Source of the DNA: Natronolimnobius sp. AArcel1
GTDB lineage: Archaea > Halobacteriota > Halobacteria > Halobacteriales > Natrialbaceae
NCBI RefSeq assembly: GCF_011043775.1
Contig: NZ_JAAKXY010000002.1
Span: 620,001-684,000, forward strand
Direction of reading: 5' to 3'
Length of the DNA stretch: 64,000 nucleotides
Shown piece by piece: positions 1-64,000 of the stretch; positions within the stretch are counted from its first letter, which is position 1; each line of letters begins with the position of its first letter. Under the pieces are notes generated by a model. That model had not been told where the DNA came from and ran no database searches. It saw only the letters and a list, made by a program, of their open reading frames with translations. Position numbers and translations under genes: made by a program.

Positions 1-132
1 GACGACGAACAGTCCCGCGAAGAACTCGTCCAGACGATGGTCGAGTCCTGTCACGTCGAGGTCGAGACCGACATGGACCGCAACGACGACCTGCTCGACG
101 CGCTGGATCTGCGCAACCGGATGACGAACTGA
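1..132 (+). CDS. C-terminal fragment of an unidentified protein
   Basis: An open frame enters from the left edge and stops with TGA at 130-132, giving 43 residues ending in DLRNRMTN. The piece is acidic, as expected for a halophile protein, and the window does not contain its start. No family can be named from so little sequence. The stop is only 34 bases before the mannanase start, so the two could share a transcript. Confidence 0.6.
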   Translation, partial: DDEQSREELVQTMVESCHVEVETDMDRNDDLLDALDLRNRMTN

Positions 133-166
133 CGAGCGAGCGACGACTCACCGACTCACGATTCCA

Positions 167-1711
167 ATGACAGACCACACACCACACACGAACCACGACT
201 CGAACCGACCAGCACCCGACCAGCCTCGAGCGAGCCGTCGCGGCGTTATGAAAGCGATCGGTGCCGGTGCTGCAGCCGCAACTCTCGGCATCGCCGGCAT
301 CTCGCCGGCCGCAGCGACGCCCGACGTCTCCTTACCGACCGACGAGTTCGTCGAAACCGACGGCACCGAGTTCGTCATCGATGGCGAACCCGTCTACTTC
401 AACGGCGCGAACAACTTCTGGATCACCGACGACGACGCGAACGCGGCGACCGAGGAGCGCGTCGACGCCGTCTTCGACCTCTTCGATGAGTTGGGAATCA
501 ACCTCGTGCGCATCTGGGCCCACGGCGAGGCCAAGGAGGGCGAACTCGTCCTCCAGCCGGAACCCGGCGTCTACAACGAGGCGGCTCTCGAGCACCACGA
601 TTACGTGATCGAGGCCGCCCGCGAGCGCGGGATGAAACTCATCGTCGCCTTAGTCGACAACTGGGACCACGAAGGCGGCATGCTCCAGTACGCCGAGTGG
701 GCCGACGCGGAGTCGCGCTACGAGTTCTACACGATGGACGAGACTCGAGAGATGTACCGCAACCACGTCGAGACCATCCTCACGCGGGAGAATTCCTACA
801 GCGGCCTCGAGTGGCGCGACGATCCCACAATTGCGATGTGGGAACTCGCGAACGAGCCCCGACTCGAGCAGGACGACGTCCCCAACGATATGGACGATCT
901 CGAGCCGCCGGAACATCAGGAGATTCTCGGCGAGTGGATTCAGGAGATGTCGGCCTATATCAAAGACCTCGACGACAACCACCTCGTCTCGACGGGGTCG
1001 GAAGGCCACTACTACGGCCACTGGGAGGACGACTACCCGGACGACGACTGGGACGGCCAGGACTACCTCGAGCACCACTCCTACGACACGATTGACGCCG
1101 CCTCGTTCCACCTGTACCCCGACCACTGGGGCGACAACCCGGCAGATCCGGACGACCGGCTCTCCCTGCACGACGGCGCGGACTACATTACCGAGCGCGT
1201 CGAGGACGCACACAACGAACTGGGCATCCCGGCGTATCTCGGCGAGTTCAACGTCAATCTCTACGACCACGACCTCGAGACGCGCAATGAGTTCTTAGAG
1301 GAGTGGTACGACGCCGCCGATGCGGTCGACTGTAACGCCGTTATCCCGTGGCAGGTCGTCCTTGAGGACACGCAAGATCACGACGGCTTCCAGCTCTATG
1401 CGAGCGATTCGGGCTCCATCATCGAAGACTACGCCGAGGTCGTCGCTGAGAAAAGCGGTGACTGGGACGGTGACAACGGGAACGGCGACGAGGAAACAAT
1501 CGCCGTCGGCGAGTACAACACGACGGATACGACCAGCGATGGCCTGCACAACGATTTCACCGGTGATGGTGAGACGACCCACGACGACGTGACCGCCTTC
1601 TTTGAGAATCTCGAGGACGACGGCGTCCAGGACAATCCTGAGGCGTTCGACTTTGCCGAGAACGACGAACTCGGCTTTACGGACGTGGTTGAACTGCTCC
1701 GGCAGGTGTAG
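167..1711 (+). CDS. Secreted GH5 endo-beta-mannanase with C-terminal dockerin
   Basis: This 514-residue enzyme should hydrolyse internal beta-1,4-mannosidic bonds outside the cell. Residues 1-50 hold a Tat signal (SRRGVMK at 23-29, then an Ala/Gly-rich core). Residues 60-430 are a GH5 TIM barrel resembling fungal and plant type mannanases: FNGANNFW follows the first strand, the acid/base is E230 in MWELANEPR and the nucleophile is E360 in YLGEFNV. After a Gly/Asp linker, residues 459-514 form a dockerin-like module. Its loops are D463-D474 (DFTGDGETTHDD) and D495-D506 (DFAENDELGFTD). The same 56-residue ending is on six enzymes at 34.6-48.2 kb, so this is a distant member of that system. GH5 assignment is firm; mannan as substrate is inferred from overall resemblance. 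Confidence 0.88.
   Translation: MTDHTPHTNHDSNRPAPDQPRASRRGVMKAIGAGAAAATLGIAGISPAAATPDVSLPTDEFVETDGTEFVIDGEPVYFNGANNFWITDDDANAATEERVDAVFDLFDELGINLVRIWAHGEAKEGELVLQPEPGVYNEAALEHHDYVIEAARERGMKLIVALVDNWDHEGGMLQYAEWADAESRYEFYTMDETREMYRNHVETILTRENSYSGLEWRDDPTIAMWELANEPRLEQDDVPNDMDDLEPPEHQEILGEWIQEMSAYIKDLDDNHLVSTGSEGHYYGHWEDDYPDDDWDGQDYLEHHSYDTIDAASFHLYPDHWGDNPADPDDRLSLHDGADYITERVEDAHNELGIPAYLGEFNVNLYDHDLETRNEFLEEWYDAADAVDCNAVIPWQVVLEDTQDHDGFQLYASDSGSIIEDYAEVVAEKSGDWDGDNGNGDEETIAVGEYNTTDTTSDGLHNDFTGDGETTHDDVTAFFENLEDDGVQDNPEAFDFAENDELGFTDVVELLRQV
1541..1708 (+). repeat. Dockerin module copy 1 (mannanase)
   Basis: This segment codes for the 56-residue C-terminal module shared by seven enzymes in the window. 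It starts at GLHNDFTGDG and ends one codon before the stop. It lies about 33 kb from the other six copies. Confidence 0.85.
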
Positions 1712-1800
1712 TCACCGACTGTTCCGTCATGCTCCGGCGTGGTCCGGCTGACGGCGCGTGACGGCCCAACCCATTTTGGCGCGCCAGACGTTTCTCGAGC

Positions 1801-1998
1801 ATGCGCGGAACGTACAGATGCGACGACTGCAATGCCCATTTCAAGGCAACTCGGCGACAGTGTGGCGTCTGCGGGACGTGCGGGCTCGAGACGGATCGGA
1901 ATCGGTGTCCAAGTTGTGATACGAGCTACGACGATTCGACGACCCAGCGCTGTCAGCGCTGTGGATCCAGCGACGTCAAACTGATCGAGCGAGCGTAA
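1801..1998 (+). CDS. Small zinc-ribbon protein
   Basis: The 65-residue product carries four Cys pairs: CDDC near residue 7, CGVCGTCG near 21-28, CPSC near 36 and CQRC near 50. Such spacing can bind one or two zinc ions, as in the small zinc-finger proteins common in haloarchaea. It has no signal peptide or membrane segment and is presumably cytoplasmic. An overlapping plus-strand frame (1739-1984) lacks these motifs and is judged spurious. The target (DNA, RNA or protein) cannot be told. Confidence 0.75.
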   Translation: MRGTYRCDDCNAHFKATRRQCGVCGTCGLETDRNRCPSCDTSYDDSTTQRCQRCGSSDVKLIERA

Positions 1999-2034
1999 CG
2001 CGAGTCGGCGGCGAGCAGTTGGTTGTCGAGGTAG

Positions 2035-3390
2035 TTACGTCGCGGGAACGTCATCGGCGGTTTCAGTCGGCTGATCCAACTCCGCACCGCCCGTCGTGAC
2101 GAATCGGACCTGTACCTCGGTTTCGCCAGTCGTATGGGCGTTGATCCGCTCCTCGAGCGAGCTAACGATCGTCTCGTCGTACGCACCCGGTGGGCCCCCG
2201 ACTTCGATCACAACGACATCGACCTGTTGTGTCGCATCGAGCGAGCGGTCAAGTGGGAATCCGTCGCCGTGGACTTCGACCTCGACCTCGAGCAAGGAGA
2301 GTTCGTCTTCGCTCTCGAGGACGGATTCGGCTTCGGTAGCTGCCGTGCCTTCGAACTCGGAGACCTGATACGAGGCGAACGTCGTGCTGGCGAGAAACAG
2401 CGAGAGGATGGTGATAACGGCGACGAAGACGGCGACCTGTTTGACGAACTTCGTGTGTGCCGTCGAAACTTCGAACCAGCTGTTGGGTCGATAGCCCATG
2501 TAACGAAGCGTTAGCAGTCCCGAGAGGTTGACGCCGAGGAGGTTGACAAGTACGAGCACGGTTGAACCAACTGCGGCCACGGGCAGTCCGTAGGCGATGG
2601 CGATTCCGGCTGCCGCCATTGGTGGGACGAGCGCGGCGGCGATCATCACGCCGACGATAGCGATCGAAAAGCCCGTTGCGAGGCTGAGAATCCCCGCTGC
2701 ACCCGCGCCGAGTGCGACTGGCAACAGGAGCAGTTCGGGGGCGATCCGCTCTGCTATTTCGTCGATTTCGGTGATCTCGGCCCCCGGTGGGACGAGAAAC
2801 AGCGATTGGAAGATCCACGCGACGACGGCTGCGGCGATAATCCCGCCAAAGACCCCAGTGAATTGGTAGCGCATCCCTGCCATGAACACCTCGCGATCGT
2901 TGACGACTGTCCCAATCGACGCGCTCAGTGCAGGGCCGATCAGCGGCGCGATCACCATCGAGCCGACGACGACCGCCGGTGAGTCGAGCATGAGTCCAAC
3001 CGTTGCGACGATGGCACTGATCACCGTCATCGCGAGAAATACGCTGAACGTCGGCGTGAGTTCGTCCGCTCGAGTCAGCAGTTCTTGTCTCGAGATCTGT
3101 TCCTCTTCGACAGTTTCGGTGGCGTACTCGTCCTGTAATTGTTCGAACTGGCGTGAGACGACGGTTTCGGCATCGAGGACGACGGTGTGTGCGTCCTCGT
3201 CGATGCCGGCGTCTTGCAGCGAGTCGAGAATCGGTTCAACAGCGTTCGTCGGGACCGGAAACGAGACGACCGCGTCGTACTCGCGCGAACTCGTCTCGTC
3301 GGTCACGACGTAGTCGATTCCCTCGTCATCCAAGAGATCAAGCAGCGCCTTCCGTTTTCCAATCGGAATCGTGACCTGAATGTGGCGCAT
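2035..3390 (-). CDS. DUF389 / TIGR00341 family membrane protein
   Basis: The protein begins with a small acidic alpha/beta domain (MRHIQVTIPIGKR onward, about 110 residues). A hydrophobic core follows, with several membrane segments rich in Ala, Val and Gly, including the family-typical stretch VVVGSMVIAPLIGPALSASIG. A soluble C-terminal domain of about 120 residues completes it. This layout matches TIGR00341 (DUF389), a haloarchaeal and bacterial membrane family without an established function. The start is placed at the internal ATG at 3388-3390, because family members begin just before the first beta strand; an in-frame start at 3435 would add 15 poorly conserved residues. Confidence 0.85.
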   Translation of the reverse strand: MRHIQVTIPIGKRKALLDLLDDEGIDYVVTDETSSREYDAVVSFPVPTNAVEPILDSLQDAGIDEDAHTVVLDAETVVSRQFEQLQDEYATETVEEEQISRQELLTRADELTPTFSVFLAMTVISAIVATVGLMLDSPAVVVGSMVIAPLIGPALSASIGTVVNDREVFMAGMRYQFTGVFGGIIAAAVVAWIFQSLFLVPPGAEITEIDEIAERIAPELLLLPVALGAGAAGILSLATGFSIAIVGVMIAAALVPPMAAAGIAIAYGLPVAAVGSTVLVLVNLLGVNLSGLLTLRYMGYRPNSWFEVSTAHTKFVKQVAVFVAVITILSLFLASTTFASYQVSEFEGTAATEAESVLESEDELSLLEVEVEVHGDGFPLDRSLDATQQVDVVVIEVGGPPGAYDETIVSSLEERINAHTTGETEVQVRFVTTGGAELDQPTETADDVPAT

Positions 3391-3477
3391 CCAACGTGAG
3401 TCATCGGCTGTCCTCAAAGCCGCTGGGTCGGACACTGCTTGCTCTGATTTCGAGCGAGTTCGAGGCCAGTCGCAATC

Positions 3478-4407
3478 CTACTCCGAATCAGGATACGAAA
3501 TCTCGAGTACCTCGCCATCATCGGGCGCGAACACCTCGTGGTCGGCAACGTCTCGTGCCTGCTCGAGGTGGTCGCCGACGTGGCCGGCGTACCGCGAGGA
3601 GATATGGACGAGCGCGAGGCGGTCGGCCCCCGCACGGTTTGCGATTTCGGCGGCCTGTCTGGCTGTCGAGTGGGCCGTTTTTGCAGCCCGCTCTGCCCGG
3701 TCATCGGCGAACGTTGCATCGTGAATCAACAGGTCGGGGTTGTCGGCGACCTCGAGCGTTTCGACCGTCGGGCGGGTATCGCCCGTGTAGACGATGGTTC
3801 GGCCCGGCCGCGGCTCGCCGACGACCTGTTCGGGTTCGACGATGGTTCCGTCCTCGAGTTCGACGGCCTCGCCGTTGTGGAGTTTCGAGAACTTCGGGCC
3901 GACTGGGACGCCGAGTTCTTCGGCGTGTTCGCGGTCGAAGCGGCCCTTACGGTCGTCCTCGACGAGGGCGTAGCCGACCGACCGGGTGTCGTGGTCGGTG
4001 TTGAAGACGCGAACCTCGTACTCGTCGGCGCGGTAGGCGACCGTTCCGCCGCGAACCTCGTTGATGTGGACGGGAAACGAGGGGCGGTTATCGAGCGCGG
4101 TAACGAGGTTGCTGAGCGACTGCTGGGTTCCCTGTGGCGTATGAATCGTCAGTGGCGCGTCGCGCTCGTTGAACGCCATCGTCTGGAGCAAGCCGGGAAT
4201 GCCGAGGACGTGATCACCGTGGAGATGCGTGACAAACAGATTCGAGATGGAAAAGCCGGTTCCAAAGCGCATCATCTGGCGCTGGGTCCCTTCGCCGGCG
4301 TCGAACAGCAACTCATCGCCCTCGCGGGCGACGTAGAGTCCGCTCGGATTCCGCTCCGTCGTCGGCACCGCCCCCGCCGTCCCCAGAAACGTCACGCGTA
4401 GTGGCAT
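3478..4407 (-). CDS. rnz: Ribonuclease Z
   Basis: This 309-residue enzyme is the tRNA 3'-processing endonuclease, which removes 3' trailers from precursor tRNAs. It is a metallo-beta-lactamase fold protein: THLHGDHVLG near residues 61-70 gives the zinc ligands, and IVYTGDTRP near 205 and VHISSRY near 268 supply later ligand and active-site strands. The length is normal for the short RNase Z form. The start at 4407 precedes the family-typical LRVTFLGTAGAVPT. It is monocistronic by spacing. Confidence 0.95.
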   Translation of the reverse strand: MPLRVTFLGTAGAVPTTERNPSGLYVAREGDELLFDAGEGTQRQMMRFGTGFSISNLFVTHLHGDHVLGIPGLLQTMAFNERDAPLTIHTPQGTQQSLSNLVTALDNRPSFPVHINEVRGGTVAYRADEYEVRVFNTDHDTRSVGYALVEDDRKGRFDREHAEELGVPVGPKFSKLHNGEAVELEDGTIVEPEQVVGEPRPGRTIVYTGDTRPTVETLEVADNPDLLIHDATFADDRAERAAKTAHSTARQAAEIANRAGADRLALVHISSRYAGHVGDHLEQARDVADHEVFAPDDGEVLEISYPDSE

Positions 4408-4680
4408 CTGTCCGTACTCGACGGGGCGCGGCTAAACCGCCTTCGGATCGGTACGCTGTCCACCACTCGTTGTTCGAACACCACCTTGGTCGTCTGAATT
4501 CAGTTGAATCATTTCGTTACAATCGTTCATATCGCTCCAGATCGGCCCCTGACAGCTGTTCTCTCGAGTCGTTTTTGTTTCCTCGAGCGCCCCATCTATT
4601 CGCTTCCGAATCGTGCGAACAAACTGCGCGTTTTACGTCCCCTGAGTCCGAATAGGTAATATCGACACAGCTGAGTGCCA

Positions 4681-5886
4681 ATGAGTTCGAGATCGACCCT
4701 GGGTACGATCAAGCGGGTCGCCGCAATCTTGATCGCCATCGCGATTGTCCTCGCTGCAGGCATCCTCGTCGGCCAGGCGCCGGCCATCTTCGGCGTCGAG
4801 GAGGATCCAGAGGCATCACTCGCGTTCGAAGATCAAGACGGCGACGGAACGAACGTGACCGTCGACAACGTCTCACTCTCGGAGGGTGGGTTCGTCGTCA
4901 TTTCTGATAGCCAATCCGAGACGCTCGCGGTCTCTGAGTATCTCGAGGACGGCAGCCACGACAACGTCACCATCGACATTGAGGAGGACGACGAACCGGT
5001 CTTGATCGGTCGCTTGACGGCTACCGTTCATCAGGATACGTCCAACGACGATACCTACGCGTATGATGAGACTGACGGCGAAGAGGACCGCCCATATCTC
5101 GAGGATGGATTCCCGGTCAGCGACACGGCAACAGTGACGACAACCGACGACGGTGACGTCACCGATTCGTTCGAAGTCGATTCGGTCGATGTTCCATCGA
5201 CAGCCACGACGAACGAAACGGTCGAGGTCGTCGCTGAAATCAGTAATCCAACCGATTTCCAGACCCAACAGCCTGTTGACTTCCGCGTCGACGGCACCGT
5301 CCTTGAACAACAGATGATTGATCTCGAACCGGGTGAGGTTCGCAACGTGACCTTCGAGGTTGACACAGCGGGGACAGAACCCGGAAACCAGACGTACGGC
5401 GTCTACACCGAAGCCGACGGCAGCCTCCACACCGTTGAACTCGAGTTCCATGCGACGCCTTCGGTGACTGTGACCGACGCAACTGAGGACAGCGTCACAG
5501 TCGACGCCGCAATCCCCGAAGACGGCTTCGTCGCCATCGAAGACAACGAAACGCTTCGCGGAACGAGTGAGTCACTCGAGTTCGGCGAACACGAGAACGT
5601 CACCATCGACCTCGAAGAGCCACCAGAGAACGTCACAATAGAGCTTGAAGACGAGGACGCTCTCGAGGAAGATGACGAACTCACGGCACTCCTGTACAGC
5701 GGCGACCCCGACGACTACGAGAACGAGTCGCCAATCGAATACAACGACGAACCAGTCGAAACGACGTTTACGCTCGAGGAGGCGATGGCTGCGGACGACG
5801 ATGAGACAGACGAGGCTGACGCAGCCGATGACAGCGACACCGGTGACGATGGTGACGATGCGGACGGCGACGACACCGATGACTAG
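4681..5886 (+). CDS. Membrane-anchored surface protein with two DUF7282-like domains
   Basis: The 401-residue product has one N-terminal hydrophobic segment (about residues 11-32), then a wholly extracellular, very acidic region. Two similar domains, each with a pattern like VTVDNVSLSEGGFVVI and a later HDNVTIDIEE, sit near residues 50-135 and 255-350; this is the haloarchaeal DUF7282 pattern. Between them is a CARDB/Ig-like beta domain with several N-glycosylation sequons. The last 40 residues are almost only Asp, Glu, Ala, Gly and Thr. The start is set at the ATG at 4681, two codons after an in-frame GTG at 4675. It probably has a structural or adhesive role at the cell surface; function unknown. 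Confidence 0.8.
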   Translation: MSSRSTLGTIKRVAAILIAIAIVLAAGILVGQAPAIFGVEEDPEASLAFEDQDGDGTNVTVDNVSLSEGGFVVISDSQSETLAVSEYLEDGSHDNVTIDIEEDDEPVLIGRLTATVHQDTSNDDTYAYDETDGEEDRPYLEDGFPVSDTATVTTTDDGDVTDSFEVDSVDVPSTATTNETVEVVAEISNPTDFQTQQPVDFRVDGTVLEQQMIDLEPGEVRNVTFEVDTAGTEPGNQTYGVYTEADGSLHTVELEFHATPSVTVTDATEDSVTVDAAIPEDGFVAIEDNETLRGTSESLEFGEHENVTIDLEEPPENVTIELEDEDALEEDDELTALLYSGDPDDYENESPIEYNDEPVETTFTLEEAMAADDDETDEADAADDSDTGDDGDDADGDDTDD

Positions 5887-5932
5887 CGCACAACCGACCG
5901 ATTCTTACCCGTCCCATTCGTAGCGTCTGTCG

Positions 5933-6937
5933 ATGGACGCGCCGCTGTGGACCGATACCTACGCGCCCGAGTTGGCCGAGTTGCCACAGGACGATGCCCG
6001 CGAGTACTTAGAGCGGGCAGTCGAGGAGCCGATCAACCTCTTGTTACAGGGCCCGCCGGGAAGCGGGAAAACCGCAGCGGCGCGCGCACTCGCTCGAGAG
6101 GCACATGCAGATCCAGACAACGACCTCGTCGAGATCAACGTCGCCGACTTCTTCGGGCGGACGAAAACCGAGATCAAGAACGACCCGCGCTTTTCGCAGT
6201 TCCTCGTCGGCCGTTCCTCGATGTCCAAACGTGACATGATCAACCGCGTGCTCAAGGAATCTGCGAGTTACTCCTCTGTCTCCGGCGAGTACAAGACGAT
6301 CTTGCTGGACAACGCCGAAGACGTCCGCGAGGACTTCCAGCAGGCGCTGCGTCGCATTATGGAGAAACACCATCAGACGACGCAGTTTATCATCGCGACG
6401 CGTCAGCCGACGAAGCTCATCCCGCCGATTCGCTCGCGCTGTTTCCCCGTCTCTTTCCGGTCGCCGACGACCGCCGAAACCGTCGCCGTCTTAGAGCGCA
6501 TCCTCGAGGCCGAGGACGTCGAGTACGACGCAAACGGCCTCGAGTTCGTCTCGAACTACGGCGGTGGCAACCTCCGCGAGGCGATTTTGGGTGCCCAGAC
6601 GACCGTCGAAGCCGAGGGCGAACTGACGATGAACGCGGCCTACGAGACCCTCGGCGAGGTCGGACTAGATGATGAGATCGAGTCGATGCTTGACGCTGCC
6701 GAGACGGGTGACTTTACCGACGCCCGAAAGACGCTCGACGATCTGCTGGTCGATGAAGGGTTAGACGGTGAGGAAGTGCTCGATTTGATCCTCCAGATTT
6801 CCCGGAAACGCTATCAGGGGCCGCAACTCGCTCGCATTCACCGCCTCGCTGCAGACGTCGAATTCGAACTCCACGAGGGAACGAGCGACCGGATTCACGT
6901 CTCGCATCTGCTGGCGGAGTTGGGTCGAGACGCGTAA
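5933..6937 (+). CDS. Replication factor C small subunit (second paralogue)
   Basis: This AAA+ ATPase of 334 residues belongs to the clamp loader that places PCNA on primed DNA. Walker A is GPPGSGKT near residues 40-47. Walker B is unusual, reading ILLDNAED where the canonical small subunit has LDEAD, and the sensor/SRC element is RSRCFPV near 163. The C-terminal helical collar is complete. The atypical Walker B fits one of the several haloarchaeal RFC small-subunit paralogues, so it may be a structural or regulatory rather than fully catalytic subunit. A weak TATA-like stretch (attcttac, 5901-5908) lies about 30 bases before the ATG. Confidence 0.9.
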   Translation: MDAPLWTDTYAPELAELPQDDAREYLERAVEEPINLLLQGPPGSGKTAAARALAREAHADPDNDLVEINVADFFGRTKTEIKNDPRFSQFLVGRSSMSKRDMINRVLKESASYSSVSGEYKTILLDNAEDVREDFQQALRRIMEKHHQTTQFIIATRQPTKLIPPIRSRCFPVSFRSPTTAETVAVLERILEAEDVEYDANGLEFVSNYGGGNLREAILGAQTTVEAEGELTMNAAYETLGEVGLDDEIESMLDAAETGDFTDARKTLDDLLVDEGLDGEEVLDLILQISRKRYQGPQLARIHRLAADVEFELHEGTSDRIHVSHLLAELGRDA

Positions 6938-7024
6938 GCGCGATTCACTCGAGGCGTGGGCCTCACCTATCGCGAAAACCGCCCGATGGGAAAGCTTCTT
7001 TGCGATCTCGAGGAACACGACGGT

Positions 7025-7462
7025 ATGCCAACCGTCCTCGATACATATATCGAGAATCGCTTTCGCGTCCAGCCGAATCACGCGAACAACAACAACTCGC
7101 TCCACGGCGGGAATCTGATGAAGTGGCTCGACGAGATTGGGGCGATGTCTGCGATGCGTTTCGCAGGCGAAACCTGTGTCACGGCACAGGTAAACGAACT
7201 CGCATTCGAGCGCCCGATCAGAATCGGCGATACGGCGCTGGTCGAGGCCTACGTCTACGATGCGGGCCGGACGAGCGCTCACGTCGCACTCCGGGCCTGG
7301 CGCGAGGAACCCAGAAGCGGCGAGACTGAGAAGACGACCGCCTCCTCGTTTACGTTCGTCGCAATCGACGAAGATGGCTCACCGGTGCCGGTTCCCGACC
7401 TCACTGTCGATAGTGACGAAGGCGAGAAACTCCGCGAGCGCGCACTTGAGGCGGAGTACTAA
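7025..7462 (+). CDS. Acyl-CoA thioesterase, hotdog fold
   Basis: The 145-residue protein is a BACH/YciA-type thioesterase expected to hydrolyse acyl-CoA to free acid and CoA. The signature is NHANNNNSLHGGNLMKWLDE near residues 18-37, where the active-site helix follows the Asn/His strand, then VTAQVNELAFERPI. The start is placed at the ATG at 7025 (MPTVLDTYIENRF), where homology begins, not at upstream in-frame codons. It follows the RFC gene by about 90 bases in the same direction. Natural substrate unknown. Confidence 0.88.
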   Translation: MPTVLDTYIENRFRVQPNHANNNNSLHGGNLMKWLDEIGAMSAMRFAGETCVTAQVNELAFERPIRIGDTALVEAYVYDAGRTSAHVALRAWREEPRSGETEKTTASSFTFVAIDEDGSPVPVPDLTVDSDEGEKLRERALEAEY

Positions 7463-7476
7463 CACTCGACCGACGA

Positions 7477-7941
7477 TCACGACGCGTCGGCGTCGTGAAA
7501 CGCCTCGAGAACGTCCTCGGGAACCGGATTGACGTACTCGAACGATTCGTCCGAACAGAGTTGCTCGAAGTCTCGGTCGGTCGTTACGAGCGCGTCGATA
7601 TTTGCCTGTCGTGCGAGTGCAACGTAAAAACAATCGTACACGTCGTGATTCTTCTCGGCACTGATCTCGTAGGCCTCGAGAACAGTGTCATCGTCTACGT
7701 CGACGAATTCCAGTGGATACTGGAGCACGGACGAGACGGCGTTTCTGGCCTCATAGGATTCGAAGCCGAGATCTTCGAGTACCCACTGGATTCGGAGCGG
7801 AAGGTACCCAAATACGACAAGCGTGTCGCCGCCTGAAAGCGCAGGAACGAGTTCGTCTGCGACGTAGGGATGCCCAGGATGGTCGTCGACCAACTGGATC
7901 GACAGCGCGTTGAGGTCCGGAAGAATCCGTTTCGAACTCAT
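7477..7941 (-). CDS. PIN-domain protein, probable VapC-type toxin
   Basis: The 154-residue product begins with the PIN strand ending in acidic D9 (RILPDLNALSIQ). It has a second acidic position in YEARNAVSS and a third in HDVYDCFYVALARQ, followed by ALVTTDRDFEQL. These positions form the metal-binding acidic cluster of PIN ribonucleases. Its start codon directly abuts the stop codon of the AbrB-like gene upstream (TAA then ATG), the layout of a toxin-antitoxin operon. RNase target unknown. Confidence 0.82.
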   Translation of the reverse strand: MSSKRILPDLNALSIQLVDDHPGHPYVADELVPALSGGDTLVVFGYLPLRIQWVLEDLGFESYEARNAVSSVLQYPLEFVDVDDDTVLEAYEISAEKNHDVYDCFYVALARQANIDALVTTDRDFEQLCSDESFEYVNPVPEDVLEAFHDADAS

Positions 7942-8196
7942 TTATCGCCCGCCAAACGTTGCGTCGCCTGCGTCTCGAAACGCTTCCGGCCCCCACTCTT
8001 CGCCCCGAGTCACCGTTTCGAGATCTGGTAACTCTCGGACGAGTCGAATATCACCGCCTTCACGGACGATCTGAAACTCGGTTCCGTCCTCGAGATTCAG
8101 GTCGTCGCGCAGCTCCTTCGGAATCGTCAATCGACCGCGGTGATTGAGTCGGGCTGTTCCGTACTCCTCGTCGGTACGATCACTGGACGAACTCAT
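7942..8196 (-). CDS. AbrB/SpoVT-type DNA-binding protein, probable VapB antitoxin
   Basis: The 84-residue product contains a swapped-hairpin AbrB domain: ARLNHRGRLTIPKELRDDL, then GTEFQIVREGGDIRLVRE. The acidic C-terminal tail probably wraps the PIN partner encoded next. The ATG at 8196 is preferred; an in-frame upstream ATG at 8256 would add 20 residues unlike the family. Antitoxins of this type usually repress their own operon, so an operator is expected in 8197-8283. Confidence 0.82.
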   Translation of the reverse strand: MSSSSDRTDEEYGTARLNHRGRLTIPKELRDDLNLEDGTEFQIVREGGDIRLVRELPDLETVTRGEEWGPEAFRDAGDATFGGR

Positions 8197-8283
8197 GGTC
8201 TCTCCCGTGTCGATGGTGACGTGGTGACTCACCATAAGATATGGGGAGCAAATCAATCTGATTCGAAATCGGATGGAGAATAC

Positions 8284-9324
8284 TCACTCGAGGACCAGCA
8301 CGTATCGCGTCAGCGACCGATGCACGCGCCGTTCGAACGTGGCCTCGAGTTCCCAGCCCGCCTCCTTCGCTTCGTCTTGCCATGACCGATCAGCGACGAC
8401 GACGGCCCGTGACGCGACGCGGCGGGCTTCGGCGAGCGCGCCGGCAACGAGGTCCTCGAGTCGGTGGGTTTCGATTTTCGACTGGCGGCCGTAGGGAGCG
8501 TCGAAGACCACGCCGTCGACGGCGTCGTCCGCGAGCGGCAAGCGGGTTGCGTCGCCCCGGCCGACGTGCCAGGAGCCGCGTTCGACGCCTGTTGGTGAGG
8601 GCTCGGGGGCGTCGAGAAAGTGCTCGAGGTTCGTCCGTGCGCCTGCAGCCATCTTTGCCTGAGCGTCAGTGCCGATCACGTCCGCGCCGACGAGGCCGGC
8701 CTCGACGAGCACGCCGCCGGTGCCACACATGGGATCGAGAATCGTCGCGTCTGAGCGTGCGCCGGCGACGTTTGCGACGGCGCGAGCGAGCAGTGGGTCC
8801 ATGCTGCCGGGCTGGAAGAAGGGCTTGTCCGTCGGCGCGCGCGTCCCGAAATCGCGGACACTCTCGGCGGCGAGCCAGCCCAGTGCGCAGACGGAGTCCT
8901 GTTCGCTTTCGGCGTCGGTGCTGTCGACTGACCCTGCCGAAAAGGCGGCACGCAGGAGATGGTCCGGATCGTCGAGATCAACTGAAAAGCCGCGTTCGAC
9001 GAGCACCTGGCCGAGAACGCGTTCGGCGCGTTCGGTGTCGATATCCGTTTCGCCGTGAACGTCGGTCGCACGAACGGCGACGCTACCGTCGTCGCGCTCG
9101 AGCGTGGCGGCCTCGAGTAACGTACGGGCGCTCTCGAGGTCGGCGTCGGTTCGGCCGAGTAACTCGCTTGCGCGGTGGGTGTAGGCCAGTCCGCGAACGC
9201 GTTCGGGGGCGATCCCACGGGCAACGGCGAGGCCGGGCGCAATCGATCGCACGCCGGTCGCGGCACTTTCTGCCTCGCGGGCTGCGAACGCATCGTCCTC
9301 ACCACCGAGCTCGAGCAGATACAC
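8284..9324 (-). CDS. tRNA (guanine(10)-N2)-dimethyltransferase, Trm-G10 type
   Basis: This 346-residue SAM-dependent methyltransferase is related to archaeal Trm-G10 and eukaryotic Trm11, which modify guanosine 10 of tRNA. The N-terminal half is a THUMP-containing region. The catalytic half has the SAM site ILDPMCGTGGVLVEAG near residues 193-208 and the motif DAPYGRQSKI near 272, which replaces the usual DPPYG with DAPYG. The start is a GTG at 9322-9324. It is divergent from the TBP gene, with 161 bases between them. Confidence 0.88.
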   Translation of the reverse strand: MYLLELGGEDDAFAAREAESAATGVRSIAPGLAVARGIAPERVRGLAYTHRASELLGRTDADLESARTLLEAATLERDDGSVAVRATDVHGETDIDTERAERVLGQVLVERGFSVDLDDPDHLLRAAFSAGSVDSTDAESEQDSVCALGWLAAESVRDFGTRAPTDKPFFQPGSMDPLLARAVANVAGARSDATILDPMCGTGGVLVEAGLVGADVIGTDAQAKMAAGARTNLEHFLDAPEPSPTGVERGSWHVGRGDATRLPLADDAVDGVVFDAPYGRQSKIETHRLEDLVAGALAEARRVASRAVVVADRSWQDEAKEAGWELEATFERRVHRSLTRYVLVLE

Positions 9325-9450
9325 AGGCGTGTGTCGCGTGGGCGCCAGTATGAGCCTACCGCTTTCTTGGGTGGTGTGCGTCCACTTCTCGGGAGACTCA
9401 CTTCAGCCTGAGTGTCGACATACCGGATATATCATGCGGCGGCACCAACC

Positions 9451-9458
9451 TTTATAAA
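9451..9458 (+). promoter_or_regulatory. TATA box of tbp
   Basis: TTTATAAA lies 28 bases before the TBP start codon, which predicts a transcript with a very short leader. Confidence 0.7.
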
Positions 9459-9485
9459 CCTTAAATACGTCTTTTTAAGCGACTA

Positions 9486-10046
9486 ATGACGGACCCGAAG
9501 GATACCATCAATATCGAAAACGTGGTAGCGTCGACCGGTATCGGCCAGGAACTCGATCTCCAGAGTGTCGCGATGGACTTAGAGGGGGCCGACTACGACC
9601 CAGAGCAGTTCCCCGGTCTCGTCTACCGCACCCAGAATCCAAAGTCCGCCGCACTGATTTTCCGCTCGGGGAAGATCGTCTGTACCGGCGCGAAAAGCAC
9701 TGACGACGTCCACGAGAGCCTTCGTATCGTCTTCGATAAGCTCCGCGAACTCCAGATTCAGGTCAACGACGACCCCGAAATCGTTGTCCAGAACATCGTC
9801 ACCTCCGCGGACCTCGGTCGGAACCTCAACCTGAACGCGATCGCAATCGGTCTCGGCCTCGAGAACATCGAGTACGAACCAGAGCAGTTCCCGGGACTCG
9901 TCTACCGTCTCGACGAACCCGAAGTCGTTGCCCTGCTGTTTGGCTCCGGAAAACTCGTCATCACCGGCGGCAAGAAGCCAGAAGACGCCGAACACGCCGT
10001 CGACAAGATCGTCTCGCGTCTCGAGGACCTCGGCCTGCTCGAGTAA
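9486..10046 (+). CDS. tbp: TATA-box-binding protein
   Basis: The 186-residue protein is the archaeal general factor that bends the TATA box and recruits TFB and RNA polymerase. It consists of the two direct repeats of the TBP saddle (about residues 8-92 and 99-183), each containing EQFPGLVYR and a strand ending SGK(I/L)V.TG(A/G)K. Length and symmetry are normal. Haloarchaea often hold several tbp genes; whether this is the principal copy cannot be told here. Confidence 0.97.
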   Translation: MTDPKDTINIENVVASTGIGQELDLQSVAMDLEGADYDPEQFPGLVYRTQNPKSAALIFRSGKIVCTGAKSTDDVHESLRIVFDKLRELQIQVNDDPEIVVQNIVTSADLGRNLNLNAIAIGLGLENIEYEPEQFPGLVYRLDEPEVVALLFGSGKLVITGGKKPEDAEHAVDKIVSRLEDLGLLE

Positions 10047-10057
10047 CCCGGCTGTCG

Positions 10058-10069
10058 CCCCGCGCGGGG
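10058..10069 (+). terminator. GC-rich palindrome after tbp
   Basis: The perfect palindrome CCCCGCGCGGGG starts 12 bases after the TBP stop codon. It could form a hairpin, but no T-rich run follows, so terminator function is uncertain. Confidence 0.3.
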
Positions 10070-10212
10070 ACACCGGAGCGTTTCCGTCTCGTAACGCACA
10101 ATAGAGACGAGTCACCCGTCCGTCCGTTTGGGGCGTTTTGCGACCTGTTCCAGCCTTCGAGACCACTGTGCCGGCCCATCGTTGACGGATGTCGACAGTG
10201 TAGGCGTCTGTT

Positions 10213-11238
10213 ATGCAACCGTTGTACCTGCTTGCGGGACTCGTTATTCTCGTCACGGTTATCGTCGACATCCTCTGGACGACACTCTGGGTCGATGGCG
10301 GCGCTGGCCCGGTCTCTGGCCGACTGGCGACAGGGCTCTGGTACGGCCTGCGGACTGTGAGTCGCGGCAATTCGCGGCTGCTCAGTGTCGCTGGGCCGCT
10401 GATTCTCGCGTTGACGCTCGCGCTGTGGATCACGCTCCTGTGGGTCGGCTGGACGCTGCTGTTTGCGGGTGGCTCGGTGGCGCTCGTCAGCGCCCACACC
10501 GGCGAGCCAGCATCGTGGTCGGGCTACGTCTACTACGTTGCCTACACGATGTTCACGAACGGCAACGGCGACTACACGCCGACGGCCCCGGTCTGGGAGT
10601 TCGCCAGTTCGCTGACGACCGCAACGGGCATGGCGTTCGTCACGCTTGGCGTATCCTACGTACTCTCGGTGATGGGTGCCGTCTCCGAAAAGCGTGCGTT
10701 CGCAAGCGATGTCACCGGGCTTGGCCACCGCAGCGAGGCGTTCGTCCGCGCGAGTTGGGATGGCAGAGACGATTCCACAGACAATCAGTTCCAAGGGGTC
10801 GAACTCCCGCTTGAGTCGCTCTCCTCACAACTGTCCTTGCTCGCAAAACAGCACAAATCGTACCCGATCTTGCACTACTATCACAGCGAACCTGGTGACG
10901 AGGCGTCGGCAATGGCCGTCCCGATTCTCGACGAGGCGCTGACGCTGTACCGACACGGCGTTCCTGCGGACGACCAGCTGAATCCGACGCTCGTTGCGGA
11001 TACTCGCTCGAGCGTGGATGACTACCTCGAGACACTCGGGGCAGCGTTTATCGAACCAGCTGAGGAGGTGCCGCCAACGCCCGAACTGGATCGGCTTCGT
11101 GCGGATAAAATTCCAACAGTCAGCGACGAGCAATTCGACGAGGACCTCGAGGCGTTGACCGAGCGTCGTCGGAAACTCCTCGGTATCGTGCAAGCCGACG
11201 CGTGGTACTGGCCGCCGCTTTCTGAGGACGAGCGATAA
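10213..11238 (+). CDS. Two-TM potassium-channel-like membrane protein
   Basis: The 341-residue protein has an N-terminal membrane segment (residues 5-25), a second near 57-85, a pore-helix region near 100-120 and a last segment near 135-155. A soluble domain of about 180 residues follows. The pore region reads YTMFTNGNGDYTP, resembling the K-channel filter TVGYGD but with Asn in place of Tyr, so ion selectivity may differ. The cytoplasmic tail is not a recognisable RCK domain. It is probably a gated cation channel. Confidence 0.72.
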   Translation: MQPLYLLAGLVILVTVIVDILWTTLWVDGGAGPVSGRLATGLWYGLRTVSRGNSRLLSVAGPLILALTLALWITLLWVGWTLLFAGGSVALVSAHTGEPASWSGYVYYVAYTMFTNGNGDYTPTAPVWEFASSLTTATGMAFVTLGVSYVLSVMGAVSEKRAFASDVTGLGHRSEAFVRASWDGRDDSTDNQFQGVELPLESLSSQLSLLAKQHKSYPILHYYHSEPGDEASAMAVPILDEALTLYRHGVPADDQLNPTLVADTRSSVDDYLETLGAAFIEPAEEVPPTPELDRLRADKIPTVSDEQFDEDLEALTERRRKLLGIVQADAWYWPPLSEDER

Positions 11239-11274
11239 GCGCGAGGAATCCTGTACAGAACGCGCTAGATAGCG

Positions 11275-11487
11275 TTATTCAGTGTCTGCCGAGAGCCGCT
11301 CGCGGCCGGTCGCCGTGATTCCATACACATCGGCGGCGAGTCGCTGCACATGCCCATCAGCGTGCAGTTGTTGACAGTGTGTCGTTACCGTAAGCGGATG
11401 TCGCTCGAGTTCTGTCGCTAATCGAGTCACTCTCGTCGGGCCGTGCTCGTCGAGCACCGAAAGCAGCGCGTGCTCTGGACAGTGCAT
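11275..11487 (-). CDS. Small winged-helix DNA-binding protein
   Basis: The 70-residue product is a single winged-helix domain: HALLSVLDEHGPTRVTRLA, then a recognition helix around LTVTTHCQQLHADGHV and a wing ending YGITATGRERL. It resembles the short PhiH1/MarR-like regulators of haloarchaea. It lies tail to tail with the channel gene, separated by 36 bases. Regulatory targets are unknown. Confidence 0.75.
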   Translation of the reverse strand: MHCPEHALLSVLDEHGPTRVTRLATELERHPLTVTTHCQQLHADGHVQRLAADVYGITATGRERLSADTE

Positions 11488-11595
11488 CTGCTACGAGTGG
11501 TGGCAAGCGCCCCAGATAACCATTTCGTAACAAGATGGCTGGCTGAAATGAAAACAACTCACTTCTGAGTTATGACTCTTTCAGTAGTGTCTGGT

Positions 11596-12453
11596 CTACT
11601 CGACCAGTCGCTCGATCTCAGTGACGAGAATATCGCTCGCCCCGGCTTTTTTGACCTCGGTAATGGTCTCGAAGACGTCGGTTTCATCGACGACGGCGTG
11701 GACGGCGACCTTGCCGTTACCGTTCTCGTCGGCGATATCCATGATCGTCGGCCCGCCCATCCCCGGAATGACGTTGCGGACTGCCTCGAGCTTGGATTCG
11801 GGGACGTTCATCATCAGATAGCGCTTACCGTCGGCTTGTTTGACCGACGCGAGCGCCGTCCGAACTTCCGACACTTTCGACTCCTCGAGGACGTCGTCGC
11901 GAGCGAACAGGCGGACGGAACTCGCGAGCACTTCGTCGACGACAGCTAGCCGGTTCATCTTCAGCGTCGTGCCGGTGCTCGTGATGTCGACGATGGCGTC
12001 GGCCATCTCGACGTGGGGCGTCAGTTCCGTCGCGCCAGAGACTTCGACGATATCGGGTTCGACGCCGGTGTCGGCGAAGAAGTCTGCTGTTATATTTGGA
12101 AACTCAGTCGCGACGGTTTTCCCCGCCAGATCGGAAACGGCCTCGATGTCGCCGTCCTCGGGCGCAGCGAGGACGAGTCGACAGCGGCCGAACTCGAGGT
12201 CGAGCAGTTCGGAGACGTTCTCGACGCGGGCTTCCTGGACCTGATCGTAGCCGGTGATTCCCATCTCGGCTGCGCCGTCGGCGACGTACTCCGGAATGTC
12301 TGCCGCGCGAGCAAAGAGTACCGACACGTCGGAATCGACGGTATCGGCGTAGAGCTTCCGGTCGGCACCGTTCTCGAGATGGAGTCCCGCCCGCTCTAAG
12401 AGGTCGATTGTTGGCTCGTGCAGGCGGCCCTTGTTGGGAACGGCGATTCGCAT
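11596..12453 (-). CDS. hisG: ATP phosphoribosyltransferase
   Basis: This enzyme catalyses the first step of histidine synthesis, joining ATP and PRPP. The 285-residue product is the long HisG form: the start [19 protein letters not shown] is typical, the phosphate-binding segment is near [12 protein letters not shown], and residues 210-285 are the ACT-like regulatory domain that normally binds histidine. The other his gene in the window, hisA, is 45 kb away, so the pathway is dispersed. Confidence 0.95.
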
Positions 12454-12554
12454 TGCGCGAATAATTGGGCCGGGAGGGCAATTGTCTTTTCATGTTGCAT
12501 CGTTCCAGTGCTGTGTTGACCCATGCCGACTCGGAAACCGCCGGTACCCTGCCA

Positions 12555-12561
12555 TTTTATT
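12555..12561 (+). promoter_or_regulatory. TATA-like element before the metallo-beta-lactamase gene
   Basis: TTTTATT lies about 27 bases before the ATG at 12585 and supports that start over longer in-frame versions beginning at 12465. Confidence 0.5.
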
Positions 12562-12584
12562 GGCCGAACAGCGTTGTGGCGCGT

Positions 12585-13352
12585 ATGACGATCACACACG
12601 ATGGGCTCTCCGTCTCGTGGCTCGGCTACGCAACCGCACGACTCGAGGCCCCCGATGGCACCGTCGTCTACACCGATCCCGGCCGTTACGGCACACTTGA
12701 GGGCACCTGGGCGGAGCAGTACGGCGATGCGTCCCATCCGAGTGGTCCGGCCTACGACGAACAGGACGGCGACGTCGTCGTCGTAACGCATGATCACCAC
12801 TACGATAGCGACGGCATCGAACGCGTCGCCAGCGAGGACGCGACAATCGTAGTCTACGAGAACGTCTCGGCTGAGCGAATCACCGACGGTGGTCGCGATG
12901 TGGTCGAACCCGAATCCCTCCCGTACGAAATCGAGCGCGTCGGCTACGGTGACGAACTCACTGTTTCCGGCATCGATATCGATGTCGTGCCGGCGTACAA
13001 CCACGCTGACGGGCCGAACGCGTCCGACGGCGAACCGCTTCATCCCGAGGGACTGGGCTGTGGGTTCGTCCTTACGATTGACGACACGCGCTGTTTCTGG
13101 ACGGGCGACTCAGACGCACTCGAGGACCACCAGGACCTTGAGGTGTCGCTGTTCATGCCCTCGATTGCCCAGAACTATACGATGGACCGCCACAGCGCGG
13201 CCGACCTCGCCGAGACGCTCGAGCCAGCTCTCGTCCTCCCGATTCATTATAACACGTTCACCGAACTCGAGGCGGATTCAACGGCGTTTGCGGGCGATGT
13301 CGCGAGTCGCGGGGTTCCAGTCGTGCTCGACGAAGGCGCGTTCGGTCACTGA
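12585..13352 (+). CDS. Metallo-beta-lactamase-fold hydrolase, UlaG-like
   Basis: The 255-residue protein has the metal site VTHDHHYDSDG near residues 66-76, a variant of the HxHxDH motif. Later elements are YNHADGPN near 138, CFWTGDSD near 168-175 and LVLPIHYNTF near 220. This resembles UlaG-like and related hydrolases that act on small phosphorylated or lactone substrates. It has no signal peptide. The start at 12585 is supported by the upstream TATA element and the beginning of homology. Substrate unknown. Confidence 0.8.
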   Translation: MTITHDGLSVSWLGYATARLEAPDGTVVYTDPGRYGTLEGTWAEQYGDASHPSGPAYDEQDGDVVVVTHDHHYDSDGIERVASEDATIVVYENVSAERITDGGRDVVEPESLPYEIERVGYGDELTVSGIDIDVVPAYNHADGPNASDGEPLHPEGLGCGFVLTIDDTRCFWTGDSDALEDHQDLEVSLFMPSIAQNYTMDRHSAADLAETLEPALVLPIHYNTFTELEADSTAFAGDVASRGVPVVLDEGAFGH

Positions 13353-13561
13353 AACGGCAACTATTCGAGCGCTCTTTTGCATTTATTTGCCAGTTGATAC
13401 GAACTGGGGCAGTTGCCACGACGGCACAAATTGGCTTCGTGATTCGAAAGCCAACGGTTACTGGCAGAGGTACTCGTCATCTGTCGAATACCTAAAGGGG
13501 TATTAAGAGATTAGCCGTTCCCTCCCACAATATAGTTATTTGGTCTATCTAATAAATAGGC

Positions 13562-13567
13562 TTATAC
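13562..13567 (+). promoter_or_regulatory. TATA-like element before the narK leader ORF
   Basis: TTATAC lies about 30 bases before the ATG at 13597, the first codon of a short ORF coupled to the transporter gene. It sits in the AT-rich end of the 348-base gap after 13352; I see no other feature in that gap. Confidence 0.5.
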
Positions 13568-13596
13568 ACTATCGAGTGTCCAGCAATTGTTAGAAT

Positions 13597-13704
13597 ATGA
13601 GTCTGTCTGTCCGCTCTGGGGAGGAAAACAGCACCAATCATGAATCAAAAGCGTTTGTTACGTGTGGTTCGGCTATCTTCGATTTCACGGGTGAACGCGT
13701 ATGA
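13597..13704 (+). CDS. Possible 35-residue protein translationally coupled to the nitrate transporter
   Basis: The short frame runs ATG to TGA and encodes 35 residues beginning [12 protein letters not shown] and ending FDFTGERV. Its stop overlaps the start of the next gene as ATGA (13701-13704), the classic arrangement for translational coupling. A TATA-like element stands at the right distance upstream. It matches no family I recognise. It could be a leader peptide controlling the transporter or a small protein in its own right; chance cannot be excluded. Confidence 0.45.
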
Positions 13705-15026
13705 TTGCCGGCAAGTGGAAGAACTTGCTGCTGGCGACGGCGATGTTCAACCTCGGCTTCGTCATTTGGTTCTCGTTCGCGCCGTTTACGGGCGAGATCG
13801 CAGACGAGTTCGGCCTTTCAGTCGCGCAACTGGGGGTCGTCTCGAGTGCAGCGGTGATCGCGGTGCCACTCGGTCGGATTGTCATCGGTCCAATCACGGA
13901 TAAATTCGGTGCGCCACTCACTGCCGGTGTCACGCTCGTCACAGTCGGGATTTTCTCGATCATCAGCGCGTTTGCGACGACCTACGAGGTCTTTACCGTC
14001 TCGCGGGTTATCGCCTCGCTCGCGGGTATCACGTTCGTCATCGGCATTCAGCACGTTGCTCAGTGGTTCGAAGAGGAGAACCTCGGCCTTGCAGAGGGCA
14101 TCTTCGCCGGCGTCGGTAACGCTGGTGCAGGGCTGGGTGCGTACTTTACGCTGCCACGACTGTTCGGTGAGGGGTACAGCGACGCGCTGTTTGCCTCAAA
14201 CTGGCGCGCCGCCTTCTTTTACACCGGCGTCGTCGCGATTGTGCTCGGTATCGTCTACGTCGTCTTCGGCGAGGCTGCAAAGACCGACGAACGCCGACAG
14301 GCTGCCAAACAGGGCGTCACCTTCAAGCAGTGGCTCTACGTCGCCACCCGCCACGGTGCTGTTGTCCTCTCCGCTGCCTACATCATGACCTTCGGACTCG
14401 AGGTCGCGATGAACGGCTGGCTGGGCACCTACTACCGCGAAGGGTTCGGACAGGGCGATATCGTGATCGCCGCGACGTTTGCTGCGACGTTCTCGATTGC
14501 GGCTGGCTTGCTCCGTCCGCTTGGGGGCTACATCAGTGACGTGGTCGCACGCAAGGAGATGGAAATCCTGCCATGGTTCGATGGACGCCACCGCGAGCAG
14601 TGGACATTCGCAACGATGGCGTTCGTCGTCCTCGCACTGTTCGGCATGACCGCGGCTGGCCTGACGGGGAACATCTACCTCGCCGTCGCCGCTGGCTTCC
14701 TTGTGGGTGTCGGCTGTGCGTTCTCCGAGGGGGCCATCTTCGCACAGGTGCCAGCCATGTTCCCGAACAACTCGGGCACCGTCGCGGGCGTTGTCGGCGG
14801 TATCGGCACGGTCGGCGGCTCGGTCTACCCGCTGCTGTTCGCCGCGCCGTTCCTGCCAAATCTCCACGTCGGCTACGCAATCGTCGCACTGACGATGATC
14901 CCAATCCTCGCACTCACCGCCTGGGTTTTCCAGCCCCACATCGCCGAAAACGCCACCGAAGACGGCTGGATCGTCAACGATGATCCTGCAGTCCCCGCCC
15001 GAAACGTCGCACCGGGAGACGATTAA
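13701..15026 (+). CDS. Nitrate/nitrite porter of the NarK (NNP) family
   Basis: The 441-residue major facilitator protein has about 12 membrane segments. The NNP signature is visible as [18 protein letters not shown] near residues 131-148, with a second Gly-rich one at [19 protein letters not shown] near 358-376. These Gly-rich motifs line the anion path in nitrate/nitrite porters. No nitrate reductase gene lies nearby, so direction of transport and assimilatory or respiratory role cannot be assigned. The gene is apparently read from the promoter of the upstream short ORF. Confidence 0.87.
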
Positions 15027-15139
15027 CCCGTCTCGAGCCAGTCTGGGTGTCCATCGCTGCTCGAGAGTCGAACACTGGTGACCGAATCGACATATTTTGC
15101 TTGACTGACCGACTAACCGTTGCCGACGGCTGCGGAATC

Positions 15140-15147
15140 TATTTAAT
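15140..15147 (+). promoter_or_regulatory. TATA box of the KaiC-like gene
   Basis: TATTTAAT is centred about 28 bases before the ATG at 15171, predicting a leaderless transcript for the two-gene unit. Confidence 0.6.
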
Positions 15148-15170
15148 CAATCGCACCCCTGGATTTACCG

Positions 15171-15878
15171 ATGCGACTCTCTACGGGCGTTCCCGGTTTC
15201 GACCGCTTGGTCGGTGGCGGGCTGTTGCGAGATCGCCTCTACATCGTTAGCGGCCCGCCCGGGAGCGGCAAGACAACGCTTTGCTCGCAGTTTCTCACCA
15301 AAGGCGCGTTCAACGGTGAAACAGGCCTCTACGTCAGCATGCACGAGTCGCAGTCGGAACTCGCTCGAGACATGTCGTCGTTTCAGTTCGGCTTCGAGCA
15401 GGCGGTCAACGCGGGCCAGCTGAAGTTTATGGATGTTTTCGAGACGGAGACGAAGCGATTTTTTGCGGGTTCGCGCGGCACGACCGACGGTCCCGATAGC
15501 GTCGAGGCGCTCTCGACCAAACTCGTCTCCTTTATCGACGCCAACGACATCGACCGCGTCGTCGTCGACTCGACGATGATCCTCGAGTACTTCTTTGCGA
15601 ACGCACTCGAGGAACTCATCACGTTCATCACGACGCTCAAACGCGCCGACGCGACGGTGCTCGTCATCTCGGAGATGACCGACCCGACCTCCTACTCGGA
15701 CGCCCAGTATCTTGCCCACGGCGTCCTCTTTATGCACAACTACCTCGAGTCAGGCGGGATGACCCGCGGCGTGCAGGTCATCAAGATGCGTGGCACCGAG
15801 ATTGACTCGACAATTCGCCCGCTCGAGTTCACCGACCGCGGACTCCGAGTCGACCCCGACGGGGAGGTTCAGTCCTGA
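15171..15878 (+). CDS. KaiC-like RecA-superfamily ATPase
   Basis: The 235-residue protein is a single RecA/KaiC domain. It starts with the KaiC-type TGVPGFDRLVGGGLL, has Walker A SGPPGSGKTTL near residues 27-37, and a Walker B-like VVVDSTMI near 127. The family includes haloarchaeal single-domain HTR-like or GvpD-related ATPases with signalling roles. Its stop overlaps the start of the next gene (TGATG), so the two are co-translated and probably form a functional pair. Confidence 0.82.
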   Translation: MRLSTGVPGFDRLVGGGLLRDRLYIVSGPPGSGKTTLCSQFLTKGAFNGETGLYVSMHESQSELARDMSSFQFGFEQAVNAGQLKFMDVFETETKRFFAGSRGTTDGPDSVEALSTKLVSFIDANDIDRVVVDSTMILEYFFANALEELITFITTLKRADATVLVISEMTDPTSYSDAQYLAHGVLFMHNYLESGGMTRGVQVIKMRGTEIDSTIRPLEFTDRGLRVDPDGEVQS

Positions 15879-16306
15879 TGTACGAACGCACCTTCGGCAC
15901 CGACTGGGAGACGCTCGAGGATGGCGACGACGTGCTGCGCCGGGCCTTTGCCCTCGGCGTTTCTGAAACACTCGGCGAGACTCATCCTGAGGAGTTCGAA
16001 CGCCTCGAGGCCGCGCTCGCTGCAGGCTCTGATCGGCAGTTCCTCGAGATTGCCTACCAACAGGGGATTCAGTACGTCCGCCAACTCGAGCCACAGGTCG
16101 ACGACGAGGACCAGTTGCGGACGTTTCTGGCCGACGAACTGGCTGAGATCGATCCCCTCGACCGATCGGAGCCGGAGGTCGAGTTCGACGACCACGTAGA
16201 CGAGGAGAGCGAGAACGGACTCCCCGACTCCCTGAGGGGATTCCGGATGGATTCCCGACCTGACGACAGCCGTGATCGGGTGCGACGGCCTGATCTGCTC
16301 GAGTAG
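15878..16306 (+). CDS. Hypothetical partner of the KaiC-like ATPase
   Basis: The 142-residue, highly acidic, mostly helical protein begins MYERTFGTDWETLEDGDDV and has no membrane segment or known motif. Its start overlaps the preceding ATPase stop by one base, which suggests a partner protein. The last 40 residues look disordered. I do not recognise the family. Confidence 0.7.
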   Translation: MYERTFGTDWETLEDGDDVLRRAFALGVSETLGETHPEEFERLEAALAAGSDRQFLEIAYQQGIQYVRQLEPQVDDEDQLRTFLADELAEIDPLDRSEPEVEFDDHVDEESENGLPDSLRGFRMDSRPDDSRDRVRRPDLLE

Positions 16307-16353
16307 CGACGGCCTGACTTGTTTGAGTAACGACGACGTGGACCGAATCGATT

Positions 16354-17463
16354 TCAGTCGTTCGGAATTGGGGTGGTTGATCGAACGTCCCCCTCGAGAC
16401 GCGCCGCGTAGTCGAGTCGACACTGACGCGCTTTTGAAGGAGTGACCACCTTGTCGTCAAAGTCGTCTGTCAGTGGCTCGTACGCCGTGACATCGAAGCC
16501 CATCCGCTCGAGGTACGCCCGAACTGCATCAGACGACAGGCCGTCGCGGATCGCAGCGTCGACGTACTCCTGGACCGCCTCGAACTCGGGCAGGACGAAC
16601 TCGTCGTCGGTTATCCGGCCGTTGTCGCCCTCGATGCGGACCTCGGTGTCCAGCAGCCGTTCGACGGTGTCTGCGAGGTCGCCAGCCAACTGGACGACGT
16701 GACTCGGAAGCGCCGTATCCGGTGAGCGCCACTCGACCGTCGAAAACTCGTTTCGAAGTTGGACTGGCGTCCAGACCGCGCTCTCGGGATCAAAGTTCGA
16801 CTCGATTGTCGCTCGATCACTGCCCGCCTCGAGCGCCATCTGGACGAACTCCGCATACCGGTCCTCGAGTCGCTGGTTCCAGTCGGCAGTGTCGTCGACG
16901 TAGGGCCATAGCCGACCCTGATGCGGGAGTGAGTCGTACGCCATCCAGCGATACAGTTTCGAGCGGGCACCAGTCGCGAGGTGTCGCCCTTGGAAGTACG
17001 GCGAGGAGTTGACCAGCGCTAGCGCGGGGTCAAGCGCGATGAGTGTATTCAGCTGATCGACCACGTGGCCCGGTTGCTGTTCGACGTGGATGTGGGTCCC
17101 CGCACAGTGGCGGACGTATTCGAACGGCTCACCAATGACGCGGTTCTGGATCTGCGTTCGATCACTCTCGAGTTCTTGGATTTCCTCGCGAGTGATCGGT
17201 GTTGCAAGCGGAACGAGTCCCTTTCCCACCTCGTCTGCACACTGCAGTACCCGGCTGATTCGCTCGAACAGTTCCTCGCGCAGTTCCGCCGTCGTCTCAC
17301 ACGGCGTCGTTTTAATCTCGAGTACTGGTTCGACGAACTCCCGTTCAGCGCCCGGCGTCGCGTCGACGAGCGCTCCTGGTTCGACCAGTCGACCCTCGTC
17401 GTCGATGACCCAGTACTCGACTTCGATGCTCCGACGTATCGGGTTCGATTCAGTACGTGACAC
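16354..17463 (-). CDS. Glutamate-cysteine ligase, GCS2 family
   Basis: The 369-residue protein resembles the GCS2 (YbdK-like) carboxylate-amine ligases that make gamma-glutamylcysteine, the main low-molecular-weight thiol of haloarchaea. Visible family marks are IEVEYWVIDDEG at the N terminus, HCAGTHIHVEQ near residues 118-128, and VEWRSPDTALPSH near 243. The start is a GTG at 17463. A TATA-like CCGATAAAAC on the minus strand lies about 28 bases upstream. It is convergent with the KaiC-like pair and divergent from the P-type ATPase gene. Confidence 0.85.
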   Translation of the reverse strand: MSRTESNPIRRSIEVEYWVIDDEGRLVEPGALVDATPGAEREFVEPVLEIKTTPCETTAELREELFERISRVLQCADEVGKGLVPLATPITREEIQELESDRTQIQNRVIGEPFEYVRHCAGTHIHVEQQPGHVVDQLNTLIALDPALALVNSSPYFQGRHLATGARSKLYRWMAYDSLPHQGRLWPYVDDTADWNQRLEDRYAEFVQMALEAGSDRATIESNFDPESAVWTPVQLRNEFSTVEWRSPDTALPSHVVQLAGDLADTVERLLDTEVRIEGDNGRITDDEFVLPEFEAVQEYVDAAIRDGLSSDAVRAYLERMGFDVTAYEPLTDDFDDKVVTPSKARQCRLDYAARLEGDVRSTTPIPND

Positions 17464-17589
17464 GGTCTCTCTGTGCTGTCTGTGACGGTTTTATCGGTTT
17501 CTGCAGCCCGCTGTTGGGGCCTGTTCGTGACTCACTTGTCGCCGACCATTTGGTATGTTAGCACTAGTCACGTTTGATGGGTATATACG

Positions 17590-17608
17590 CCACAATAAAA
17601 ATTTGTGG
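17590..17608. promoter_or_regulatory. Inverted repeat upstream of the copper ATPase gene
   Basis: CCACAA and TTGTGG are perfect 6-base arms around an AT-rich 7-base centre, just after a TATA-like GTATATAC (17581-17588). They lie about 97 bases before the ATG at 17705. This could be an operator for metal-responsive control; the match is short. Confidence 0.3.
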
Positions 17609-17704
17609 TTAGCTGTGATTTTTGATCCCCACTCGAGCAGCCGGAAATCGCGGCTACGGGGGACTCCCGACACCGGTTTGAACGTGGGCCACCTCGGTTC
17701 TCGT

Positions 17705-20347
17705 ATGACGAGACGTGCGCACCTCGAGATTACGGGGATGTCCTGTTCGACGTGTTCGGGAGCCGTCGAGGACGCGGTGGGCGACCTCGAGGGCGTCGAG
17801 GAGGCGAGTGCGAACTACGCGACCGACGAGGGGATGGTCGCGTACGATCCCACGCAGGTATCTCTGGCCGAGATTTACGATGCTATCGAGGCGGCTGGCT
17901 ACGAAGCCGCTGCCGAGACGGAGTCACTGACCGTGATGGGCATGTCGTGTTCGACCTGCTCGGAGACGGTGAGCGACGCGGTATCGGACCTGCCAGGCGT
18001 TATCCGAGCCGATGTCAACTTCGCTTCTGACGAGGCCCGCGTTCGGTACAACCCGTCCGACGTATCGCTCGGCGAAATTTCTGCAGCCATCGAGGAGGCG
18101 GGCTACGACCCCGTTCGTGACGATCTCGAGGAGACCCAAGGTGCGAGCCAGCGCGAGCGGGCTGTCGAGAAAGAACTGCGTCGACAGCGCCGACTGGTGA
18201 TCGGTGGCGGATTGCTGACGCTGCCGTTCGTGCCGATCATGCTCGCAATGTTGGGACTAATGGAACTTCCCCATCTGGGCACCGTCGACCTGGGCGTCGT
18301 GACGGTCTCCGCGATGGGGCTGGGAGAGTTCATCCTCGCAACCGCCCTGATGGCCACGCTGGGCAAGGAGTTCCTCGTCGGTGCCTACCGGGCATTCTCG
18401 CACAATCGGCGTGCGAATATGGACACGCTGGTCGCGCTCGGCACCAGCGCGGGCTACATTTATAGCACAGCCCTGCTGTTCGGCTTGATCGCCGGCGCGG
18501 GGCTGTACTTCGAGGCCGTCGCGTTCATCCTCTGGTTCATCACGCTCGGCAACTGGCTCGAGGTGCGTTCGAAAGCCCGCGCGGGCAACGCACTGCGGGA
18601 GTTACTCGAGATGGAAGCCGACGAGGCAACCATTGTTGTCGATGGCGAGGAACAGCAGGTTCCGCTCGAGACGGTCGACCCCGGTGACGTGTTGAAGGTT
18701 CGCCCGGGCGAGAAGATTCCGACGGATGGCGTGGTCGTGGATGGCCAGAGCGCAGTCGACGAGTCGATGCTGACCGGCGAGTCCGTCCCAGTTGAAAAGG
18801 CCGAGGGTGACGAGGTCGTTGGCTCGACGATCAACGAAAATGGCGTGCTTCTCGTGGAGGCAACTAAGGTTGGCTCCGAGACGGCCATCCAGCAGATTGT
18901 CGACCGGGTCAAGGAAGCTCAGTCGCGCCAGCCCGAAATCCAGCGCCTCGTCGACACAGTGAGTGCCTATTTCGTCCCCGCAGTGATCGCAAACGCCGTC
19001 TTCTGGGCGGTCATCTGGTACGTCTTCAACGATCCACTGTACGGCATTTCCGCAGCACTCGGCTCGTGGATTCCCGTCCTCGAGCCAGTCGGTGGTGGCC
19101 CGGTCGCTGGCGGCGTGCCTATCCTCGAGTTCTCAGTAATCGTCCTCGCGTCGTCTCTGCTGATTGCCTGTCCCTGCGCGCTCGGGCTGGCGACACCCGC
19201 GGCGACGATGGTCGGCTCGACGCTCTCTGCGACGAACGGCGTGCTGTTCAAAGGTGGCGACGTCCTCGAGCAGGTTCGAGGCATCGACACCATCGTCTTC
19301 GATAAGACGGGGACGCTGACCCACGGTGAGATGGTCCTGACGGACCTCGAACTCGTTGGCGAACGGGCGACACCCGACGGCGGCGAGTCGGCGACTGACG
19401 GCGGTGTCGTCACCGGCGTGGATCGAGACGACGACCTCGAGTCATTCGTCCTCGGCGCGGCGGCAACCGCTGAGTCCGGCTCTGAACACCCCATTGCACG
19501 GGCAATTGTCGACGGTGCCGAAGATCGCGGCGTGTCAGTCGGCGAGGTCAGCGAGTTCGAGAACGTGCCCGGCCACGGCGTTCGGGCCGAAACTGACCGC
19601 GGGAGTGTCCTGATCGGTCGCCGCAAACTACTCGAGGATGTCGATATCGACACCGAGCCGGCTGAAGAGACGCTGACGCGCCTCGAGCGCGAGGGGAAGA
19701 CGGCGATGCCGGTTGCAGTCGAAGGGGAGCTACTGGGCGTCCTCGCGGTCGCTGATGAGGTGCGCGAGAGTGCGACGGAGACAGTTGCAGCACTTCGGGA
19801 ACGCGGAACCGAGGTCGTGATGCTCACTGGGGACAACGAGCGCACGGCAAAAGCGGTCGCCAAGCAGGTCGGAATCGACCCCGAAAACGTCCGTGCGGAG
19901 GTGCTTCCCGAGGATAAGGCAGATCACGTCGAAGAACTGCAACAGCGTGATGCGAAGGTGATGATGGTCGGCGACGGCGTTAACGACGCACCTGCGCTGA
20001 CGACCGCACAAGTCGGCGTCGCCATCGGTTCCGGCACCGACGTTGCCATCGAATCCGCCGATGTGACGCTGATGCGTGATGACCCAGCCGACGTGCTGAA
20101 GGCCGTCCGCATCTCGGAGGCGACGATTTCGAAGGTTCGACAGAACCTCTTCTGGGCGTTTCTCTACAACACGACGCTCATCCCGATTGCCTCGCTCGGA
20201 CTGCTCAATCCCGCCCTTGCCGGGTTAGCGATGGCCGCCTCGAGCGTGAGCGTGATGGCAAACAGTCTCTCGTTTACGACGTACGATCCGCACGAGGACT
20301 ACCGGCTGGCCGTGTTGCGTCCGCTCGAGTTCATTCGGAGAAACTGA
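17705..20347 (+). CDS. copA: Copper/heavy-metal-transporting P1B-type ATPase
   Basis: The 880-residue pump couples ATP hydrolysis to export of Cu(I) or related soft metals. Two N-terminal HMA domains carry MSCSTC motifs (Cys 14/17 and 82/85). Membrane helices follow from about residue 165, with the TGES actuator motif near 357. The intramembrane metal site is C489-P490-C491, and DKTGTLT begins at the phosphorylated D533. The hinge motif [10 protein letters not shown] is near residue 758. The CPC motif and paired HMA domains favour copper over zinc. The start at 17705 is chosen because the first HMA strand begins immediately after it; the frame is open upstream to 17555 without homology. Confidence 0.93.
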
Positions 20348-20357
20348 GTGACCCCGC

Positions 20358-21395
20358 CTATGGGAGGGCGCCGCCCTCGGCCTCGAATTGTGCGCCGAAC
20401 AGTGCCTCGAGCAGCGCCGGTGTCACGTAGGCTTCGACGAACGCCGCGAGGACGAGCAAGAGCCAAGCAAAGAGGACGAACGCGATGGTTCGAGCGACGT
20501 AGGATTTCGTAAAGAATCGCTCTCGAGAGCCGATAACGCGCTGGCCGAAGCGATAGACGATCTGGAAGCCAACGCCTGCGGCGATGAAGATTGCCGGGAG
20601 TTCGAAGATGCCGTGGGGGAGCAATCCGACGATGATGAAGTCGATCCCGATCTCGTTGGCCGCGGATGCGCCGACGTTGCCGACGATAACGCCGTTGAAG
20701 ATCATCACGAACGCGGTCAGCAGGCCGACTGTCAGCGCGCCCGCGATGGCCATCAGGAACGCTTGCGTGTTGTTCACGATGAAGAAGGTCGCAGTCAGTT
20801 CGAACTCACCGGCTTCATCCTCGAGTTCGGGTAACAGCTCCTCTTCGAGCAACTCGGCGACCATCTCGAGGAGGTCGAATCCTGCTGCGAGCAGCGCAAC
20901 GCCGATGAGCGTCCCGAACGCGAACAGGCCGGTCGCAAACCAAACGGCGCGTCGGTTCTCTACCCAGCCGCTCGAGAGTCGCCGGATGAGCATGTCGTTG
21001 CCAGTCTTCGGGAGGACAGCGAGGGCGCCAAAGACGACGGCGAGGGCCGCTGAACCAAGCGCCGGCTCGAGTGCGCTGTTGCCCTCTCCCGTGACGAAGA
21101 TGAAGATGGCCGTCGCAAGCGAGACCAGCGCGAGTCCGGTACACATCGCCGTCCAGTTACGCACAGCGTTCGAACCTGGATCGGGTTCGGGGTCGGCCGG
21201 CGGTGTGTCCGGATCGTCACCCGGTGGTCCGCCCGAGGCTGTCTCTTCACCGTTATCGAGGTCCACTCGTATTCGGCCCGTGTCGTTTGGCGACTGCTGA
21301 TCAGGTCCGAACTCGAAGCCGCCCGATTCTGCGGAGCCGCCACGGCCGTTCGTCCCGTTGGCGTCTGTGTCGTCTCCATTCCCGGCTCCATTCAT
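20358..21395 (-). CDS. SpoIIM-like (stage II sporulation protein M) membrane protein
   Basis: The 345-residue protein has an acidic Gly/Pro-rich head of about 75 residues, two membrane segments, then a SpoIIM/DUF95 domain. That domain shows TATFFIVNNTQAFL, FNGVIVGNVGA and the signature LLPHGIFELPAIFIAAGVG near residues 255-275. In archaea this family is often found near membrane-shaping or ABC-type genes; its molecular role is unknown. The ATG at 21395 is preferred to the GTG two codons upstream. It ends 10 bases from the convergent P-type ATPase gene. Confidence 0.85.
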   Translation of the reverse strand: MNGAGNGDDTDANGTNGRGGSAESGGFEFGPDQQSPNDTGRIRVDLDNGEETASGGPPGDDPDTPPADPEPDPGSNAVRNWTAMCTGLALVSLATAIFIFVTGEGNSALEPALGSAALAVVFGALAVLPKTGNDMLIRRLSSGWVENRRAVWFATGLFAFGTLIGVALLAAGFDLLEMVAELLEEELLPELEDEAGEFELTATFFIVNNTQAFLMAIAGALTVGLLTAFVMIFNGVIVGNVGASAANEIGIDFIIVGLLPHGIFELPAIFIAAGVGFQIVYRFGQRVIGSRERFFTKSYVARTIAFVLFAWLLLVLAAFVEAYVTPALLEALFGAQFEAEGGALP

Positions 21396-21446
21396 ACCCA
21401 CTCATTGGGCAAAATGTGGGATAAATCCGCCGACCGGTTTCAGCCC

Positions 21447-22502
21447 TCACTCGAGCAGGCGACGACACTGTCGCCACAACTGTGTACGACCGCGGGCACT
21501 GCGGGCGATCTGTCCGTAGTTGGCGAGCGACTGGCAGACCCACAGCCATTTGTACCGGCGCAGTTGCCGCTCGAGTTCGGTTGTCCGCTCGAGTGGCCCC
21601 TTGCTCGCGTAGCCGTCACGAAACAGCCGGCGGAGCCGGTCACGCTCACCTGGCTCGAGTCGTCCGGCGATCCACTCGAGGTCGACGAATCGGACCTCGG
21701 CGCGGGCGAGTGCGTACGTGGCGTGCGTGACGTGTGCATTCCCCCAATCGAGGATGCCGGTAATCGAGCCATCAGACGCGATGAGGAGATTGCGTGGCTG
21801 GTAGTCGCCGTGCGTGAGGACCGGAACGCAGTCTGGATCGCCAGCCAACGGTACCGACAGGCGGTCATACAGCGCGGCGCTCTCCCGTGCTTCAATCGCG
21901 TGCCAGCCGTCGGGTGTACACACCTCGAGGTCGCCGTCCGGTCCGCGGGCGAGGCCGCCAACGCTGACGCTGGTGGCGTTGGTGCTCGCATTGGTGTTTC
22001 CGGTCGACTCTGCACCATTTTCGAGGCCGAACGCAGCCAGCGACACACTGTGAAGCTGCCCGAGTCGCGCACCGGCAGCTGCGACGAGTCGGCATCGAAC
22101 TGCAGGCTCGAGGGGTCCTGTCGTCGTTGGCGTTTCTCCCTCGAGATGCTCGTAGAGTGCCCAGCGCTCGGGCGTGGCTGCCTGCTGATCGCCACCGACC
22201 AGCGAGCCCTGCGCCAACACGGCGGGAACAGGGAGGTCAGTCACCGCACGGACGCGCTCACAGACGAGCGGTTCGATCACGTCGCCAGTCCAAACGCTCG
22301 CACCGCCGCGTTTGCAGACGATGCGAGCCGGGAGGTCGTCACTGGGTGAGAGTTCCAGCAAGAACGTGTCTGCGACTGAACCCGCTCGTGGTCGTCTCAC
22401 TGACTGCACTTCGGCCTCGAGTGCAGCCTCGACGATTCGCTCGAGAATAGCATCCTCGCCTTCTGACCCAGAGTCCGTCACACGTCGACAGATGGCTGGC
22501 AC
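21447..22502 (-). CDS. Aminoglycoside-phosphotransferase-fold kinase
   Basis: The 351-residue protein has the APH kinase pattern. The catalytic loop is LTHGDYQPRNLLI near residues 227-239, with the metal-binding ILDWGNAHVTH near 248, and an N-terminal lobe with a lysine strand (ARIVCKRGG). Proteins of this fold phosphorylate small alcohols or sugars; antibiotic resistance should not be assumed. The start is a GTG at 22502; another GTG at 22481 is equally possible. A Ser/Thr/Asn-rich insertion sits near residues 165-180. Substrate unknown. Confidence 0.78.
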   Translation of the reverse strand: MPAICRRVTDSGSEGEDAILERIVEAALEAEVQSVRRPRAGSVADTFLLELSPSDDLPARIVCKRGGASVWTGDVIEPLVCERVRAVTDLPVPAVLAQGSLVGGDQQAATPERWALYEHLEGETPTTTGPLEPAVRCRLVAAAGARLGQLHSVSLAAFGLENGAESTGNTNASTNATSVSVGGLARGPDGDLEVCTPDGWHAIEARESAALYDRLSVPLAGDPDCVPVLTHGDYQPRNLLIASDGSITGILDWGNAHVTHATYALARAEVRFVDLEWIAGRLEPGERDRLRRLFRDGYASKGPLERTTELERQLRRYKWLWVCQSLANYGQIARSARGRTQLWRQCRRLLE

Positions 22503-22586
22503 TGCCGTAGCCGTTTGTGTTTTTCACTGAACACTGTCACTCGAGCGAACGTACAACTGGCTCCTTCCCGAAGACGACAGCAGAGC

Positions 22587-23378
22587 ATGGCACAGATTCC
22601 CGTTTCGTCGGCGACGACCGCGTTTTACGTTGCCCGCGGGCTCGTTTTGCGGGCCTACCACCGCCTCACGCGGGCGAACTACACACACGGCTGGCTCGTC
22701 CGCGAGAACGACACGCCCGCGGGGTCGTTCCAGTGCTACGAGCCGCTCACCCGCCACGGCAGCGACGAAATGCTCGCCGAACTGGACGCCGCCTGTGGCC
22801 CGTCGGACGTCATCTACGATATCGGCGCGAACATCGGCATCTACGCGCTGGCACTGACGGTCGACGAACCTGACCGCCACTGTGTCGCGTTCGAGCCAGT
22901 ACCCAAAACCGCCGACCGGCTGCGGGCGAACGTCCGGCTCAACGACCTCGAGAACCGAATCGACTACCGGGTCTGTGGACTCGGCGACGAAACCAGCGAG
23001 CAGCGATTCTATCGCTCGAGCAATCCCGAACTCTCCTCGTTCGACCGCAAGAGCGCCCAGCGTTGGGGTGCAACTGTGTCTGCAGTGGAGACAGTCTCGA
23101 GTTATCGACTCGATGATCTCGTCGCCGGCGTCGGCGAGGCCGTCGACGACTTGGAGCCACCCGACGTGCTCAAACTCGACGTCGAAGGCACCGCCCCTGA
23201 CGTGCTTCGCGGCGCGCGAGAAACGCTCGAGACCGCCCAGCCACTCGTCTTCATCGAAATTCACGAAGACGGACTCAAGCGCGACGTTCCAGGCGAAACG
23301 AGGGGGGTGCTCGAGGAGGCAGGCTACGATATTATAGAGCGAGAGGGGTACTGGCGGTGTCTCCCGGGGAGTCTGTGA
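22587..23378 (+). CDS. FkbM-family methyltransferase
   Basis: The 263-residue protein is a SAM-dependent methyltransferase. The SAM-binding strand is VIYDIGANIGIYALAL near residues 75-90 and the acidic strand is CVAFEPVPKTADRLRANV near 100. LKLDVEGTAPDVLRGA near 193 is the typical FkbM DVEG motif. Such enzymes O-methylate sugars or lipids and are common in glycan pathways. The start is placed at the ATG at 22587. No glycosyltransferases adjoin it. Confidence 0.85.
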   Translation: MAQIPVSSATTAFYVARGLVLRAYHRLTRANYTHGWLVRENDTPAGSFQCYEPLTRHGSDEMLAELDAACGPSDVIYDIGANIGIYALALTVDEPDRHCVAFEPVPKTADRLRANVRLNDLENRIDYRVCGLGDETSEQRFYRSSNPELSSFDRKSAQRWGATVSAVETVSSYRLDDLVAGVGEAVDDLEPPDVLKLDVEGTAPDVLRGARETLETAQPLVFIEIHEDGLKRDVPGETRGVLEEAGYDIIEREGYWRCLPGSL

Positions 23379-23429
23379 GCGGAAGGTGCTGTTCGGGTCC
23401 GGTATCGCCATCGCTGGCGCAATAACCAC

Positions 23430-23436
23430 TATATAA
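23430..23436 (+). promoter_or_regulatory. TATA box of the SAH/MTA deaminase gene
   Basis: TATATAA is centred 29 bases before the ATG at 23462, so the message should be leaderless or nearly so. Confidence 0.65.
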
Positions 23437-23461
23437 GTCCCACCGGCGAGAAATCCCGGCA

Positions 23462-24757
23462 ATGACCACGCTTGCGATCACCGGTGGACAGGTACTGCAC
23501 CCGGATATCACCGTCTCGCGTGCGGACGTGTTGCTCGACCAGGACAGCGGCGAGATTCTCGAGATTGGCACTGATCTGGCCGACGATGCGGACGAGACGC
23601 TGGATGCATCGGACTCGCTGGTGACACCCGGCTTCGTCAACGGTCACAGCCACGTCGCGATGACGTTGTTGCGTGGCGTCGCCGACGACAAACCGCTCGA
23701 TGCGTGGCTCCAGGAGGATATCTGGCCCGTCGAGGCCGAACTGACGGCCGAGGACATCCGCGCGGGAGCCGAACTCGGCATTCTCGAGATGATCAAATCC
23801 GGGACGACGGCGTTTTCGGATATGTACTTCGAGGTTCCCGACATCGCCGCTGTCGTCGAGGAAGCCGGCGTTCGCGCCGTTCTCGGCCATACGGCGATCA
23901 CCGTCGGAAAGGACGACGATGGTGCACACGCGGATCTGGAGGAAAGCCTCGAGGTTGCAATCGAACTCGATGGGGCGGCTGCTGGACGCATTTCGACGAC
24001 GTTCCAGCCCCACTCGCTGACGACCGTCGGCGGCGAGTATCTCGAGGAGTACGTCCCGAAAGCCCGGGAAGCGGGCCTGCCGATTCACTTCCACGCGAAT
24101 GAGACCACGAACGAGGTCTCACCAATCGTCGACGAACACGGCGTCCGACCGCTTGAGTACGCCGTCGAGAAGGGCTTACTCGAGTCCGAGGACTTCATCG
24201 CGCACGGCGTGCACGTCGATGAGACCGAGATCGAACTGCTTGCCGAAACCGGTGCGAGCGTGATCCACTGTCCGGCCTCGAACATGAAACTCGCAAGCGG
24301 GATGGCTCCGGTTCAGAAACTGCGCGATGCGGGCGTAACGGTCGGTCTCGGTACCGACGGCGCGGCCTCGAACAACGACCTCTCGATGCTCGACGAAGCC
24401 CGCGACGCAGCGATGATCGGCAAACTTGCGGCTGACGACGCGAGTGCCGTTCCCGCCGCTGCTGTCGCGGAGATGATGACACAGGGCAGCGCCGACGCAA
24501 TGGGTCTCGAGAGCGGTCGACTCGAGGTCGGTGCACCCGCTGATCTGGCAGTGATCGACCTCGAGACGCCGCATTTGACACCGCGACACGATCTCGTGAG
24601 CCACCTCGCGTATGCGGTCGCAGCAGCGGACGTGAAACACACACTCTGTGACGGCCAGGTGCTCATGCGTGACCGAGAGGTGTTGACGCTCGAGGAGGAA
24701 GCCGTTCGCGAGCAGGCACAGGAGACGGCCGAGTCGCTGCTGTCGCGTGCGGAGTAA
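23462..24757 (+). CDS. 5'-methylthioadenosine/S-adenosylhomocysteine deaminase
   Basis: The 431-residue amidohydrolase deaminates SAH or MTA to the inosine forms. Metal ligands are in FVNGHSHVAMTLLRG near residues 58-72 and HFHANET near 203. HGVHVDE near 245 and GLGTDGAASNNDLSML near 295-310 complete the active site. Length and motifs match the archaeal MtaD/DadD group. SAH hydrolase is encoded 1.2 kb downstream, so the locus holds two alternative routes for removing SAH. Confidence 0.9.
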   Translation: MTTLAITGGQVLHPDITVSRADVLLDQDSGEILEIGTDLADDADETLDASDSLVTPGFVNGHSHVAMTLLRGVADDKPLDAWLQEDIWPVEAELTAEDIRAGAELGILEMIKSGTTAFSDMYFEVPDIAAVVEEAGVRAVLGHTAITVGKDDDGAHADLEESLEVAIELDGAAAGRISTTFQPHSLTTVGGEYLEEYVPKAREAGLPIHFHANETTNEVSPIVDEHGVRPLEYAVEKGLLESEDFIAHGVHVDETEIELLAETGASVIHCPASNMKLASGMAPVQKLRDAGVTVGLGTDGAASNNDLSMLDEARDAAMIGKLAADDASAVPAAAVAEMMTQGSADAMGLESGRLEVGAPADLAVIDLETPHLTPRHDLVSHLAYAVAAADVKHTLCDGQVLMRDREVLTLEEEAVREQAQETAESLLSRAE

Positions 24758-24906
24758 GTCCCTGTTCTTCCGGTCCTGAAAACGGAATCTAAACGCTCAC
24801 AACGGTTGATGAACACTTAAACTGTTTCTCTGCCCGTTTCTCTGCAACCAAACGTTCGAAAACTGCCAACGGGGTTTATCCTCGGAAAACGGGACTGTCA
24901 GCCTGG

Positions 24907-25674
24907 ATGAGGAGATCAAAAGATGTTGCTGTGACGCTGGCGATGGTGATGGTGCTTTCCATCCTCACCCCGGTTGGCGCAGTGGTGGCTGACCCAGCCG
25001 TCAACGACAGCACCGACCTCTCGGTCAGTGCTGATGGCGCTCTCGTCACGGTCACGGCAGATGAGACGCCAGTTGCGAACGCGACCGTCACGGTTGAGCC
25101 CGTCGACGAGAACGCGACGTACACGGGAACAGGCGAGTACACGACCGATGAGAACGGCACGGTGACACTCGAGTCACCGAGCGCTGACACCGTCGAACTC
25201 GAGATTACTGCGAGCGTCGGTGATGTGTCCGACACGACAACGGTCACACTCGAGGCGGAGGCAGCGACCTTCGGCGCGATGGTTTCGCAGTTCGTCGCCC
25301 AACAACAGGCAGAGACGAACGGCTCGATTGGTGCCTCGGTTTCGAGCTTCGTGCTCGAGAACAACCCTGGAAACGCACCGGATCACGCTGGTCCGCCTGA
25401 CGACGCTGGTCCACCGGATCACGCTGGCCCGTCGGACGATGGTGACGACGAGCAAGCACAGGGACCACCGGCGCATGCGGGGCCGAACAACGAGAGCGAT
25501 GAGGAAACCAATTCGTCGGCCGACAGCAGCGGCCCGCCAGCACATGCGGGTCCGCCGGATACCGCTGATGACGCGGATGACGCCGACGCAGAAAGCGCCG
25601 ATGAGACAAACGGTGCAGCTGACGGAAGCGACGACGAGGCTGCAGGCGGCCCACCGGACCACGCGGGTCCGTAG
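24907..25674 (+). CDS. Secreted protein with GPPDHAGP-type repeats
   Basis: The 255-residue product has an N-terminal signal segment (residues 1-30) and a beta-rich carboxypeptidase-regulatory-like domain (about 30-115). From residue 155 a low-complexity tail contains five imperfect GPP(D/A)HAGP units separated by acidic stretches, the last forming the C terminus. A TATA-like TTTATCC (24875-24881) lies about 30 bases before the ATG. It probably works at the cell surface. The His residues in each unit could bind metal, but that is a guess. Confidence 0.75.
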   Translation: MRRSKDVAVTLAMVMVLSILTPVGAVVADPAVNDSTDLSVSADGALVTVTADETPVANATVTVEPVDENATYTGTGEYTTDENGTVTLESPSADTVELEITASVGDVSDTTTVTLEAEAATFGAMVSQFVAQQQAETNGSIGASVSSFVLENNPGNAPDHAGPPDDAGPPDHAGPSDDGDDEQAQGPPAHAGPNNESDEETNSSADSSGPPAHAGPPDTADDADDADAESADETNGAADGSDDEAAGGPPDHAGP

Positions 25675-25925
25675 GCCACAGTAGGTTGTGGGCTGGTACC
25701 GGCTGACGGAACCCCCAGCGATGTCAGAGGCACGGCTCGTCGCCGGTAACACACGGCGTGTCTCACCCCCAAATAAGCCCACAGCGGACTGTTGACGCAG
25801 ATTTCGTCGTCGTATCCATCGGAATCGGATCGGACCGAATCGACACCAATTCACCCCCAGTACGTTTTGCGTGGTGCTGACTGTGCTTCGGTAGCGTTTT
25901 GGCGCCGCTTGCACTGTCTACACTC

Positions 25926-27215
25926 ATGAGTGAATCTGCGTATCCGCCGATTAGCGATCAACTCGAGGAGTTCGAGTCGGCACAGGAGGAGGGCCGACGA
26001 AAAATGGACTGGGCAACCCAGCATATGCCTATTCTCGAGGCCGTGCGCGAGGAGTTCGTCGCAGACCAGCCCTTCGAGGGCGAACGCATTGCAATGGCGA
26101 TGCACGTCGAAGCGAAGACCGCAGTACTTGTCGAGACGCTTGCAGAGGGTGGCGCGGAAGTCGCCGTCACCGGCTGTAATCCGCTCTCAACGCACGACGA
26201 CGTGAGCGCGGCACTCGACACGCACGAGAACATCACGAGCTACGCCAAACGCGGCGTCGACGACGAGGAGTACTACGAGGCCATCGAGGCCGTCATCGCC
26301 CACGAGCCAACGATCACGGTCGACGACGGCATGGACCTCGTCGCCGCCATCCACGAGGACTACCCCGAACTGATCGACGGCATCATCGGCGGTGCAGAGG
26401 AGACCACGACGGGCGTCCACCGCCTGCGCGCGATGGACGCGGACGGCGCACTCGAGTACCCCGTCTTCGCGGTCAACGACACGCCAATGAAGCGCCTGTT
26501 CGACAACGTTCACGGCACTGGCGAGTCTTCTCTCGCCTCGATTGCCATGACCACGAACCTCTCGTGGGCCGGCAAGAACGTCGTCGTCGCGGGCTATGGC
26601 TACTGTGGCAAGGGCGTCGCAAAGAAGGCCGCTGGCCAGAACGCGAACGTCATCGTCACCGAAGTCGAGCCACGGCGCGCACTCGAGGCCCACATGGAAG
26701 GCTACGACGTGCTCCCCATGTCGGAGGCCGCCGAAGTCGGCGATGTGTTCATTACGACGACGGGCAACCGCGACATCATCGTCCGCGAGCACTTCGAGGC
26801 GATGAAAGACGGTGTCTTGCTCTCGAACGCGGGCCACTTCGACATCGAAATCGACCTCGAGGCACTCGATGACCTCGCAGTCGACCGCTATGAGGCTCGT
26901 GACGGTGTCGAAGCGTACGAGATGGACGATGGCCGCCGACTGAACGTTATTGCGGAAGGTCGCCTCGTCAATCTTGCAGCACCGATTTCGCTTGGCCACC
27001 CCGTCGAAGTGATGGACCAGAGCTTCGGGATTCAGGCCGTCTGTGTGCGCGAAATGCTCGAGAACGGCGACGAGTATGACGCTGGCGTCCACGACGTGCC
27101 GGACGAACTCGACAAGGAAATCGCGGAGATCAAACTCGCTGCCGAAGGCGTTGACTTCGATTCGCTGACGGATACCCAGCACGACTACATGGGCAGCTGG
27201 GACCACGGGACATAG
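25926..27215 (+). CDS. ahcY: Adenosylhomocysteinase (SAH hydrolase)
   Basis: This enzyme splits S-adenosylhomocysteine into adenosine and homocysteine, relieving inhibition of methyltransferases. The 429-residue protein shows HVEAKTAVLVETL near the N terminus and the NAD site VVVAGYGYCGKGVAKKA near residues 220-236. It also has TTTGNRDIIVREHFEAMKDG near 278-297 and SNAGHFDIEID near 302. The start is the ATG at 25926 (MSESAYPPISDQL). I see nothing notable in the 251 bases upstream. Confidence 0.95.
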   Translation: MSESAYPPISDQLEEFESAQEEGRRKMDWATQHMPILEAVREEFVADQPFEGERIAMAMHVEAKTAVLVETLAEGGAEVAVTGCNPLSTHDDVSAALDTHENITSYAKRGVDDEEYYEAIEAVIAHEPTITVDDGMDLVAAIHEDYPELIDGIIGGAEETTTGVHRLRAMDADGALEYPVFAVNDTPMKRLFDNVHGTGESSLASIAMTTNLSWAGKNVVVAGYGYCGKGVAKKAAGQNANVIVTEVEPRRALEAHMEGYDVLPMSEAAEVGDVFITTTGNRDIIVREHFEAMKDGVLLSNAGHFDIEIDLEALDDLAVDRYEARDGVEAYEMDDGRRLNVIAEGRLVNLAAPISLGHPVEVMDQSFGIQAVCVREMLENGDEYDAGVHDVPDELDKEIAEIKLAAEGVDFDSLTDTQHDYMGSWDHGT

Positions 27216-27306
27216 GCGGGGTCGACCTGTTCAAACAGTATAGTCGAGGCAATTTTCTGACACACCGGCCACTACGCTGAAAACAGCGCCCCGAGATATC
27301 CAACCG

Positions 27307-28005
27307 ATGGGTGAACGGGTTACAGCCGTGGGAGAAACCGGTGACAAGCCGGGGGAGTTTCCAATCTCACCGTTACTCGAGCGGTCGTCACTCGACGACA
27401 ACGGCCACCTCGAGATCAGTATTGCCGCTGTCGGTCAGAAGTCGATCGACGAGGGCGCGCTGGATATCTTTCTGAGACATGCGCGAATTGCCCCCGGTGA
27501 GCGAATCGAACTCGGTCTCTTCGTCGCAGCGGGTGCCGTCGATGCAATTGAACTCGACATCTTTTATGACCACGACGAACTGATCGACCTCGCAAATCCG
27601 GGGACGGTTCGCCGCCGCTCGAGCGGGCCTGAGACGGCAACTGGTCAGTCCGCGACAGACAGCCTTGAGGCGACAGCGGAGAGAGACGAGATCATCCATA
27701 CGTCGGTTGGCGAGCCGATCCACGCACTGACGCGAAAGCCACTCGGCGGAACCGATGCCGGTGGTCCGGGCTACATCCTCGAGATCAATACGCAGTCGAC
27801 AGTCACACCGGGGGCGTACTCACTGCCGATCGTCTTTACGTATCGCTCTGCGGATGGGATTACGCAGGTGAAAGAACAGCGGACGATTCACGTCAAGACA
27901 CGACGCCAGCGATGGGAGCCGTGGGTAACACGCGCTGTCGTTGCGCTCGTCGTGCTGGCCGGAGTTGTGACCGTTTTGCTGCTCGAGCCAGCTGTGTTTT
28001 TCTAA
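27307..28005 (+). CDS. Hypothetical protein with a C-terminal membrane anchor
   Basis: The 232-residue protein has a beta-rich soluble part (residues 1-200) and one hydrophobic helix near 209-228, followed by only four residues. This is a tail-anchored topology. It has no signal peptide, so the soluble domain probably faces the cytoplasm. I do not recognise the family. It converges on the PAS gene with 9 bases between stops. Confidence 0.7.
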   Translation: MGERVTAVGETGDKPGEFPISPLLERSSLDDNGHLEISIAAVGQKSIDEGALDIFLRHARIAPGERIELGLFVAAGAVDAIELDIFYDHDELIDLANPGTVRRRSSGPETATGQSATDSLEATAERDEIIHTSVGEPIHALTRKPLGGTDAGGPGYILEINTQSTVTPGAYSLPIVFTYRSADGITQVKEQRTIHVKTRRQRWEPWVTRAVVALVVLAGVVTVLLLEPAVFF

Positions 28006-28014
28006 GGGCTCGAG

Positions 28015-28998
28015 TTAGTCGCGCTCGGTCTCGGTGTCAGTGGACTCATCGGCAACGTTCTCGCGTGGGGAATTTGTGTCCGTGTCGGCGACTGCATCGT
28101 TTTGGTCCTGTTCACGCTCGGTGACGACGAAGATGAGGCTGCCATCCTCGAGGCCGCCAAGACGGACGTGCAGCGGGACCGAGTCACCGGATTTCTTGCG
28201 GCCGGTACAGTGGCCAGTCCACCGCCAGCCGTCAGTGACGGTCGCGATTGCTGTCGATTCGAGGTGTGAAACGGTTTCGTCGTGAAAACACGTCTGCCAG
28301 GGCTGGCCCTGGAGTTCGTCGCGGTCGTAGCCAAACTGCATCGTATACCGTCGGGTGACGTATTCGAAGGTGCCGTCTGGGGCGACGACTGCGAGTGGTT
28401 CCTGTGTCAGTTCAACGGCAGCTAGCGACCGGCCGACGACCCCATCGAGGCGGTGGTGTTCGACGAGGTCGGCCATCCGTTGAAGAACGCGCTCGAGGTC
28501 GCTATCGCTGTCTTGGGCCGTCACTGGGACGTGGACGGTCCAGCGCTGGTCCCGTTCGGCCGTCGCCATCTTGGCCGCGGCGTCACTGTCGTGGCCCACT
28601 GTGACCGCAACGACTGGAAAATCGGGTGCGTAGTTTCGCAGCCGTGTCAACACGGCTGCGCTCGAGTCGGGCATCTCGGTGTTTTCGGCAGTCGTAGCCG
28701 CCTCAGCCGCTGTGTTCGCGTCTGTTTCTGTTTTCACGTCGACATTTTCTTCGGACGGTGGATCGGCGACCAGCAACAGACAGTCAGCACGCTCGAGTTG
28801 TTGGAGCACCGATCCAATTGAGGTGAGTGTCTGGGCATCGACACTCGAGTCGGCTTCGAGTGCGGCCTCGAGTGGCGTTGGAACGGTCTGATTCGGCGCG
28901 ACTACGAGGACGGTGACCTCGGGGCAGAGCGCGCTCGGATCGGTGTCTGCTGAGAGAGTCGCCGCCTGGTTGGTGTTCGAAGAATCACGTGGGTGCAT
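28015..28998 (-). CDS. PAS-domain signalling protein with degenerate receiver-like domain
   Basis: The 327-residue protein starts with a receiver-like alpha/beta domain (about residues 25-180) that includes a long Ala/Thr/Glu insertion and lacks a clear phosphoacceptor Asp context. A PAS domain follows (about 190-300: LAVVAPDGTFEYVTRRYTM, then FGYDRDELQGQPW). There is no kinase or HTH, so it must act through protein contacts. The ATG at 28998 is chosen over a GTG two codons upstream. It lies downstream of a HalOD1 gene and 0.6 kb from the large Bat-type regulator. Confidence 0.75.
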   Translation of the reverse strand: MHPRDSSNTNQAATLSADTDPSALCPEVTVLVVAPNQTVPTPLEAALEADSSVDAQTLTSIGSVLQQLERADCLLLVADPPSEENVDVKTETDANTAAEAATTAENTEMPDSSAAVLTRLRNYAPDFPVVAVTVGHDSDAAAKMATAERDQRWTVHVPVTAQDSDSDLERVLQRMADLVEHHRLDGVVGRSLAAVELTQEPLAVVAPDGTFEYVTRRYTMQFGYDRDELQGQPWQTCFHDETVSHLESTAIATVTDGWRWTGHCTGRKKSGDSVPLHVRLGGLEDGSLIFVVTEREQDQNDAVADTDTNSPRENVADESTDTETERD

Positions 28999-29082
28999 AC
29001 TCACTGGAGGTGTCGATATGGCGACGAAGGTACTCGAGTCGGTTGCGTGGGGATTCTCGCGTGTTTCGTCTGCACAACGCGA

Positions 29083-29367
29083 TTACATATCGCCATGATC
29101 GTAGACCGTGCCGTCGACGGCGATTGATCCATCGCCCTGGACCTGTACGTTGTGCCCGTTGTAAACGAACTGAACGCTGAGTTGGTCAATCTGATCGCAA
29201 TCGCTGTTGACGATCTGATCCAGCGCCTCCGGGTCGATGACGTTATACAGTGGGTCGAGTTCGAGAGGGTCGGTATCGGTGGCGTCGGCGAGTGCATCGA
29301 CGATGCGGAGACTTGGCGAATCGCGGTGGTAATCGAGTGTCGTTCCAGTCATCTCAGTTGGAGACAC
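29083..29367 (-). CDS. HalOD1 output-domain protein
   Basis: The 94-residue product fits the halobacterial output domain: SLRIVDALADATDTDPLELDPLYNVID, then a C-terminal beta hairpin VQFVYNGHNVQVQ with GDGSIAVDG. HalOD1 proteins are widespread in haloarchaeal regulation and are often fused to receiver or HTH domains. The start is a GTG at 29367, supported by a minus-strand TATA-like TGTATAAC at 29393-29400; an ATG at 29352 is the alternative. It is probably in one operon with the PAS gene 84 bases downstream. Confidence 0.8.
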   Translation of the reverse strand: MSPTEMTGTTLDYHRDSPSLRIVDALADATDTDPLELDPLYNVIDPEALDQIVNSDCDQIDQLSVQFVYNGHNVQVQGDGSIAVDGTVYDHGDM

Positions 29368-29616
29368 GCCAATGATGGGTATCCCACTGTCTGTTATACA
29401 CGTAGCCTCTGAGTCAGTTTGATACTACATGTATAGAACAGCCACTGAAACCGCATGACTGAGTGGCGTCTAGGGCGATTAAAACTGTGACACCACTTAA
29501 CAAGGTATGAGTGAACATACAAACTCTCTTTTCTCGACGTATCTAGTTTCGCACCACGACATATCAGAATATTACTCACCCAAACGGATACTGTTGTTCG
29601 ACTGTAACTGTACCCT

Positions 29617-32600
29617 ATGTTCGGTGACTGGGTGCAACGCCCGCTGATCAGGTACGCTGCTGGTCGCAGTCAACGATACTGGCCAGGGGCTCGCGGACGG
29701 TGGCTAGTACTCTGTTTGTGTCTCCTCACCGCCGTCGTGCTCTCGAGTCGGTCCGGTGCGGTCGGCTCCGTGCTCGAGTACGGTGGCGTTTTCGCCCCGT
29801 TCGTCCTCGGCCTCGCAGCGAACGGTGACCGAAACGACACCCTCGAGCAGCTTACGGCCGAAATCGAATCCTGCGTTGCCCAATTGGACCAAGAGACGGC
29901 GTCTGTCGTCGATGAATCCGATCCCGGCCGTGGTTTCGGCGTTGAGTCTTCATCTGCGTCCGCAGAGACCGTGCTCGCAGATCTCGAGGCGTTTGCAGCC
30001 GACCACGAAGACGAAATCGGCAGTCTCTCGAGTGCGCTCAGCGATCTGATTTCGACGGTCCGGACTCGAGAGCACCACCTCGAGCATCGGCGAGCCTTTA
30101 CCGACGAGGTCATCGATACCGTTGACGATCTGGTCTACGTTCTTGACCCGTCTGGCGAACTCCGGCGCTGGAATCGCAGCGTTAGCGACGTGACAGGCTA
30201 CGAGGACGACACCATCGCAGAGATGAACGCAATCGAATTCTTCGGCGAGAGTGACCGGAGTGCCATCGAAACGGCAGTCGCCGATGCTCTCGAGGAAGGA
30301 ACGGTGCGCGTCGAGGCGGCGCTCCTCACTGCCGAGGATGAGCGAATTCCTTACGAATTCTCTGCAAGCGCTCTCGAGGACCCTGACGGCAACACGGTCA
30401 TTGCCGGTGTTGGGCGGAATATCGCGGAGCGAACGGACTATGAGCACGACCTCGAGCGAACAACGCAGCTGTTAGCACAGGTTCAGTACCTCTCTACCGT
30501 TGGCGGGTGGGAAATAACGGCTCACGAGACTGATAATAGTGCGAACCGACAGTTCGGCGATGATCCCGATGATGACTACGAACTCCGCCTGACCGACGAA
30601 ACAGCACGCATTCACGGACTCGATCCCGATGTCGACACGACACTCACGGACGTTCTCGATATTTATCACCCGGACGACCGGCCACAGGTGAAACGTGCAC
30701 TCGAGCGGGCGCTCACGAATGGGGAACGCTATGATCTCGAGGTTCGACTCATCGATGGCGATGGGATACGCTGGGTTCGAACAACGGGCGAACCGGTTCA
30801 ATCAGACAAGACAGGGGCCGTCGTTCGAGGCTCAATTCAAAATATTACTGAGCAAAAATCCCGCGAGCAACGTCTCGAGGCGACGACGGCACGACTCGAG
30901 GCGCTGTTCGAAAACTCGCCGGACATCATCGACGTTCTCGATGAGGACGGCACGATTCTCGAGGTCAACCAGCGTTTCTGTACGGAACTTGGCTACACCG
31001 AAGCCGAGGTCGTCGGGACGAGTATCTGGGACTACGACGCCGAGTTCGATGCATCAGATGTGACGGGGTTACTCGAGGATCTCGCGGTTGGCGAGCGCCA
31101 GAAGTTTGAGGGGCGATTCGTGCGCTCGGACGGTTCGACGTTCCCGATCGAAGTTCACTTGATACGCCTCGATTTCTCCTGGGCTGCGACCGATTCCTCC
31201 CGGACTGAGACGACCAACCGCTATCTCGCGATCTGTCGTGATATCGGGGATCGAAAGACACGCGAGCAGGACTTACAGGAGACCAAACGCCGTCTCGAAC
31301 TCGCACTCGAGGGTGCCGATGCAGGGATCTGGGAGTGGCAAGTTGACACCGACGACATCGCCTGGAACGAGACGCTTGAACGGTTACTCGGACTTGAACC
31401 GGGTGGGTTCGAAGGGAACTACGAGGGCTTTGCCAGTCGCGTACACACCGACGATATCGCACGTGTCGAGCAGGCGCTCCAGCAGTCAGTCGACTCGGGA
31501 GAGCCCTACCGAGCGGAGTTTCGGATGCGTCACACGGACGACGAGTGGCGGTGGTTTGTTGCACGGGGGCGACTCATTACGGAGCCCACCGCCGGTGCTG
31601 AGACGGACACCAACGGCGGAACGATGCGAATGCTCGGCACCGTCAACGACATTACGCCCCGCAAGCGCAACGAGCGTCAACTCCGTGAACGAGAGCACGA
31701 ACTCGAGCGCTACAGAGCCTACACAAGTGACATTCTCGATGCGATCGACGACGTCGTGTACGTCCTCAACGACGACTACGAACTTCAGCGCTGGAACTCG
31801 AGTCTCTCGATGATCACCGGCTACGATGATACCGAACTCGAGGAGATAGACGCACTCGAGTTCATCGCGCCGGATGACCGCGAGGCAGTCCGAACGGGAC
31901 TCGACACGGTCGATAATCGCAAGGGCGCACCACTCGAGGCGGATGTTATTACGGCAGATGGTACGCGTATTCCATACGAATTCGTCGCCGCGCCGCTTTC
32001 TGATCCCGATGGTGAGCCAGTGATTGCGGGTGTTGGCCGTGATATCAGCGAGCGGGTCGAAAAGGAGCGACAGCTCTCGCGGCTGATTAGCAACGTCCCG
32101 GGATTCGTCTACCGCTCGAGAAACGAACCCGGGTGGCCGATCGAGTACGCGAGTCAGGGTGTCGAGGAAATTACGGGCTACGAAGCGCAAGCGTTCGAAC
32201 GCAGCGAGTTACTCTGGGGGGCCGATATCGACCGGAGCGATGGAATCTGGGAGACAGTACAGACCGCACTCGAGAAGCGCGAGTCGTTCAGTATCGTGTA
32301 CCCAATCGAAACTGCTGATGGCGAGCGACGATGGCTCAAAGAGCAAGGTAGCGGCGTGTATACCGGCGATGACGACACAGTCACCCTGATCGAAGGCGTG
32401 GTCATCGACATTACCGAGCGCATCGAGTACGAACAGCAACTCGAGCGAACGACAGACCTACTCGATCGCACCCAACGGCTGGCAGGCGTCGGTGGCTGGG
32501 AACTCAATATGCAAGACGACCCTCGGACCGCCACCTGGACTGAGGAGATGTATCGGATTCACGATCTGCCTCGTGACACTACGCCGAATTTAGAGCGGAC

Positions 32601-34563
32601 GCTCGCGTGCTATCATCCCGAAGACCGTTCGCGTGTTCGCGACACACTCGAGACGGCGATCACGACCGAATCGAGTTATGAACTCGAGGCCAGACTCCAG
32701 ACGGAGACACACGGGACGATCTGGGTGCGAGCGATGGGGGAGCCGATTTACGACGACGATGGCGACCTCGTGACGTTCCGAGGTGCCGTCCAGGACATCA
32801 CCGAGCAAAAAGAGCGCGAACAGGGACTCGAAGCGCTCACCGAGACGGCTCGAGCATTGCTCAACGCCGAGACCGAACAGGCGATCACGGAACTGGTCGC
32901 TGAGAGCGCAACCGAGGTCTTAGAGTCAGCCGGGGCTGCGGTGTACGTTTTGGACGGAGAAACGAATCAGTTCGAGCCGAGTGCACGAACGTCGAAGTTC
33001 GCTGCTGGGATCGATGAGTTACCGTCGATTCCGGTCGGCGACAGCGACTCCGTACTCTGGAACGCATACGTCGCGGGCTCACAGACGGTTATCGATGCCG
33101 GTGCGACAGACGACCAGTCGCCGTTGTTCAACGATGACACTGGTGGACTCGTTGCCCCAATCGGTGATCACGGCGTCTTCGTCCTCGATACGCCACTTGC
33201 GACCATCGACGACGGCAGCCGCCAACTGTTCGAAACGCTCGTCGCAACGACCGAAGCCGCCTTCGACCGCCTCGAGAGCGAGGCGAGTCTGCGTGAGCGC
33301 GACGCCGAACTCGAGACACGAAATCGACGATTACGCCGCCAAATCGAGATTAACGACCTCATCAGGCGAATCGATCAGTCGCTTATCGGGGCGGCGAGTC
33401 GAACCGAGATCGAACGCACAGTCCCCAAACGCCTCGTCGAGTCCGATGTGATCGACTTCGCCTGGATCGGCACTGTCGACACCGGCAGAACAACACTCGA
33501 GGCTCGAACCTGGGCTGGCCCACATGATGCGTATCTCGACGCCGCGTCGCTCGACCTCAACGACGAGGCCGCGGATGCGATGGCGGTCGAGCCTGCTGTT
33601 CGAACCGCACAAACGGACCAGCCAACACTCGTCGAGAATATCGTCGACCAGCTGCAGCAAGATCCCTGGCGGCGAACCGCGGTCGATGCCGGATTCCAGT
33701 CGGCGATTGCTGTCCCACTTTCCTTTGGTGACTACACTGACGGCGTTCTCGCTGTCTATGCGACCGAACCCGACGCGTTCACCGCACTCGAGCGAACGGT
33801 GCTTTCGGAACTCGGTGAAAGCATCGCCAACGCGATCAACGCAGTCACCACGCGCGAGGCCTTGCACGCGGAAACATTCGTCGAACTCACACTCGAAATC
33901 GCGGCCGAAACGGGTGACGACATCCTTTCTCGGATTGCCGCAACGACCGGCGGAACGGTCACCTACGAGGGGCTTGGAACGGTCTCGTCCGACCGAACGG
34001 TTCTGTTCTTCGAGGTCGCCGATGCTGACAGCGACGCCATTGAGACCACCCTCGAAACGCTCGTCGCTGTCATCGACTATCGACAGATCAGATCTACGGA
34101 CGCGGGGACGCTGTTCGAAGCGACGGTCACCGGTGATGTCCTCGCCTCACGACTGGTTCGCCACGGTGGCAGCCCCCGTTCGATTCGCGCGGATGGCTCG
34201 GCGACGACTGTCACCGTTGACGTGCCGGTCGGTGCAGATGTCCGCGAGTTCGTCGACATGCTTCGCGATCACTACGCAAACGTCGACCTCAACGCACAGC
34301 GCCACGTCGAGCGCGAAACCCAAACGCGCCAGGAACTCGTCACGTCGCTGTTCGAATCGCTCACCGAGCGCCAACTCGAGGTGCTTCGGACGGCGTATCT
34401 CGCCGGCTTTTTCGAGTGGCCTCGCGAGAGCACCGGCGAGGAAATCGCCGAGATGCTCGAGGTGACACAGCCAACGGTCAACCGCCATCTTCGGGTTGGC
34501 CAACAGCAACTGTTCGCACAACTGTTCGACGAACAGGCGCTTGCACTTGATGGTGATCTGTAG
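29617..34563 (+). CDS. Giant multi-PAS/GAF Bat-type transcriptional regulator
   Basis: The 1648-residue protein starts with two hydrophobic segments (about residues 27-45 and 52-68). It then has about seven PAS domains beginning near residues 159, 285, 427, 559, 699, 820 and 947, several ending in the DIT(E/P) linker typical of PAS-PAC units. Two GAF domains follow (about 1075-1225 and 1245-1412), then a BAT domain (1422-1565). A C-terminal HTH_10 (about 1578-1635) reads LTERQLEVLRTAYLAGFFEWPR then EIAEMLEVTQPTVNRHL. No histidine kinase is present, so it should sense and bind DNA in one chain, like Bat (bacterio-opsin activator) proteins. It converges on the dockerin-enzyme cluster with 24 bases between it and the pectate lyase stop, and is a candidate regulator of that cluster. 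Confidence 0.88.
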   Translation: MFGDWVQRPLIRYAAGRSQRYWPGARGRWLVLCLCLLTAVVLSSRSGAVGSVLEYGGVFAPFVLGLAANGDRNDTLEQLTAEIESCVAQLDQETASVVDESDPGRGFGVESSSASAETVLADLEAFAADHEDEIGSLSSALSDLISTVRTREHHLEHRRAFTDEVIDTVDDLVYVLDPSGELRRWNRSVSDVTGYEDDTIAEMNAIEFFGESDRSAIETAVADALEEGTVRVEAALLTAEDERIPYEFSASALEDPDGNTVIAGVGRNIAERTDYEHDLERTTQLLAQVQYLSTVGGWEITAHETDNSANRQFGDDPDDDYELRLTDETARIHGLDPDVDTTLTDVLDIYHPDDRPQVKRALERALTNGERYDLEVRLIDGDGIRWVRTTGEPVQSDKTGAVVRGSIQNITEQKSREQRLEATTARLEALFENSPDIIDVLDEDGTILEVNQRFCTELGYTEAEVVGTSIWDYDAEFDASDVTGLLEDLAVGERQKFEGRFVRSDGSTFPIEVHLIRLDFSWAATDSSRTETTNRYLAICRDIGDRKTREQDLQETKRRLELALEGADAGIWEWQVDTDDIAWNETLERLLGLEPGGFEGNYEGFASRVHTDDIARVEQALQQSVDSGEPYRAEFRMRHTDDEWRWFVARGRLITEPTAGAETDTNGGTMRMLGTVNDITPRKRNERQLREREHELERYRAYTSDILDAIDDVVYVLNDDYELQRWNSSLSMITGYDDTELEEIDALEFIAPDDREAVRTGLDTVDNRKGAPLEADVITADGTRIPYEFVAAPLSDPDGEPVIAGVGRDISERVEKERQLSRLISNVPGFVYRSRNEPGWPIEYASQGVEEITGYEAQAFERSELLWGADIDRSDGIWETVQTALEKRESFSIVYPIETADGERRWLKEQGSGVYTGDDDTVTLIEGVVIDITERIEYEQQLERTTDLLDRTQRLAGVGGWELNMQDDPRTATWTEEMYRIHDLPRDTTPNLERTLACYHPEDRSRVRDTLETAITTESSYELEARLQTETHGTIWVRAMGEPIYDDDGDLVTFRGAVQDITEQKEREQGLEALTETARALLNAETEQAITELVAESATEVLESAGAAVYVLDGETNQFEPSARTSKFAAGIDELPSIPVGDSDSVLWNAYVAGSQTVIDAGATDDQSPLFNDDTGGLVAPIGDHGVFVLDTPLATIDDGSRQLFETLVATTEAAFDRLESEASLRERDAELETRNRRLRRQIEINDLIRRIDQSLIGAASRTEIERTVPKRLVESDVIDFAWIGTVDTGRTTLEARTWAGPHDAYLDAASLDLNDEAADAMAVEPAVRTAQTDQPTLVENIVDQLQQDPWRRTAVDAGFQSAIAVPLSFGDYTDGVLAVYATEPDAFTALERTVLSELGESIANAINAVTTREALHAETFVELTLEIAAETGDDILSRIAATTGGTVTYEGLGTVSSDRTVLFFEVADADSDAIETTLETLVAVIDYRQIRSTDAGTLFEATVTGDVLASRLVRHGGSPRSIRADGSATTVTVDVPVGADVREFVDMLRDHYANVDLNAQRHVERETQTRQELVTSLFESLTERQLEVLRTAYLAGFFEWPRESTGEEIAEMLEVTQPTVNRHLRVGQQQLFAQLFDEQALALDGDL

Positions 34564-34587
34564 CTGGTGAAACGGGGTGTCCTTCTC

Positions 34588-36171
34588 TTAGACCTGCCTG
34601 AGGAGGGCAACGACATCCGCAAAGCCGACCTCGTCGTTTTCGGCGAAGTCGAACGCCTCAGGGTTGTTCTGGACTCCCTCATCCTCGAGATGCTCGAAAA
34701 AGACCGTCACGTCGTCGTGAGTTGTCTGGCCGTCGCCAGTGAGGTCGGTATACGCCCCATCACCGTTCGGATCGGTCGGTTGGGTTCCGCCGATCTCGGG
34801 CGGCCTTGAACCACCTTCTCCCGGCGGTGCCTCGCCGAGTTCAACGGCCCGTGTGTGCTGGACGAGCCAGTCCGTCACGTCGCCATCCGGAACCTCGAGG
34901 TCACGCGTCGTCGACTCGAGCTCAGGATAGCCGCCAACGTCGTCCTGGCTATCGATGATCGTGCCGGTTCGATTCTCGACATCAGCGAGGATCCGCTCAT
35001 CGGTGTCGGTCTTGTCTGCGGGGCGAGCGCCGGCGTGCGAGCGGACCTGATCGTACGGATCGTCGTCGATCGGCGTGAAGTTCTCGGGCCAGTACTCCTC
35101 GATCGGCTCGGATTCAATCTCCCACGGGGCGTCGGGTTCGACCAGTGTATACCCATCGTCGGAGACGTTGTTCGACGTGTGGAGGTAGATCGTCGGATCG
35201 TTCTCGTCGTGGTTGGTGTAGATGAGCGGTCGGTCCGTGTCCGCGTCGGGTCCGGTCCGATAGTGGTTGCCAACGACGTTGACGAAGGTGGGTTCGTCTA
35301 CGTCGTCGCCGATCCGCATCCCACGTTCGAAATTGTACCAGACGTTGTTCGCGACGGTGGCCTCTGTGCCGCCCTTGAGACGCGGGTTGCGACTCCACGT
35401 GTGGGCATAGAGATTGCCCAGAATTGCCGTTCGGTCAGCCCCGTTCCCGACGAGGCTGCCGTAGGCGCGCTGGTTATCGCTGCCGTGGGCCGGCGAGTCG
35501 AACAGCCCTTCCGCGATAAGGTTGTTACTGAACGTGATGTCTTCGGAGTGTTCGCTTGCATTGACCGACATCGACTCCTCACTGCCCCAACTCACAGAAC
35601 AGTGGTCAAAACAGACGTTGAAGCCATTATCGCCGACGACCATCGAATCCGACGGCCCGTCAATCTCGTCGCCCGGCCGCGAACGGATGTGTTGGACGAA
35701 CTGATTTTCCTCGTCGAACTCGAGGCCGGGTGAATCCGCTCGGATGAGCGTGATTCCGGGCGACGGCGCGGTCTGTCCAGCGACGTAGATGTTCGTTCGC
35801 TCGGCTTGTATATCCGTATTCTCGAGATCAATGACGCCGCCGACCTCGAAGACGATGAGTCGCCGACCGACATCTTCGGCGTCTAACTCGTCGTAGCCCA
35901 CTTCGCAGGCCCACTTGAACGACCCCTCGCCTGCCGCATCGAGGTTCGTTACCCGGACCACGACGAGTGGCCCCTCCTCGAGCCAGGACAGATCGGCGAA
36001 GCCGTCGTCGGGTGCAATCGGCGAACTCGGTGACTCTGTCCCAATGTTGTCAATCGTGACGACCTTACGATTGTCTCTCGTCTCCTGAGCGGTGATCGTC
36101 TGCGTGTTTTCAAGTGTCGCTGCGCCAAGGCCCGCTGCTCCCACAGTATGCAAGAAGCTTCTTCGATCCAT
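34588..36171 (-). CDS. Secreted PL1-like pectate lyase with C-terminal dockerin
   Basis: The 527-residue protein should cleave polygalacturonate by beta-elimination outside the cell. Residues 2-20 form a Tat signal (DRRSFLHTVG). The right-handed beta-helix domain spans about 35-440, with the PL1-type FDHCSVSWGSEE at 188-199 and RNPRLKGG at 261-268, where the Arg and Lys act in catalysis. A Pro/Gly linker leads to the 56-residue dockerin module (472-527), with loops DLTGDGQTTHDD and DFAENDEVGFAD. The ATG at 36171 is chosen because the Tat motif begins there. The upstream gap (36172-36432) is AT-rich near the gene and otherwise blank. Confidence 0.87.
   Translation of the reverse strand: MDRRSFLHTVGAAGLGAATLENTQTITAQETRDNRKVVTIDNIGTESPSSPIAPDDGFADLSWLEEGPLVVVRVTNLDAAGEGSFKWACEVGYDELDAEDVGRRLIVFEVGGVIDLENTDIQAERTNIYVAGQTAPSPGITLIRADSPGLEFDEENQFVQHIRSRPGDEIDGPSDSMVVGDNGFNVCFDHCSVSWGSEESMSVNASEHSEDITFSNNLIAEGLFDSPAHGSDNQRAYGSLVGNGADRTAILGNLYAHTWSRNPRLKGGTEATVANNVWYNFERGMRIGDDVDEPTFVNVVGNHYRTGPDADTDRPLIYTNHDENDPTIYLHTSNNVSDDGYTLVEPDAPWEIESEPIEEYWPENFTPIDDDPYDQVRSHAGARPADKTDTDERILADVENRTGTIIDSQDDVGGYPELESTTRDLEVPDGDVTDWLVQHTRAVELGEAPPGEGGSRPPEIGGTQPTDPNGDGAYTDLTGDGQTTHDDVTVFFEHLEDEGVQNNPEAFDFAENDEVGFADVVALLRQV
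34591..34758 (-). repeat. Dockerin module copy 2 (pectate lyase)
   Basis: This is the 56-residue C-terminal module in its most divergent form at the first loop: DL replaces DF and Q replaces E. Positions 10-11 of the loop are still His-Asp as in all copies. Confidence 0.85.
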
Positions 36172-36432
36172 CGTATAAATGAATGGAGTATGGCAATGAA
36201 ATAAATCCACGTCCCCCGAGCCGACTGCCGGTTGGCGTAGCGCTACATGCCTCTAGCTCCGTTTCAGGAACGTGCTCTCTCGTTCTCTTACAAATACCGG
36301 TGTTCTTAGTACAGCCACCACTTTCCGCTCACAAACAACTAACGAGAGACTGGTTGCACTCGTGACTACTCGCCAATCTTCGAATCCGTACAAAAATTGT
36401 CCTTGAGGGTGGTGACGCCGAAACCGTGGCTG

Positions 36433-37617
36433 TTAGACCTGGCGAAGCAGGTCAACCACATCTGCAAAGCTGACTTCGTCATTGCCGGCGAAGTCGAACG
36501 CCTCTGGGTTATTCTGGACGCTTTCATCCTCGAGGTTCTCGAAGAAGGCGGTCACATCATCGTGGGTGGTCTCGCCATCACCAGTGAAATCGTTGTGGAG
36601 GCCGTCGTCGGTGCTATCCTGGGTTTCGTACTCGCCGACCTCGATTGATTCTGGTTCGGGATCCGAGCCGTCTCCAGCATCGCTGCCGCTCTCGTAGGTC
36701 GTCCCGTTGACCGTCACATCGAGCGTGTTGTAGGTCACATCGCCCTGGACGCCACCCCAGTACTCATTTCCGACTTCGATGCCGCTGACCCACAGGTCCT
36801 CGCTGAGGCCGTAGCGCTCGCTCATGAAGTCGATAATTTCGCTCAGGTCAACCTGTCCCGTCGTCAGGCCGCCACTGACGCGGAAGATATGAAACGCAGC
36901 ATCGGTCCCGCCGCCACCGCTGTAGACCGTCCAGTAGTCGATTTCGTTGCCGAACTGATCGGTCCAGACTCCGGGTTCGTCGACGCCACCGTGGCTGTGC
37001 TCGTCGCTCCACTCGAGGACGAGCATGATCTCATGGGTGTGCGTCTCGATCTGCTGGTCGGGCGGCTGTTCCATCAGCCACCACTCCTCGGCGAGGTTCC
37101 ACTCGCCGCCGGAGACGTTGAGATCGATGTCGACCTCGAGCGTCAGTTCGTCAATATCGCCACGCTGGACCGGGAACGAGCCGACGTCGCTGTCGTCGCC
37201 CCAGGGTTTGGTGCCGAGTAAGACCTGCGGGTAGTTCGGTTCGCCACCGTCGGGGCGGGTAGTCCACTCGTAGCCGTAGCTGCCGTCCTCGGCAAGCCAG
37301 CTACACATCTCGAAGCCGCTGTCTTCGACGCTTTCCCCCCAATCGTTGTTGATCAACAGGAAGTCTCCGTCACCGACGTCGATCTCGCCGAAGGACTCAC
37401 AGGTTTCCTCGAGTGGCTGTGCGCCGGCAACAGCGGTCCCGCCGAGTGCGAGTGCGCCCGCCGTTGCGCCCGTTGCCTGGACGAACCGCCGTCTCGAGAG
37501 TGCGCGGCTGGTTTCGCCGTCGTCGTGACTTGCCGCGGCGTCCGGGTCACGCTGTGGGTGGTCGGTCGTCTCGGTTCGGTCACCGTCTGTGTTGTCCGCG
37601 TGTGGATTCGAATTCAT
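36433..37617 (-). CDS. Secreted GH12 endo-beta-glucanase with C-terminal dockerin
   Basis: The 394-residue protein has a Tat signal (SRRRFVQATG at 41-50) and a GH12 beta-jelly-roll at about 70-308. Family marks are LLINNDWG at 87-94, the probable nucleophile E196 in THEIMLVLEW and the probable acid/base E285 in EVGNEYWGG. GH12 enzymes act on cellulose, mixed-linkage glucan or xyloglucan. Residues 339-394 are the dockerin module. Its start lies 35 bases after the stop of the GH5 gene upstream, so the two are probably one operon. Confidence 0.85.
   Translation of the reverse strand: MNSNPHADNTDGDRTETTDHPQRDPDAAASHDDGETSRALSRRRFVQATGATAGALALGGTAVAGAQPLEETCESFGEIDVGDGDFLLINNDWGESVEDSGFEMCSWLAEDGSYGYEWTTRPDGGEPNYPQVLLGTKPWGDDSDVGSFPVQRGDIDELTLEVDIDLNVSGGEWNLAEEWWLMEQPPDQQIETHTHEIMLVLEWSDEHSHGGVDEPGVWTDQFGNEIDYWTVYSGGGGTDAAFHIFRVSGGLTTGQVDLSEIIDFMSERYGLSEDLWVSGIEVGNEYWGGVQGDVTYNTLDVTVNGTTYESGSDAGDGSDPEPESIEVGEYETQDSTDDGLHNDFTGDGETTHDDVTAFFENLEDESVQNNPEAFDFAGNDEVSFADVVDLLRQV
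36436..36603 (-). repeat. Dockerin module copy 3 (GH12)
   Basis: This codes for the 56-residue C-terminal module, with loops DFTGDGETTHDD and DFAGNDEVSFAD. Confidence 0.85.
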
Positions 37618-37652
37618 GGCTGTCTGTCGTGGAGGGTGCTCGAGTGCGATGC

Positions 37653-39281
37653 TCAGACCCGTCGAAGCAGTTCGACCACGTCTGCAAAGCCAACATCCTC
37701 GTCGTCAGCGAAGTCGAACGCGTCCGGATTGTTCTGGATACCCTCATCCTCGAGATTTTCGAAGAATGCGGTCACGTCGTCGTGGGTCGTCTCACCGTCG
37801 CCGGTGAAGTCGTTGTGCAGGCCGTCGTCAGTCGTGTCCGCAGGTGTGTACTCGCCGACCTGAATCGGCTCTGGCTCCGGATCGGAGTCGCCACCATCGC
37901 CCGGAAGCCCATCGTTGCGATAGGCCTCGAGTTGTGCTTTGACGTACTCGCCGGCGAACTCGTCGCCGCCCAGCAAGTCCCACTCACAGGGCAGGTCCTC
38001 GCAGTGGACGGGAATCTCGTCTTCGTAGGGGTGGCCAATGGAGTCGGTATCGTCCGGCTGTGTCGGGTCTTCGTCGAGAAACGACCGCGTGAACATGACT
38101 GGGCGCCAGATCGGATCGGCACACCAGGCCGTCCAGTGAATCGCGTCGCTCGACTCGAGCCACTCGAAGAAGGGGTCGGCAAAGTCGCTCGTCTGGCCGT
38201 AGAGTTCGGTCGCGCCGGCGTGGGTTGCCTCCCAACCGAACTCGGTGACGAACACCGGCACCTCCTCGTAGACGCCGTCGGTGCCCATGCCGTCGATGCC
38301 GACCTCGTCCCAGGCTTCGTCCTGGCTGACGACGTGACCCGAGTAGATGTGGTAGGCGTAGGCGAGGTTGTCGCCCTCGAAGGGCTCGATGTAGTAGCCC
38401 TCCGGGTTCTGACTCCAACTTGGCGAGCCGACGATGACGATATTGTCGGCGTGCTCGCGGATCGTATCCACCCATGGCTGGGCTAACTCCTTCCACAGTC
38501 GCCAGTTGTCTCTGACCCACTGGCGGTCGACCTCGGCCCACATGCCGGGTTCGGTCGGCTCGTTGTAGACCTCATAAAGGACGTGGTCGTCGTCAGCGTA
38601 TCTCGGCGCGACGATTTCCCAGAACATGTCGACCTCTTCTTGCAGGTCCTCGTTGATCGTCTCGTCTTGACTGTCTCCCCACATGCCGTCCCAGCCGTCC
38701 TCGGCGTCGTTATCCGTCCAATGGCGGTGGAAATCGACGATGGCGTAGACGCCCAGGTCGCCTAACTGCTCGATAATCGGATCGTAATGCGTCTCGAGGT
38801 ACTCCTCGAGTTCGGCCTCGGTGAACGCGACTGGGTCGGGCGGGCCGCCGGTGTGGCCGGGTTCGTGCTCGCCGATATCGACTGGCTGGGCGGGCACGCG
38901 GATGACTCTGGGATACCAGCCCTGGCTCTCGTCCGTGAGGAGGTCCACGACGTGTTCGGCGGCTTTTCCGCGTGCCGGTGCTGTCACGTTCAGGCGCTTC
39001 GGATCAGCGATGTTGAGTCCGCGGAGCGTGACGGTGTTTCCCTGCGGATCTTTGATCAGGTTTCCCTCAACGTGGAGTCGTGGCGTTGGAATGCCACGGC
39101 CCGTCTCCGCTGCGGCCGACGTTGTTGCCCCTGTGGCGAACCCTGCCGCGAGCGCTCCCGTCACAGCCGTTGACTGCAAGAAGCGCCGGCGCGTTGTCTG
39201 TCGGTCATTAGTGACTCCGTTCTCGAGGCGAGTTGCTGACTGGTCGTCTGTCTGCCCGTCTGTCGATGATGCGTATTTCAT
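37653..39281 (-). CDS. Secreted GH5 cellulase with C-terminal dockerin
   Basis: The 542-residue protein has a Tat signal (TRRRFLQSTA at 30-39) and a GH5 barrel from about 65 to 455. The acid/base is E241 in YEVYNEPTEPG and the nucleophile is E347 in VFVTEFGW; the strand VDFHRHW at 182-188 is also typical. The dockerin module is 487-542. It is a close paralogue of the next GH5 upstream, sharing GWYPR, PAQPxDIGEH and a CEWxLLGG segment. A TATA-like AAATATATG at 39319-39327 is about 40 bases before the ATG. Endoglucanase activity is the best guess. Confidence 0.87.
   Translation of the reverse strand: MKYASSTDGQTDDQSATRLENGVTNDRQTTRRRFLQSTAVTGALAAGFATGATTSAAAETGRGIPTPRLHVEGNLIKDPQGNTVTLRGLNIADPKRLNVTAPARGKAAEHVVDLLTDESQGWYPRVIRVPAQPVDIGEHEPGHTGGPPDPVAFTEAELEEYLETHYDPIIEQLGDLGVYAIVDFHRHWTDNDAEDGWDGMWGDSQDETINEDLQEEVDMFWEIVAPRYADDDHVLYEVYNEPTEPGMWAEVDRQWVRDNWRLWKELAQPWVDTIREHADNIVIVGSPSWSQNPEGYYIEPFEGDNLAYAYHIYSGHVVSQDEAWDEVGIDGMGTDGVYEEVPVFVTEFGWEATHAGATELYGQTSDFADPFFEWLESSDAIHWTAWCADPIWRPVMFTRSFLDEDPTQPDDTDSIGHPYEDEIPVHCEDLPCEWDLLGGDEFAGEYVKAQLEAYRNDGLPGDGGDSDPEPEPIQVGEYTPADTTDDGLHNDFTGDGETTHDDVTAFFENLEDEGIQNNPDAFDFADDEDVGFADVVELLRRV
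37656..37823 (-). repeat. Dockerin module copy 4 (GH5)
   Basis: This codes for the 56-residue C-terminal module. By eye it shares about 65 consecutive identical bases with copy 5 (near 37774-37838 and 39509-39573), much more similar than the barrels of the two enzymes. Confidence 0.85.
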
Positions 39282-39387
39282 ACCCTCTTACTACTCGTTC
39301 TGTGTGCTGACAGATTTCAAATATATGTGAAAATGTGTGTCAGCAGCGTGTGGTTGGAATGCGATACTGAGTCGCTGTGACCGCGGC

Positions 39388-41547
39388 TTACAGCTGACGC
39401 AGCAGTTCAGCGACGTCCGAGAAGGTAACGTCACCGCTGTCGGTGAAGTCGAACGCCTCGGGGTTGTCCTGGACGCCATCGTCTTCGAAGTTCTCGAAGA
39501 AGGCGGTCACGTCGTCGTGGGTCGTCTCACCGTCGCCGGTGAAGTCGTTGTGCAGGCCGTCGTCAGTCGTATCTTGGGCCGTGTACTCGCCGACCTGAAT
39601 ACCCTCCGAGGGCTCGCCGTTGTAGAGGTCCGGATCGTCGTAACCGGGGTCGGTCGTCCCCAGATCGAACGGCACCAGATCGTCGCGGTGAACCTCGAGT
39701 TGCTCTTTGATGTACTCGCCGCTGTCTTCGCCGCCGAGCAGTTCCCACTCGCAAGGCTGGTCTTCGACATCGGGACATGGTGCGCCGTCTGGCAGCGCTG
39801 CCCAGATGTCCTCGAGGTCGGTGTCGTAGAAGTTGTCGTTGACGAGAACCTCGTCAACGAGGTCGCCTTCGTCGGGCCCTTCTGGGAACTCGAACATCGT
39901 TGGGTACCAGCGAACGTCGGCACACCAGGCGATCCAGCTGATGCGGTCGTCGTCTTCGATCTGGTCGAAGAACGGAATGCCGTACTCTGGTAGCGTCCCC
40001 TGGCCAGTGGTCGTCCCGCGCAGCCAGTGGGCAACTTCTGGATCGTCGATCCAGCCGAACTCACTGATCGAGATGTGATGGAAGTCCATCGCATCCTGCA
40101 AGCCGGCGGCTTCGTAGCCTTCCCAGCCGTAACACGAGTCTTCGTAGACATCCTGATCCGGCTCGATGTATGGATCAGTCAACTCACCGTCTGTCTCTGC
40201 AGCGATGTCTTCGTGCCAGCTGTAGTTCGTATCGTTGAACCAGTTGTTGAGTTGGCTCACGTCGTGGCCGGCGTAGTTGTGCCAGGTGACGGCGATATTG
40301 TCGTAGCCGGCGTCGTTGAAGTCGTACCAGTACAGTCCCTGCAGCGACTGACACCAGCCGGGGACGCCGACCAGCAGCACCTGTTCGGGCTGGTGCTGTC
40401 GAATCTCGTCGATGATCGGCCCCATGAAGTCGTCGACGAACGTCTCCCACAGCGGCTCCTGTTTGAGCGCGCCACAGCCCTCAACTGGCCCCCAGATACC
40501 TGGCGCCGTTGGCTCGTTGTACGGCTCAAAGACCACGTGTGGCTCGTCGGCGTACCGGTCGGCGACGACGCTCCAGAACAGCAACGCCTCCTCGAGCAGT
40601 TCTTCGTTGACCTGCCAGTTGTCGTACTCGTACGGCGTGCCAGGGATGTCAGCATCGGTTTCGATGCCAGCCCAGTCTTCATCCGGATTGTCTCGGTACT
40701 GGTGGTCGCCTTCGTTGATGTACGTCGAGTCGACGTGACCCCACGATGCCGGCGTTGTCTCGTCGAAGGAGACGTACTGGTCCTCGTACGTGTTGTACGC
40801 CCAGTAGTTCGTGTACGGACTGTCGTATGGCAGGTGATTCTCTGCCGCGCCGGGGTCTTCCGTTCCCGGCGGCTGTTCGTGCCAGTGACGGTGGAAGTCG
40901 ACGATGGCGTAGACGCCGCGTTCCTTACAGCGCTCGACGAGTGGGTCGTAGTAGTTCTCGAGATAATCCTCGAGTTCGGATTCGGTGAACGCGACGGGCT
41001 GTGGCGGCTGCATCGCCCGTCGATTGTCACGAATTGCGTCCGGATTCTCGATATCTGGAGCCTCCGGGCGTAGGTTGCCATCGTCGTCGAAGTACTCCGG
41101 ACCGGCGTGGCCCATCGGGTGTTCGCCAATGTCCTGTGGCTGGGCAGGCAGGCGGATAGCGCGTGGATACCAGCCACGGTCGTTGTTGGTCATCATGTCG
41201 AGCAACTGTAGCGGGGTTTTCCCTCGCAGTTGGCTCGTCCGGTCGAGTCGCTTCGGATCAGGGATGCTGACCCCCCGCATCTTGAACGGTTCGCCCGACT
41301 CGTTGACGATTCGGTTCTGGCTATCAATCGTCAGGTCCTCAAACTCGCTGATGTTGCCCGCAACGCTGCCAGTAATGCCTGCGCCCAGCCCGATTGCGGC
41401 CGCGCTTGCACCGGCTGTTGCTCGCATCATCGACCGGCGCGACATCCTGATCGTCGGCTGTTCGCTCGCGCGGTCTAATGCCCGTCGTTTTGTGCTCTGA
41501 TTCGTCGATTCGCCCGTCTGCCGTCTGCTATTGTTGTTGTTGCTCAT
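39388..41547 (-). CDS. Secreted long GH5 cellulase with C-terminal dockerin
   Basis: The 719-residue protein is the largest enzyme of the cluster. A Tat signal (SRRSMMRATAG at 36-46) sits unusually far from the start; an ATG at residue 35 could be the real start. The GH5 barrel spans about 70-625, with acid/base E345 in FEPYNEPTAPG and nucleophile E496 in ISEFGW. Compared with its paralogue at 37653-39281 it has insertions near 225-310 and 440-520, with Cys pairs that could form disulphides. The dockerin module is 664-719. The upstream 150 bases are very AT-rich. Confidence 0.87.
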   Translation of the reverse strand: MSNNNNSRRQTGESTNQSTKRRALDRASEQPTIRMSRRSMMRATAGASAAAIGLGAGITGSVAGNISEFEDLTIDSQNRIVNESGEPFKMRGVSIPDPKRLDRTSQLRGKTPLQLLDMMTNNDRGWYPRAIRLPAQPQDIGEHPMGHAGPEYFDDDGNLRPEAPDIENPDAIRDNRRAMQPPQPVAFTESELEDYLENYYDPLVERCKERGVYAIVDFHRHWHEQPPGTEDPGAAENHLPYDSPYTNYWAYNTYEDQYVSFDETTPASWGHVDSTYINEGDHQYRDNPDEDWAGIETDADIPGTPYEYDNWQVNEELLEEALLFWSVVADRYADEPHVVFEPYNEPTAPGIWGPVEGCGALKQEPLWETFVDDFMGPIIDEIRQHQPEQVLLVGVPGWCQSLQGLYWYDFNDAGYDNIAVTWHNYAGHDVSQLNNWFNDTNYSWHEDIAAETDGELTDPYIEPDQDVYEDSCYGWEGYEAAGLQDAMDFHHISISEFGWIDDPEVAHWLRGTTTGQGTLPEYGIPFFDQIEDDDRISWIAWCADVRWYPTMFEFPEGPDEGDLVDEVLVNDNFYDTDLEDIWAALPDGAPCPDVEDQPCEWELLGGEDSGEYIKEQLEVHRDDLVPFDLGTTDPGYDDPDLYNGEPSEGIQVGEYTAQDTTDDGLHNDFTGDGETTHDDVTAFFENFEDDGVQDNPEAFDFTDSGDVTFSDVAELLRQL
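39391..39558 (-). repeat. Dockerin module copy 5 (long GH5)
   Basis: This codes for the 56-residue C-terminal module; the second loop is DFTDSGDVTFSD, the most divergent second loop of the seven. Confidence 0.85.
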
Positions 41548-41697
41548 TGTCGCCTCGTCAGTTGCTCGCAGTGTTCTTGTCCCGCGTTTCCTGCGAAGAC
41601 AGCTAATATTACAGTATAGATTATATTAAAACTAACTACTAATAAAGTGAAATAATTATGTGGGGAGGCTACGCTGTTGCTCCCGTTCTACCACGTC

Positions 41698-43434
41698 CTA
41701 GACGTCGTGAAGCAGGTCGACGACGTCCGCGAAGCCGATTTCGTCGTTGCCGGCAAAATCGAAGTCTTCCGCGTTCTGCTGGACCGCATCGTCCTCGAGG
41801 TTCTCGAAGAAGGCGGTCACGTCGTCGTGGGTGGTCTGGCCGTCACCGGTGAAGTCGTTCCGGAGGCCATCACCAGTCGTATCCTCGGGCGTGTAGTCGC
41901 CGACGACTGGGTCATCGTCGCCCTCTCCGTCGCCATCGACTGTAATTTCCAACTGGACAGGGGAAGTGGCGTCAGTGACTGAGACCTCTTGGGTCGCCGA
42001 TTCGCCGTTGACGGTGACCGTAACCTCGTGGTCGCCGTGGAACACTGCGGTCTCGAACTCGCCGCTGGCGTCGGTCGTCCCCGACTCGTCGGTCCACCAC
42101 TCATCGAAGACGAGGTCGACGTACTCGTCGTAGGCCGGCTTTTCGGTCCAGTCCTCCTCGTACAGCGGTGCGTCCGGATCGTCGCCCATTTCCGGGCCCC
42201 AGTGGACCGGGTCCCAGTGCCCCCACATGAGGAAGTCCTCGGCTTCGGGGTGACTGAAGAACGTCTTGAGGAACTGGTGGAGGTACTCGGCCTGCATCTG
42301 TCGATCCCAGCCGTCACCGAACATGTCGAATTCGGTGACCTTGAGGCCGGCGCCGTACTCGGCGTACTCGTCGAGCCGGGTCATCATCGTGTCGGGATCG
42401 ATGCGCTCGTGCTCATAGTGGTGAGACTGCATCCCGATGCCGTCGAGATCAATCCCACGCTCGTTCATCAAATAGTCGATCTGGTCATGGTACTGGTCGC
42501 GGGCGTAGCCGTGGTCGCCGTTGAGCGTATTATAGTCGTTGACCGCAATGTCGATGTCGTACCGGTCGGCGACCTCTTCACCGAACTCGTACCAGTCGCC
42601 CAGGATTTCTGCGGTCTCCGGCGTAACGTTGTCGCCCTCGACGGCCTCGATCATCGCCGGCTCGTGGAAGACCTCGTTGACGATCTCCCACTCCGTGATG
42701 TCGTCGCCGTAGTGTTCGATGATCGTCTCGATGTGATCCATTGACTCGGAGACGACGTAGTCGGGGTCGTGATCCGGCTCACCGGCTTCCTCCCAGTCTT
42801 CGCCCATCGCCTCGACGACCCGCGGCGGAATCGCGTGCGCGTCGATATTCCCCCACAGTGCGACGTGACCGCGCACGTCCATGTCTCGCTCACGCGCCCA
42901 CTCGACCGCGTCGTCGGCAATCTCGGTGTCGTCCTCCCAGATGTTCCACTTGTGGAGATTCTCGAGGACGATCATGTTGAAGTGCTCCTCGAGGGTTTCG
43001 GCGTAGCGCTCCTGATCTTCGTCGGTGTAGATATCCTCGCCCCACTCACTGCCCCGCGTGAGGAACTCGGCGTGGGCCATACACCCAAAGCCGAACTCGT
43101 GTTCCTGCTGTTCGATTTCGACCGTTGCGTCCGTGACAGACGAACCGTCCTCAGTCTCGACGACGACCTCGAGGTCACCCATTCGGTACTGTTCGATACG
43201 CTCGTCCGCGTCGGCTTCCCAGGATTCCTGTGCACCGACGGTTCCAGTGCTGCCCGCCGTAACGCCGAGGCCGGAAAGCCCGCCGACCAGTCCTGCAATG
43301 CCTATGCTCCGCAGATAGTCACGACGCTCGAGTGCGGCTGTGACGTCACGTTCTGCATTGTCTGTTACTGGCTGGTCGCCATCGGTTCGGTCCGCTTGCT
43401 CCGATCTCGTCGTATCGGTCTTGTCGTATGTCAT
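41698..43434 (-). CDS. Secreted GH10 endo-beta-1,4-xylanase with C-terminal dockerin
   Basis: The 578-residue protein has a Tat-like signal (ERRDYLRSIG at 36-45), then a small beta domain (80-115) often seen before GH10 barrels. The GH10 barrel spans about 115-445, with acid/base E254 in WEIVNEVFHEP and nucleophile E368 in LKVTEFDMFG. Residues 450-500 form a further beta domain (GEFETAVFHGDHEVTVTV). The dockerin module at 523-578 has GLRNDF instead of GLHNDF. It has no recognisable CBM of its own. Confidence 0.9.
   Translation of the reverse strand: MTYDKTDTTRSEQADRTDGDQPVTDNAERDVTAALERRDYLRSIGIAGLVGGLSGLGVTAGSTGTVGAQESWEADADERIEQYRMGDLEVVVETEDGSSVTDATVEIEQQEHEFGFGCMAHAEFLTRGSEWGEDIYTDEDQERYAETLEEHFNMIVLENLHKWNIWEDDTEIADDAVEWARERDMDVRGHVALWGNIDAHAIPPRVVEAMGEDWEEAGEPDHDPDYVVSESMDHIETIIEHYGDDITEWEIVNEVFHEPAMIEAVEGDNVTPETAEILGDWYEFGEEVADRYDIDIAVNDYNTLNGDHGYARDQYHDQIDYLMNERGIDLDGIGMQSHHYEHERIDPDTMMTRLDEYAEYGAGLKVTEFDMFGDGWDRQMQAEYLHQFLKTFFSHPEAEDFLMWGHWDPVHWGPEMGDDPDAPLYEEDWTEKPAYDEYVDLVFDEWWTDESGTTDASGEFETAVFHGDHEVTVTVNGESATQEVSVTDATSPVQLEITVDGDGEGDDDPVVGDYTPEDTTGDGLRNDFTGDGQTTHDDVTAFFENLEDDAVQQNAEDFDFAGNDEIGFADVVDLLHDV
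41701..41868 (-). repeat. Dockerin module copy 6 (GH10)
   Basis: This codes for the 56-residue C-terminal module; it ends in VVDLLHDV and has DFAGNDEIGFAD as second loop. Confidence 0.85.
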
Positions 43435-43552
43435 AGTTGAGTGCTCGAGTGATCGGCCACGTCTATCGGTTGTTTCCAGGTTGCCGGGTGCTCTCCAGTC
43501 GCGTCCGTGATCGACTCACTCGGCTATTCACGTATATTACACAGTGATAATT

Positions 43553-43568
43553 ATAAATATTATCTAGT
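43553..43568. promoter_or_regulatory. AT-rich shared element upstream of the GH10 gene
   Basis: ATAAATATTATTATCT lies 119-134 bases before the xylanase start. It resembles elements at 46200 and 48277, at similar distances from the scaffoldin and GH5 starts. Confidence 0.4.
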
Positions 43569-43693
43569 AAAAATAGGATATAATATCGGGTCGGTCGACC
43601 ATCACTCGATTGCGTCCGCCCGAAAACTACCCAACGGGGTGCATATCGGGAGTGTGATGACAGGGTGTGATGCCAGCACCCCTGTGTTTCCGA

Positions 43694-46063
43694 TTAGGAG
43701 ACGGTGATCTCGACTTCGTCAGTGGACTGACGATCGAGTTGGTCCGTCGCCGTCAGTGTCACCGTATAGGTTCCACTCGAGTCGTACGTGTGGTCGTTCC
43801 ACCAGCCGCTGGCGGTCGTGCCGTCGCCGAAGTCCCACTCGAGTGAGGCAATCCAGGCGTCGTTCGGTGACGTGTCGGTGACGCTGAATTCGAGTCGATC
43901 GCCAGCCGAGACGGATGTACTCGAGGGCTCCAGTTCGGCCAGATCGTCCTCGAGTGGAATCTCGCCGTCGAGTGGTTCCCAGGCACCGTTGATGTCGTAC
44001 TCGGGCTCTTGGCCTTGGTTCGTCCACTTGGCCTCCCAGTCTTCGCCCTCCCAGGAGACGCGCTCGCCTTCCTCGTAAAGGACGTCGGACTCCCATTCGG
44101 AGTAATCGCCCGGTTCGCCTGGGTCAGGGTCGTCCTCGTCGGTCGTCGCCGTCACCGTTGCGGTGTCGGTCTCGTCGCCATCGTCGTCAACGGCGCTGAC
44201 GCCGACTTCATACTCGGTGTCGTCATCGAGACCCGTCACCGTCGCACTCGAGGTCGTGGTATCGCTGTCGAGCGTGCCATCAACGTAGACGTTGAAGCTG
44301 GCTGCGTTTGCGTCGGCGCTCCAAGAGACCTCGATGGAACTCTCGGTTGTTTCGGCGACATCGAGGTCTTCGGGGACGACTGGCGACTCATCGACTGGTT
44401 CACCGTCGACGGACAGGGTTGCGGATTCGACGTCTGCGTCGATATCTTCGTCATCCAGATCCTCGATGCGGACGATTTCGACGTCGAGATCGGTCTCGCC
44501 GCCGGCTTCGCCCTCGAGTTCGACGTAGCCGAAGTCGATGTCGGTCGTGCCGGGGTCGAGCGGTTCAATAGCGCTGAGACGGACGGTGTCGCCATCGATA
44601 TCGACGTAGCTGATCGGTTCAGAGGTGTCTGGGAACGGCTCGCTGATGTCTGCGTCTGCAATCGAGGCGACGCTATCGTCGACGGTGAGATCGACCGTAA
44701 AGCCGAGCAGGCCGTCGGGTGCCTCCGAGAGGCCGAGGTCGACGGTCGTCGTGTCGCCAGTGTCGATCTCGTCGTCAGCTGGATCGACCGTGATCGTTGG
44801 CGTTTCCGGTGGCTCTTCACCGTCGACGGACAGCGTTGCAGACTCGACGTCTGCCTCAATATCTTCGTCATCCAGATCCTCGATGCGGACGATTTCGACA
44901 TCGATGTCGGTCTCGCCAGCGTCTTCGCCCTCGAGTTCGACGTGACCGAAGTCGATGTCGGTCGTACCGGGGTCGAGCGGTTCGATGGCACTGAGACGGA
45001 CAGTGTCGCCATCGATATCGACGTAGCTGATTGGTTCGGAGGTGTCTGGGAAGGTGTCGCTGATGTCAGCGTCAGCGATCGAAACGACGCTGTCATCGAT
45101 GGTGAGGTCAACGGTAAAGCCGAGCAGGCCGTCGGGTGCCTCCGAGAGGCCGAGGTCGACAGTCGTCGTCTCGCCAGATTCAATCTCGTTGTCTGCCAGA
45201 TCGACGGTTACCGTCGTCGTTTCCGGCGGCTCGTCGTCTTCTTCGTCCGTCGTTGCTGTCACCGTCTCAGTGTCAGTCTCGTCGCCGTCGTCGCCGACTG
45301 CGCTCACACCGATTTCGTACTCGGTGTCGGCCTCGAGACCGCTTAACGTTGCGCCGGCGGAACTGGTTTCGTCCTCGAGACTGCCGTCGAGATAGACGTT
45401 GTAGCTGGCCGCGTTCGCGTCGGCGCTCCAGTCGACTTCGATGGAACTCTCGCTCGTCGAGACGACCTCGAGGTCTGTTGGCGTACTTGGTGGCGACGGC
45501 TCGTCGTCGGGTTCGCCAACGGTCAGCGTCGGAGCGTCGTAATTGGCTTCTCGGATGACGTCGCTGTCCGGGTCGGTGAGTGCGAACTCGTCGAGTTCGA
45601 GGGTCGTTTCGCCCTCTTCCTCCTGGGCTTCGATGTGATAGGTTCCGACTTCGACTTCGGATTCCTCGATGTCAGCGATCCGTGGAAGCAAGATCGAGTC
45701 GACGCCGCCGCCTGCTTCCTCGATTTCGTCGTTCAGCTCGATTTCGAGCAACGAGTTATTGATGTCGACTTCAGTAATCAGTGCAACATCGGGATCGACC
45801 TCGAGCGTGACGTTGACGCCGGCCGAGCCGACTGGGGCATCCTCGAGCGAAACCGTTGCCGTTGTCGTTTCACCGGGGTCGACTTGTTCGTCAGCCAGTT
45901 CGGTGACGATGGTTGGAACGTCCTGTGCGGATGCCGCTGAGGCACCGAGTGTGAGCGCGCCTGCGCTCGCGCCGGCAGCTTTGATGAAGGTGCGGCGTGA
46001 GGTCGGTGTGCGATCTTCTGCGTCCTTTTCGTCTGTCGCGTGGGTTGTCGTGTCGTCGTTCAT
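43694..46063 (-). CDS. Scaffoldin-like secreted protein: three cohesin-like, two Fn3, CBM5/12 and PKD modules
   Basis: The 789-residue protein has a Tat signal (SRRTFIKAAG at 22-31). Cohesin-like domains lie at about 49-183, 283-414 and 421-553. Each begins with the pattern V(D/E)PGETTTxxVxL, continues with a DLTxDDS strand and ends with a VESATLSVDG type strand. Fn3 domains lie at 194-273 and 562-642. A CBM5/12-like module (652-699: VLYEEGERVSWEGEDWEAKW, then GQEPE and W695) should bind cellulose or chitin. A PKD domain (708-789, EWDFGDG) ends the chain. There is no dockerin or membrane anchor. Lying among six dockerin-bearing enzymes, it is the obvious assembly platform. The start at 46063 is set by the Tat motif; ATGs at 46099 and 46147 are in frame. 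That the modules are functional cohesins is inference from family resemblance and context. Confidence 0.85.
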   Translation of the reverse strand: MNDDTTTHATDEKDAEDRTPTSRRTFIKAAGASAGALTLGASAASAQDVPTIVTELADEQVDPGETTTATVSLEDAPVGSAGVNVTLEVDPDVALITEVDINNSLLEIELNDEIEEAGGGVDSILLPRIADIEESEVEVGTYHIEAQEEEGETTLELDEFALTDPDSDVIREANYDAPTLTVGEPDDEPSPPSTPTDLEVVSTSESSIEVDWSADANAASYNVYLDGSLEDETSSAGATLSGLEADTEYEIGVSAVGDDGDETDTETVTATTDEEDDEPPETTTVTVDLADNEIESGETTTVDLGLSEAPDGLLGFTVDLTIDDSVVSIADADISDTFPDTSEPISYVDIDGDTVRLSAIEPLDPGTTDIDFGHVELEGEDAGETDIDVEIVRIEDLDDEDIEADVESATLSVDGEEPPETPTITVDPADDEIDTGDTTTVDLGLSEAPDGLLGFTVDLTVDDSVASIADADISEPFPDTSEPISYVDIDGDTVRLSAIEPLDPGTTDIDFGYVELEGEAGGETDLDVEIVRIEDLDDEDIDADVESATLSVDGEPVDESPVVPEDLDVAETTESSIEVSWSADANAASFNVYVDGTLDSDTTTSSATVTGLDDDTEYEVGVSAVDDDGDETDTATVTATTDEDDPDPGEPGDYSEWESDVLYEEGERVSWEGEDWEAKWTNQGQEPEYDINGAWEPLDGEIPLEDDLAELEPSSTSVSAGDRLEFSVTDTSPNDAWIASLEWDFGDGTTASGWWNDHTYDSSGTYTVTLTATDQLDRQSTDEVEITVS
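44405..45217 (-). repeat. Tandem near-identical cohesin-like modules 2 and 3
   Basis: Two units of about 400 bases (44822-45217 and 44405-44803) encode almost the same 132 residues, including an identical run around DGLLGFTVDL and VRLSAIEPLDPGTTDID. The differences are few, indicating recent duplication or gene conversion. Module 1 is clearly diverged. Confidence 0.9.
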
Positions 46064-46199
46064 TGTGGGTGTCTCCTCGCTTGCTGTCTCCGATTCCATG
46101 CTGGTGCTCGCTCTCTCGCTCGTGCCCGCCAGCGATGGAAGGGACACATATTACAGCTCTATTCCGACAGATAATAAGATTTTTTATCGGCTGAATAAA

Positions 46200-46213
46200 T
46201 TAATATTATCTCT
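46200..46213. promoter_or_regulatory. AT-rich shared element upstream of the scaffoldin gene
   Basis: TTAATATTATCTCT lies 137-150 bases before the scaffoldin start. It differs at only one position from AATATTATGTCT upstream of the first GH5 gene over the 12-base core. Confidence 0.4.
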
Positions 46214-46280
46214 ATTTCTCGGAGTATGATGGGGGCTGGTCGATACTGACCGGCCCCATCTCGAGTATGTTAGTGCGTGC

Positions 46281-48161
46281 TTAGATTTCGTTGAGCAGTT
46301 CCACGACGTCTGCAAAGCTGACCTCGCCGTCGCCGGCGAAGTCGAACGCATCAGGGTTGCCCTGTACGTTTTCGTCCTCGAGGTTCTCGAAGAAGGCGGT
46401 CACGTCGTCGTGGGTGGTGTCGCCATCGCCGGTGAAGTCGTTGTGCAGGCCGTCGTCGGTGGTGTCTTCTGCGTTGTAGTCGCCGACCTGGATGCCGTCG
46501 TCATCGGCGTCAATCGGACCCGGGCCGATGTGCAGTGAGTTCTTCTCGTTGTCAGCATCTGGATACGGCTCGTCACCGGGGGCGAACTCGTCGCGGTCGC
46601 CAGCCATTTCCTGGTTCCACTCGTGCCACCAGGCACCGGGTGTGTCCTCGTTCAGGTAGTCCATCCAGTCATCAGCATCGGGTGCGCCGGATTCGCCATC
46701 TGGGCCAGGGTCGCCGTGTTCGAACATGTGCGGCTCCCAGCTGTGGTCGAAACACCACGCCAGTGGGTGGACATCGTACTCGAGCAGGAACTCCTCATAG
46801 CCCTCGATAAACGGCTCACAGTCGGCGTCTTCGGGATCCTGGTCGGGATCGGTCGTACAGTCCATCCACGGCGTATCGACTTCCTTGCCACCGCCTTCGA
46901 TCCAGCCGAACTCACTGAAGAAGATCGGTACGTGCTCGGATGGCTCGCCGATGTAGTCGCCGAGTGGCCGCATGTCTTCTTGCGTGTAGACGTGGGCCGT
47001 GTAACACATGTTCTCGGCGTCGAACTCGTTGTACGGTGCCCAGTAGGCGTACTGGCTCCAGCGTGGGCTGCCGATCGTGATGAGGTGGCCGGGTGCGTTC
47101 TCCTCGACCGTATCGACCCACGGCTGGGCACGGTCACGCCAGAGGTCGTACCAGCCTTTCATCTCGTCGAGTCGAACGTCGTAGTCGCCTTCGGCCTCGC
47201 CCGGTGCTTGCTCTGGGAAGGAAAGTTCACCTGCCTGACGCTCTGGGCCGCCCCAGTCGCCGCCGTACGGGCCGGTTGGCTCGTTGTAGACGTCGAAAAT
47301 GACGTGGTCGTCGCCTGCATACCGGTCGGCGATGACCTCCCAGAACGTGTGCAGTTCGTCGTCGAGCGCGTTCGAAATTTCAGCCGGCTCGAGGTAGATA
47401 TCGTCTTCGTCGAGGTCGAACGCTTCAACGATGTTTTGGTCGTCGATAAGACTCCAGATGTCGTCGACCTGGTCCTCGCCGTGCCAGAGAACGCCGCGTT
47501 CGCCACAGACTTCCGAATTGCGCCAGCTTTCGCCGCCATCGGAGTCACACTGCCAGATGTCGTACGGAATATCGTGGTTTGCGTGGTCTTCCTGGTGGAA
47601 AACCGGATAGTGGCGGTGGTAGTCAATCATCACGTAAGCGCCGCGCTCGGCACCCATGTCGACGAGTTCGTCGAGATACGTCTGGCAGTACCACTCGACG
47701 TCGCTCGCATCGAACGAGCCGGGGAGCAGCGGTCCCCAGTCGTCGCCGTGTGGCATCTGTCCCGGTTCTGGTGCCTGCGTACCGGCGGAGATGAACTCAG
47801 CTTGAACCGGGATGCGGACGATGTTCGTGTACCAGCCTTCGCTCTCGTCAGTCGCCAACTCGAACGTTTCGGGTGCGGTCTGTCCGCGCCAGTCACGACT
47901 CTGCTCGCCCGGGTCGGCGATGTTGACGCCACGGAGAATTACCTCGTTCCCGCTCGGGTCGACGATTTTGTTTCCGTCGCGTGCAAGCGGCGGCAGATCG
48001 GCTGCCTGCCCCGCTGCACTGCCGGCGACCGCCCCAAGGCCACCAACTGCGAGGACGCTTGCGCCAGTTGCCTTCATAATAGACCGCCGTGACGTCGAGA
48101 TTCCTCGACGCCCGCCAGTTGCCTGTGCTGCTCGGTCAGATGGATTCGTGTTCTCGGTCAT
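46281..48161 (-). CDS. Secreted GH5 cellulase with C-terminal dockerin
   Basis: The 626-residue protein is the most upstream gene of the cluster in the direction of transcription. The Tat signal is SRRSIMKATG at 24-33. The GH5 barrel runs from about 60 to 525, with acid/base E294 in FDVYNEPTGPYG and nucleophile E417 in IFFSEFGW; DYHRHY at 180-185 is typical. Cys residues at 205, 219, 434 and 448 may form disulphides. The dockerin module is 571-626, with the most canonical second loop, DFAGDGEVSFAD. The start is the ATG at 48161; the frame is open to 48236 without signal-peptide character. Confidence 0.87.
   Translation of the reverse strand: MTENTNPSDRAAQATGGRRGISTSRRSIMKATGASVLAVGGLGAVAGSAAGQAADLPPLARDGNKIVDPSGNEVILRGVNIADPGEQSRDWRGQTAPETFELATDESEGWYTNIVRIPVQAEFISAGTQAPEPGQMPHGDDWGPLLPGSFDASDVEWYCQTYLDELVDMGAERGAYVMIDYHRHYPVFHQEDHANHDIPYDIWQCDSDGGESWRNSEVCGERGVLWHGEDQVDDIWSLIDDQNIVEAFDLDEDDIYLEPAEISNALDDELHTFWEVIADRYAGDDHVIFDVYNEPTGPYGGDWGGPERQAGELSFPEQAPGEAEGDYDVRLDEMKGWYDLWRDRAQPWVDTVEENAPGHLITIGSPRWSQYAYWAPYNEFDAENMCYTAHVYTQEDMRPLGDYIGEPSEHVPIFFSEFGWIEGGGKEVDTPWMDCTTDPDQDPEDADCEPFIEGYEEFLLEYDVHPLAWCFDHSWEPHMFEHGDPGPDGESGAPDADDWMDYLNEDTPGAWWHEWNQEMAGDRDEFAPGDEPYPDADNEKNSLHIGPGPIDADDDGIQVGDYNAEDTTDDGLHNDFTGDGDTTHDDVTAFFENLEDENVQGNPDAFDFAGDGEVSFADVVELLNEI
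46284..46451 (-). repeat. Dockerin module copy 7 (GH5)
   Basis: This codes for the 56-residue C-terminal module, where both loops keep a D-x-x-G-D-G start. Confidence 0.85.
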
Positions 48162-48276
48162 GGTCAGTTGATCGCATCCCGCTGCGAACGCCTCGAGCCG
48201 CGGAACGCAAAGGGCCGTCAACGACCCTCTCGACATACTTACTCGAGATACGATATGAAATTTACTTCTAGAAGAC

Positions 48277-48290
48277 TAAATATTATGTCT
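48277..48290. promoter_or_regulatory. AT-rich shared element upstream of the first GH5 gene
   Basis: TAAATATTATGTCT lies 116-129 bases before the GH5 start, in the divergent gap 48162-48455. Besides this and the TATA box at 48427 I see nothing else in that gap. Confidence 0.4.
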
Positions 48291-48426
48291 CCAGGAGAGG
48301 TTGTAAGAAAATCGACCACGGCGCCAGAACGACTCGAGTGCATTCTCATCGATTCGATCCATCGATAGTCGCCGATAGCACGCGTCTCCCGTCGATCTGC
48401 TCGTCACCCGTGACTCTTCAGAAATC

Positions 48427-48433
48427 CTATACC
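48427..48433 (+). promoter_or_regulatory. TATA-like element of the propeller lipoprotein gene
   Basis: CTATACC is centred about 26 bases before the ATG at 48456, consistent with a leaderless message. Confidence 0.55.
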
Positions 48434-48455
48434 TTCCCTTTCCGCAAGTTCGCGT

Positions 48456-49640
48456 ATGCCCGCCCGTCGTTCGGTTCTCGCTGGGAGCGCTACTCTCTGC
48501 GCGGGTAGCCTCGCTGGCTGTCTCGGATCGCGTCCGTTCTCCTCAAGCACCGACTCATTCGAAGTCTCAACCGAGTGGCCTCGAGTCGAGTACGACTCGG
48601 CCGCAACCGGACAGCAGCCAGACGTAACCGGTCCGGTAGAGGACCCAGCAATTCGATGGGACGTCGAGGTCCCGGTCGACGATGGGTACGTTCCTGCGAC
48701 GCTTGTCGTGGATGAGACGGTGGTCGTCGCCGGCGGTTCGACTGTGACCGCGCTCGAGGCGGACGGCTCGCAGGCGTGGCAGACAGAACTCTTCGACGCG
48801 GAACTTGCCGCCGATGGTCGTGGCTACTACTGTAGCGCGGCCGCCGACGACGACCACGTGTTCGTCGGCACCCATCACGGCCTGTTCGCACTCGAGAGAG
48901 ACGGCGATGTCGAGTGGTCACACGAGGTGGATTCGGACCCCGGCTCCAGCGGCGTCTTTCGATCCCCGGCTGTCATCGACGACACAGTGTACTTCTGTAC
49001 CGCCGAGGAACGCGAGGTCTGTGCGTATACGACCGACGGCGACGAACGCTGGTGCGTCTCGCTCGAGGAGCCGATCATCGGTGGGCCGGCAGTACACGAC
49101 GGTCGTGTCTACGTTGGTGACGATGCAGGACTCCACGCGTTCTTGACGGACGGAGATGCGGACTGGAGCATCGATATCGGCCAGGTCCGAGAAACGCCGG
49201 CGGCAACCGACCAAACGGTCTACGCTGCCAGCATGACCGGTTCAGGACACACGCTTGCCGAGGTCTCGGGAGAAACTGGAGACGAACGCTGGGAGACGTC
49301 GGCACCGTCAGTTTCCGGCCCGCCGACGGTCGTCGACACTGACTCGATGACTGAACTTGCCGTTCCGTCGTGGCACGGGACGGTGTTTCTGTACGACCGG
49401 CAGGACGGCACACCGAACTGGGGTGTGCCGATTGGCGACAGTGCCCCTGGCAGACCGGTGTTTCCCGTCGCGGACGAGCAACGCGTTTATGCAACCTCTC
49501 GAGGCCACCTCGCGTGTATCGAACCGCGATCAGATCGCATCTGGGACCTCGAGGTCGACGGCGGCAACGGAACCATCGCCCTCGTCGACGGCGCGCTGTT
49601 CGTCACCACGACGGGCGGCCACTGCTACGCGGTTACCTGA
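48456..49640 (+). CDS. PQQ-like beta-propeller lipoprotein
   Basis: The 394-residue protein has a short Tat-type signal (ARRSVLAGS) and a lipobox (LAGC, Cys near residue 22), so it should be lipid-anchored outside the membrane. The rest is a chain of propeller blades of the PQQ/quinoprotein type, each with a strand such as VYVGDDAGLHAF followed by a W near its end. Such propellers are mostly binding or scaffolding domains in haloarchaea. It is divergent from the cellulase cluster (294 bases between starts), so a link with polysaccharide binding is possible but unproven. Confidence 0.85.
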   Translation: MPARRSVLAGSATLCAGSLAGCLGSRPFSSSTDSFEVSTEWPRVEYDSAATGQQPDVTGPVEDPAIRWDVEVPVDDGYVPATLVVDETVVVAGGSTVTALEADGSQAWQTELFDAELAADGRGYYCSAAADDDHVFVGTHHGLFALERDGDVEWSHEVDSDPGSSGVFRSPAVIDDTVYFCTAEEREVCAYTTDGDERWCVSLEEPIIGGPAVHDGRVYVGDDAGLHAFLTDGDADWSIDIGQVRETPAATDQTVYAASMTGSGHTLAEVSGETGDERWETSAPSVSGPPTVVDTDSMTELAVPSWHGTVFLYDRQDGTPNWGVPIGDSAPGRPVFPVADEQRVYATSRGHLACIEPRSDRIWDLEVDGGNGTIALVDGALFVTTTGGHCYAVT

Positions 49641-49658
49641 CCCCCGAACCCGCGTCGC

Positions 49659-49665
49659 ATTTATA
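49659..49665 (+). promoter_or_regulatory. TATA box of the DUF460 gene
   Basis: ATTTATA is centred 28 bases before the GTG at 49690 and supports that start over the much longer open frame that overlaps the propeller gene. Confidence 0.6.
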
Positions 49666-49672
49666 CCTTGTT

Positions 49673-49686
49673 CGCCCCTAGGGGCG
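49673..49686. promoter_or_regulatory. Perfect 14-base palindrome at the DUF460 promoter
   Basis: CGCCCCTAGGGGCG lies between the TATA box and the GTG start, covering the expected transcription start. Its position would suit a repressor site or a 5' RNA hairpin. Confidence 0.4.
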
Positions 49687-49689
49687 TCC

Positions 49690-51663
49690 GTGAGTACGCG
49701 AACGAGTGCGCTCGATGCAGTCGTCTACGGCGTCGATATCCAGAGTGGTGACGTACGCGGCGATGCCCCCTCCTATGCCCTGGTCCGATACGACGGCGAG
49801 GACCTCGAGCGGGATGTCGTCACCCACCGCAAGCTCCGACGACTGATCGACGACGAGGAGCCGGCGATTATCGCGACGGACAACATGTACGAGCTGGCCG
49901 CCGACAAAGACCAGCTGATTCACTTCCTTGGTTCGCTGCCAACCGGGACGAAACTCGTCCAAGTGACGGGTGCCGAACAGCCCGAACCGCTCTCTCGAGT
50001 CGCGAAACGCCACGGAATTCCCTATGGGAAGGAGCCGATGAAAGAGGCTGAGGCCGCCGCCCGCCTCGCAGCCCACAACGTCGGCCACGAAGTCTCCGCA
50101 TTTACTGATACGACGGAAGTCAAAGTCGCCCGCGGGCGCTCGACCGGCAGCGGTGGCTGGAGCGAGGACCGCTACACGCGGCGCATCCACGGCTCGGTTC
50201 GCACACGCGCCCGAGAGGTCGAATCCGAACTCGAGGATGAAAATCTCGCCTACGAGAAAGACGTCCGCGAGTCCTACGGCGGCTACGCAAACGCCATCTT
50301 CACCGTCGAGGCGAAACCCAGCGAGATTCCCGTCTCGCGAAATCGTTCGGGCGACGTTCGCGTCGAAATCGAACGGGAACGCCGCGACGGCATCGAGTTC
50401 CGCCCGCTCGCAAAACGCCGGGATCACGTCATCGTCGGCATCGACCCCGGAACGACCACCGCCGTCGCCATCGCCTCGCTCGAAGGCGAGGTCTTGGACG
50501 TCTGGAGTTCCCGCATGAGCGACACCGCTGACGTCATCGAGTGGATCGTCGAGCGCGGCCGGCCGATCATTATCGCCGCGGACGTGACGCCGATGCCCGA
50601 GACGGTCGAGAAATTCCGCCGCAGTTTCGACGCCGCAGGCTGGACGCCCGAATCGGACCTTCCCGTCGACGAGAAACAACACCGCACGCGCGAAGATCCA
50701 TACGATGACGACCACCAGCGCGACGCTATGGCGGCCGCGCTGTACGCCTTCGACGCCCACGAGGACCAGTTCGAGCGCATCGCGCGAAAGCTCCCGCCGG
50801 GACTCGACCGCGGTGAGGTCACCGCTCGCGTCGTCGCCGGCGAAGAGAGCGTCGAAGCTGTCCTCACTGACCTCGAGGACGATGATCACTCCGAGGAGGA
50901 TCAAACCAAGCACGAACCCCGCGAACTCACCGAGGAAGAACGCCAGATCAAAGACCTCAAGCGCCAGGTCGAACGCCTCCAGTCCCACGTCGGGACGTTA
51001 GAAGACCGCCTCGAGCAGAAAGACGACCGAATTGACGAGCTCGAGTCCGATCTCGAAGCCGCACGCCGCAAAGAGCGCAAGGAAGTACGTCGCGACCGCG
51101 AAGTGACCCGCCATCGCCGTACCGCAGAACGCCTCGAGTACGAACGCGACGAGGCCCGCGAGGAAGTCGAGGCACTCGAGGCGAAAGTCGACCGGATGAA
51201 AGCCCTCTGGAAGCTCGACCACTCGAACTTCAGCGATGTCTCGGCGAAAAAAGAGGGGCTCGTCCCCGTCAAAGTCATCGAGAAGTTTACCAAAGGCGCG
51301 ATCCGGGAGGCCGACGATCAGTACGGCATCGCCCCTAGTGACGTTGTCTTCGTTCGCGATGCAAGCGGCGCGGGGCGCTCGACCGCCGAGTTACTGGCTG
51401 GCTTCGAGCCACGCGTTGTCCTGAAGAAAGGTGGCCTTTCGGAGATCGCCGACGAGATTCTCTTCGACGAAGACATTCCCGTCGGTCCTGCCGACGATGT
51501 CGCCATGCAGGAAGTCGACGAACTCGCCGTTGCCCGCGAGGACGACGTCGACGCTGTCATCGACGACTGGCACGAACGCGCTCGAGACCGCCGCCTCGAC
51601 CGGAAAGCCGAAATGGTCGATCAACTCATCAGCGAGCACCGTGCCGGCGATAACGAAGTGTAA
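49690..51663 (+). CDS. DUF460 protein with RNase-H-like domain and long coiled coil
   Basis: The 657-residue protein is a member of the archaeal DUF460 family. Residues 1-145 are an N-terminal alpha/beta domain. A RuvC/RNase-H-like fold starts with VIVGIDPGTTTAVAIASLEG near residue 250 and has a DDDHQRDAMAAALYAF helix near 340. A coiled coil follows (about 415-510: LERLQSHVGTLEDRLEQKDD type heptads), then a C-terminal alpha/beta domain with a GAGRSTAELL turn. Nucleic-acid processing is likely from the fold, but no activity is established. The start is the GTG at 49690; the in-frame extension to 49357 lies inside the propeller gene. Confidence 0.82.
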   Translation: MSTRTSALDAVVYGVDIQSGDVRGDAPSYALVRYDGEDLERDVVTHRKLRRLIDDEEPAIIATDNMYELAADKDQLIHFLGSLPTGTKLVQVTGAEQPEPLSRVAKRHGIPYGKEPMKEAEAAARLAAHNVGHEVSAFTDTTEVKVARGRSTGSGGWSEDRYTRRIHGSVRTRAREVESELEDENLAYEKDVRESYGGYANAIFTVEAKPSEIPVSRNRSGDVRVEIERERRDGIEFRPLAKRRDHVIVGIDPGTTTAVAIASLEGEVLDVWSSRMSDTADVIEWIVERGRPIIIAADVTPMPETVEKFRRSFDAAGWTPESDLPVDEKQHRTREDPYDDDHQRDAMAAALYAFDAHEDQFERIARKLPPGLDRGEVTARVVAGEESVEAVLTDLEDDDHSEEDQTKHEPRELTEEERQIKDLKRQVERLQSHVGTLEDRLEQKDDRIDELESDLEAARRKERKEVRRDREVTRHRRTAERLEYERDEAREEVEALEAKVDRMKALWKLDHSNFSDVSAKKEGLVPVKVIEKFTKGAIREADDQYGIAPSDVVFVRDASGAGRSTAELLAGFEPRVVLKKGGLSEIADEILFDEDIPVGPADDVAMQEVDELAVAREDDVDAVIDDWHERARDRRLDRKAEMVDQLISEHRAGDNEV

Positions 51664-51677
51664 TCATCGGAGAACGC

Positions 51678-51857
51678 TCAGAACATCCCGAAACTCTGGA
51701 GCACGCTCGAGACGAGCGACTTGACGACCAGGCCGAGGCCGGCAAGGACGAGCGCGATCCCAGCCGCGATAATCCAGTCCGCATACGCGATCAGTCCGAT
51801 CCCAGCCAGCAATACCACGATTCCAACGAATCCAAGCGGGCCAATTTTATCGATCAT
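51678..51857 (-). CDS. Small two-helix membrane protein
   Basis: This 59-residue protein begins MIDKIGPLGFVGIVV and ends LQSFGMF. It consists of two hydrophobic helices (about 8-24 and 28-46) with a short AYADW turn. Similar tiny hydrophobic proteins recur in haloarchaeal genomes (DUF7470-like). It is convergent with the DUF460 gene, with 14 bases between stops. Function unknown. Confidence 0.75.
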   Translation of the reverse strand: MIDKIGPLGFVGIVVLLAGIGLIAYADWIIAAGIALVLAGLGLVVKSLVSSVLQSFGMF

Positions 51858-51997
51858 ACGCTGAGTGGCCAGTCGACCGAAATAAACGACGTGGTTTCGC
51901 GACTCTGCGTGGTGTCGTCCGACTCGAGGCGAGATTCCGTCGGATAGCGCAGGAAAATCGATAAAGGGTTAAACACCTCCACCGCGAATTTCAGGGT

Positions 51998-52288
51998 ATG
52001 AGTGACGACGGAGACGGCGGTCGAAAGAACCTCCGGATGCCAGAGGACGACGAGGTCTTCGCGACCGTCACCGATATGCTCGGGGCGAATCGAGTCCAAG
52101 TACGCTGCGCAGACGGCCAGGAACGCACGGCACGCATTCCAGGCAAGATGCAAAAGCGCATCTGGATTCGCGAGGACGATGTTGTCCTCGTCTCGCCGTG
52201 GGACTGGCAGGACGAGAAGGCCGACATTACGTGGCGCTACGAAAAGAGCGACGCCGACCAGTTGCGCGAGGAAGGCCATATTCAGTAA
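51998..52288 (+). CDS. Translation initiation factor aIF1A
   Basis: The 96-residue S1/OB-fold protein promotes scanning and initiator-tRNA placement on the small ribosomal subunit. It reads [19 protein letters not shown], then [19 protein letters not shown] and [19 protein letters not shown], which is the standard family sequence. A TATA-like TTAAACA at 51969-51975 is about 27 bases before the ATG. Confidence 0.95.
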
Positions 52289-52692
52289 AACGAAGTTTTG
52301 CGCTGCGGGCCAGCAAAGCTGACCCTCGGCAAAAATTCGATTAAAAGCGCTCCTCCTTCCGTTTCCTTGCTGCGGAGCGACGCAAAGCGTCGCGTCCTCG
52401 CTCGTTCACATCAGTCGTCGGCCCGCTCGCAGCCTACCGTCTGCTCGCGGTGAACGGCTTCGCTCGGGTTTTTCAAACCGCTCGCTCGCCGATGCTATGG
52501 GGGTAGATTGTTTCACCAGTTATTGCCACCATGTGTACGGGCCTCCCCTTCCCCGGTTTGTGCTCTCCTCGAGATGCTTGGAGCGCGCTCGCGGCCACGA
52601 TCTGAGTGAATTTACTCGTCAATCGTGAGACGCAGACACGTCCAGCACCGTCGTACAGAAAGCTTATTCCTTTCCTTGACTTTCCAGCCGGC
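52289..52692. other. 404-base gap between aIF1A and the subtilase
   Basis: No convincing gene is seen. The gap holds a perfect hairpin (GCGACGC-aaa-GCGTCGC, 52377-52393) and several CGCTCG repeats around 52376-52490. There is also a TATA-like GCTTATTC at 52662-52669, about 28 bases before the subtilase start. The hairpin has no T-run after it and may not be a terminator. Confidence 0.5.
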
Positions 52693-54063
52693 ATGACTCT
52701 TAGTCGACGCCAGCTCCTGCAGGGTGTCGGAGCCGGCGTTTCCATCGGCGTGCTCGGGAACACGGCGTCGACGCCGGCAGCCGCGTCGACACCACCGTCT
52801 GGGGACGACACGCAACGCGTGCTGGTCCACCCGGACAACGGACTGCTTGGGGGGCTGATCGACGTTATTGAGCAACTCGGCGGGACGACACTCCTCGAGT
52901 TCGAACACTTCGAGTTCATTGCAGCGGAGGTTCCGGAAAGCCGCTTGGATGACCTTATTGGTGCCTCGGGCATCGCCCACGTCGAAGACGACGAGGAAAC
53001 GGGCATTCCCGACGACTGGTCGCCCAACCTGCTCGAGTTCCTGTTGCCGCCGGATCGGTCGGACTGTTCAACCCATCCCGACCAACAGGCGTCGTGGGGC
53101 CTCGAGCGAATCGGAGCCGATGAGGTCGACGCGGACGGTGCGGACGTCGATATCGGCGTTCTCGATACGGGAATTCAAACCGATCACTGTAGTCTCGAGG
53201 TCGCTGACGGGCAGAATTTCACGGCTGACGGACTGGCTGGCGACTACGAGGATCGCCACGGCCACGGCACCCATGTCGCCGGGATTGCGGGCGCGCTCGA
53301 GAACGACCTCGGCGTGGTCGGAACGGCACCGAACGCGGCCCTCCACGCCGTGAAGGTGCTCGACGACGAGGGCCGGGGCCGATACAGCGAGTTGATCGCG
53401 GGCATCGACTGGTGCATGTCGAACGACGTCGAGATTATCTCGATGAGCCTCGGCGGTGAGGAAGAGAGCCGAGCAGTCGACGACGCAGTCGAAGCTGCAC
53501 ACGACGCAGGCCATCTGCTGCTCACCGCGGCCGGAAACGCCGGGAACGCCGAAAACGGTGCCTGCAGCGAGGAGACGATGTCCTATCCGGCAACCCACGA
53601 GAAGGTTCTCGCAGTCGCGGCGATGGACGAAGATGAGACGCTGGCATCCTACAGCAGCGTCGGTGAGGCCATCGACCTGCTGGCCCCCGGCACGGACATC
53701 GTCTCGAGCGTCGTCGACAACGAGTACGCCGAAGCCAGCGGGACGAGCATGGCCTGTCCGTTCGTCACCGGCGTCGCGGCACTGGTCTGGGGACAACAGG
53801 ATGCGGACGGTCCCGGGCCGAACGAGGCCGTGAGAGAACGGCTTACCGAAACGGCGGAGCCAGTCCTCGAGACCTGCGAGGAAGGTCACGGCCTTGTCGA
53901 CGCCCGCGCAGCACTCGAGGGCGAGACGGACGGCGACAACTCGCTCGAGGATGGGAGAGAGGGAAGCGACCTCACTGAGAGCGGTCGGCTTGGCTCGGCA
54001 CTCGAGTGGGTTTCGGACGCGATTACGGGCCTTCTCGAGTGGATTCGCGGGCTGTTCACGTGA
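52693..54063 (+). CDS. Secreted subtilisin-like serine protease (S8, halolysin type)
   Basis: The 456-residue protease has a Tat signal (SRRQLLQGVG at 4-13) and an inhibitor-like propeptide (about 40-115). The catalytic triad is D158 in GVLDTG, H191 in HGHGTHVAG and S352 in SGTSMACP, with N282 as oxyanion residue. Cys 125, 166, 241 and 291 could form disulphides. An acidic linker and a C-terminal amphipathic tail (ALEWVSDAITGLLEWIRGLF) follow. Export by Tat means it folds inside before secretion. It could process or degrade surface proteins. Confidence 0.92.
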   Translation: MTLSRRQLLQGVGAGVSIGVLGNTASTPAAASTPPSGDDTQRVLVHPDNGLLGGLIDVIEQLGGTTLLEFEHFEFIAAEVPESRLDDLIGASGIAHVEDDEETGIPDDWSPNLLEFLLPPDRSDCSTHPDQQASWGLERIGADEVDADGADVDIGVLDTGIQTDHCSLEVADGQNFTADGLAGDYEDRHGHGTHVAGIAGALENDLGVVGTAPNAALHAVKVLDDEGRGRYSELIAGIDWCMSNDVEIISMSLGGEEESRAVDDAVEAAHDAGHLLLTAAGNAGNAENGACSEETMSYPATHEKVLAVAAMDEDETLASYSSVGEAIDLLAPGTDIVSSVVDNEYAEASGTSMACPFVTGVAALVWGQQDADGPGPNEAVRERLTETAEPVLETCEEGHGLVDARAALEGETDGDNSLEDGREGSDLTESGRLGSALEWVSDAITGLLEWIRGLFT

Positions 54064-54113
54064 GAAATCCACCGACAGAATCGACCTGAAAACGAGTTTG
54101 TCTCGAACGCAGC

Positions 54114-55226
54114 CTACAGTCCCGCGACGTCTTCGATGGCATCGGTCAGGGCCTTGATCGACTCGAGGTCGTGTTCGCCCATATGGCCGATGCGGAACGT
54201 TGTCTCGCCGAGTTGGGAGCCGTAGCCGTTCGAGAAGACGAAGTCGTACTCCTCGCTGACGGTTTCGATTGTGTCGGCGACGTCGATGCCTTGCGTGTTC
54301 TCGATACAGGAGACGGTCTGGGACTCGTAGCCTTCCTCGGGGAACATATCGAAGTGCTTGTGAGCCCATTCCTGGGTGTACTCGGCCATCTCGCGGTGGC
54401 GCTCGTCGCGGGAAGCGTGGCCCTCCTCAAGCATGTGTTTCATCTGCGTGCGGTAGGCGAGCATGATCGGGATGGCGGGCGTCGAGTGAGTCTGGCCCTT
54501 CCGGTCGTAGTAGTCGATGGTGCGCTGGAAGCCGCCGTACCACGATGCCGAGTCTTTCTCGAGTTCGCGCTCGTAGGCGTCCTCACTGACCGTACAGATG
54601 GCAAGCCCTGGCGGCATCGCGAACGCCTTCTGGCTCGAGGCGAACAGCACGTCGATGTTGTGCTCGTCGATATCGACGGCGTCACCGCCCAGCGCGGAGA
54701 CGGCGTCCACGACGAAGTACGTGTCCGGATACTCGGCGATGACGTCACCGATTTCCTCGATTGGGTTGCGAACGCCAGTCGAGGACTCGTTCATGACGGT
54801 CGCAACTACGTCGTAGTGCGTGTCGCTCTCCTCGAGCGTGTCGCGGATGTCTTCGGGTTTGATTGCCTGGCCCCAGTCGTACTCGAGGCGATCAACGTTT
54901 TTCCCGAGTCGCTCGGCGACGTTGGCGTGGCGCTCGCTGAAGCTGCCACAGGTCGGCACGAGGATGTTCTCGTCGACGAGGTTGAGCGTCGAGGCCTCCC
55001 AGAACTCGGTTCCCGACCCTGTGAGGATGATGACGTCGTTGTCAGTGCCGAGGAACTCCTTGGTGTCCTCGACGATAGTCGTATAGAGGTCGGTCATGCG
55101 GTCCATTCGGTGGCCGAACATCGGCTCGCACATGGCCTCGATGACGTCTTCGCGCACTTCGGTTGGCCCCGGAATGTACAGCGTCTTGTCGGGATAGTCG
55201 CCGGTATACTCGCGTTTTTGCGTCAC
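54114..55226 (-). CDS. PLP-dependent aminotransferase, class V (alanine-glyoxylate/serine-pyruvate type)
   Basis: The 370-residue protein shows LYIPGPTEVREDV near the N terminus and GSGTEFWEA near residue 70. VVDAVSALGGDAVD near 183 and SSQKAFAMPPGLA near 207 carry the PLP-binding lysine. It should move amino groups from alanine or serine to glyoxylate or pyruvate. The start is set at the GTG at 55226, which has a GGTGAT Shine-Dalgarno-like sequence just upstream; a TTG at 55259 is in frame. Confidence 0.85.
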   Translation of the reverse strand: MTQKREYTGDYPDKTLYIPGPTEVREDVIEAMCEPMFGHRMDRMTDLYTTIVEDTKEFLGTDNDVIILTGSGTEFWEASTLNLVDENILVPTCGSFSERHANVAERLGKNVDRLEYDWGQAIKPEDIRDTLEESDTHYDVVATVMNESSTGVRNPIEEIGDVIAEYPDTYFVVDAVSALGGDAVDIDEHNIDVLFASSQKAFAMPPGLAICTVSEDAYERELEKDSASWYGGFQRTIDYYDRKGQTHSTPAIPIMLAYRTQMKHMLEEGHASRDERHREMAEYTQEWAHKHFDMFPEEGYESQTVSCIENTQGIDVADTIETVSEEYDFVFSNGYGSQLGETTFRIGHMGEHDLESIKALTDAIEDVAGL

Positions 55227-55400
55227 GAAATCACCTGATACGGTGTACTGGAGCGCCAACCAGTATGGTACTTTTGATGCCCTTCCGAAATCGAGATATC
55301 GATGTGTTACTGTTTGTGACTCTGGCCCTGTCCAGTTCGGACTAGGATTGCTCTCTCACACGCTGGTGCTGCAAAAAGAACTGCGAAGGTTTCGTCGAAT

Positions 55401-55892
55401 TTACTGAACGTCGATCGAACCGACCATCGTCGTCTCGTGTGGGTCACAGACGTACTCGGCCATGTCGGAGCTGGCTTCGAACTCGAGCCATTGGTCGTCG
55501 TCTGGGTCACTGACTTCGTCAGTCTGGAGGTCGTCGACAACGTCGCCGCCGTCGTCTCGAATCTCGATGTTGTGGTCGGCACCGTCGCCTTCGGTCCAGC
55601 CGATTTCGTAGGTTTCGCCCTCTTCGAGGACGAGCGTTGGGTTTTCGTCGCCGTCAATGGAGTCGGGGGCGATGCCGACCCATCCAGGCGTCTGGCCGTC
55701 GAATTCGATTTCGGTGCCAGGCTCGATTGCTTCGGCCTCGTCACCGTCATCCTCGCCGTTCCCGTTTCCATTGCCGTTTCCGTTTCCGTTGCCGTCGTCG
55801 TCATCGCTACAGCCAGCGACAAGTGCCGTCGCAGCAGCCGCACCGGTGAGCTTCATAGCGGTTCGGCGAGAGACCGATTTGTCTCGTGTCAT
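55401..55892 (-). CDS. Cupredoxin lipoprotein
   Basis: The 163-residue protein has a Tat-type signal (SRRTAMKLTG at 8-17), a lipobox with Cys near residue 28 (LVAGC) and a Gly/Asn repeat linker. A plastocyanin-like domain follows. The copper ligands are visible: His in GADHNIEI, then Cys, His and Met in YVCDPHETTMVG. It should be a lipid-anchored type 1 copper electron carrier. The ATG at 55892 is chosen for the Tat motif; a minus-strand TATA-like stretch near 55914-55921 supports it. Confidence 0.88.
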   Translation of the reverse strand: MTRDKSVSRRTAMKLTGAAAATALVAGCSDDDDGNGNGNGNGNGNGEDDGDEAEAIEPGTEIEFDGQTPGWVGIAPDSIDGDENPTLVLEEGETYEIGWTEGDGADHNIEIRDDGGDVVDDLQTDEVSDPDDDQWLEFEASSDMAEYVCDPHETTMVGSIDVQ

Positions 55893-56079
55893 CAGCTGTG
55901 AGTTAGGGCTGAGTACATAAAAATTAACACCCTCCATTCCTTCACAGACATGCGTTCACATGCCACAATTATGCTCGCGGTTTTTGGGAATCCGTATATT
56001 TTGTCGTGAACGAGACGCCATCGCACACTCACTGGAGAGTGTACTACGCAATTCGTGCTCAATGGCCGGTCTTCTCCCG

Positions 56080-57324
56080 TTAGTCAGCAGATTCGCGTCT
56101 GTCTCGTCCGAATAGCCCGTCTTCCTCGAGCGAGAGTCGCAGGAAAGTCGGGACGGCGACGAGCGCGATTGCAATCTCGAGGCCGCCTACGGTGAGGAAG
56201 GCGAGGTCGTACCCGTAGCTGCTGGCGACGGTGCCGCCGATGAGAAAGCCACCGAGGAAGCCGAGGTTCCCGGCGAGGTTGAAGCCAGCCATCGCCAGGC
56301 CGCGTTCGCTCTCGTCGGCGAGGTCGGTCACGAGTGCCATCGTCGTCGGTGAGACGAGTGCGCCGAGGATGCCGATGGTAATCATCGCGACAGCGGCGGT
56401 TGAAACGGTGGGTGCAGCGCCGACGAGTAAGATGCCGACACCGTAACAGATCGAGCCGATAACAATCGGTGCCGTGCGGCCGATGCGATCTGAGAGCGTC
56501 CCCATCGGATACTGCAGCAAGGCAAAGGGTGCGAAAAAGCACGCCAGTAGGAGTCCGGTCGTTCCGGCACCAATGGCGAACGTTTCCTGAAAGTACAGTG
56601 TGCCGACGAGCGCAAAAAAGCCCGCCGTCATCCGGTCAACGAAGCCGAAGGCGTACGGAATCGACAGCGTGGGTCGACGGCTAATCCCCTCGAGGAGCGC
56701 GCGTGCAGTCCGGGTTTGTGTCGGCGTGCGATCCGGAACGAACGACACCAGCACGCCGACGACGACGAGCAAACCGCTGGCGACGGCAAGCGGCGCGAGC
56801 GGGTCGACTTCGGTGAGTTGGCCGCCAATTGGCGCACCCATCGCAGCGCCGAGTCCGATTGCAATGCCGGCCGCGCCCATGTTACGGCCGTGGCCACCCT
56901 CGAGATCCATCAGCATCGTCATCGTCAGCGAGAGCGCGCCGATGGTCATCGCGCCCTGCAGAACGCGCAACAGGAGGACGCCTTCGAACGAAATCGAACC
57001 GATGGTCGGGATGAGTGCAAGTGCCGCGTAGCTGGCCGCACCGGCGAGTGCGCTGACGACAATGAACGGCGTTCGGCGTCCGGTCACATCGCTTAGCATC
57101 CCCCAGACGCCGACGAACGCGACATAGGCGGCGAATTCGCTCACGAGAAACCACATGCTCGCATCGAGGGCTGTCTGGGCGAACGGCGAGGCGGTCGCAT
57201 CGGCACCGAGCGTTTCGACTAACGTCGCGATGCCGGGATAGAGCAACAACTGCGAGAACAGGACGGCGAAGACGACCGCTGCGAGGACCAGTCGATCGCG
57301 GTCACTCGAGTGCACGTCGGCCAC
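56080..57324 (-). CDS. Major facilitator superfamily permease
   Basis: The protein of about 414 residues has roughly 12 membrane segments and the MFS motif between helices 2 and 3 (GMLSDVTGRRTPFI). A second copy, GTLSDRIGRTAPIV, lies in the C-terminal half. It resembles drug:H+ antiporter type members, but the substrate cannot be told. No ATG is available at the N terminus: GTG at 57324 or 57315 or TTG at 57345 are possible starts. It lies 62 bases downstream of hisA in the same direction. Confidence 0.82.
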   Translation of the reverse strand: MADVHSSDRDRLVLAAVVFAVLFSQLLLYPGIATLVETLGADATASPFAQTALDASMWFLVSEFAAYVAFVGVWGMLSDVTGRRTPFIVVSALAGAASYAALALIPTIGSISFEGVLLLRVLQGAMTIGALSLTMTMLMDLEGGHGRNMGAAGIAIGLGAAMGAPIGGQLTEVDPLAPLAVASGLLVVVGVLVSFVPDRTPTQTRTARALLEGISRRPTLSIPYAFGFVDRMTAGFFALVGTLYFQETFAIGAGTTGLLLACFFAPFALLQYPMGTLSDRIGRTAPIVIGSICYGVGILLVGAAPTVSTAAVAMITIGILGALVSPTTMALVTDLADESERGLAMAGFNLAGNLGFLGGFLIGGTVASSYGYDLAFLTVGGLEIAIALVAVPTFLRLSLEEDGLFGRDRRESAD

Positions 57325-57386
57325 TACGGGTCGGAGTCCTATCAAGCGCCCGACTTCGACTCACCAGTGGGCGTCTCTCGGCCGCC

Positions 57387-58136
57387 TTACTCCGAGACAG
57401 CGGCCTGTGCTTCTGCGAGCGTGAAGTTCCCTTCATACAGTGCGCTGCCGACGACGACTGCGGCCGCACCCGTTGACTCGAGCGCCCGGACGTCCTCGAG
57501 CGTGGCGACGCCGCCGCTTGCGATCACCGGAATATCAGTCGCCTCGACGAGTTCGCGAACTGGCTCGGTGGCGACACCCTCGAGTTGGCCTTCGACGTCG
57601 ACGTTCGTAAAGAGAATCGCTGCGGCTCCGAGGTCCTCGTACCGTTCTGCGGCTTCGACTGGCGAGATACCTGCACCTTCGGTCCAGCCCTCGACGACGA
57701 CCTCGCCGTCTTTCGCGTCGAGACTGACGACGACGCTGTCAGGGTACTCCGCGCTGATCTCGCCGACGATGTCGGGCTCTTCGACTGCTGCCGTGCCGAG
57801 AATGACACGGTCGAGTCCGCGCTCGAGCAGCGCCGCCGCGTCATCGACGGTTCGGATGCCACCGCCAAGCTGGGTTGGCACGTCGACGGCCTCGAGGACG
57901 CTCTCGAGTGCGTCGCTGTTTGCGCGCTCGCCGTCGAACGCGCCGTCTAAGTCGACCAGGTGAAGTGACTCCGCACCGGCGTCGATCCATCGTTCGGCGG
58001 CCTCGACTGGCTCGCCGTAGGTTGTCTCTGTGCCGCGTTCGCCCTGAACGAGCTGGACGACCTCGCCATCTTGAATGTCGACCGCTGGAATAACCTCGAA
58101 CTCGGCGAACTCGCTGGCCTCTTCAGTTTGGTTCAT
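57387..58136 (-). CDS. hisA: HisA, ProFAR isomerase
   Basis: This enzyme isomerises ProFAR to PRFAR in histidine synthesis. The 249-residue barrel has FEVIPAVDIQDGEVVQL at the N terminus, with the catalytic Asp near residue 19. LGGGIRTVDD near 93 and VIASGGVATLEDV near 198 are the two phosphate-binding loops. It is far from hisG in this window. Confidence 0.95.
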   Translation of the reverse strand: MNQTEEASEFAEFEVIPAVDIQDGEVVQLVQGERGTETTYGEPVEAAERWIDAGAESLHLVDLDGAFDGERANSDALESVLEAVDVPTQLGGGIRTVDDAAALLERGLDRVILGTAAVEEPDIVGEISAEYPDSVVVSLDAKDGEVVVEGWTEGAGISPVEAAERYEDLGAAAILFTNVDVEGQLEGVATEPVRELVEATDIPVIASGGVATLEDVRALESTGAAAVVVGSALYEGNFTLAEAQAAVSE

Positions 58137-58276
58137 ACGCGTGTGGGCGCGACCAACTCGAGTAAAGGCGACGATTTCGTGTTTGTTTCTCGGCCCTCGT
58201 ATCGCACTACCATCGCCTCAAGACAGTTTACTTTCCGTACAGAATTGTTACATGTTTGGTCGATGTGGCTCGTCGT

Positions 58277-60127
58277 ATGGCGATTCTCGCGTCGATTGCA
58301 CAGACAGCAGCCCAGCCCGATCTGACGACGGACATCCTCGTCGTCTTCGGTGTCGTCGCCCTCGCGCTCGTGCTTTTTCTCACTGAGCGGCTGCCAATCG
58401 ACGTGACTGCGATTTTGTTGATCGTTGTACTGGTTCTCTTAGAGCCATGGACGGGTATCGACCCGTCGACCGGCATTTCGGGGTTTGCAAACGATGCGAC
58501 GATTACTGTGCTCGCAATGTTGATCCTGAGCGGCGGCGTTGCGCGGACAGGCGTCGTACAGGAGCTTGGCCGGCGAATGGCGGCTTTCGCGGGTGACAAC
58601 ATTCAAAAGCAACTGCTTGCGACGATCGTCGCGACGAGCCCTGTCTCTGGGTTTCTCAACAATACGCCGGTCGTCGCCCTGCTCGTGCCGGTCGTCACCG
58701 ACGTCGCGAATCGAGGGAATACGTCGCCATCGAAACTGCTGATTCCGCTGTCGTATGCCTCACAGGTCGGCGGTATGCTCACGCTTATCGGCACCTCGAC
58801 GAACATCCTTGCGAGCGACATTAGCGCCCGCCTCGGCGAGGAGTACGCCGAACTCCATCGTTTCTCGATGTTCGAGTTCACCCAACTGGGTGCGATCGTC
58901 GTCATCGTCGGCGCGCTGTACCTGATCTTCGTCGGCCACTACCTCCTCCCCGAGCGCGTGCCCCCGCGTGCGGACTACCTCGAGACGTACGACGTTGGCG
59001 ACTACATTGTCGAAGTCGCGGTCGTGCCAGGCTCACCGCTCGCTGGCGGTTCAGTCAGCGAGGCAACGGCAGCGTTTGGGACCGACATCGACATCGTCCA
59101 GATCGTTCGGGCTGGCGACCGCTCTATCGCACCGCGCCGTGAGACGCCGCTTCAGGAGGGCGATACGCTGGTTGTTCGCACTGATCGCGACGCGATCACT
59201 ATGCTCGAGGACGTGACCGGCGTCGAACTCGTCGGCGACCCGCGTTCGGATGCCGACCTCGAGTCGGGCAACGAGGGGATCATCACCGAACTGGTCGTCT
59301 CGCTCGATTCCCGACTCGTCGGCGAGCGACTGAATCCGGAACGGTTCCGCGAGGAGTTCAACGCGGCTGTTCTTGGCCTGCGTCAGCGCGGCGAACTCGT
59401 CGCCGACCGCCTCGTCGGCAAGCGTCTCGAGGTCGGCGATACGCTGCTCGTTCAAGCGCCACCCGAAACCCTGGATCGCCTCTCGAGACGCGATGACGTG
59501 ATCGTCGCTCGCGAACCGCCTCAGCCGGAGTATCGCGCGGATAAGGCACCGATTGCGCTCGCGATCATGCTCGGTGTCGTCGCAGTCGCTGCGCTCGAAC
59601 TCTACCCGATCCTGATTTCGGCGCTGGCGGGCGTCGTTGCAATGGTCGTCACAGGCGTGCTCAAGCCGAACGAGCTGTACGACGCGGTCGAGTGGGACAT
59701 CATCTTCTTGCTCGCGGGTGTGATTCCGCTTGGGATTGCACTCGAGCAATCCGGCGGGGCGGCCTATCTCGCTTGGTTGGTCGTCTCGACGGCCGGCTTT
59801 CTCCCAACGTTGGTCGTACTGTGGCTGTTTTATATCGTCACGGGGCTCATCACGGAGATGATCAGCAACAATGCGAGCGTCGTCTTGCTCGTTCCCGTCG
59901 CAGCGGCGTCAGCGGCAGCGATTGGGTCGAATCCGTTCGCGTTCGTGATGGCCGTCACGTTCGCCGCCAGCACGGCATTTCTGGGGCCGATTGGCTACCA
60001 GACGAACCTGTTCGTCTACGGTCCCGGTGGCTACCGCTTTAGCGACTACTTCCGGATTGGCGCGCCGTTGCAACTGATTCTCTCGGTTGTCACCGTCCTC
60101 GGCATCGCTTACTTCTGGGGGATTTGA
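58277..60127 (+). CDS. SLC13/DASS-type permease with two RCK_C domains
   Basis: The 616-residue protein has membrane segments over about residues 15-230 and 425-612. Between them are two RCK_C (TrkA-C) domains near 234-318 and 331-408. The SLC13-like NNTPVVALLVPVV near 128-140 and SNNASVVLLVPVA near 530 are the paired hairpin motifs of citrate/sulfate transporters. The inserted RCK_C domains probably sense a small ligand. Substrate could be sulfate or a dicarboxylate. The ATG at 58277 is preferred to the TTG seven codons upstream. Confidence 0.85.
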   Translation: MAILASIAQTAAQPDLTTDILVVFGVVALALVLFLTERLPIDVTAILLIVVLVLLEPWTGIDPSTGISGFANDATITVLAMLILSGGVARTGVVQELGRRMAAFAGDNIQKQLLATIVATSPVSGFLNNTPVVALLVPVVTDVANRGNTSPSKLLIPLSYASQVGGMLTLIGTSTNILASDISARLGEEYAELHRFSMFEFTQLGAIVVIVGALYLIFVGHYLLPERVPPRADYLETYDVGDYIVEVAVVPGSPLAGGSVSEATAAFGTDIDIVQIVRAGDRSIAPRRETPLQEGDTLVVRTDRDAITMLEDVTGVELVGDPRSDADLESGNEGIITELVVSLDSRLVGERLNPERFREEFNAAVLGLRQRGELVADRLVGKRLEVGDTLLVQAPPETLDRLSRRDDVIVAREPPQPEYRADKAPIALAIMLGVVAVAALELYPILISALAGVVAMVVTGVLKPNELYDAVEWDIIFLLAGVIPLGIALEQSGGAAYLAWLVVSTAGFLPTLVVLWLFYIVTGLITEMISNNASVVLLVPVAAASAAAIGSNPFAFVMAVTFAASTAFLGPIGYQTNLFVYGPGGYRFSDYFRIGAPLQLILSVVTVLGIAYFWGI

Positions 60128-60226
60128 GTTGACTCGAGACACTGCGCCCTCAACTGATCGACAACTCGCCGACTCGAGTCAGGTCGGTGAAATCAACGGA
60201 CAGCACTCGGAGAGTGCGTCCAGTAC

Positions 60227-60235
60227 TTATTTTAT
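60227..60235 (+). promoter_or_regulatory. TATA box of the first PiT gene
   Basis: CTTATTTTA is centred about 28 bases before the ATG at 60259. Confidence 0.6.
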
Positions 60236-60258
60236 CGGTATTCGTGTATGTGTGATCG

Positions 60259-61437
60259 ATGGTCGAAACCGTGCTGTTGGTTGGTGTTGTCGCCTCGATT
60301 TTCGTCGGGTTCAACATCGGTGGCTCCTCGACGGGGATTACGTGGGGACCGTCGGTCGGGGCTGGAATCGTTTCGAAGACGACAGCTGCGGCCGTGATGA
60401 CGGTGTTCGTCTTCCTCGGTGGGATGACCGTCGGCCGGAACGTGATGGATACGCTCAGCGAGGGACTCATCGATGTCGAACTCACGCTGGCGGCAGGCGT
60501 CGCCGTCCTCTTTTTCATCGGCCTGGGGATGCTCATCGCCAACATCTTCGGTGTTCCCGTCCCGACGTCGATGACCACAGTCGGCGCAATCGCTGGTCTC
60601 GGGCTGGCGACTGACACGCTGAACTACGAGACCATTGCCGGCATCATTACCTGGTGGATCGTCACACCAATCATCGGCCTCTGGATTGGCGTGTTGATCG
60701 GGCGGTACATCTACCCGTGGGTCAACAACCGAGTGACGATCACAAAATCCGAGGGGCCGTTACTGGCACTCGAGCGTGATGCTACCGTTCCACGACCGAC
60801 TCTCGGTCCGAACACGACCCAAACGGAACTCGCGACGACGGTTGCCGTCCTCGCGATTGGTTGTTACATGGCGTTCAGTGCTGGTGCGAGCAACGTCCCG
60901 AACGCTGCGGCCCCGCTTGTGGGGACCGCTGACGGCCTGCCAGACGATACGGCGATTATCATTGCGACACTCGCGATCAGTCTCGGTGGCTTTACCATTG
61001 CCCGACGAACGATGGACTCCGTCGGCGGGGAACTGAGCGACATTCCGCTGCTCGCGGCGCTGTTCGTCATGGTGACCGCCTCGACGATCACCACACTGCT
61101 TTCGTGGGCGGGCATTCCGATCAGCCTCGTGATGGCGACCGTGATGACCATCGTCGGCATCGGTTGGGGCCGAGCAACCCGCCCCATCACCGTTCGCGAA
61201 GCAGTTTCTCGCGATCCCGAGCCATCGGAGATAGAACTCGGTGCAATCGTCGCTGAGGAGAAAGTCGGCGAGACCGCCCCACAGATTGGTGAACCCGAAG
61301 CCGAAGACGTCCTCCGCGGCGAGGATCTGTTCAACCCGCGCGCGATCATCAAGTACGTCTCGATGTGGGTCATTGGTCCCTCGATGTCGACGATTCTCGC
61401 CTACGGCTTCTTCACCGCATTCCCCGGGTTCGCCTAA
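60259..61437 (+). CDS. PiT-family inorganic phosphate transporter
   Basis: The 392-residue permease imports phosphate with a cation. The inverted-repeat signatures are visible: FNIGGSSTGITWGPSVGAG near residues 17-35 and FSAGASNVPNAAAPLVGTAD near 203-222. A cytoplasmic loop lies near 140-185 and a soluble tail segment near 310-360. The UspA gene follows at 36 bases and is probably co-transcribed. A paralogue lies 1.5 kb downstream. Confidence 0.9.
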   Translation: MVETVLLVGVVASIFVGFNIGGSSTGITWGPSVGAGIVSKTTAAAVMTVFVFLGGMTVGRNVMDTLSEGLIDVELTLAAGVAVLFFIGLGMLIANIFGVPVPTSMTTVGAIAGLGLATDTLNYETIAGIITWWIVTPIIGLWIGVLIGRYIYPWVNNRVTITKSEGPLLALERDATVPRPTLGPNTTQTELATTVAVLAIGCYMAFSAGASNVPNAAAPLVGTADGLPDDTAIIIATLAISLGGFTIARRTMDSVGGELSDIPLLAALFVMVTASTITTLLSWAGIPISLVMATVMTIVGIGWGRATRPITVREAVSRDPEPSEIELGAIVAEEKVGETAPQIGEPEAEDVLRGEDLFNPRAIIKYVSMWVIGPSMSTILAYGFFTAFPGFA

Positions 61438-61473
61438 GGTGGAACTTTGGGGCTGGCTGTCGTAGCACTCCTT

Positions 61474-61902
61474 ATGACCTCACGCGTTCTCGTCCCGATG
61501 GACGACTCCGACCACGCCGAACACGCCCTCGAGTACGCCCTCGAGAATCACCCAGACGCCGAAATCACCGTCTTGCACGTCGTTGGCGTCCCCTCGATGA
61601 TGATGGGTGAAGCAGTCGGATTGACACTCGAGGACGATCTCGATGCGGCTGCAACAGACCGTGCACAAGCGGTGTTCGATCGCGCGCGTGAATGCACCGA
61701 GGAACGGAACCGAGACCTCGAGACGGTTGTCGGTATCGGGCATCCGGCACGGAACATTATCGACCGTGCTGATGATTACGATGCGATTATTCTTGGGAGT
61801 CACGGCGAAGACTGGAGCCGTGCGACACATCGCTTTCTCGTTGGGAACGTCGCAGAGACGGTCTCAAAACGGGCTCCAGTTCCGGTGACGATAGTTAGAT
61901 AG
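61474..61902 (+). CDS. Universal stress protein (UspA family)
   Basis: The 142-residue protein has the start RVLVPMDDSDHAEHAL and the ATP-binding signature GSHGEDWSRATHRFLVGNVAETV near residues 108-130. It then ends in PVPVTIVR, as is standard for UspA proteins. UspA genes are frequent neighbours of transporters in haloarchaea, where they may regulate them. The start is the ATG at 61474. Confidence 0.9.
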   Translation: MTSRVLVPMDDSDHAEHALEYALENHPDAEITVLHVVGVPSMMMGEAVGLTLEDDLDAAATDRAQAVFDRARECTEERNRDLETVVGIGHPARNIIDRADDYDAIILGSHGEDWSRATHRFLVGNVAETVSKRAPVPVTIVR

Positions 61903-61910
61903 GGCAGCCG

Positions 61911-62663
61911 TTAGGACTCTGACTCCTCCTCAACGGATTCGTCAACCTCTTCAGCATCTTCTTCGCGTGGCTGTTGGTGGTCGTCGCCAGCGTCGAGTTG
62001 CGCCTGCACTTCGCCGACCTGTTTTCCAACGGTTTCTTCAACAGTTTCACTGACTGTTTCCTCGACGGTTTCGTTCACCGTTTCTTCAACCGTTTCGCTG
62101 ACTGTTTCCTCGACGGTTTCGCTGACGGTTTCTTCGACAGTTTCACTGACCGTTTCCTCAACAGTTTCGTTCACTGTCTCTTCGACGGTTTCGCTGACTG
62201 TTTCCTCGACGGATTTATCGACTGCTTCGCCGACAGATTCTTCGACGGTTTCGCTCACGGTTTCCTCGACAGTTTCGTTTACTGTCTCTTCGACGGACTT
62301 GTCGACTGCCTCGCCGACGGATTCCTCGACAACATCTTCGACCTGTGTCTGGACTTCACCAACCTGTTTCTCGACGGTTTCGCCAACGGCAGTCTCAACT
62401 GTTTCCTCGACTTTCGCCTGGACGTCGTCGACTTGCTTTTCGACGGTTTCACCGACTGTCTCCTCGACTGCCTGTGTCATCCAGTTCGGATCGAACCGTG
62501 CCATCTTCCAGACGACGTGGATCACGTACGAAATAAAGACCCCAATCCCGAACGCGAGTCCAGCGTTTGTGGTGTCGAGCACGACGATTAAAACGATTGA
62601 GAGCGCAATCAACGCCCCATACGCGATATCAACTGCCGCATCGACACGGACCGGATTCAGCAT
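61911..62663 (-). CDS. Membrane protein with long octapeptide repeat tail
   Basis: The 250-residue protein has two N-terminal membrane helices (about 12-31 and 35-52) that form a hairpin. A soluble tail of nearly 190 residues follows, built from imperfect VEETVSET-type octads, with KQVxEVQAQV breaks near 78, 100 and 215. The tail is strongly acidic and should be helical. Its convergent position after the UspA gene (8 bases between stops) and before the second PiT gene suggests a connection with phosphate transport, but only by location. Confidence 0.75.
   Translation of the reverse strand: MLNPVRVDAAVDIAYGALIALSIVLIVVLDTTNAGLAFGIGVFISYVIHVVWKMARFDPNWMTQAVEETVGETVEKQVDDVQAKVEETVETAVGETVEKQVGEVQTQVEDVVEESVGEAVDKSVEETVNETVEETVSETVEESVGEAVDKSVEETVSETVEETVNETVEETVSETVEETVSETVEETVSETVEETVNETVEETVSETVEETVGKQVGEVQAQLDAGDDHQQPREEDAEEVDESVEEESES
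62028..62340 (-). repeat. 24-base tandem repeats coding for VEETVSET octads
   Basis: About 13 imperfect 24-base units encode eight-residue repeats. Third-base variation between units shows selection on the protein, not recent slippage. Confidence 0.8.
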
Positions 62664-62785
62664 CGGTCGCTGTCACCCGCCAGTTGTGCTCGCACACCTT
62701 CGAGGGTGGATTCCGCTCGAGTCTGTCGGTGCTGTTCGGTTCGCTCGCCTCGCCATCGAAGGACATCCGCCCACGCAACATACAT
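62657..62785 (-). CDS. Possible 42-residue protein coupled to the octad-repeat gene
   Basis: The short frame reads MYVAWADVLRWRGERTEQ and ends AGDSDRC. Its stop overlaps the next gene's start (ATGCTGA), an operon-like arrangement. It has no known domain. The frame is open further upstream to 62923, so its true start is uncertain. Confidence 0.35.
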   Translation of the reverse strand: MYVAWADVLRWRGERTEQHRQTRAESTLEGVRAQLAGDSDRC

Positions 62786-62894
62786 CGTGTTCGACCGTAC
62801 GGTAGTCGTAATTGAAACGTTTTCCGTCGCCTCTGTACTTGTGACAACGTCGTGTCTCGTTGGCCCACCGTCAACTAATGATTCAAATAGGGTC

Positions 62895-62902
62895 CTTTTT
62901 AG
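62895..62902 (+). promoter_or_regulatory. TATA-like element of the second PiT gene
   Basis: CTTTTTAG is centred about 28 bases before the GTG at 62927 and supports that codon as the start. Confidence 0.5.
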
Positions 62903-62926
62903 GATCAGCGCACTTGAGTTCACAGT

Positions 62927-64000
62927 GTGACTGAAGTATTGCTTTTTGTCGGGTTACTGGTTGCTGTGTTCGTCGGGTACAACATCGGCGGCGCAACGAC
63001 GGGGCCGGCATTCGGGCCAGCCGTCGGTGCAAACGTCATCACCAAGCTGATGGCGGCTGCGCTGATGTCTATTTTCTTCTTTCTGGGCGCGGTGACGATT
63101 GGCCCGAACGTCGTCACGACACTTGGCGAAGAGCTCGTTCATACGACCGAGATATTCACGCTGCAGGCCAACGTCGCGGTTCTCTTTTTCATCGGCACCG
63201 CGCTGTTTATTGGAAACTACGCCGGTGTCCCCGCATCGACATCGATGACTGCCGTCGGTGCGATCGCCGCACTCGGGTTTGCAACAGGCGAACTCGCATG
63301 GGACGTACTCGGCGAGATCGCCGTCTGGTGGATTGTTGCACCAATTATCGGCTTCTGGGTCGGTGGGATTATTGGCCGATACTTCTACACCCGGATCAAC
63401 GAGTGGGTCGCCATCGAAGGCACGAGCGGGGGCAGACAGATGATCACGGTCGACCGTTCGGGTGTTGCGCCGCGACTCCAGTTCGGCGACGACGCAACCC
63501 GCCGTGAAATCACAGGCGCGTTCGTCGTCGTCGGTATCGGCTGTCTGATGGCCTTCTCGTCGGGAACAAGCAACATCGCAAACGCCATCGCACCGATCTA
63601 CGGCGCTGACGTCGACATCCTCGAGGTCTTCGGGCTCGGCGACCCCGGGACGATTGCGGGCGTTGAGGCCGACATGCTGTTGCTGATCGTCGTTGGCTCT
63701 ATTGCCGTTGCAATCGGCTGTTTCACGATTGCGCGGCGAACGCTCGATACGCTCGGCAACGACATCACGAACCTGCCGCTGACGGCCGCAATCGTTGTCG
63801 CCGTCATCGCGTCGGGGATCGTTATCGGACTCTCCTGGATCGGCATTCCGGCGAGTTTCGTCGTCATCGCGACGATGAGCATCATTGGACTTGGCTGGGG
63901 TCGCGCAACCCGGACAACGACGATTTCGGACGCCCGGCAGGGCGAGGAGACGCGGGTGTCTGTCGGTGCGTTGACCGCCGATGAGGAAGGCGAACCCTCG
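62927..64000 (+). CDS. PiT-family phosphate transporter, cut by the window edge
   Basis: The open frame runs 358 codons from a GTG at 62927 to the right edge with no stop. It is a paralogue of the gene at 60259-61437: YNIGGATTGPAFGPAVGANV and FSSGTSNIANAIAPIYGAD are the paired PiT signatures. A GRATRTTTISDARQGE segment near the end matches GRATRPITVREAVSR in the first copy. Only the last few dozen residues should be missing. Confidence 0.9.
   Translation, partial: MTEVLLFVGLLVAVFVGYNIGGATTGPAFGPAVGANVITKLMAAALMSIFFFLGAVTIGPNVVTTLGEELVHTTEIFTLQANVAVLFFIGTALFIGNYAGVPASTSMTAVGAIAALGFATGELAWDVLGEIAVWWIVAPIIGFWVGGIIGRYFYTRINEWVAIEGTSGGRQMITVDRSGVAPRLQFGDDATRREITGAFVVVGIGCLMAFSSGTSNIANAIAPIYGADVDILEVFGLGDPGTIAGVEADMLLLIVVGSIAVAIGCFTIARRTLDTLGNDITNLPLTAAIVVAVIASGIVIGLSWIGIPASFVVIATMSIIGLGWGRATRTTTISDARQGEETRVSVGALTADEEGEPS

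Follow-up and report, generated by a model that had tools for sequence, protein, structure and literature searches.

A 2025 review attributes cellulosomes to certain bacteria and fungi that live anaerobically, and the only archaeon to figure in its main text is Archaeoglobus, as a source for designer constructs (PMC12484212). The excerpted sections of a study on ANME archaea report scaffoldin-like proteins with up to five cohesins and a dockerin in these organisms, and cite earlier work in which archaea were considered to be without multi-cohesin scaffoldins (PMC9012536). Regarding haloarchaea, the available portions of PMC10267330 call the way in which cellulotrophic species attack insoluble fibre “almost unknown” and refer to “yet undetectable domains” in their enzymes. 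A GH5/GH10 gene cluster has been described in Natronoglomus mannanivorans (PMC10963439, Table 1), and the sections of that paper used here read a 1,755-aa protein as a GH5/CBM6 endoglucanase and a 258-aa protein as an S-layer glycoprotein; “cohesin” and “cellulosom” are absent from its main text. Additionally, among the papers listed by searches of the open-licence PMC literature, none deals with scaffoldins or cellulosomes of haloarchaea.

The DNA analysed here is a stretch of 64,000 nucleotides (the window) from Natronolimnobius sp. AArcel1. A preliminary description had noticed, near the start of the window, a mannanase (P0001) with the same C-terminal module as the enzymes of a cluster some 33 kb away. 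This is confirmed: the ORF is exactly 167-1711(+), of 514 aa, the module is present in 13 copies in the genome at E<=6e-19, and the distance from 1711 to the cluster at 34588 is 32.9 kb. The housekeeping genes said to lie in between are also there, ordinary families having been recognised in 8 of the 9 intervening ORFs scanned (replication factor C, S-adenosylhomocysteine hydrolase, a P-type ATPase and an MFS protein, among others). We consider it likely that P0001 and the cluster enzymes take part in a complex of the cellulosome type, with mannan degradation among its activities; that cohesins and dockerins bind each other is inferred from their folds, their linkage and their co-occurrence. 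The features at the start of the window are the following:

1..132, + strand, 3′ end of u3 (567 aa, start at L016:18429), directly upstream of P0001 and without a dockerin
167..1711, + strand, P0001, GH5 enzyme of predicted endo-mannanase type with a TAT signal, terminal gene of a four-gene run
380..1333, + strand, GH5 catalytic domain of P0001, residues 72-389 (PF00150, E 1.2e-13)
1514..1708, + strand, predicted C-terminal dockerin module of P0001, with two EF-hand-like loops and an N-terminal Asp-rich stretch

P0001 is of the GH5 endo-beta-mannanase type, as it combines a GH5 barrel, two catalytic Glu and mannanases as its nearest structures; its activity is predicted. Of the 16 PDB chains matched at E<=1e-3, every one bears the name of a mannanase or mannosidase except a single mannosyl-oligosaccharide glucosidase/Man5A, and the best of them is 8gf3 (“GH5 Mannanase”, E 1.3e-58). 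The Glu of WELANEPR and the Glu of LGEFNV, which we take to be the acid/base and the nucleophile, align with Glu of the mannanase structures 8gf3 and 9m20, and the enzyme presumably belongs to GH5 subfamily 7. The TAT signal scores 16.9 bits with TIGR01409, against a cut-off of 16.7.

The idea that the mannanase is isolated was rejected, as P0001 is terminal in a same-strand run of four genes, two of the others being module-bearing. The run consists of u1 (GH5 plus module), u2 (module), u3 (no module) and P0001, separated by gaps of 45, 130 and 34 bp; it begins upstream of the window, which opens inside u3. The second genome of this genus has orthologues of u1, u2 and P0001 in identical order (L091). 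The u2 product, of 239 aa, ends in the module and has no Pfam match; by eye, it is similar to the domain at the end of the scaffoldin of a relative, G344, discussed below.

The cluster itself comprises seven genes on the opposite strand:

34588..36210, - strand, P0002, pectate-lyase-like protein with dockerin (module 34591-34782)
36433..37617, - strand, P0003, GH12-like cellulase with dockerin (module 36436-36630; PDB 3wx5, “Cellulase”, E 6.4e-6; assignment to GH12 presumed)
37653..39281, - strand, P0004, GH5 enzyme with dockerin (module 37656-37850)
39388..41547, - strand, P0005, GH5 enzyme with dockerin (module 39391-39585)
41698..43434, - strand, P0006, GH10 enzyme with dockerin (module 41701-41895)
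43694..46147, - strand, P0007, putative scaffoldin of 817 aa with a TAT-like signal, three predicted cohesins, fn3 domains, a CBM5/12-like stretch and PKD
45509..45916, - strand, predicted cohesin 1 of P0007
44813..45217, - strand, predicted cohesin 2 of P0007 (the modelled one)
44396..44800, - strand, predicted cohesin 3 of P0007
46281..48236, - strand, P0008, GH5 enzyme with dockerin (module 46284-46478)

P0007 thus lies between dockerin genes, an arrangement that is also found in relatives, and contains three related tandem domains of ~135 residues each. Its CBM_5_12 match has an E of 2.2e-4 and 21.6 bits against a cut-off of 26.2 (23.5 bits in the Halopiger homologue).

On one side, the cluster is adjoined by a convergent gene for a 1,648-aa PAS/GAF/BAT-HTH_10 sensor-regulator (29617-34563(+)), a possible regulator. 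Divergent to the cluster, a gene for a secreted-looking PQQ-type beta-propeller protein is found at 48456-49640(+).

The expectation that further dockerin enzymes would lie outside the window was borne out by a genome-wide search with the module, which returned 13 proteins in four places, plus two weak rows at E 0.002 and 0.2. Seven of the 13 are encoded inside the window, whereas C2:617-618 kb, C4:96-98 kb and C6:110-113 kb account for the other 6. The carriers are five GH5, two GH10, one GH9, one GH43, one pectate-lyase-like and one GH12-like protein, an alpha/beta-hydrolase and u2, so that 11 of the 13 have a polysaccharide-enzyme assignment. At C4, the module genes code for a GH43 with a ricin-type lectin and for the alpha/beta-hydrolase, and at C6 for a GH10 and the GH9. 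Adjoining these GH10 and GH9 dockerin genes, L020:7607-8902(+) appears by eye to be a close homologue of P0003 in which PKD replaces the dockerin.

With respect to the degree of conservation, the last 56 residues of P0001 had been called almost identical to those of the cluster enzymes. The likeness is indeed far beyond chance, but the wording overstated it, as P0001 shares 79, 86, 80, 80, 79 and 75% of these residues with the six enzymes of the cluster (59-88% across all 12 other copies). The accompanying view of the module as a mobile unit had to be abandoned, because the modules are passed on with their genes: in the sister species (G062), a reciprocal orthologue that also bears the module exists for each of the 13, with 84-94% identity outside the module, and the nearest module is that of the orthologue in 12 of the 13, the sole exception being u1, whose module is closest to that of the mannanase orthologue. 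As, in addition, the catalytic parts of the GH5 paralogues of the genome are ~27-46% identical where alignable, against up to 88% for modules, the module either reached the different enzymes in the distant past or has been homogenised; at the genus scale, it is now inherited vertically.

By fold and profile, the module is a predicted dockerin, with two EF-hand-like loops, a helix after each and predicted calcium sites. Its model (pLDDT 94.3) has helices at 23-31 and 55-64, and the first nine rows of a Foldseek search and 20 of 20 rows of a VIA search with this model are dockerins, although the scores are weak for 65 residues (best E 0.31 and Z <=6.3, respectively). When the dockerin profile (A4) was compared with the PDB, EF-hand proteins were matched at E 8.5e-10 and the CelS dockerin (2mte) at E 2.4e-6. 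The Pfam dockerin family (PF00404) retrieves nothing from this genome at E<=1e-3 and the window proteins stay under its cut-off (for instance, 16.0 bits for the P0008 dockerin, with a cut-off of 22.9); in relatives, it reaches up to E 6e-9. Positions D14, D18, G19, D25 and D46, D57 are invariant in the 13 copies, and D5, D9 and D14, in the Asp-rich stretch before loop 1, are invariant in 41 of 41 modules. The recognition positions read His-Asp in loop 1 and Phe-[Ala/Ser/Thr] in loop 2 in all 13 modules; in bacterial dockerins, these loop positions decide specificity. Since the recognition pairs of the two repeats differ, the module is predicted not to be a symmetric type I dockerin with a dual binding mode. 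The suggestion that mannan degradation forms part of the same set is plausible.

The three tandem domains of P0007, judging from their fold, are predicted cohesins. The model of cohesin 2 (pLDDT 88.5) retrieves cohesins at ranks 1-43 of the VIA search (Z 16.6-12.8), the first non-cohesin being the CLIPPER domain 9ifr at rank 44, with a Z of also 12.8, and Foldseek matches it best to 6kgc_A (E 6.8e-9) and to the A. fulgidus cohesin 2xdh at E 5.1e-7. At the level of profiles, a search of the PDB with only the three cohesins (A2) gave unrelated rows only, at E 0.56 and above, and broader profiles did better: one built from 46 such domains (A5) has the Scaffoldin C cohesin 5lxv_A on top at E 6.7e-4, followed by a row at 0.074. 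The Pfam Cohesin family (PF00963) is found at E<=1 in 17 of these 46 members (best 4.9e-6), and cohesin 2 of the window scores 14.9 bits with it, the cut-off being 24.1. Bacterial cohesins bind dockerins by the face formed by strands 8-3-6-5. In the cohesins studied here, the exposed residues of the corresponding face are more variable than those of the other face and, contrary to the low acidity expected of a binding face, were not less acidic (0.29 vs 0.21, p 0.26), which speaks against the cellulosome reading.

According to the mechanism that we propose, P0001 and the 12 other proteins with a dockerin would be secreted components of a cellulosome-type system in this haloarchaeon. The enzymes would be exported, several of them visibly by the TAT route (a TAT signal above the cut-off is present in 3 of the 9 dockerin proteins scanned), and outside the cell the C-terminal dockerin would fold around calcium and plug into one of the three cohesins of P0007, whose CBM5/12-like and PKD parts may keep the assembly on the insoluble polysaccharide. 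As the residues at the specificity positions are identical in all 13 dockerins, any of these should fit any P0007 socket. Each complex would then hold three enzymes in varying combinations, bringing together mannan, xylan, cellulose, arabinan and pectin activities.

Among 391 genomes of the class, a cohesin match was found in 135 and a dockerin match in 163, both being present in 129, cohesins only in 6, dockerins only in 34 and neither in 222; these co-occurrence counts ignore kinship and are inflated by proteins that carry both modules. In the family of this organism, 49 sampled genomes have dockerins (10 with at least six, 39 with one or two), and all 10 sampled family genomes with at least five modules also have a frame with at least two cohesins. 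Cohesins were detected in 58 of the 125 family genomes searched, at least 13 of which have two or more in one frame; the per-genome counts of modules and cohesins in the class and family surveys are lower bounds, since no more than 10 or 15 candidates were scored in each genome, and one wrong-frame ORF (L102_3174) was removed from the cohesin set. The largest scaffoldin-like protein among the matches listed is a 2,104-aa frame with ten cohesins (G391 C1:1624700-1629016). Additionally, G264, G208 and further genomes encode adaptor-like proteins that combine cohesins with a dockerin, and Halococcoides cellulosivorans (G002) has 17 cohesin matches.

The loci of relatives were obtained by scanning contigs with dockerins, which gave 12 loci, the scan with cohesins having returned no relative. 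The 77 dockerin proteins scanned in these clusters, from which ORF L099_7274 had been removed by an acidity filter (its start or frame being likely wrong), include 44 GH5, 6 GH10 and 4 GH9, GH81, PL14 and rhamnogalacturonan lyase being represented once or twice each. Wherever the module was matched at E<1e-6 in the loci analysed, it ends <=8 residues from the C-terminus.

A different reading would be that the module is a substrate-binding accessory domain and that no enzyme complex forms. A substrate-binding role has been proposed in the consulted sections of PMC10963439 (Natronoglomus) and PMC13260240 (glycosaminoglycan), and the module is placed where carbohydrate-binding modules often sit. 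Nevertheless, we regard this explanation as unlikely, as fold and profile are those of a dockerin, a cohesin scaffoldin is encoded in the same cluster and the module is also carried by PhoX-like phosphatases, which have no obvious polysaccharide to bind. The preliminary description had itself reasoned that a module found widely on proteins unrelated to polysaccharides would suggest another role, and the results are divided in this respect: its carriers are mainly polysaccharide enzymes in this genome and in the clusters of relatives, but in other haloarchaea the carrier is often a PhoX-like phosphatase (11 of 20 scanned). Consequently, the module would be a general docking tag, here used for polysaccharide enzymes, and its presence alone does not mean polysaccharide.

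In many haloarchaea, the PhoX-like phosphatase has a cohesin and a C-terminal dockerin and is encoded beside a cohesin protein of 250-300 aa. Examples of these proteins are the following:

L102:3953-6664, - strand, example of the PhoX-like phosphatase and cohesin-protein group
L115:7559-10189, + strand, and L115:10186-11016, + strand, a further example of the same group

The small cohesin protein of L115 ends in a PGF-containing stretch. The PhoX-like phosphatase and the small cohesin protein are a putative docking pair of a separate, non-cellulosomal kind.

It could also be argued that proteins with a single cohesin, instead of P0007, receive the dockerins and so tie the enzymes to the S-layer or cell surface, in which case there would be display without a multi-enzyme complex. 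For instance, a single-cohesin protein is present in six of the clusters, and all five sequences inspected end in a hydrophobic stretch, three of them with a PGF-type motif (by eye), which suggests a surface anchor. A fourth cohesin protein is also encoded in the genome studied here (L127:6491-7585(-), on C5; 364 aa, with weak CARDB-like matches), but it has no C-terminal membrane segment and no dockerin genes were found in the 15 kb around it; indeed, none of the 4 cohesin matches of this genome is membrane-anchored. Cell-surface attachment of cellulosomes is common, not universal. As the three-cohesin P0007 lies inside the cluster and both modes can coexist, we judge display without a complex to be quite improbable. 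Finally, two genomes of one genus (G079 and G089, of g47), with 7 and 5 dockerins, in which the broad profile detects no cohesin at E<=1e-3 (2 of the 19 genomes searched), would agree with modules that act as a calcium-dependent stabiliser or a secretion or maturation tag without a partner, an explanation that is hardly credible when 129 of the 135 cohesin-positive genomes have dockerins and multi-cohesin proteins sit inside dockerin clusters.

Returning to the cellulosome-type complex, a broader reading joins the observations made in all these organisms, and we lean towards it, if only slightly. Haloarchaea would run true cellulosomes of their own, archaeal, probably aerobic and hypersaline, with scaffoldins of two to ten cohesins, PGF-type-anchored surface cohesins, adaptors with cohesins and a dockerin, and a type of dockerin that an additional calcium loop suits to molar salt. 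The haloarchaea that grow on cellulose or mannan would owe that ability to these complexes, and the dockerin domains published as “substrate-binding” would be docking tags. If true, this would account for the ability of cellulotrophic haloarchaea to break down insoluble fibre, would provide cohesin-dockerin pairs working in saturated salt and would mean that a gene cluster already in print has to be read differently (PMC10963439); it is, furthermore, testable at every step in cultivable strains.

When compared with clostridial cellulosomes (PDB 1ohz, 2vn5, 4fl4; for Ruminococcus, 5lxv), the system described here is similar in its GH5, GH9, GH10 and GH43 enzymes with C-terminal dockerins, in the multi-cohesin scaffoldin of the same cluster, in the cohesin fold (Z up to 16.6) and in the dockerins that top the structure search with the module. 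By contrast, it is archaeal, its proteins are acidic and export is predicted to be by TAT. P0007 has fn3, CBM5/12-like and PKD parts, whereas clostridial scaffoldins carry CBM3, and the dockerins differ from the clostridial ones in that loop 1 is preceded by an additional Asp stretch, which is invariant, and that the two recognition pairs are unlike.

The cluster is of the same kind as the one described in the consulted part of PMC10963439 (Table 1). Since fifteen ORFs of G344 follow the published Natronoglomus order, with nine equal sizes (637, 610, 258, 759, 589, 577, 815, 835 and 490), this genome very probably is that of Natronoglomus mannanivorans or a close species. In contrast to the published reading, the G344 protein that matches the 1,755-aa one (L087:5074-10380(+)) carries a GH5 and eight cohesins, and that matching the 258-aa one (L087:10657-11433(+)) has one cohesin and a C-terminal hydrophobic end.

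Among archaea, the Archaeoglobus fulgidus cohesin (PDB 2xdh) shares the fold, with a Z of 15.6 to the cohesin 2 model. In ANME archaea, unlike here, the dockerins named in the consulted sections of PMC9012536 belong to binding proteins of ABC transporters and to S-layer proteins and not to a set of plant-polysaccharide enzymes. Multi-cohesin archaeal proteins are therefore not new; judging from the open-licence papers listed, what appears to be new is that haloarchaea employ them for plant-fibre enzymes.

What the first reader, a model, noticed from the sequence alone, without database searches (positions are those of the whole stretch)
37656..39573. Dockerin DNA of two neighbouring GH5 genes is nearly identical
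About 65 consecutive bases appear identical between 37774-37838 and 39509-39573, while the catalytic barrels differ clearly. This indicates recent gene conversion or module transfer that keeps the dockerins uniform.
Basis: seen in the sequence. Interest (0 to 1): 0.5.

Follow-up and report, generated by a model that had tools for sequence, protein, structure and literature searches.

The report
Enzyme docking tags copying each other
In what looks like a salt-loving archaeon with many predicted plant-sugar enzymes, two neighbouring enzyme genes share a short identical stretch in their docking tags, and relatives show that such tags are copied between genes, which may keep all the enzymes fitting one scaffold protein.

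Summary
In detail: 64 of 65 bases match at the stated coordinates, and the true exact run is 68 bases (37768-37835 = 39503-39570). It is the longest exact run among all 325 module pairs from the two genomes of this genus and is beyond chance under three nulls. Only the first EF-hand is shared, best read as a short gene-conversion tract; its date is uncertain, after the species split being moderately favoured. Across nine related genomes, however, dockerins do evolve in concert: in a four-family set all 36 modules are nearer to a module of another enzyme family in the same genome than to their own family in another genus, silent sites agree, and one locus shows a crossover inside dockerin DNA. 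Predicted folds support dockerin and cohesin; a triple-cohesin scaffoldin-like gene (43694-46147) lies among the enzymes. Known parts, known process; I found no report of dockerins evolving this way.

The parts
37653..39281 (-). g6: GH5 enzyme with C-terminal dockerin; weak TAT signal match
   Evidence: Pfam Cellulase 7.5e-30, TAT_signal 0.02; ortholog in G001 with barrel 92% identical
37656..37853 (-). dockerin module of g6
   Evidence: dockerin fold by AF2 + VIA-align
37768..37835 (-). 68-nt tract identical to 39503-39570 (first EF-hand of the dockerin)
39388..41547 (-). g7: GH5 enzyme with C-terminal dockerin
   Evidence: Pfam Cellulase 3.5e-16
39391..39588 (-). dockerin module of g7
39503..39570 (-). 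68-nt tract identical to 37768-37835
34588..36210 (-). g4: protein with dockerin (module 34591-34779); only a weak TAT match in Pfam, no catalytic match ('PL' in my script labels is only a guess)
36433..37617 (-). g5: protein with dockerin (module 36436-36633); no Pfam match ('GH11?' in my script labels is only a guess)
41698..43434 (-). g8: GH10 enzyme with dockerin (module about 41701-41898)
   Evidence: Pfam Glyco_hydro_10 1.4e-38
46281..48236 (-). g9: GH5 enzyme with dockerin (module about 46284-46481)
   Evidence: Pfam Cellulase 2.8e-18, Dockerin_1 0.014
167..1711 (+). g1: GH5 enzyme with dockerin (module 1511-1708)
   Evidence: Pfam Cellulase 1.2e-13
43694..46147 (-). scaffoldin-like protein: TAT signal match, three cohesins, two fn3, CBM5/12 match below Pfam cut-off, PKD
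   Evidence: Pfam; cohesin fold
45518..45916 (-). cohesin 1 (weak match to cohesin 2, E 2.2e-8)
44819..45223 (-). cohesin 2 (the one folded)
   Evidence: AF2 pLDDT 89.1; Foldseek 6kgd_A E 9.8e-9; VIA-align Z 16.6
44402..44806 (-). cohesin 3 (88% identical to cohesin 2)

Best explanation
The dockerin modules at the C-termini of the predicted secreted glycoside hydrolases form a dispersed repeat family (13 strong copies in this genome, 7 in the window) whose DNA recombines between genes, by short gene-conversion tracts and at least once by crossover between neighbours. The 68-nt tract shared by g6 and g7 is one short conversion tract over the first calcium loop. It is somewhat more likely to date from after the split from G001 than before; its direction is unresolved. 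Over longer times such events make the dockerins of a lineage resemble one another while the catalytic barrels keep their own histories. Inferred, not shown: this keeps every enzyme's plug matched to the cohesins of one scaffoldin-like protein (43694-46147), so that a change in the docking code can spread through the enzyme set.
For: (1) 68-nt run not chance; tract pS 0.00 against barrel pS 0.55. (2) Tract differences between g6 and g7: 0 in G000, where the next-lowest of 78 pairs has 6; 7 in G001. G001-private changes in the tract are 6 against 1.4 expected if the tract had been identical at the split (P 0.003); with the rate of the rest of the module 3.1 expected, P 0.09. (3) Silent-site concordance (only codons giving the same residue in all four copies) exceeds its mirror control in 16 of 16 genome pairs examined (of 36 possible), e.g. 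G022-G096 49:5, G000-G022 35:6, G096-G098 26:8, G000-G098 23:0, G081-G098 18:3, but only 71:67 for G000-G001; barrel background ratio 0.89-1.53. (4) 36 modules (4 enzyme families x 9 genomes): all 36 are nearer to a module of another family in the same genome than to their own family in another genus; 35 of 36 when 'another clade' is used. On the module tree the genus label changes 2 times (the minimum; shuffled mean 11.0) and the family label 18 (shuffled mean 20.6); on the barrel tree 8 and 3. (5) 114 reciprocal-best barrel pairs between genera: barrels 64% identical, modules 58%; in-genome modules on barrels without a BLAST hit 65-82%. (6) G099's gene joins the barrel of G098_052 to the dockerin and 3' flank of the neighbouring G098_077, with about 2.9 kb absent. 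(7) Residue 11 of the first loop is nearly uniform within clades: D 26/26, E 6/7, E 19/19, G 12/13, A 12/16. (8) Dockerin and cohesin folds.
Against: Within the genus the signal is weak: all-module concordance 117:93, P 0.065-0.073; silent 71:67, P 0.39, about the barrel background of 1.03. Module and barrel ortholog divergence do not differ over 13 genes. In G001, too, g6-g7 is the second-lowest of 78 pairs in the tract (7 differences; medians 15.5, or 11 among nine core genes), so part of the likeness may be older than the split. No site of the g6/g7 module has the diagnostic in-genome pattern. G098-G099 alone is not significant (P 0.25). Quartet counts share genes and are not independent; exact label-swap P values for most pairs sit at their floor of 0.03-0.125 because only 4-6 orthologs exist. 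Conversion tracts between genome copies in Haloferax are described as kilobases long (PMC8223754, passages), this one is about 68-80 nt. No cohesin-dockerin binding was tested.
Confidence: 0.65

Rival explanations
1. No DNA transfer: all dockerins of a genome must fit the same cohesins, so selection on the protein plus shared codon preference makes them alike, and the 68-nt identity is constraint.
For: Many invariant columns of the module lie in the tract and some of its codons never vary (His CAC 154 of 154 comparisons); the genus-level excess includes first and second codon positions (23:10, P 0.04).
Against: With fixed proteins and the codon usage of the catalytic parts, 68 nt arose in 0 of 1500 simulations and 22 identical codons have probability 1.4e-7; column-specific same-codon frequencies give 4.8e-6. 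Silent-site concordance across genera far exceeds the barrel background in most comparisons. The G099 junction is a physical recombination product.
Confidence: 0.1
2. The tract was already identical in the common ancestor of G000 and G001 (older conversion or module duplication) and by chance gained no change in G000.
For: No site in the tract has the pattern G000 copies alike and G001 copies alike but different. Several G001 differences look private to one G001 copy. In G001 the tract of g6 and g7 is also among the most alike (second of 78), and g7 of G000 is nearer in the tract to g6 of G001 (3 codons differ) than to its own ortholog (5). Expected silent changes 3.9, P(0) 0.02, not negligible after choosing the longest of 78 pairs.
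Against: Six G001-private changes against 1.4-3.1 expected (P 0.003-0.09); one shared ACT codon found in neither G001 copy.
Confidence: 0.3
3. Whole dockerins are swapped by crossover, deletion and fusion of neighbouring genes (module shuffling), not converted.
For: The G098/G099 fusion is exactly that.
Against: In g6/g7 only part of the module is shared and both genes keep their own downstream half and order. It may still explain part of the cross-genus pattern.
Confidence: 0.25
4. Barrels, not dockerins, move: catalytic domains are exchanged between species by homologous recombination while each genome keeps its resident dockerins.
For: Recombination between haloarchaeal species is reported (PMC4500145, abstract start in search listing). 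A few cross-clade barrel pairs are 91-93% identical (G089 with G096).
Against: In the four families used for the trees, cross-clade barrels are 60-89% identical (124 pairs), no sign of recent transfer there.
Confidence: 0.12

Closest known systems
Type I dockerins and cohesins of clostridial cellulosomes (e.g. 2vn5, 6kgd)
   Same: C-terminal module with two calcium-loop-like motifs on glycoside hydrolases; cohesin fold repeated in a scaffold-like protein.
   Different: Apparently haloarchaeal; the second loop is degenerate in this genus; Pfam Dockerin_1 and Cohesin match only part of the family, often weakly; binding untested.
Archaeoglobus fulgidus non-cellulosomal cohesin (2xdh)
   Same: Archaeal cohesin fold, VIA-align Z 15.6, 2.3 A over 126 residues.
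   Different: Here three cohesins sit in one protein beside a cluster of dockerin-bearing polysaccharide hydrolases.
Natronoglomus mannanivorans GH5/GH10 cluster (PMC10963439, passages read)
   Same: Haloarchaeal clusters of extracellular GH5 and GH10 enzymes with dockerin I annotations, and an 815-aa 'Dockerin/PKD family' protein with a TAT signal.
   Different: That paper describes dockerin as taking part in substrate binding and has no occurrence of cohesin in its main text; enzyme sizes differ; whether its 815-aa protein is a scaffoldin was not tested here.
Concerted evolution of prokaryotic gene families by gene conversion (tuf, rRNA; as described in PMC8223754, passages)
   Same: Paralogs within a genome more alike than expected from gene history; patches rather than whole genes.
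   Different: Here only a 66-residue domain, embedded in genes whose other parts are mostly unrelated, is homogenised, and the tract seen is short.

Membership tests
Dockerin (type I) | module at the C-terminus of secreted enzymes | tested here: met
   26 of 26 modules in G000 and G001 end 0-1 residue before the stop; several carry TAT matches, mostly below cut-off
Dockerin (type I) | two intact calcium loops | tested here: inconclusive
   first loop D-x-T-G-D-G conserved; second loop lacks the usual acidic residue at position 3 in this genus (read; loop rule recalled)
Dockerin (type I) | match to the curated Pfam model | tested here: inconclusive
   Dockerin_1 in 25 of 35 members at E <= 0.05, best 1.8e-8 (35 chosen from the 81 modules); window g9 16.0 bits against cut-off 22.9
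Dockerin (type I) | dockerin fold | tested here: met
   AF2 pLDDT 93.8; all 19 VIA-align rows (186 chains compared) are dockerins or dockerin complexes, best 2vn5_D Z 5.8, 2.2 A over 52 residues, a middling Z; Foldseek top two hits are dockerins but E is 0.55 and 0.69
Dockerin (type I) | binds a cohesin | not testable with these tools
   needs a binding assay
Cohesin | cohesin jelly-roll fold | tested here: met
   cohesin 2 only: Foldseek 6kgd_A E 9.8e-9, TM 0.81; VIA-align Z 16.6, 2.0 A over 131 residues
Cohesin | match to the curated Pfam model | tested here: inconclusive
   Cohesin in 6 of 33 members, best 4.2e-4; the window's cohesin 2 matches only Big_12 weakly
Cellulosome | scaffoldin with several cohesins plus many dockerin-bearing enzymes | tested here: met
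   one protein with three cohesin matches, 13 dockerin modules in the genome
Cellulosome | carbohydrate-binding module on the scaffoldin | tested here: inconclusive
   CBM_5_12 E 2.2e-4, 21.6 bits against cut-off 26.2
Cellulosome | assembled multi-enzyme complex | not testable with these tools
   needs biochemistry
Concerted evolution by gene conversion | in-genome copies more alike than orthologs, at silent sites too, relative to flanks (between genera) | tested here: met
Concerted evolution by gene conversion | same, for the g6-g7 pair over the whole module | tested here: not met
   orthologs closer (0.89, 0.94 vs 0.80); module pS equals barrel pS
Concerted evolution by gene conversion | tract of unusual identity bounded by diverged sequence | tested here: met
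   68-nt tract, 0 of 2000 permutations for the pair, 0 of 400 overall

The most novel reading that the evidence does not exclude
Haloarchaea of this family carry cellulosome-like systems in which recombination among dockerin DNAs is the device that keeps all enzymes of a species on one docking code and lets that code change wholesale between lineages, including residue 11 of the first loop (D, E, G or A by clade).
Probability: 0.35. Interest if true: 0.72.

Novelty: new variant of a known kind. Interest (0 to 1): 0.52.

Why it matters
If right, it explains how a docking tag scattered over a dozen mostly unrelated enzymes can stay matched to one scaffold while differing between species: recombination spreads one version. 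It makes species specificity of cohesin-dockerin pairs testable as an evolutionary process. It also points to a cohesin scaffold in haloarchaea; two papers on haloarchaeal polysaccharide degradation, seen in passages, do not use the word cohesin in their main text.

Tried and rejected
Whole-module homogenisation of g6/g7: rejected. Pure chance or codon bias: rejected. Inflated module divergence between orthologs as a general signature of conversion: not seen over 13 genes (Wilcoxon P 0.56 on the rounded values), though g1, g4 and g5 have module pS 0.58, 0.58 and 0.62 against barrel 0.36, 0.39 and 0.35. Two Fisher tests (P 0.0006 for missing G000-private changes in the tract; P 0.0001 for missing ortholog-diagnostic sites) were discarded as circular: the tract was chosen because g6 and g7 of G000 agree there. 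The five clades (A = G000, G001; B = G022; C = G081, G089, G102; D = G098, G099; E = G096) were drawn by me after seeing the modules, and C, D and E are one genus by the tool's codes; so I repeated the tree count with the tool's genus codes and with single genomes. Genus: module tree 2, barrel tree 8. Genome: module tree 17 (minimum 8; shuffled mean 26.7), barrel tree 32. With my clades the module tree needs 4 changes, the minimum, but clade C is not one branch in the drawing. A genome-contig scan with the module found one distant Pseudomonas locus. The PDB sequence search with the module profile is led by calmodulin-like proteins; dockerins appear at E 0.029. The cohesin profile's best PDB hit is Scaffoldin C at E 0.0065. 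Cohesins 2 and 3 as a second case of concerted evolution: nt identity in-genome 0.881 and 0.840, orthologs 0.837 and 0.854; site patterns 10 in-genome, 5 ortholog, 4 trans, but silent codons 2, 0, 3: inconclusive. My regular expression for the second loop failed on all modules, so no count is claimed for it. Rows dropped: a 14th weak match in this genome (E 0.04) was not used; 3 partial modules of 84 were left out, leaving 81; one search used 16 of 36 genome pairs and only ortholog pairs above a barrel identity of 55-80%. Searches for print: 'dockerin'+'gene conversion' (one irrelevant hit), 'dockerin'+'concerted evolution' (none), 'dockerin'+'cohesin'+'haloarchaea' (one review, passages), 'dockerin'+'Natronococcus' (none), and (listings); the library holds open-licence papers only.
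Full report
OBSERVATION. It encodes TTDDGLHNDFTGDGETTHDDVT plus part of the next codon, the first calcium loop of the C-terminal module. The genome gives 14 matches to the module at E <= 1, 13 of them strong, 7 of these in the window. The 68-mer has two exact copies in the genome.

IS IT CHANCE? I compared the last 228 nt of all 13 genes (g1-g13) and of their 13 counterparts in G001, the only other genome held for this genus. Of 325 pairs the g6-g7 run is the longest; the next three are 47, one of them an ortholog pair. Codon-usage simulation with fixed proteins reached 68 in 0 of 1500 runs, resampling columns in 0 of 800; permuting the 127 variable columns gave 0 of 2000 for the pair and 0 of 400 for all pairs.

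The module as a whole is not nearly identical. It is 80% identical between g6 and g7 but 89% and 94% to the orthologs. Silent divergence of the module is 0.50 (0.36-0.65), of the barrel 0.55 (0.50-0.62). Site patterns in the quartet are 22 ortholog-shared, 0 in-genome, 0 trans.

THE TRACT. It begins one base after a g6/g7 difference and ends at a codon where g6 carries what looks like a private change; the next g6/g7-diagnostic codon is a few codons on, so the tract is about 68-80 nt (upper bound inferred). In G000 it has 0 differences, the next-lowest of 78 pairs having 6. In G001 the g6-g7 tract has 7 differences, the second-lowest of 78 pairs there (median 15.5; 11 among nine core genes). 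So the two genes may have been alike here before the split, and the question is whether they were identical. If they were, G001 should have gained 1.4 private changes (pooled rate) or 3.1 (rate of the rest of the module); six are seen, P 0.003 or 0.09. Silent changes expected between g6 and g7 of G000 since the split are 3.9, none seen, P 0.02. This favours a conversion in this lineage after the split, moderately. Direction is unresolved: four sites single out the G001 g7 copy and two the G001 g6 copy.

WITHIN THE GENUS. A test without a tree counts sites where two genes agree within genomes but differ between genomes, against the mirror pattern, with labels swapped per gene as the null. First EF-hand 42:19 (P 0.014), the 68-nt region 30:12 (P 0.008), second half 65:71 (P 0.70), linker 11:14 (P 0.77), whole module 117:93 (P 0.07). 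Silent codons only: first EF-hand 31:14 (P 0.024), second half 37:51 (P 0.98), whole module 71:67 (P 0.39). So there is a modest, patchy signal confined to the first EF-hand. Eight of 26 first-EF-hand segments have a paralog as best partner, seven of them in the same genome (one, g6 of G000, tied with the ortholog); of the second halves six of 26, three in the same genome. Against a general effect, ortholog divergence of module and barrel does not differ.

ACROSS GENERA. From seven further genomes of the same family by the tool's codes (one of genus g22, six of genus g9) I collected modules; 81 full-length ones in nine genomes were used, 3 partial of 84 being dropped. In 114 reciprocal-best barrel pairs between genera the barrels are 64% identical and the modules 58%, whereas in one genome modules on barrels with no BLAST hit are 65-82% identical. 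In a set of 36 modules (four enzyme families in nine genomes) all 36 are nearer to a module of another family in the same genome than to their own family in another genus, and 35 of 36 when compared with another of my five clades. On the module tree the genus label changes 2 times (minimum 2, shuffled mean 11.0), the family label 18 (minimum 3, shuffled mean 20.6); on the barrel tree 8 and 3. The module tree has 66 columns and many weak forks. Silent codons alone give concordant:control of 49:5 (G022-G096), 35:6 (G000-G022), 29:7 (G000-G096), 26:8 (G096-G098), 26:7 (G096-G102), 23:0 (G000-G098), 19:3 (G022-G098), 18:3 (G081-G098), 17:10 (G022-G102), 15:10 (G000-G102), 12:2 (G096-G099), 26:11 (G081-G089), 20:9 (G089-G102), 10:3 (G081-G102), 7:3 (G098-G099), 71:67 (G000-G001); the barrel background is 0.89-1.53. 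Counts share genes and are not independent trials. Exact label-swap tests on all sites reach their floor in 8 of 10 genome pairs tried, the floor being 0.03-0.125; G098-G099 (P 0.25) and G000-G001 (P 0.065) do not.

A RECOMBINATION PRODUCT. G098 has two adjacent dockerin genes; G099 has one gene whose barrel matches the first (96%) and whose dockerin and downstream DNA match the second, with about 2.9 kb of G098 DNA absent (length by my arithmetic from the BLAST coordinates). The switch lies near the start of the module. The simplest reading is a deletion by crossover between the two dockerins in G099; an insertion in G098 is not excluded.

WHAT THE MODULES ARE. The module model (pLDDT 93.8) aligns in VIA-align only to dockerins or dockerin complexes (19 of 19 rows, best Z 5.8), though Foldseek gives them E 0.55 and 0.69. 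Cohesin 2 of 43694-46147 (pLDDT 89.1) has the cohesin fold (Foldseek E 9.8e-9, VIA-align Z 16.6; the Archaeoglobus cohesin 2xdh at Z 15.6). Sequence models alone are weak for both. The protein also has a TAT match, fn3, PKD and a sub-threshold CBM5/12. G000 and G001 each have one protein with three cohesin matches. By gene content this is cellulosome-like; assembly is inferred.

MECHANISM. Shown: recombination inside dockerin DNA, silent-site homogenisation within genomes between genera, a 68-nt tract of improbable identity. Inferred: gene conversion as the usual event; matching to one scaffold as the selective reason. Residue 11 of the first loop is D in 26 of 26 modules of clade A, E in 6 of 7 (B) and 19 of 19 (C), G in 12 of 13 (D), A in 12 of 16 (E); that this position takes part in cohesin recognition is recalled from clostridial work and comes from no call. 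Gene conversion is very active in Haloferax but reported tracts between genome copies are long (PMC8223754, passages); here homology ends at the module edge, which would limit tract length (inference).

LITERATURE. PMC10963439 (passages) describes similar haloarchaeal enzyme clusters and annotates dockerins, with no occurrence of cohesin; PMC10267330 (passages) on cellulose use by haloarchaea has no occurrence of dockerin or cohesin in its main text. No paper on dockerins evolving by conversion was found in the searches named under Tried and rejected.

CHANGES ON CHECKING.

Noticed in passing
43694-46147: Triple-cohesin, fn3, CBM5/12 (sub-threshold), PKD protein within the enzyme cluster: a scaffoldin candidate, with cohesin relatives at E 1e-23 or better in genomes of genera g9 and g22.
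   Followed up: yes
44399-44698 and 44816-45115: Cohesins 2 and 3 of the scaffoldin are 88% identical in this genome, slightly more than to their orthologs; concerted evolution of cohesins too is possible but silent sites are inconclusive.
   Followed up: partly
L132 1506-5778 and L134 2686-4017: Gene fusion in G099 by recombination between two neighbouring dockerin modules, about 2.9 kb absent.
   Followed up: yes
L131, L133: In 9 of 13 dockerins of G098 and G099 the first loop reads GDN instead of GDG (2 read GDE, 2 GDG), a change shared by most paralogs of that clade.
   Followed up: no
G016 and G027: 47 and 56 dockerin-like modules in one genome. G027's contig length (2,723,120) equals the genome size printed for HArcel1 in PMC10267330, named Halococcoides cellulosivorans HArcel1 in PMC10963439, so it is probably that strain.
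   Followed up: no
L025/L058 and similar loci (G009, G010, G012, G017, G023, G024): A second arrangement with one dockerin match and one or two weak cohesin matches side by side, in open frames of about 880-1160 aa, apart from the enzyme clusters.
   Followed up: no
61911-62663: Minus-strand 250-aa ORF with a long array of 12-nt-phased repeats; weak DUF445 match below cut-off.
   Followed up: no
29617-34563: 1648-aa sensor-regulator with many PAS domains, GAF, BAT and HTH_10 next to the enzyme cluster; by position a candidate regulator of it.
   Followed up: no
36433-37617 and 34588-36210: Two dockerin-bearing proteins without a catalytic Pfam match; possibly unrecognised polysaccharide-active families.
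   Followed up: no

What the first reader, a model, noticed from the sequence alone, without database searches (positions are those of the whole stretch)
43694..46063. Scaffoldin has the only recognisable CBM in the system and no surface anchor
The enzymes show catalytic domain plus dockerin and no recognisable CBM, while the scaffoldin has a CBM5/12-like module with W and Y positions. This division of labour is the hallmark of a cellulosome. The scaffoldin has no dockerin, membrane helix or sortase-like signal, so the complex would be free or bound through the CBM or PKD domain.
Basis: partly seen in the sequence, partly recalled or inferred. Interest (0 to 1): 0.8.

Follow-up and report, generated by a model that had tools for sequence, protein, structure and literature searches.

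The report
Anchor-free cellulosome-like scaffold in a haloarchaeon
A salt-loving archaeon appears to glue cellulose- and xylan-cutting enzymes onto a secreted, substrate-binding scaffold protein, a design known so far as a true cellulose machine only from anaerobic bacteria and fungi, although no binding has been shown and the scaffold's carbohydrate-binding domain is not the only one in the system.

Summary
The protein at 43694-46063 (-) is Tat signal / cohesin / Fn3 / cohesin / cohesin / Fn3 / CBM5/12 / PKD, with no dockerin, lipobox, membrane helix or PGF-CTERM. The seven dockerin enzymes of the window carry no recognisable CBM. The cohesin modules, invisible to Pfam's cohesin model, fold as cohesins (AF2 pLDDT 90.5; the 38 best PDB matches are all cohesins). 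Across 392 Halobacteriales genomes they co-occur with these dockerins (124 of 128 against 31 of 264).
Two parts of the claim fail more widely. A dockerin-bearing GH43 carries a ricin-B (CBM13-type) lectin, and a dockerin protein without catalytic domain carries a jelly-roll that sits in scaffoldins of other haloarchaea. Lack of an anchor is the commoner state but not universal: 3 of 10 orthologous scaffoldins have a neighbouring single-cohesin protein with a PGF-like C-terminus; this genome has no such partner of the same cohesin class.
The division of labour is supported by paralogues: GH10 and GH12 copies without dockerin end in CBM5/12 or PKD instead. Best reading: a small, secreted, substrate-bound archaeal cellulosome, new in host, export route and cohesin subfamily. 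Binding itself is untested.

The parts
43694..46063 (-). scaffoldin gene (789 aa)
   Evidence: ORF and Pfam architecture; orthologues in Natrialbaceae
45926..46063 (-). Tat signal peptide (SRRTFIKAAG...; no lipobox Cys)
   Evidence: Pfam TAT_signal 20.8 bits; sequence
45506..45916 (-). cohesin 1 (N-terminal class, about 31% identical to cohesin 2)
   Evidence: separate clade in tree
45248..45490 (-). fibronectin type III module 1 (approximate limits)
   Evidence: Pfam fn3, 2 stretches
44816..45217 (-). cohesin 2
   Evidence: AF2 pLDDT 90.5, pTM 0.83; Foldseek to PDB cohesins E 9e-9
44399..44800 (-). cohesin 3 (88% identical to cohesin 2)
44150..44374 (-). fibronectin type III module 2
   Evidence: Pfam fn3 564-638
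43979..44098 (-). CBM5/12-like module; one of the two usual adjacent aromatics replaced (KWT)
   Evidence: conserved in orthologues
43700..43921 (-). PKD domain, C-terminus
   Evidence: Pfam PKD_4 59.7 bits
46281..48236 (-). GH5 enzyme with C-terminal dockerin (46284-46499)
41698..43434 (-). GH10 enzyme with C-terminal dockerin (41701-41916)
39388..41547 (-). GH5 enzyme with C-terminal dockerin (39391-39606)
37653..39281 (-). GH5 enzyme with C-terminal dockerin (37656-37871)
36433..37617 (-). GH12-like enzyme with C-terminal dockerin (36436-36651)
   Evidence: PDB GH12-type cellulase match E 6e-6
34588..36210 (-). pectate-lyase-like enzyme with C-terminal dockerin (34591-34803)
   Evidence: NCBIfam PelZ 219 bits, far below its cut-off
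167..1711 (+). GH5 enzyme with C-terminal dockerin (1493-1708), remote from the cluster

Best explanation
A small archaeal cellulosome-like system that is secreted and bound to substrate, not to the cell. The three cohesin modules bind the C-terminal dockerins of Tat-exported GH5, GH9, GH10, GH12 and pectate-lyase-like enzymes. The scaffoldin's CBM5/12, probably with its PKD domain, holds the complex on insoluble polysaccharide. Because the scaffoldin has neither dockerin nor membrane or archaeosortase anchor, and no anchored cohesin of its class exists in this genome, the complex is expected to be released. Three cohesins against 13 dockerin proteins means a mixture of complexes of up to three enzymes. 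Shown: anatomy, cohesin fold, lack of anchor, co-occurrence, module exchange between paralogues. Inferred: binding, stoichiometry, substrate.
For: Cohesin fold: AF2, the 38 best PDB matches all cohesins. Dockerins: 13 in the genome, one in each of the six enzyme genes clustered with the scaffoldin; homologues in Halopiger pass Pfam's Dockerin_1 cut-off (29.0 against 22.9 bits); profile matches the CelS dockerin (E 0.0015). Co-occurrence in 392 genomes: 124/128 against 31/264, while Pfam-type cohesins show 71/143. Paralogue exchange: GH10-dockerin (window, C6) versus GH10-CBM5/12 (C4); GH12-dockerin (window) versus GH12-PKD (C6). Architecture conserved in 8 aligned orthologues. Other haloarchaea have larger scaffoldins: GH5 plus 8 cohesins, and 5 cohesins plus dockerin.
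Against: No binding data. Dockerin fold search gives dockerins as the best seven matches but none significant (E >= 0.42), and this genome's dockerins stay below Pfam's cut-off. The second calcium loop is degenerate (DFAGND). The CBM is a weak match and has lost one aromatic. Two dockerin proteins carry their own (known or likely) binding modules. Co-occurrence was not corrected for phylogeny. Two Pfam-type cohesin proteins with C-terminal helices exist in the genome and were not excluded as anchors.
Confidence: 0.66

Rival explanations
1. The same enzymes are mainly held at the cell surface: dockerins bind membrane-anchored single cohesins, and the scaffoldin is a side branch.
For: In G208, G338 and G350 a 242-245-aa single-cohesin protein with a twin-arginine-type start and a PGF-like C-terminus lies next to the scaffoldin, and in G350 its cohesin is 75-82% identical to the scaffoldin's cohesins 2/3 but at most 60% to those of other genomes, suggesting shared specificity. 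This genome has two Pfam-type cohesin proteins with C-terminal helices, one about 9 kb from the GH10/GH9 dockerin genes.
Against: No anchored cohesin of the scaffoldin class in this genome or its congener; the one relative (C5:536491, 406 aa) has no C-terminal helix. The Pfam-type protein is nearly universal in the family whether or not dockerins occur. The PGF_CTERM matches are below cut-off.
Confidence: 0.18
2. The 'dockerin' domains are substrate-binding or stabilising calcium modules, as the published annotations of haloarchaeal enzymes suggest, and the 'scaffoldin' is an unrelated adhesin.
For: PMC10963439 describes the dockerin as participating in substrate binding. Dockerin scores in this genome are sub-threshold.
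Against: Cohesin fold, tight co-occurrence, adjacency of cohesin and dockerin genes in widely separated haloarchaea.
Confidence: 0.07
3. The CBM5/12-PKD end targets chitin, or cell-surface or biofilm polysaccharide, so the scaffold is an adhesion device for enzymes rather than a cellulose-degrading machine.
For: Closest solved relatives of the CBM are chitinase domains, and one of two adjacent aromatics is missing in all aligned orthologues.
Against: Partner enzymes are of cellulase, xylanase and pectin-lyase families; a free GH10 and a GH11-like protein of the same genome also use CBM5/12.
Confidence: 0.09

Closest known systems
Bacterial cellulosome with a simple scaffoldin (e.g. Clostridium cellulolyticum CipC, C. 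acetobutylicum; family knowledge)
   Same: secreted non-catalytic protein with several cohesins and one CBM; clustered genes of dockerin enzymes lacking CBMs; no covalent anchor in the scaffoldin; cohesin fold closest to C. acetobutylicum CaCohA2
   Different: archaeal host; Tat rather than Sec export; extremely acidic proteins; CBM5/12 plus PKD instead of CBM3a; only 3 cohesins of two classes; cohesins not detected by Pfam
Archaeal non-cellulosomal cohesins/dockerins (Archaeoglobus fulgidus; ANME archaea, PMC9012536)
   Same: archaeal cohesin fold (2xdh); ANME have proteins with up to 5 cohesins and a dockerin
   Different: those are not linked to polysaccharide-degrading enzymes; here the dockerins sit on cellulases and xylanases and the scaffoldin carries a CBM
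Natronoglomus mannanivorans cellulase island (PMC10963439)
   Same: GH5/GH10 cluster with an 815-aa Tat-exported 'Dockerin/PKD family' protein and a 258-aa 'S-layer glycoprotein' with 2 TM helices: probably scaffoldin and anchored cohesin (inference, sequences not seen)
   Different: the authors do not mention cohesins or a scaffoldin; several of those enzymes have CBM6 or CBM5

Membership tests
cellulosome | non-catalytic scaffoldin with several cohesin modules | tested here: met
   three modules; cohesin fold by AF2 and Foldseek
cellulosome | several enzymes with a dockerin of two EF-hand-like repeats | tested here: met
   13 proteins by profile; first loop canonical, second partly degenerate; Pfam sub-threshold here, above cut-off in Halopiger homologues
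cellulosome | dockerin folds like solved dockerins | tested here: inconclusive
   AF2 pLDDT 89.5; best seven PDB matches are dockerins but E >= 0.42
cellulosome | cohesin-dockerin binding and isolated multi-enzyme complex | not testable with these tools
   only genome co-occurrence
cellulosome | CBM on the scaffoldin that targets enzymes | tested here: met
   CBM5/12 by Pfam, borderline score; substrate not tested
   true in the window; GH43-RicinB-dockerin elsewhere in the genome, RGL11-RicinB-dockerin in relatives
cellulosome | cell-surface anchoring (many, not all, cellulosomes) | tested here: not met
   no anchor in the scaffoldin, no anchored cohesin of this class in the genome
Pfam Cohesin PF00963 | profile match over the curated cut-off | tested here: not met
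   no match on the scaffoldin

The most novel reading that the evidence does not exclude
A true cellulosome in an aerobic, extremely halophilic archaeon, exported folded through Tat, in which partly assembled units cross the membrane together: the CBM-like jelly-roll-dockerin subunit has no signal peptide in either of two species and would be carried out bound to a cohesin.
Probability: 0.2. Interest if true: 0.88.

Novelty: new variant of a known kind. Interest (0 to 1): 0.76.

Why it matters
Cellulosomes are known from anaerobic bacteria and fungi. The papers read here say archaea with cohesins lack cellulosomal scaffoldins (PMC9012536, citing Peer 2009) and that haloarchaeal cellulose degradation is mechanistically almost unknown (PMC10267330). 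Recognising a cohesin subfamily that Pfam misses turns scattered 'dockerin' annotations into a testable scaffold system, and offers salt-stable, acidic cohesin-dockerin pairs.

Tried and rejected
Pfam-type cohesin proteins as the system's anchor: nearly universal in the family and only weakly linked to dockerins, so not adopted, but not excluded. C5:536491 (406 aa) as anchored partner: cohesin-like but ends without a helix and no continuation in other frames. CBM6 in the genome: none. Identity of the jelly-roll: no solved relative, only marginal CBM_11 in 2 of 13 members. Named-genome scan for orthologues returned only three loci. Some first coordinate choices failed. Literature searches for archaeal cellulosomes found none in the held library.

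Full report
What is in the window. The ORF 43694-46063 (-) encodes 789 aa with a Tat signal, three modules that match each other (two at 88% identity, the first at about 31%), two fn3 domains, a CBM5/12-like module and a C-terminal PKD domain. It has no cysteine, no hydrophobic stretch long or strong enough for a membrane helix, no dockerin and no PGF-CTERM. All six enzyme genes of the minus-strand cluster around it (34588-48236) end in a dockerin-like domain with conserved loops, and a seventh lies at 167-1711. None of the seven has a recognised CBM.

Are the repeated modules cohesins? Pfam's cohesin model does not find them. A structure of cohesin 2 predicted from ten homologous modules has pLDDT 90.5 and pTM 0.83, and its 38 best matches among all solved structures are cohesins, first C. 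acetobutylicum CaCohA2 (E 9e-9, TM 0.81), and including the A. fulgidus cohesin. That settles the fold. By sequence alone the best solved relative is scaffoldin C of R. flavefaciens at E 0.043.

Are the partner domains dockerins? By sequence they match the CelS dockerin (E 0.0015) and Pfam Dockerin_1 just below cut-off here (21.1 against 22.9 bits), and above it in Halopiger homologues (29.0 bits). The predicted fold returns dockerins first, but without significance, so the fold is inconclusive.

Do the two go together? In 392 Halobacteriales genomes, 124 of 128 with the cohesin also have the dockerin, against 31 of 264 without it (Fisher p about 3e-66; not corrected for relatedness). Pfam-type cohesins are only weakly linked (71 of 143). 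Gene pairs or clusters of the two occur from Natrialbaceae to distant haloarchaeal families.

Division of labour. In this genome 13 proteins carry the dockerin. Besides the seven in the window: GH5 and a jelly-roll protein (C2), GH9 and GH10 (C6), GH43 with a ricin-B lectin and an alpha/beta hydrolase (C4). So the scaffoldin's CBM is not the only binding module. Enzymes thus tend to have either a dockerin or their own targeting module, the GH43 being the exception. Relatives add RGL11 lyases with ricin-B plus dockerin.

Anchor. Ten genomes have this type of scaffoldin. In three (G208, G338 = Natrinema salsiterrestre, G350) a 242-245-aa single-cohesin protein with a twin-arginine-type start and a PGF-like C-terminus stands beside it; PGF_CTERM scores are below cut-off. 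Its cohesin belongs to the same clade as scaffoldin cohesins 2/3, and in G350 is 75-82% identical to them, so it probably takes the same enzymes. In this genome and its congener a profile built from anchored cohesins finds only the scaffoldin, plus in this genome a 406-aa protein without C-terminal helix. So free or substrate-bound is the best reading here, with the Pfam-type helix-bearing proteins C2:80216 and C6:99227 as untested alternatives. As the scaffoldin has no dockerin, an anchored cohesin could not hold it anyway; it could only compete for enzymes.

The CBM. It is closest to chitinase chitin-binding domains. In this and all aligned orthologues the motif reads W-T (KWT, QWT or RWT), where the CBM5/12 of free enzymes in the same genome reads QWWT or QWHT. 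From memory, two adjacent aromatics carry binding in CBM5; weaker or altered binding is therefore possible.

Two cohesin classes. Cohesin 1 forms its own clade in all orthologues, cohesins 2/3 another. Dockerins also come in two N-terminal forms (VGEY...DTT and PTDPNGDG). A match between the two is a guess.

Where it comes from. Genome size (4.56 Mb) and family suggest Natronolimnobius sp. AArcel1, which grows on cellulose (PMC10267330); this is inference from size only.

What is known. PMC9012536 states that archaea with cohesins or dockerins lacked large scaffoldins, ANME excepted. PMC10963439 lists a cluster with an 815-aa 'Dockerin/PKD' protein and reads the dockerin as substrate-binding. 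No paper found in the held library describes a haloarchaeal scaffoldin; subscription journals were not searched.

Noticed in passing
L024:12572-13300 (G000 C2:617571-618299); L099:4272-4997: 242-aa jelly-roll plus dockerin protein without any signal peptide in two species, while the other dockerin proteins of this genome carry a twin-arginine start: possible piggyback export.
   Followed up: partly
L108:9986-10378, L115:8616-9011, L024:13571-13957: The same jelly-roll module is fused to multi-cohesin scaffoldins in other haloarchaea and heads a 579-aa protein next to the window; likely an unrecognised CBM family.
   Followed up: partly
L111:4766-8317, L114:2890-6387, L117:3650-7085, L112:163-3750, L113:2021-4678, L096:2325-5881: Widespread haloarchaeal gene: PhoX-like phosphatase ending in cohesin then dockerin (6 of 6 scanned); in five of the six loci a single-cohesin protein with C-terminal helix lies next to it. 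Could form chains on the cell surface.
   Followed up: partly
L108:4976-10378 (G365), L107:3-3563 (G174, runs off the contig): GH5 catalytic domain fused to eight or at least five cohesins: catalytic scaffoldins.
   Followed up: partly
L115:6105-9224 (G265), L110:12143-13849 (G166), L109:4626-6272 (G061): Proteins with 3-5 cohesins plus a C-terminal dockerin, i.e. candidate adaptor scaffoldins in other haloarchaeal families.
   Followed up: no
window 29617-34563: 1648-aa multi-PAS, GAF, BAT, HTH_10 regulator directly beside the enzyme cluster; a candidate regulator.
   Followed up: no
L025:9228-10193 (C6:99227-100192); L028:2217-3113 (C2:80216-81112): Pfam-type cohesin proteins with C-terminal helix (one PGF-like); this kind is near-universal in Natrialbaceae, function unknown.
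   Followed up: partly
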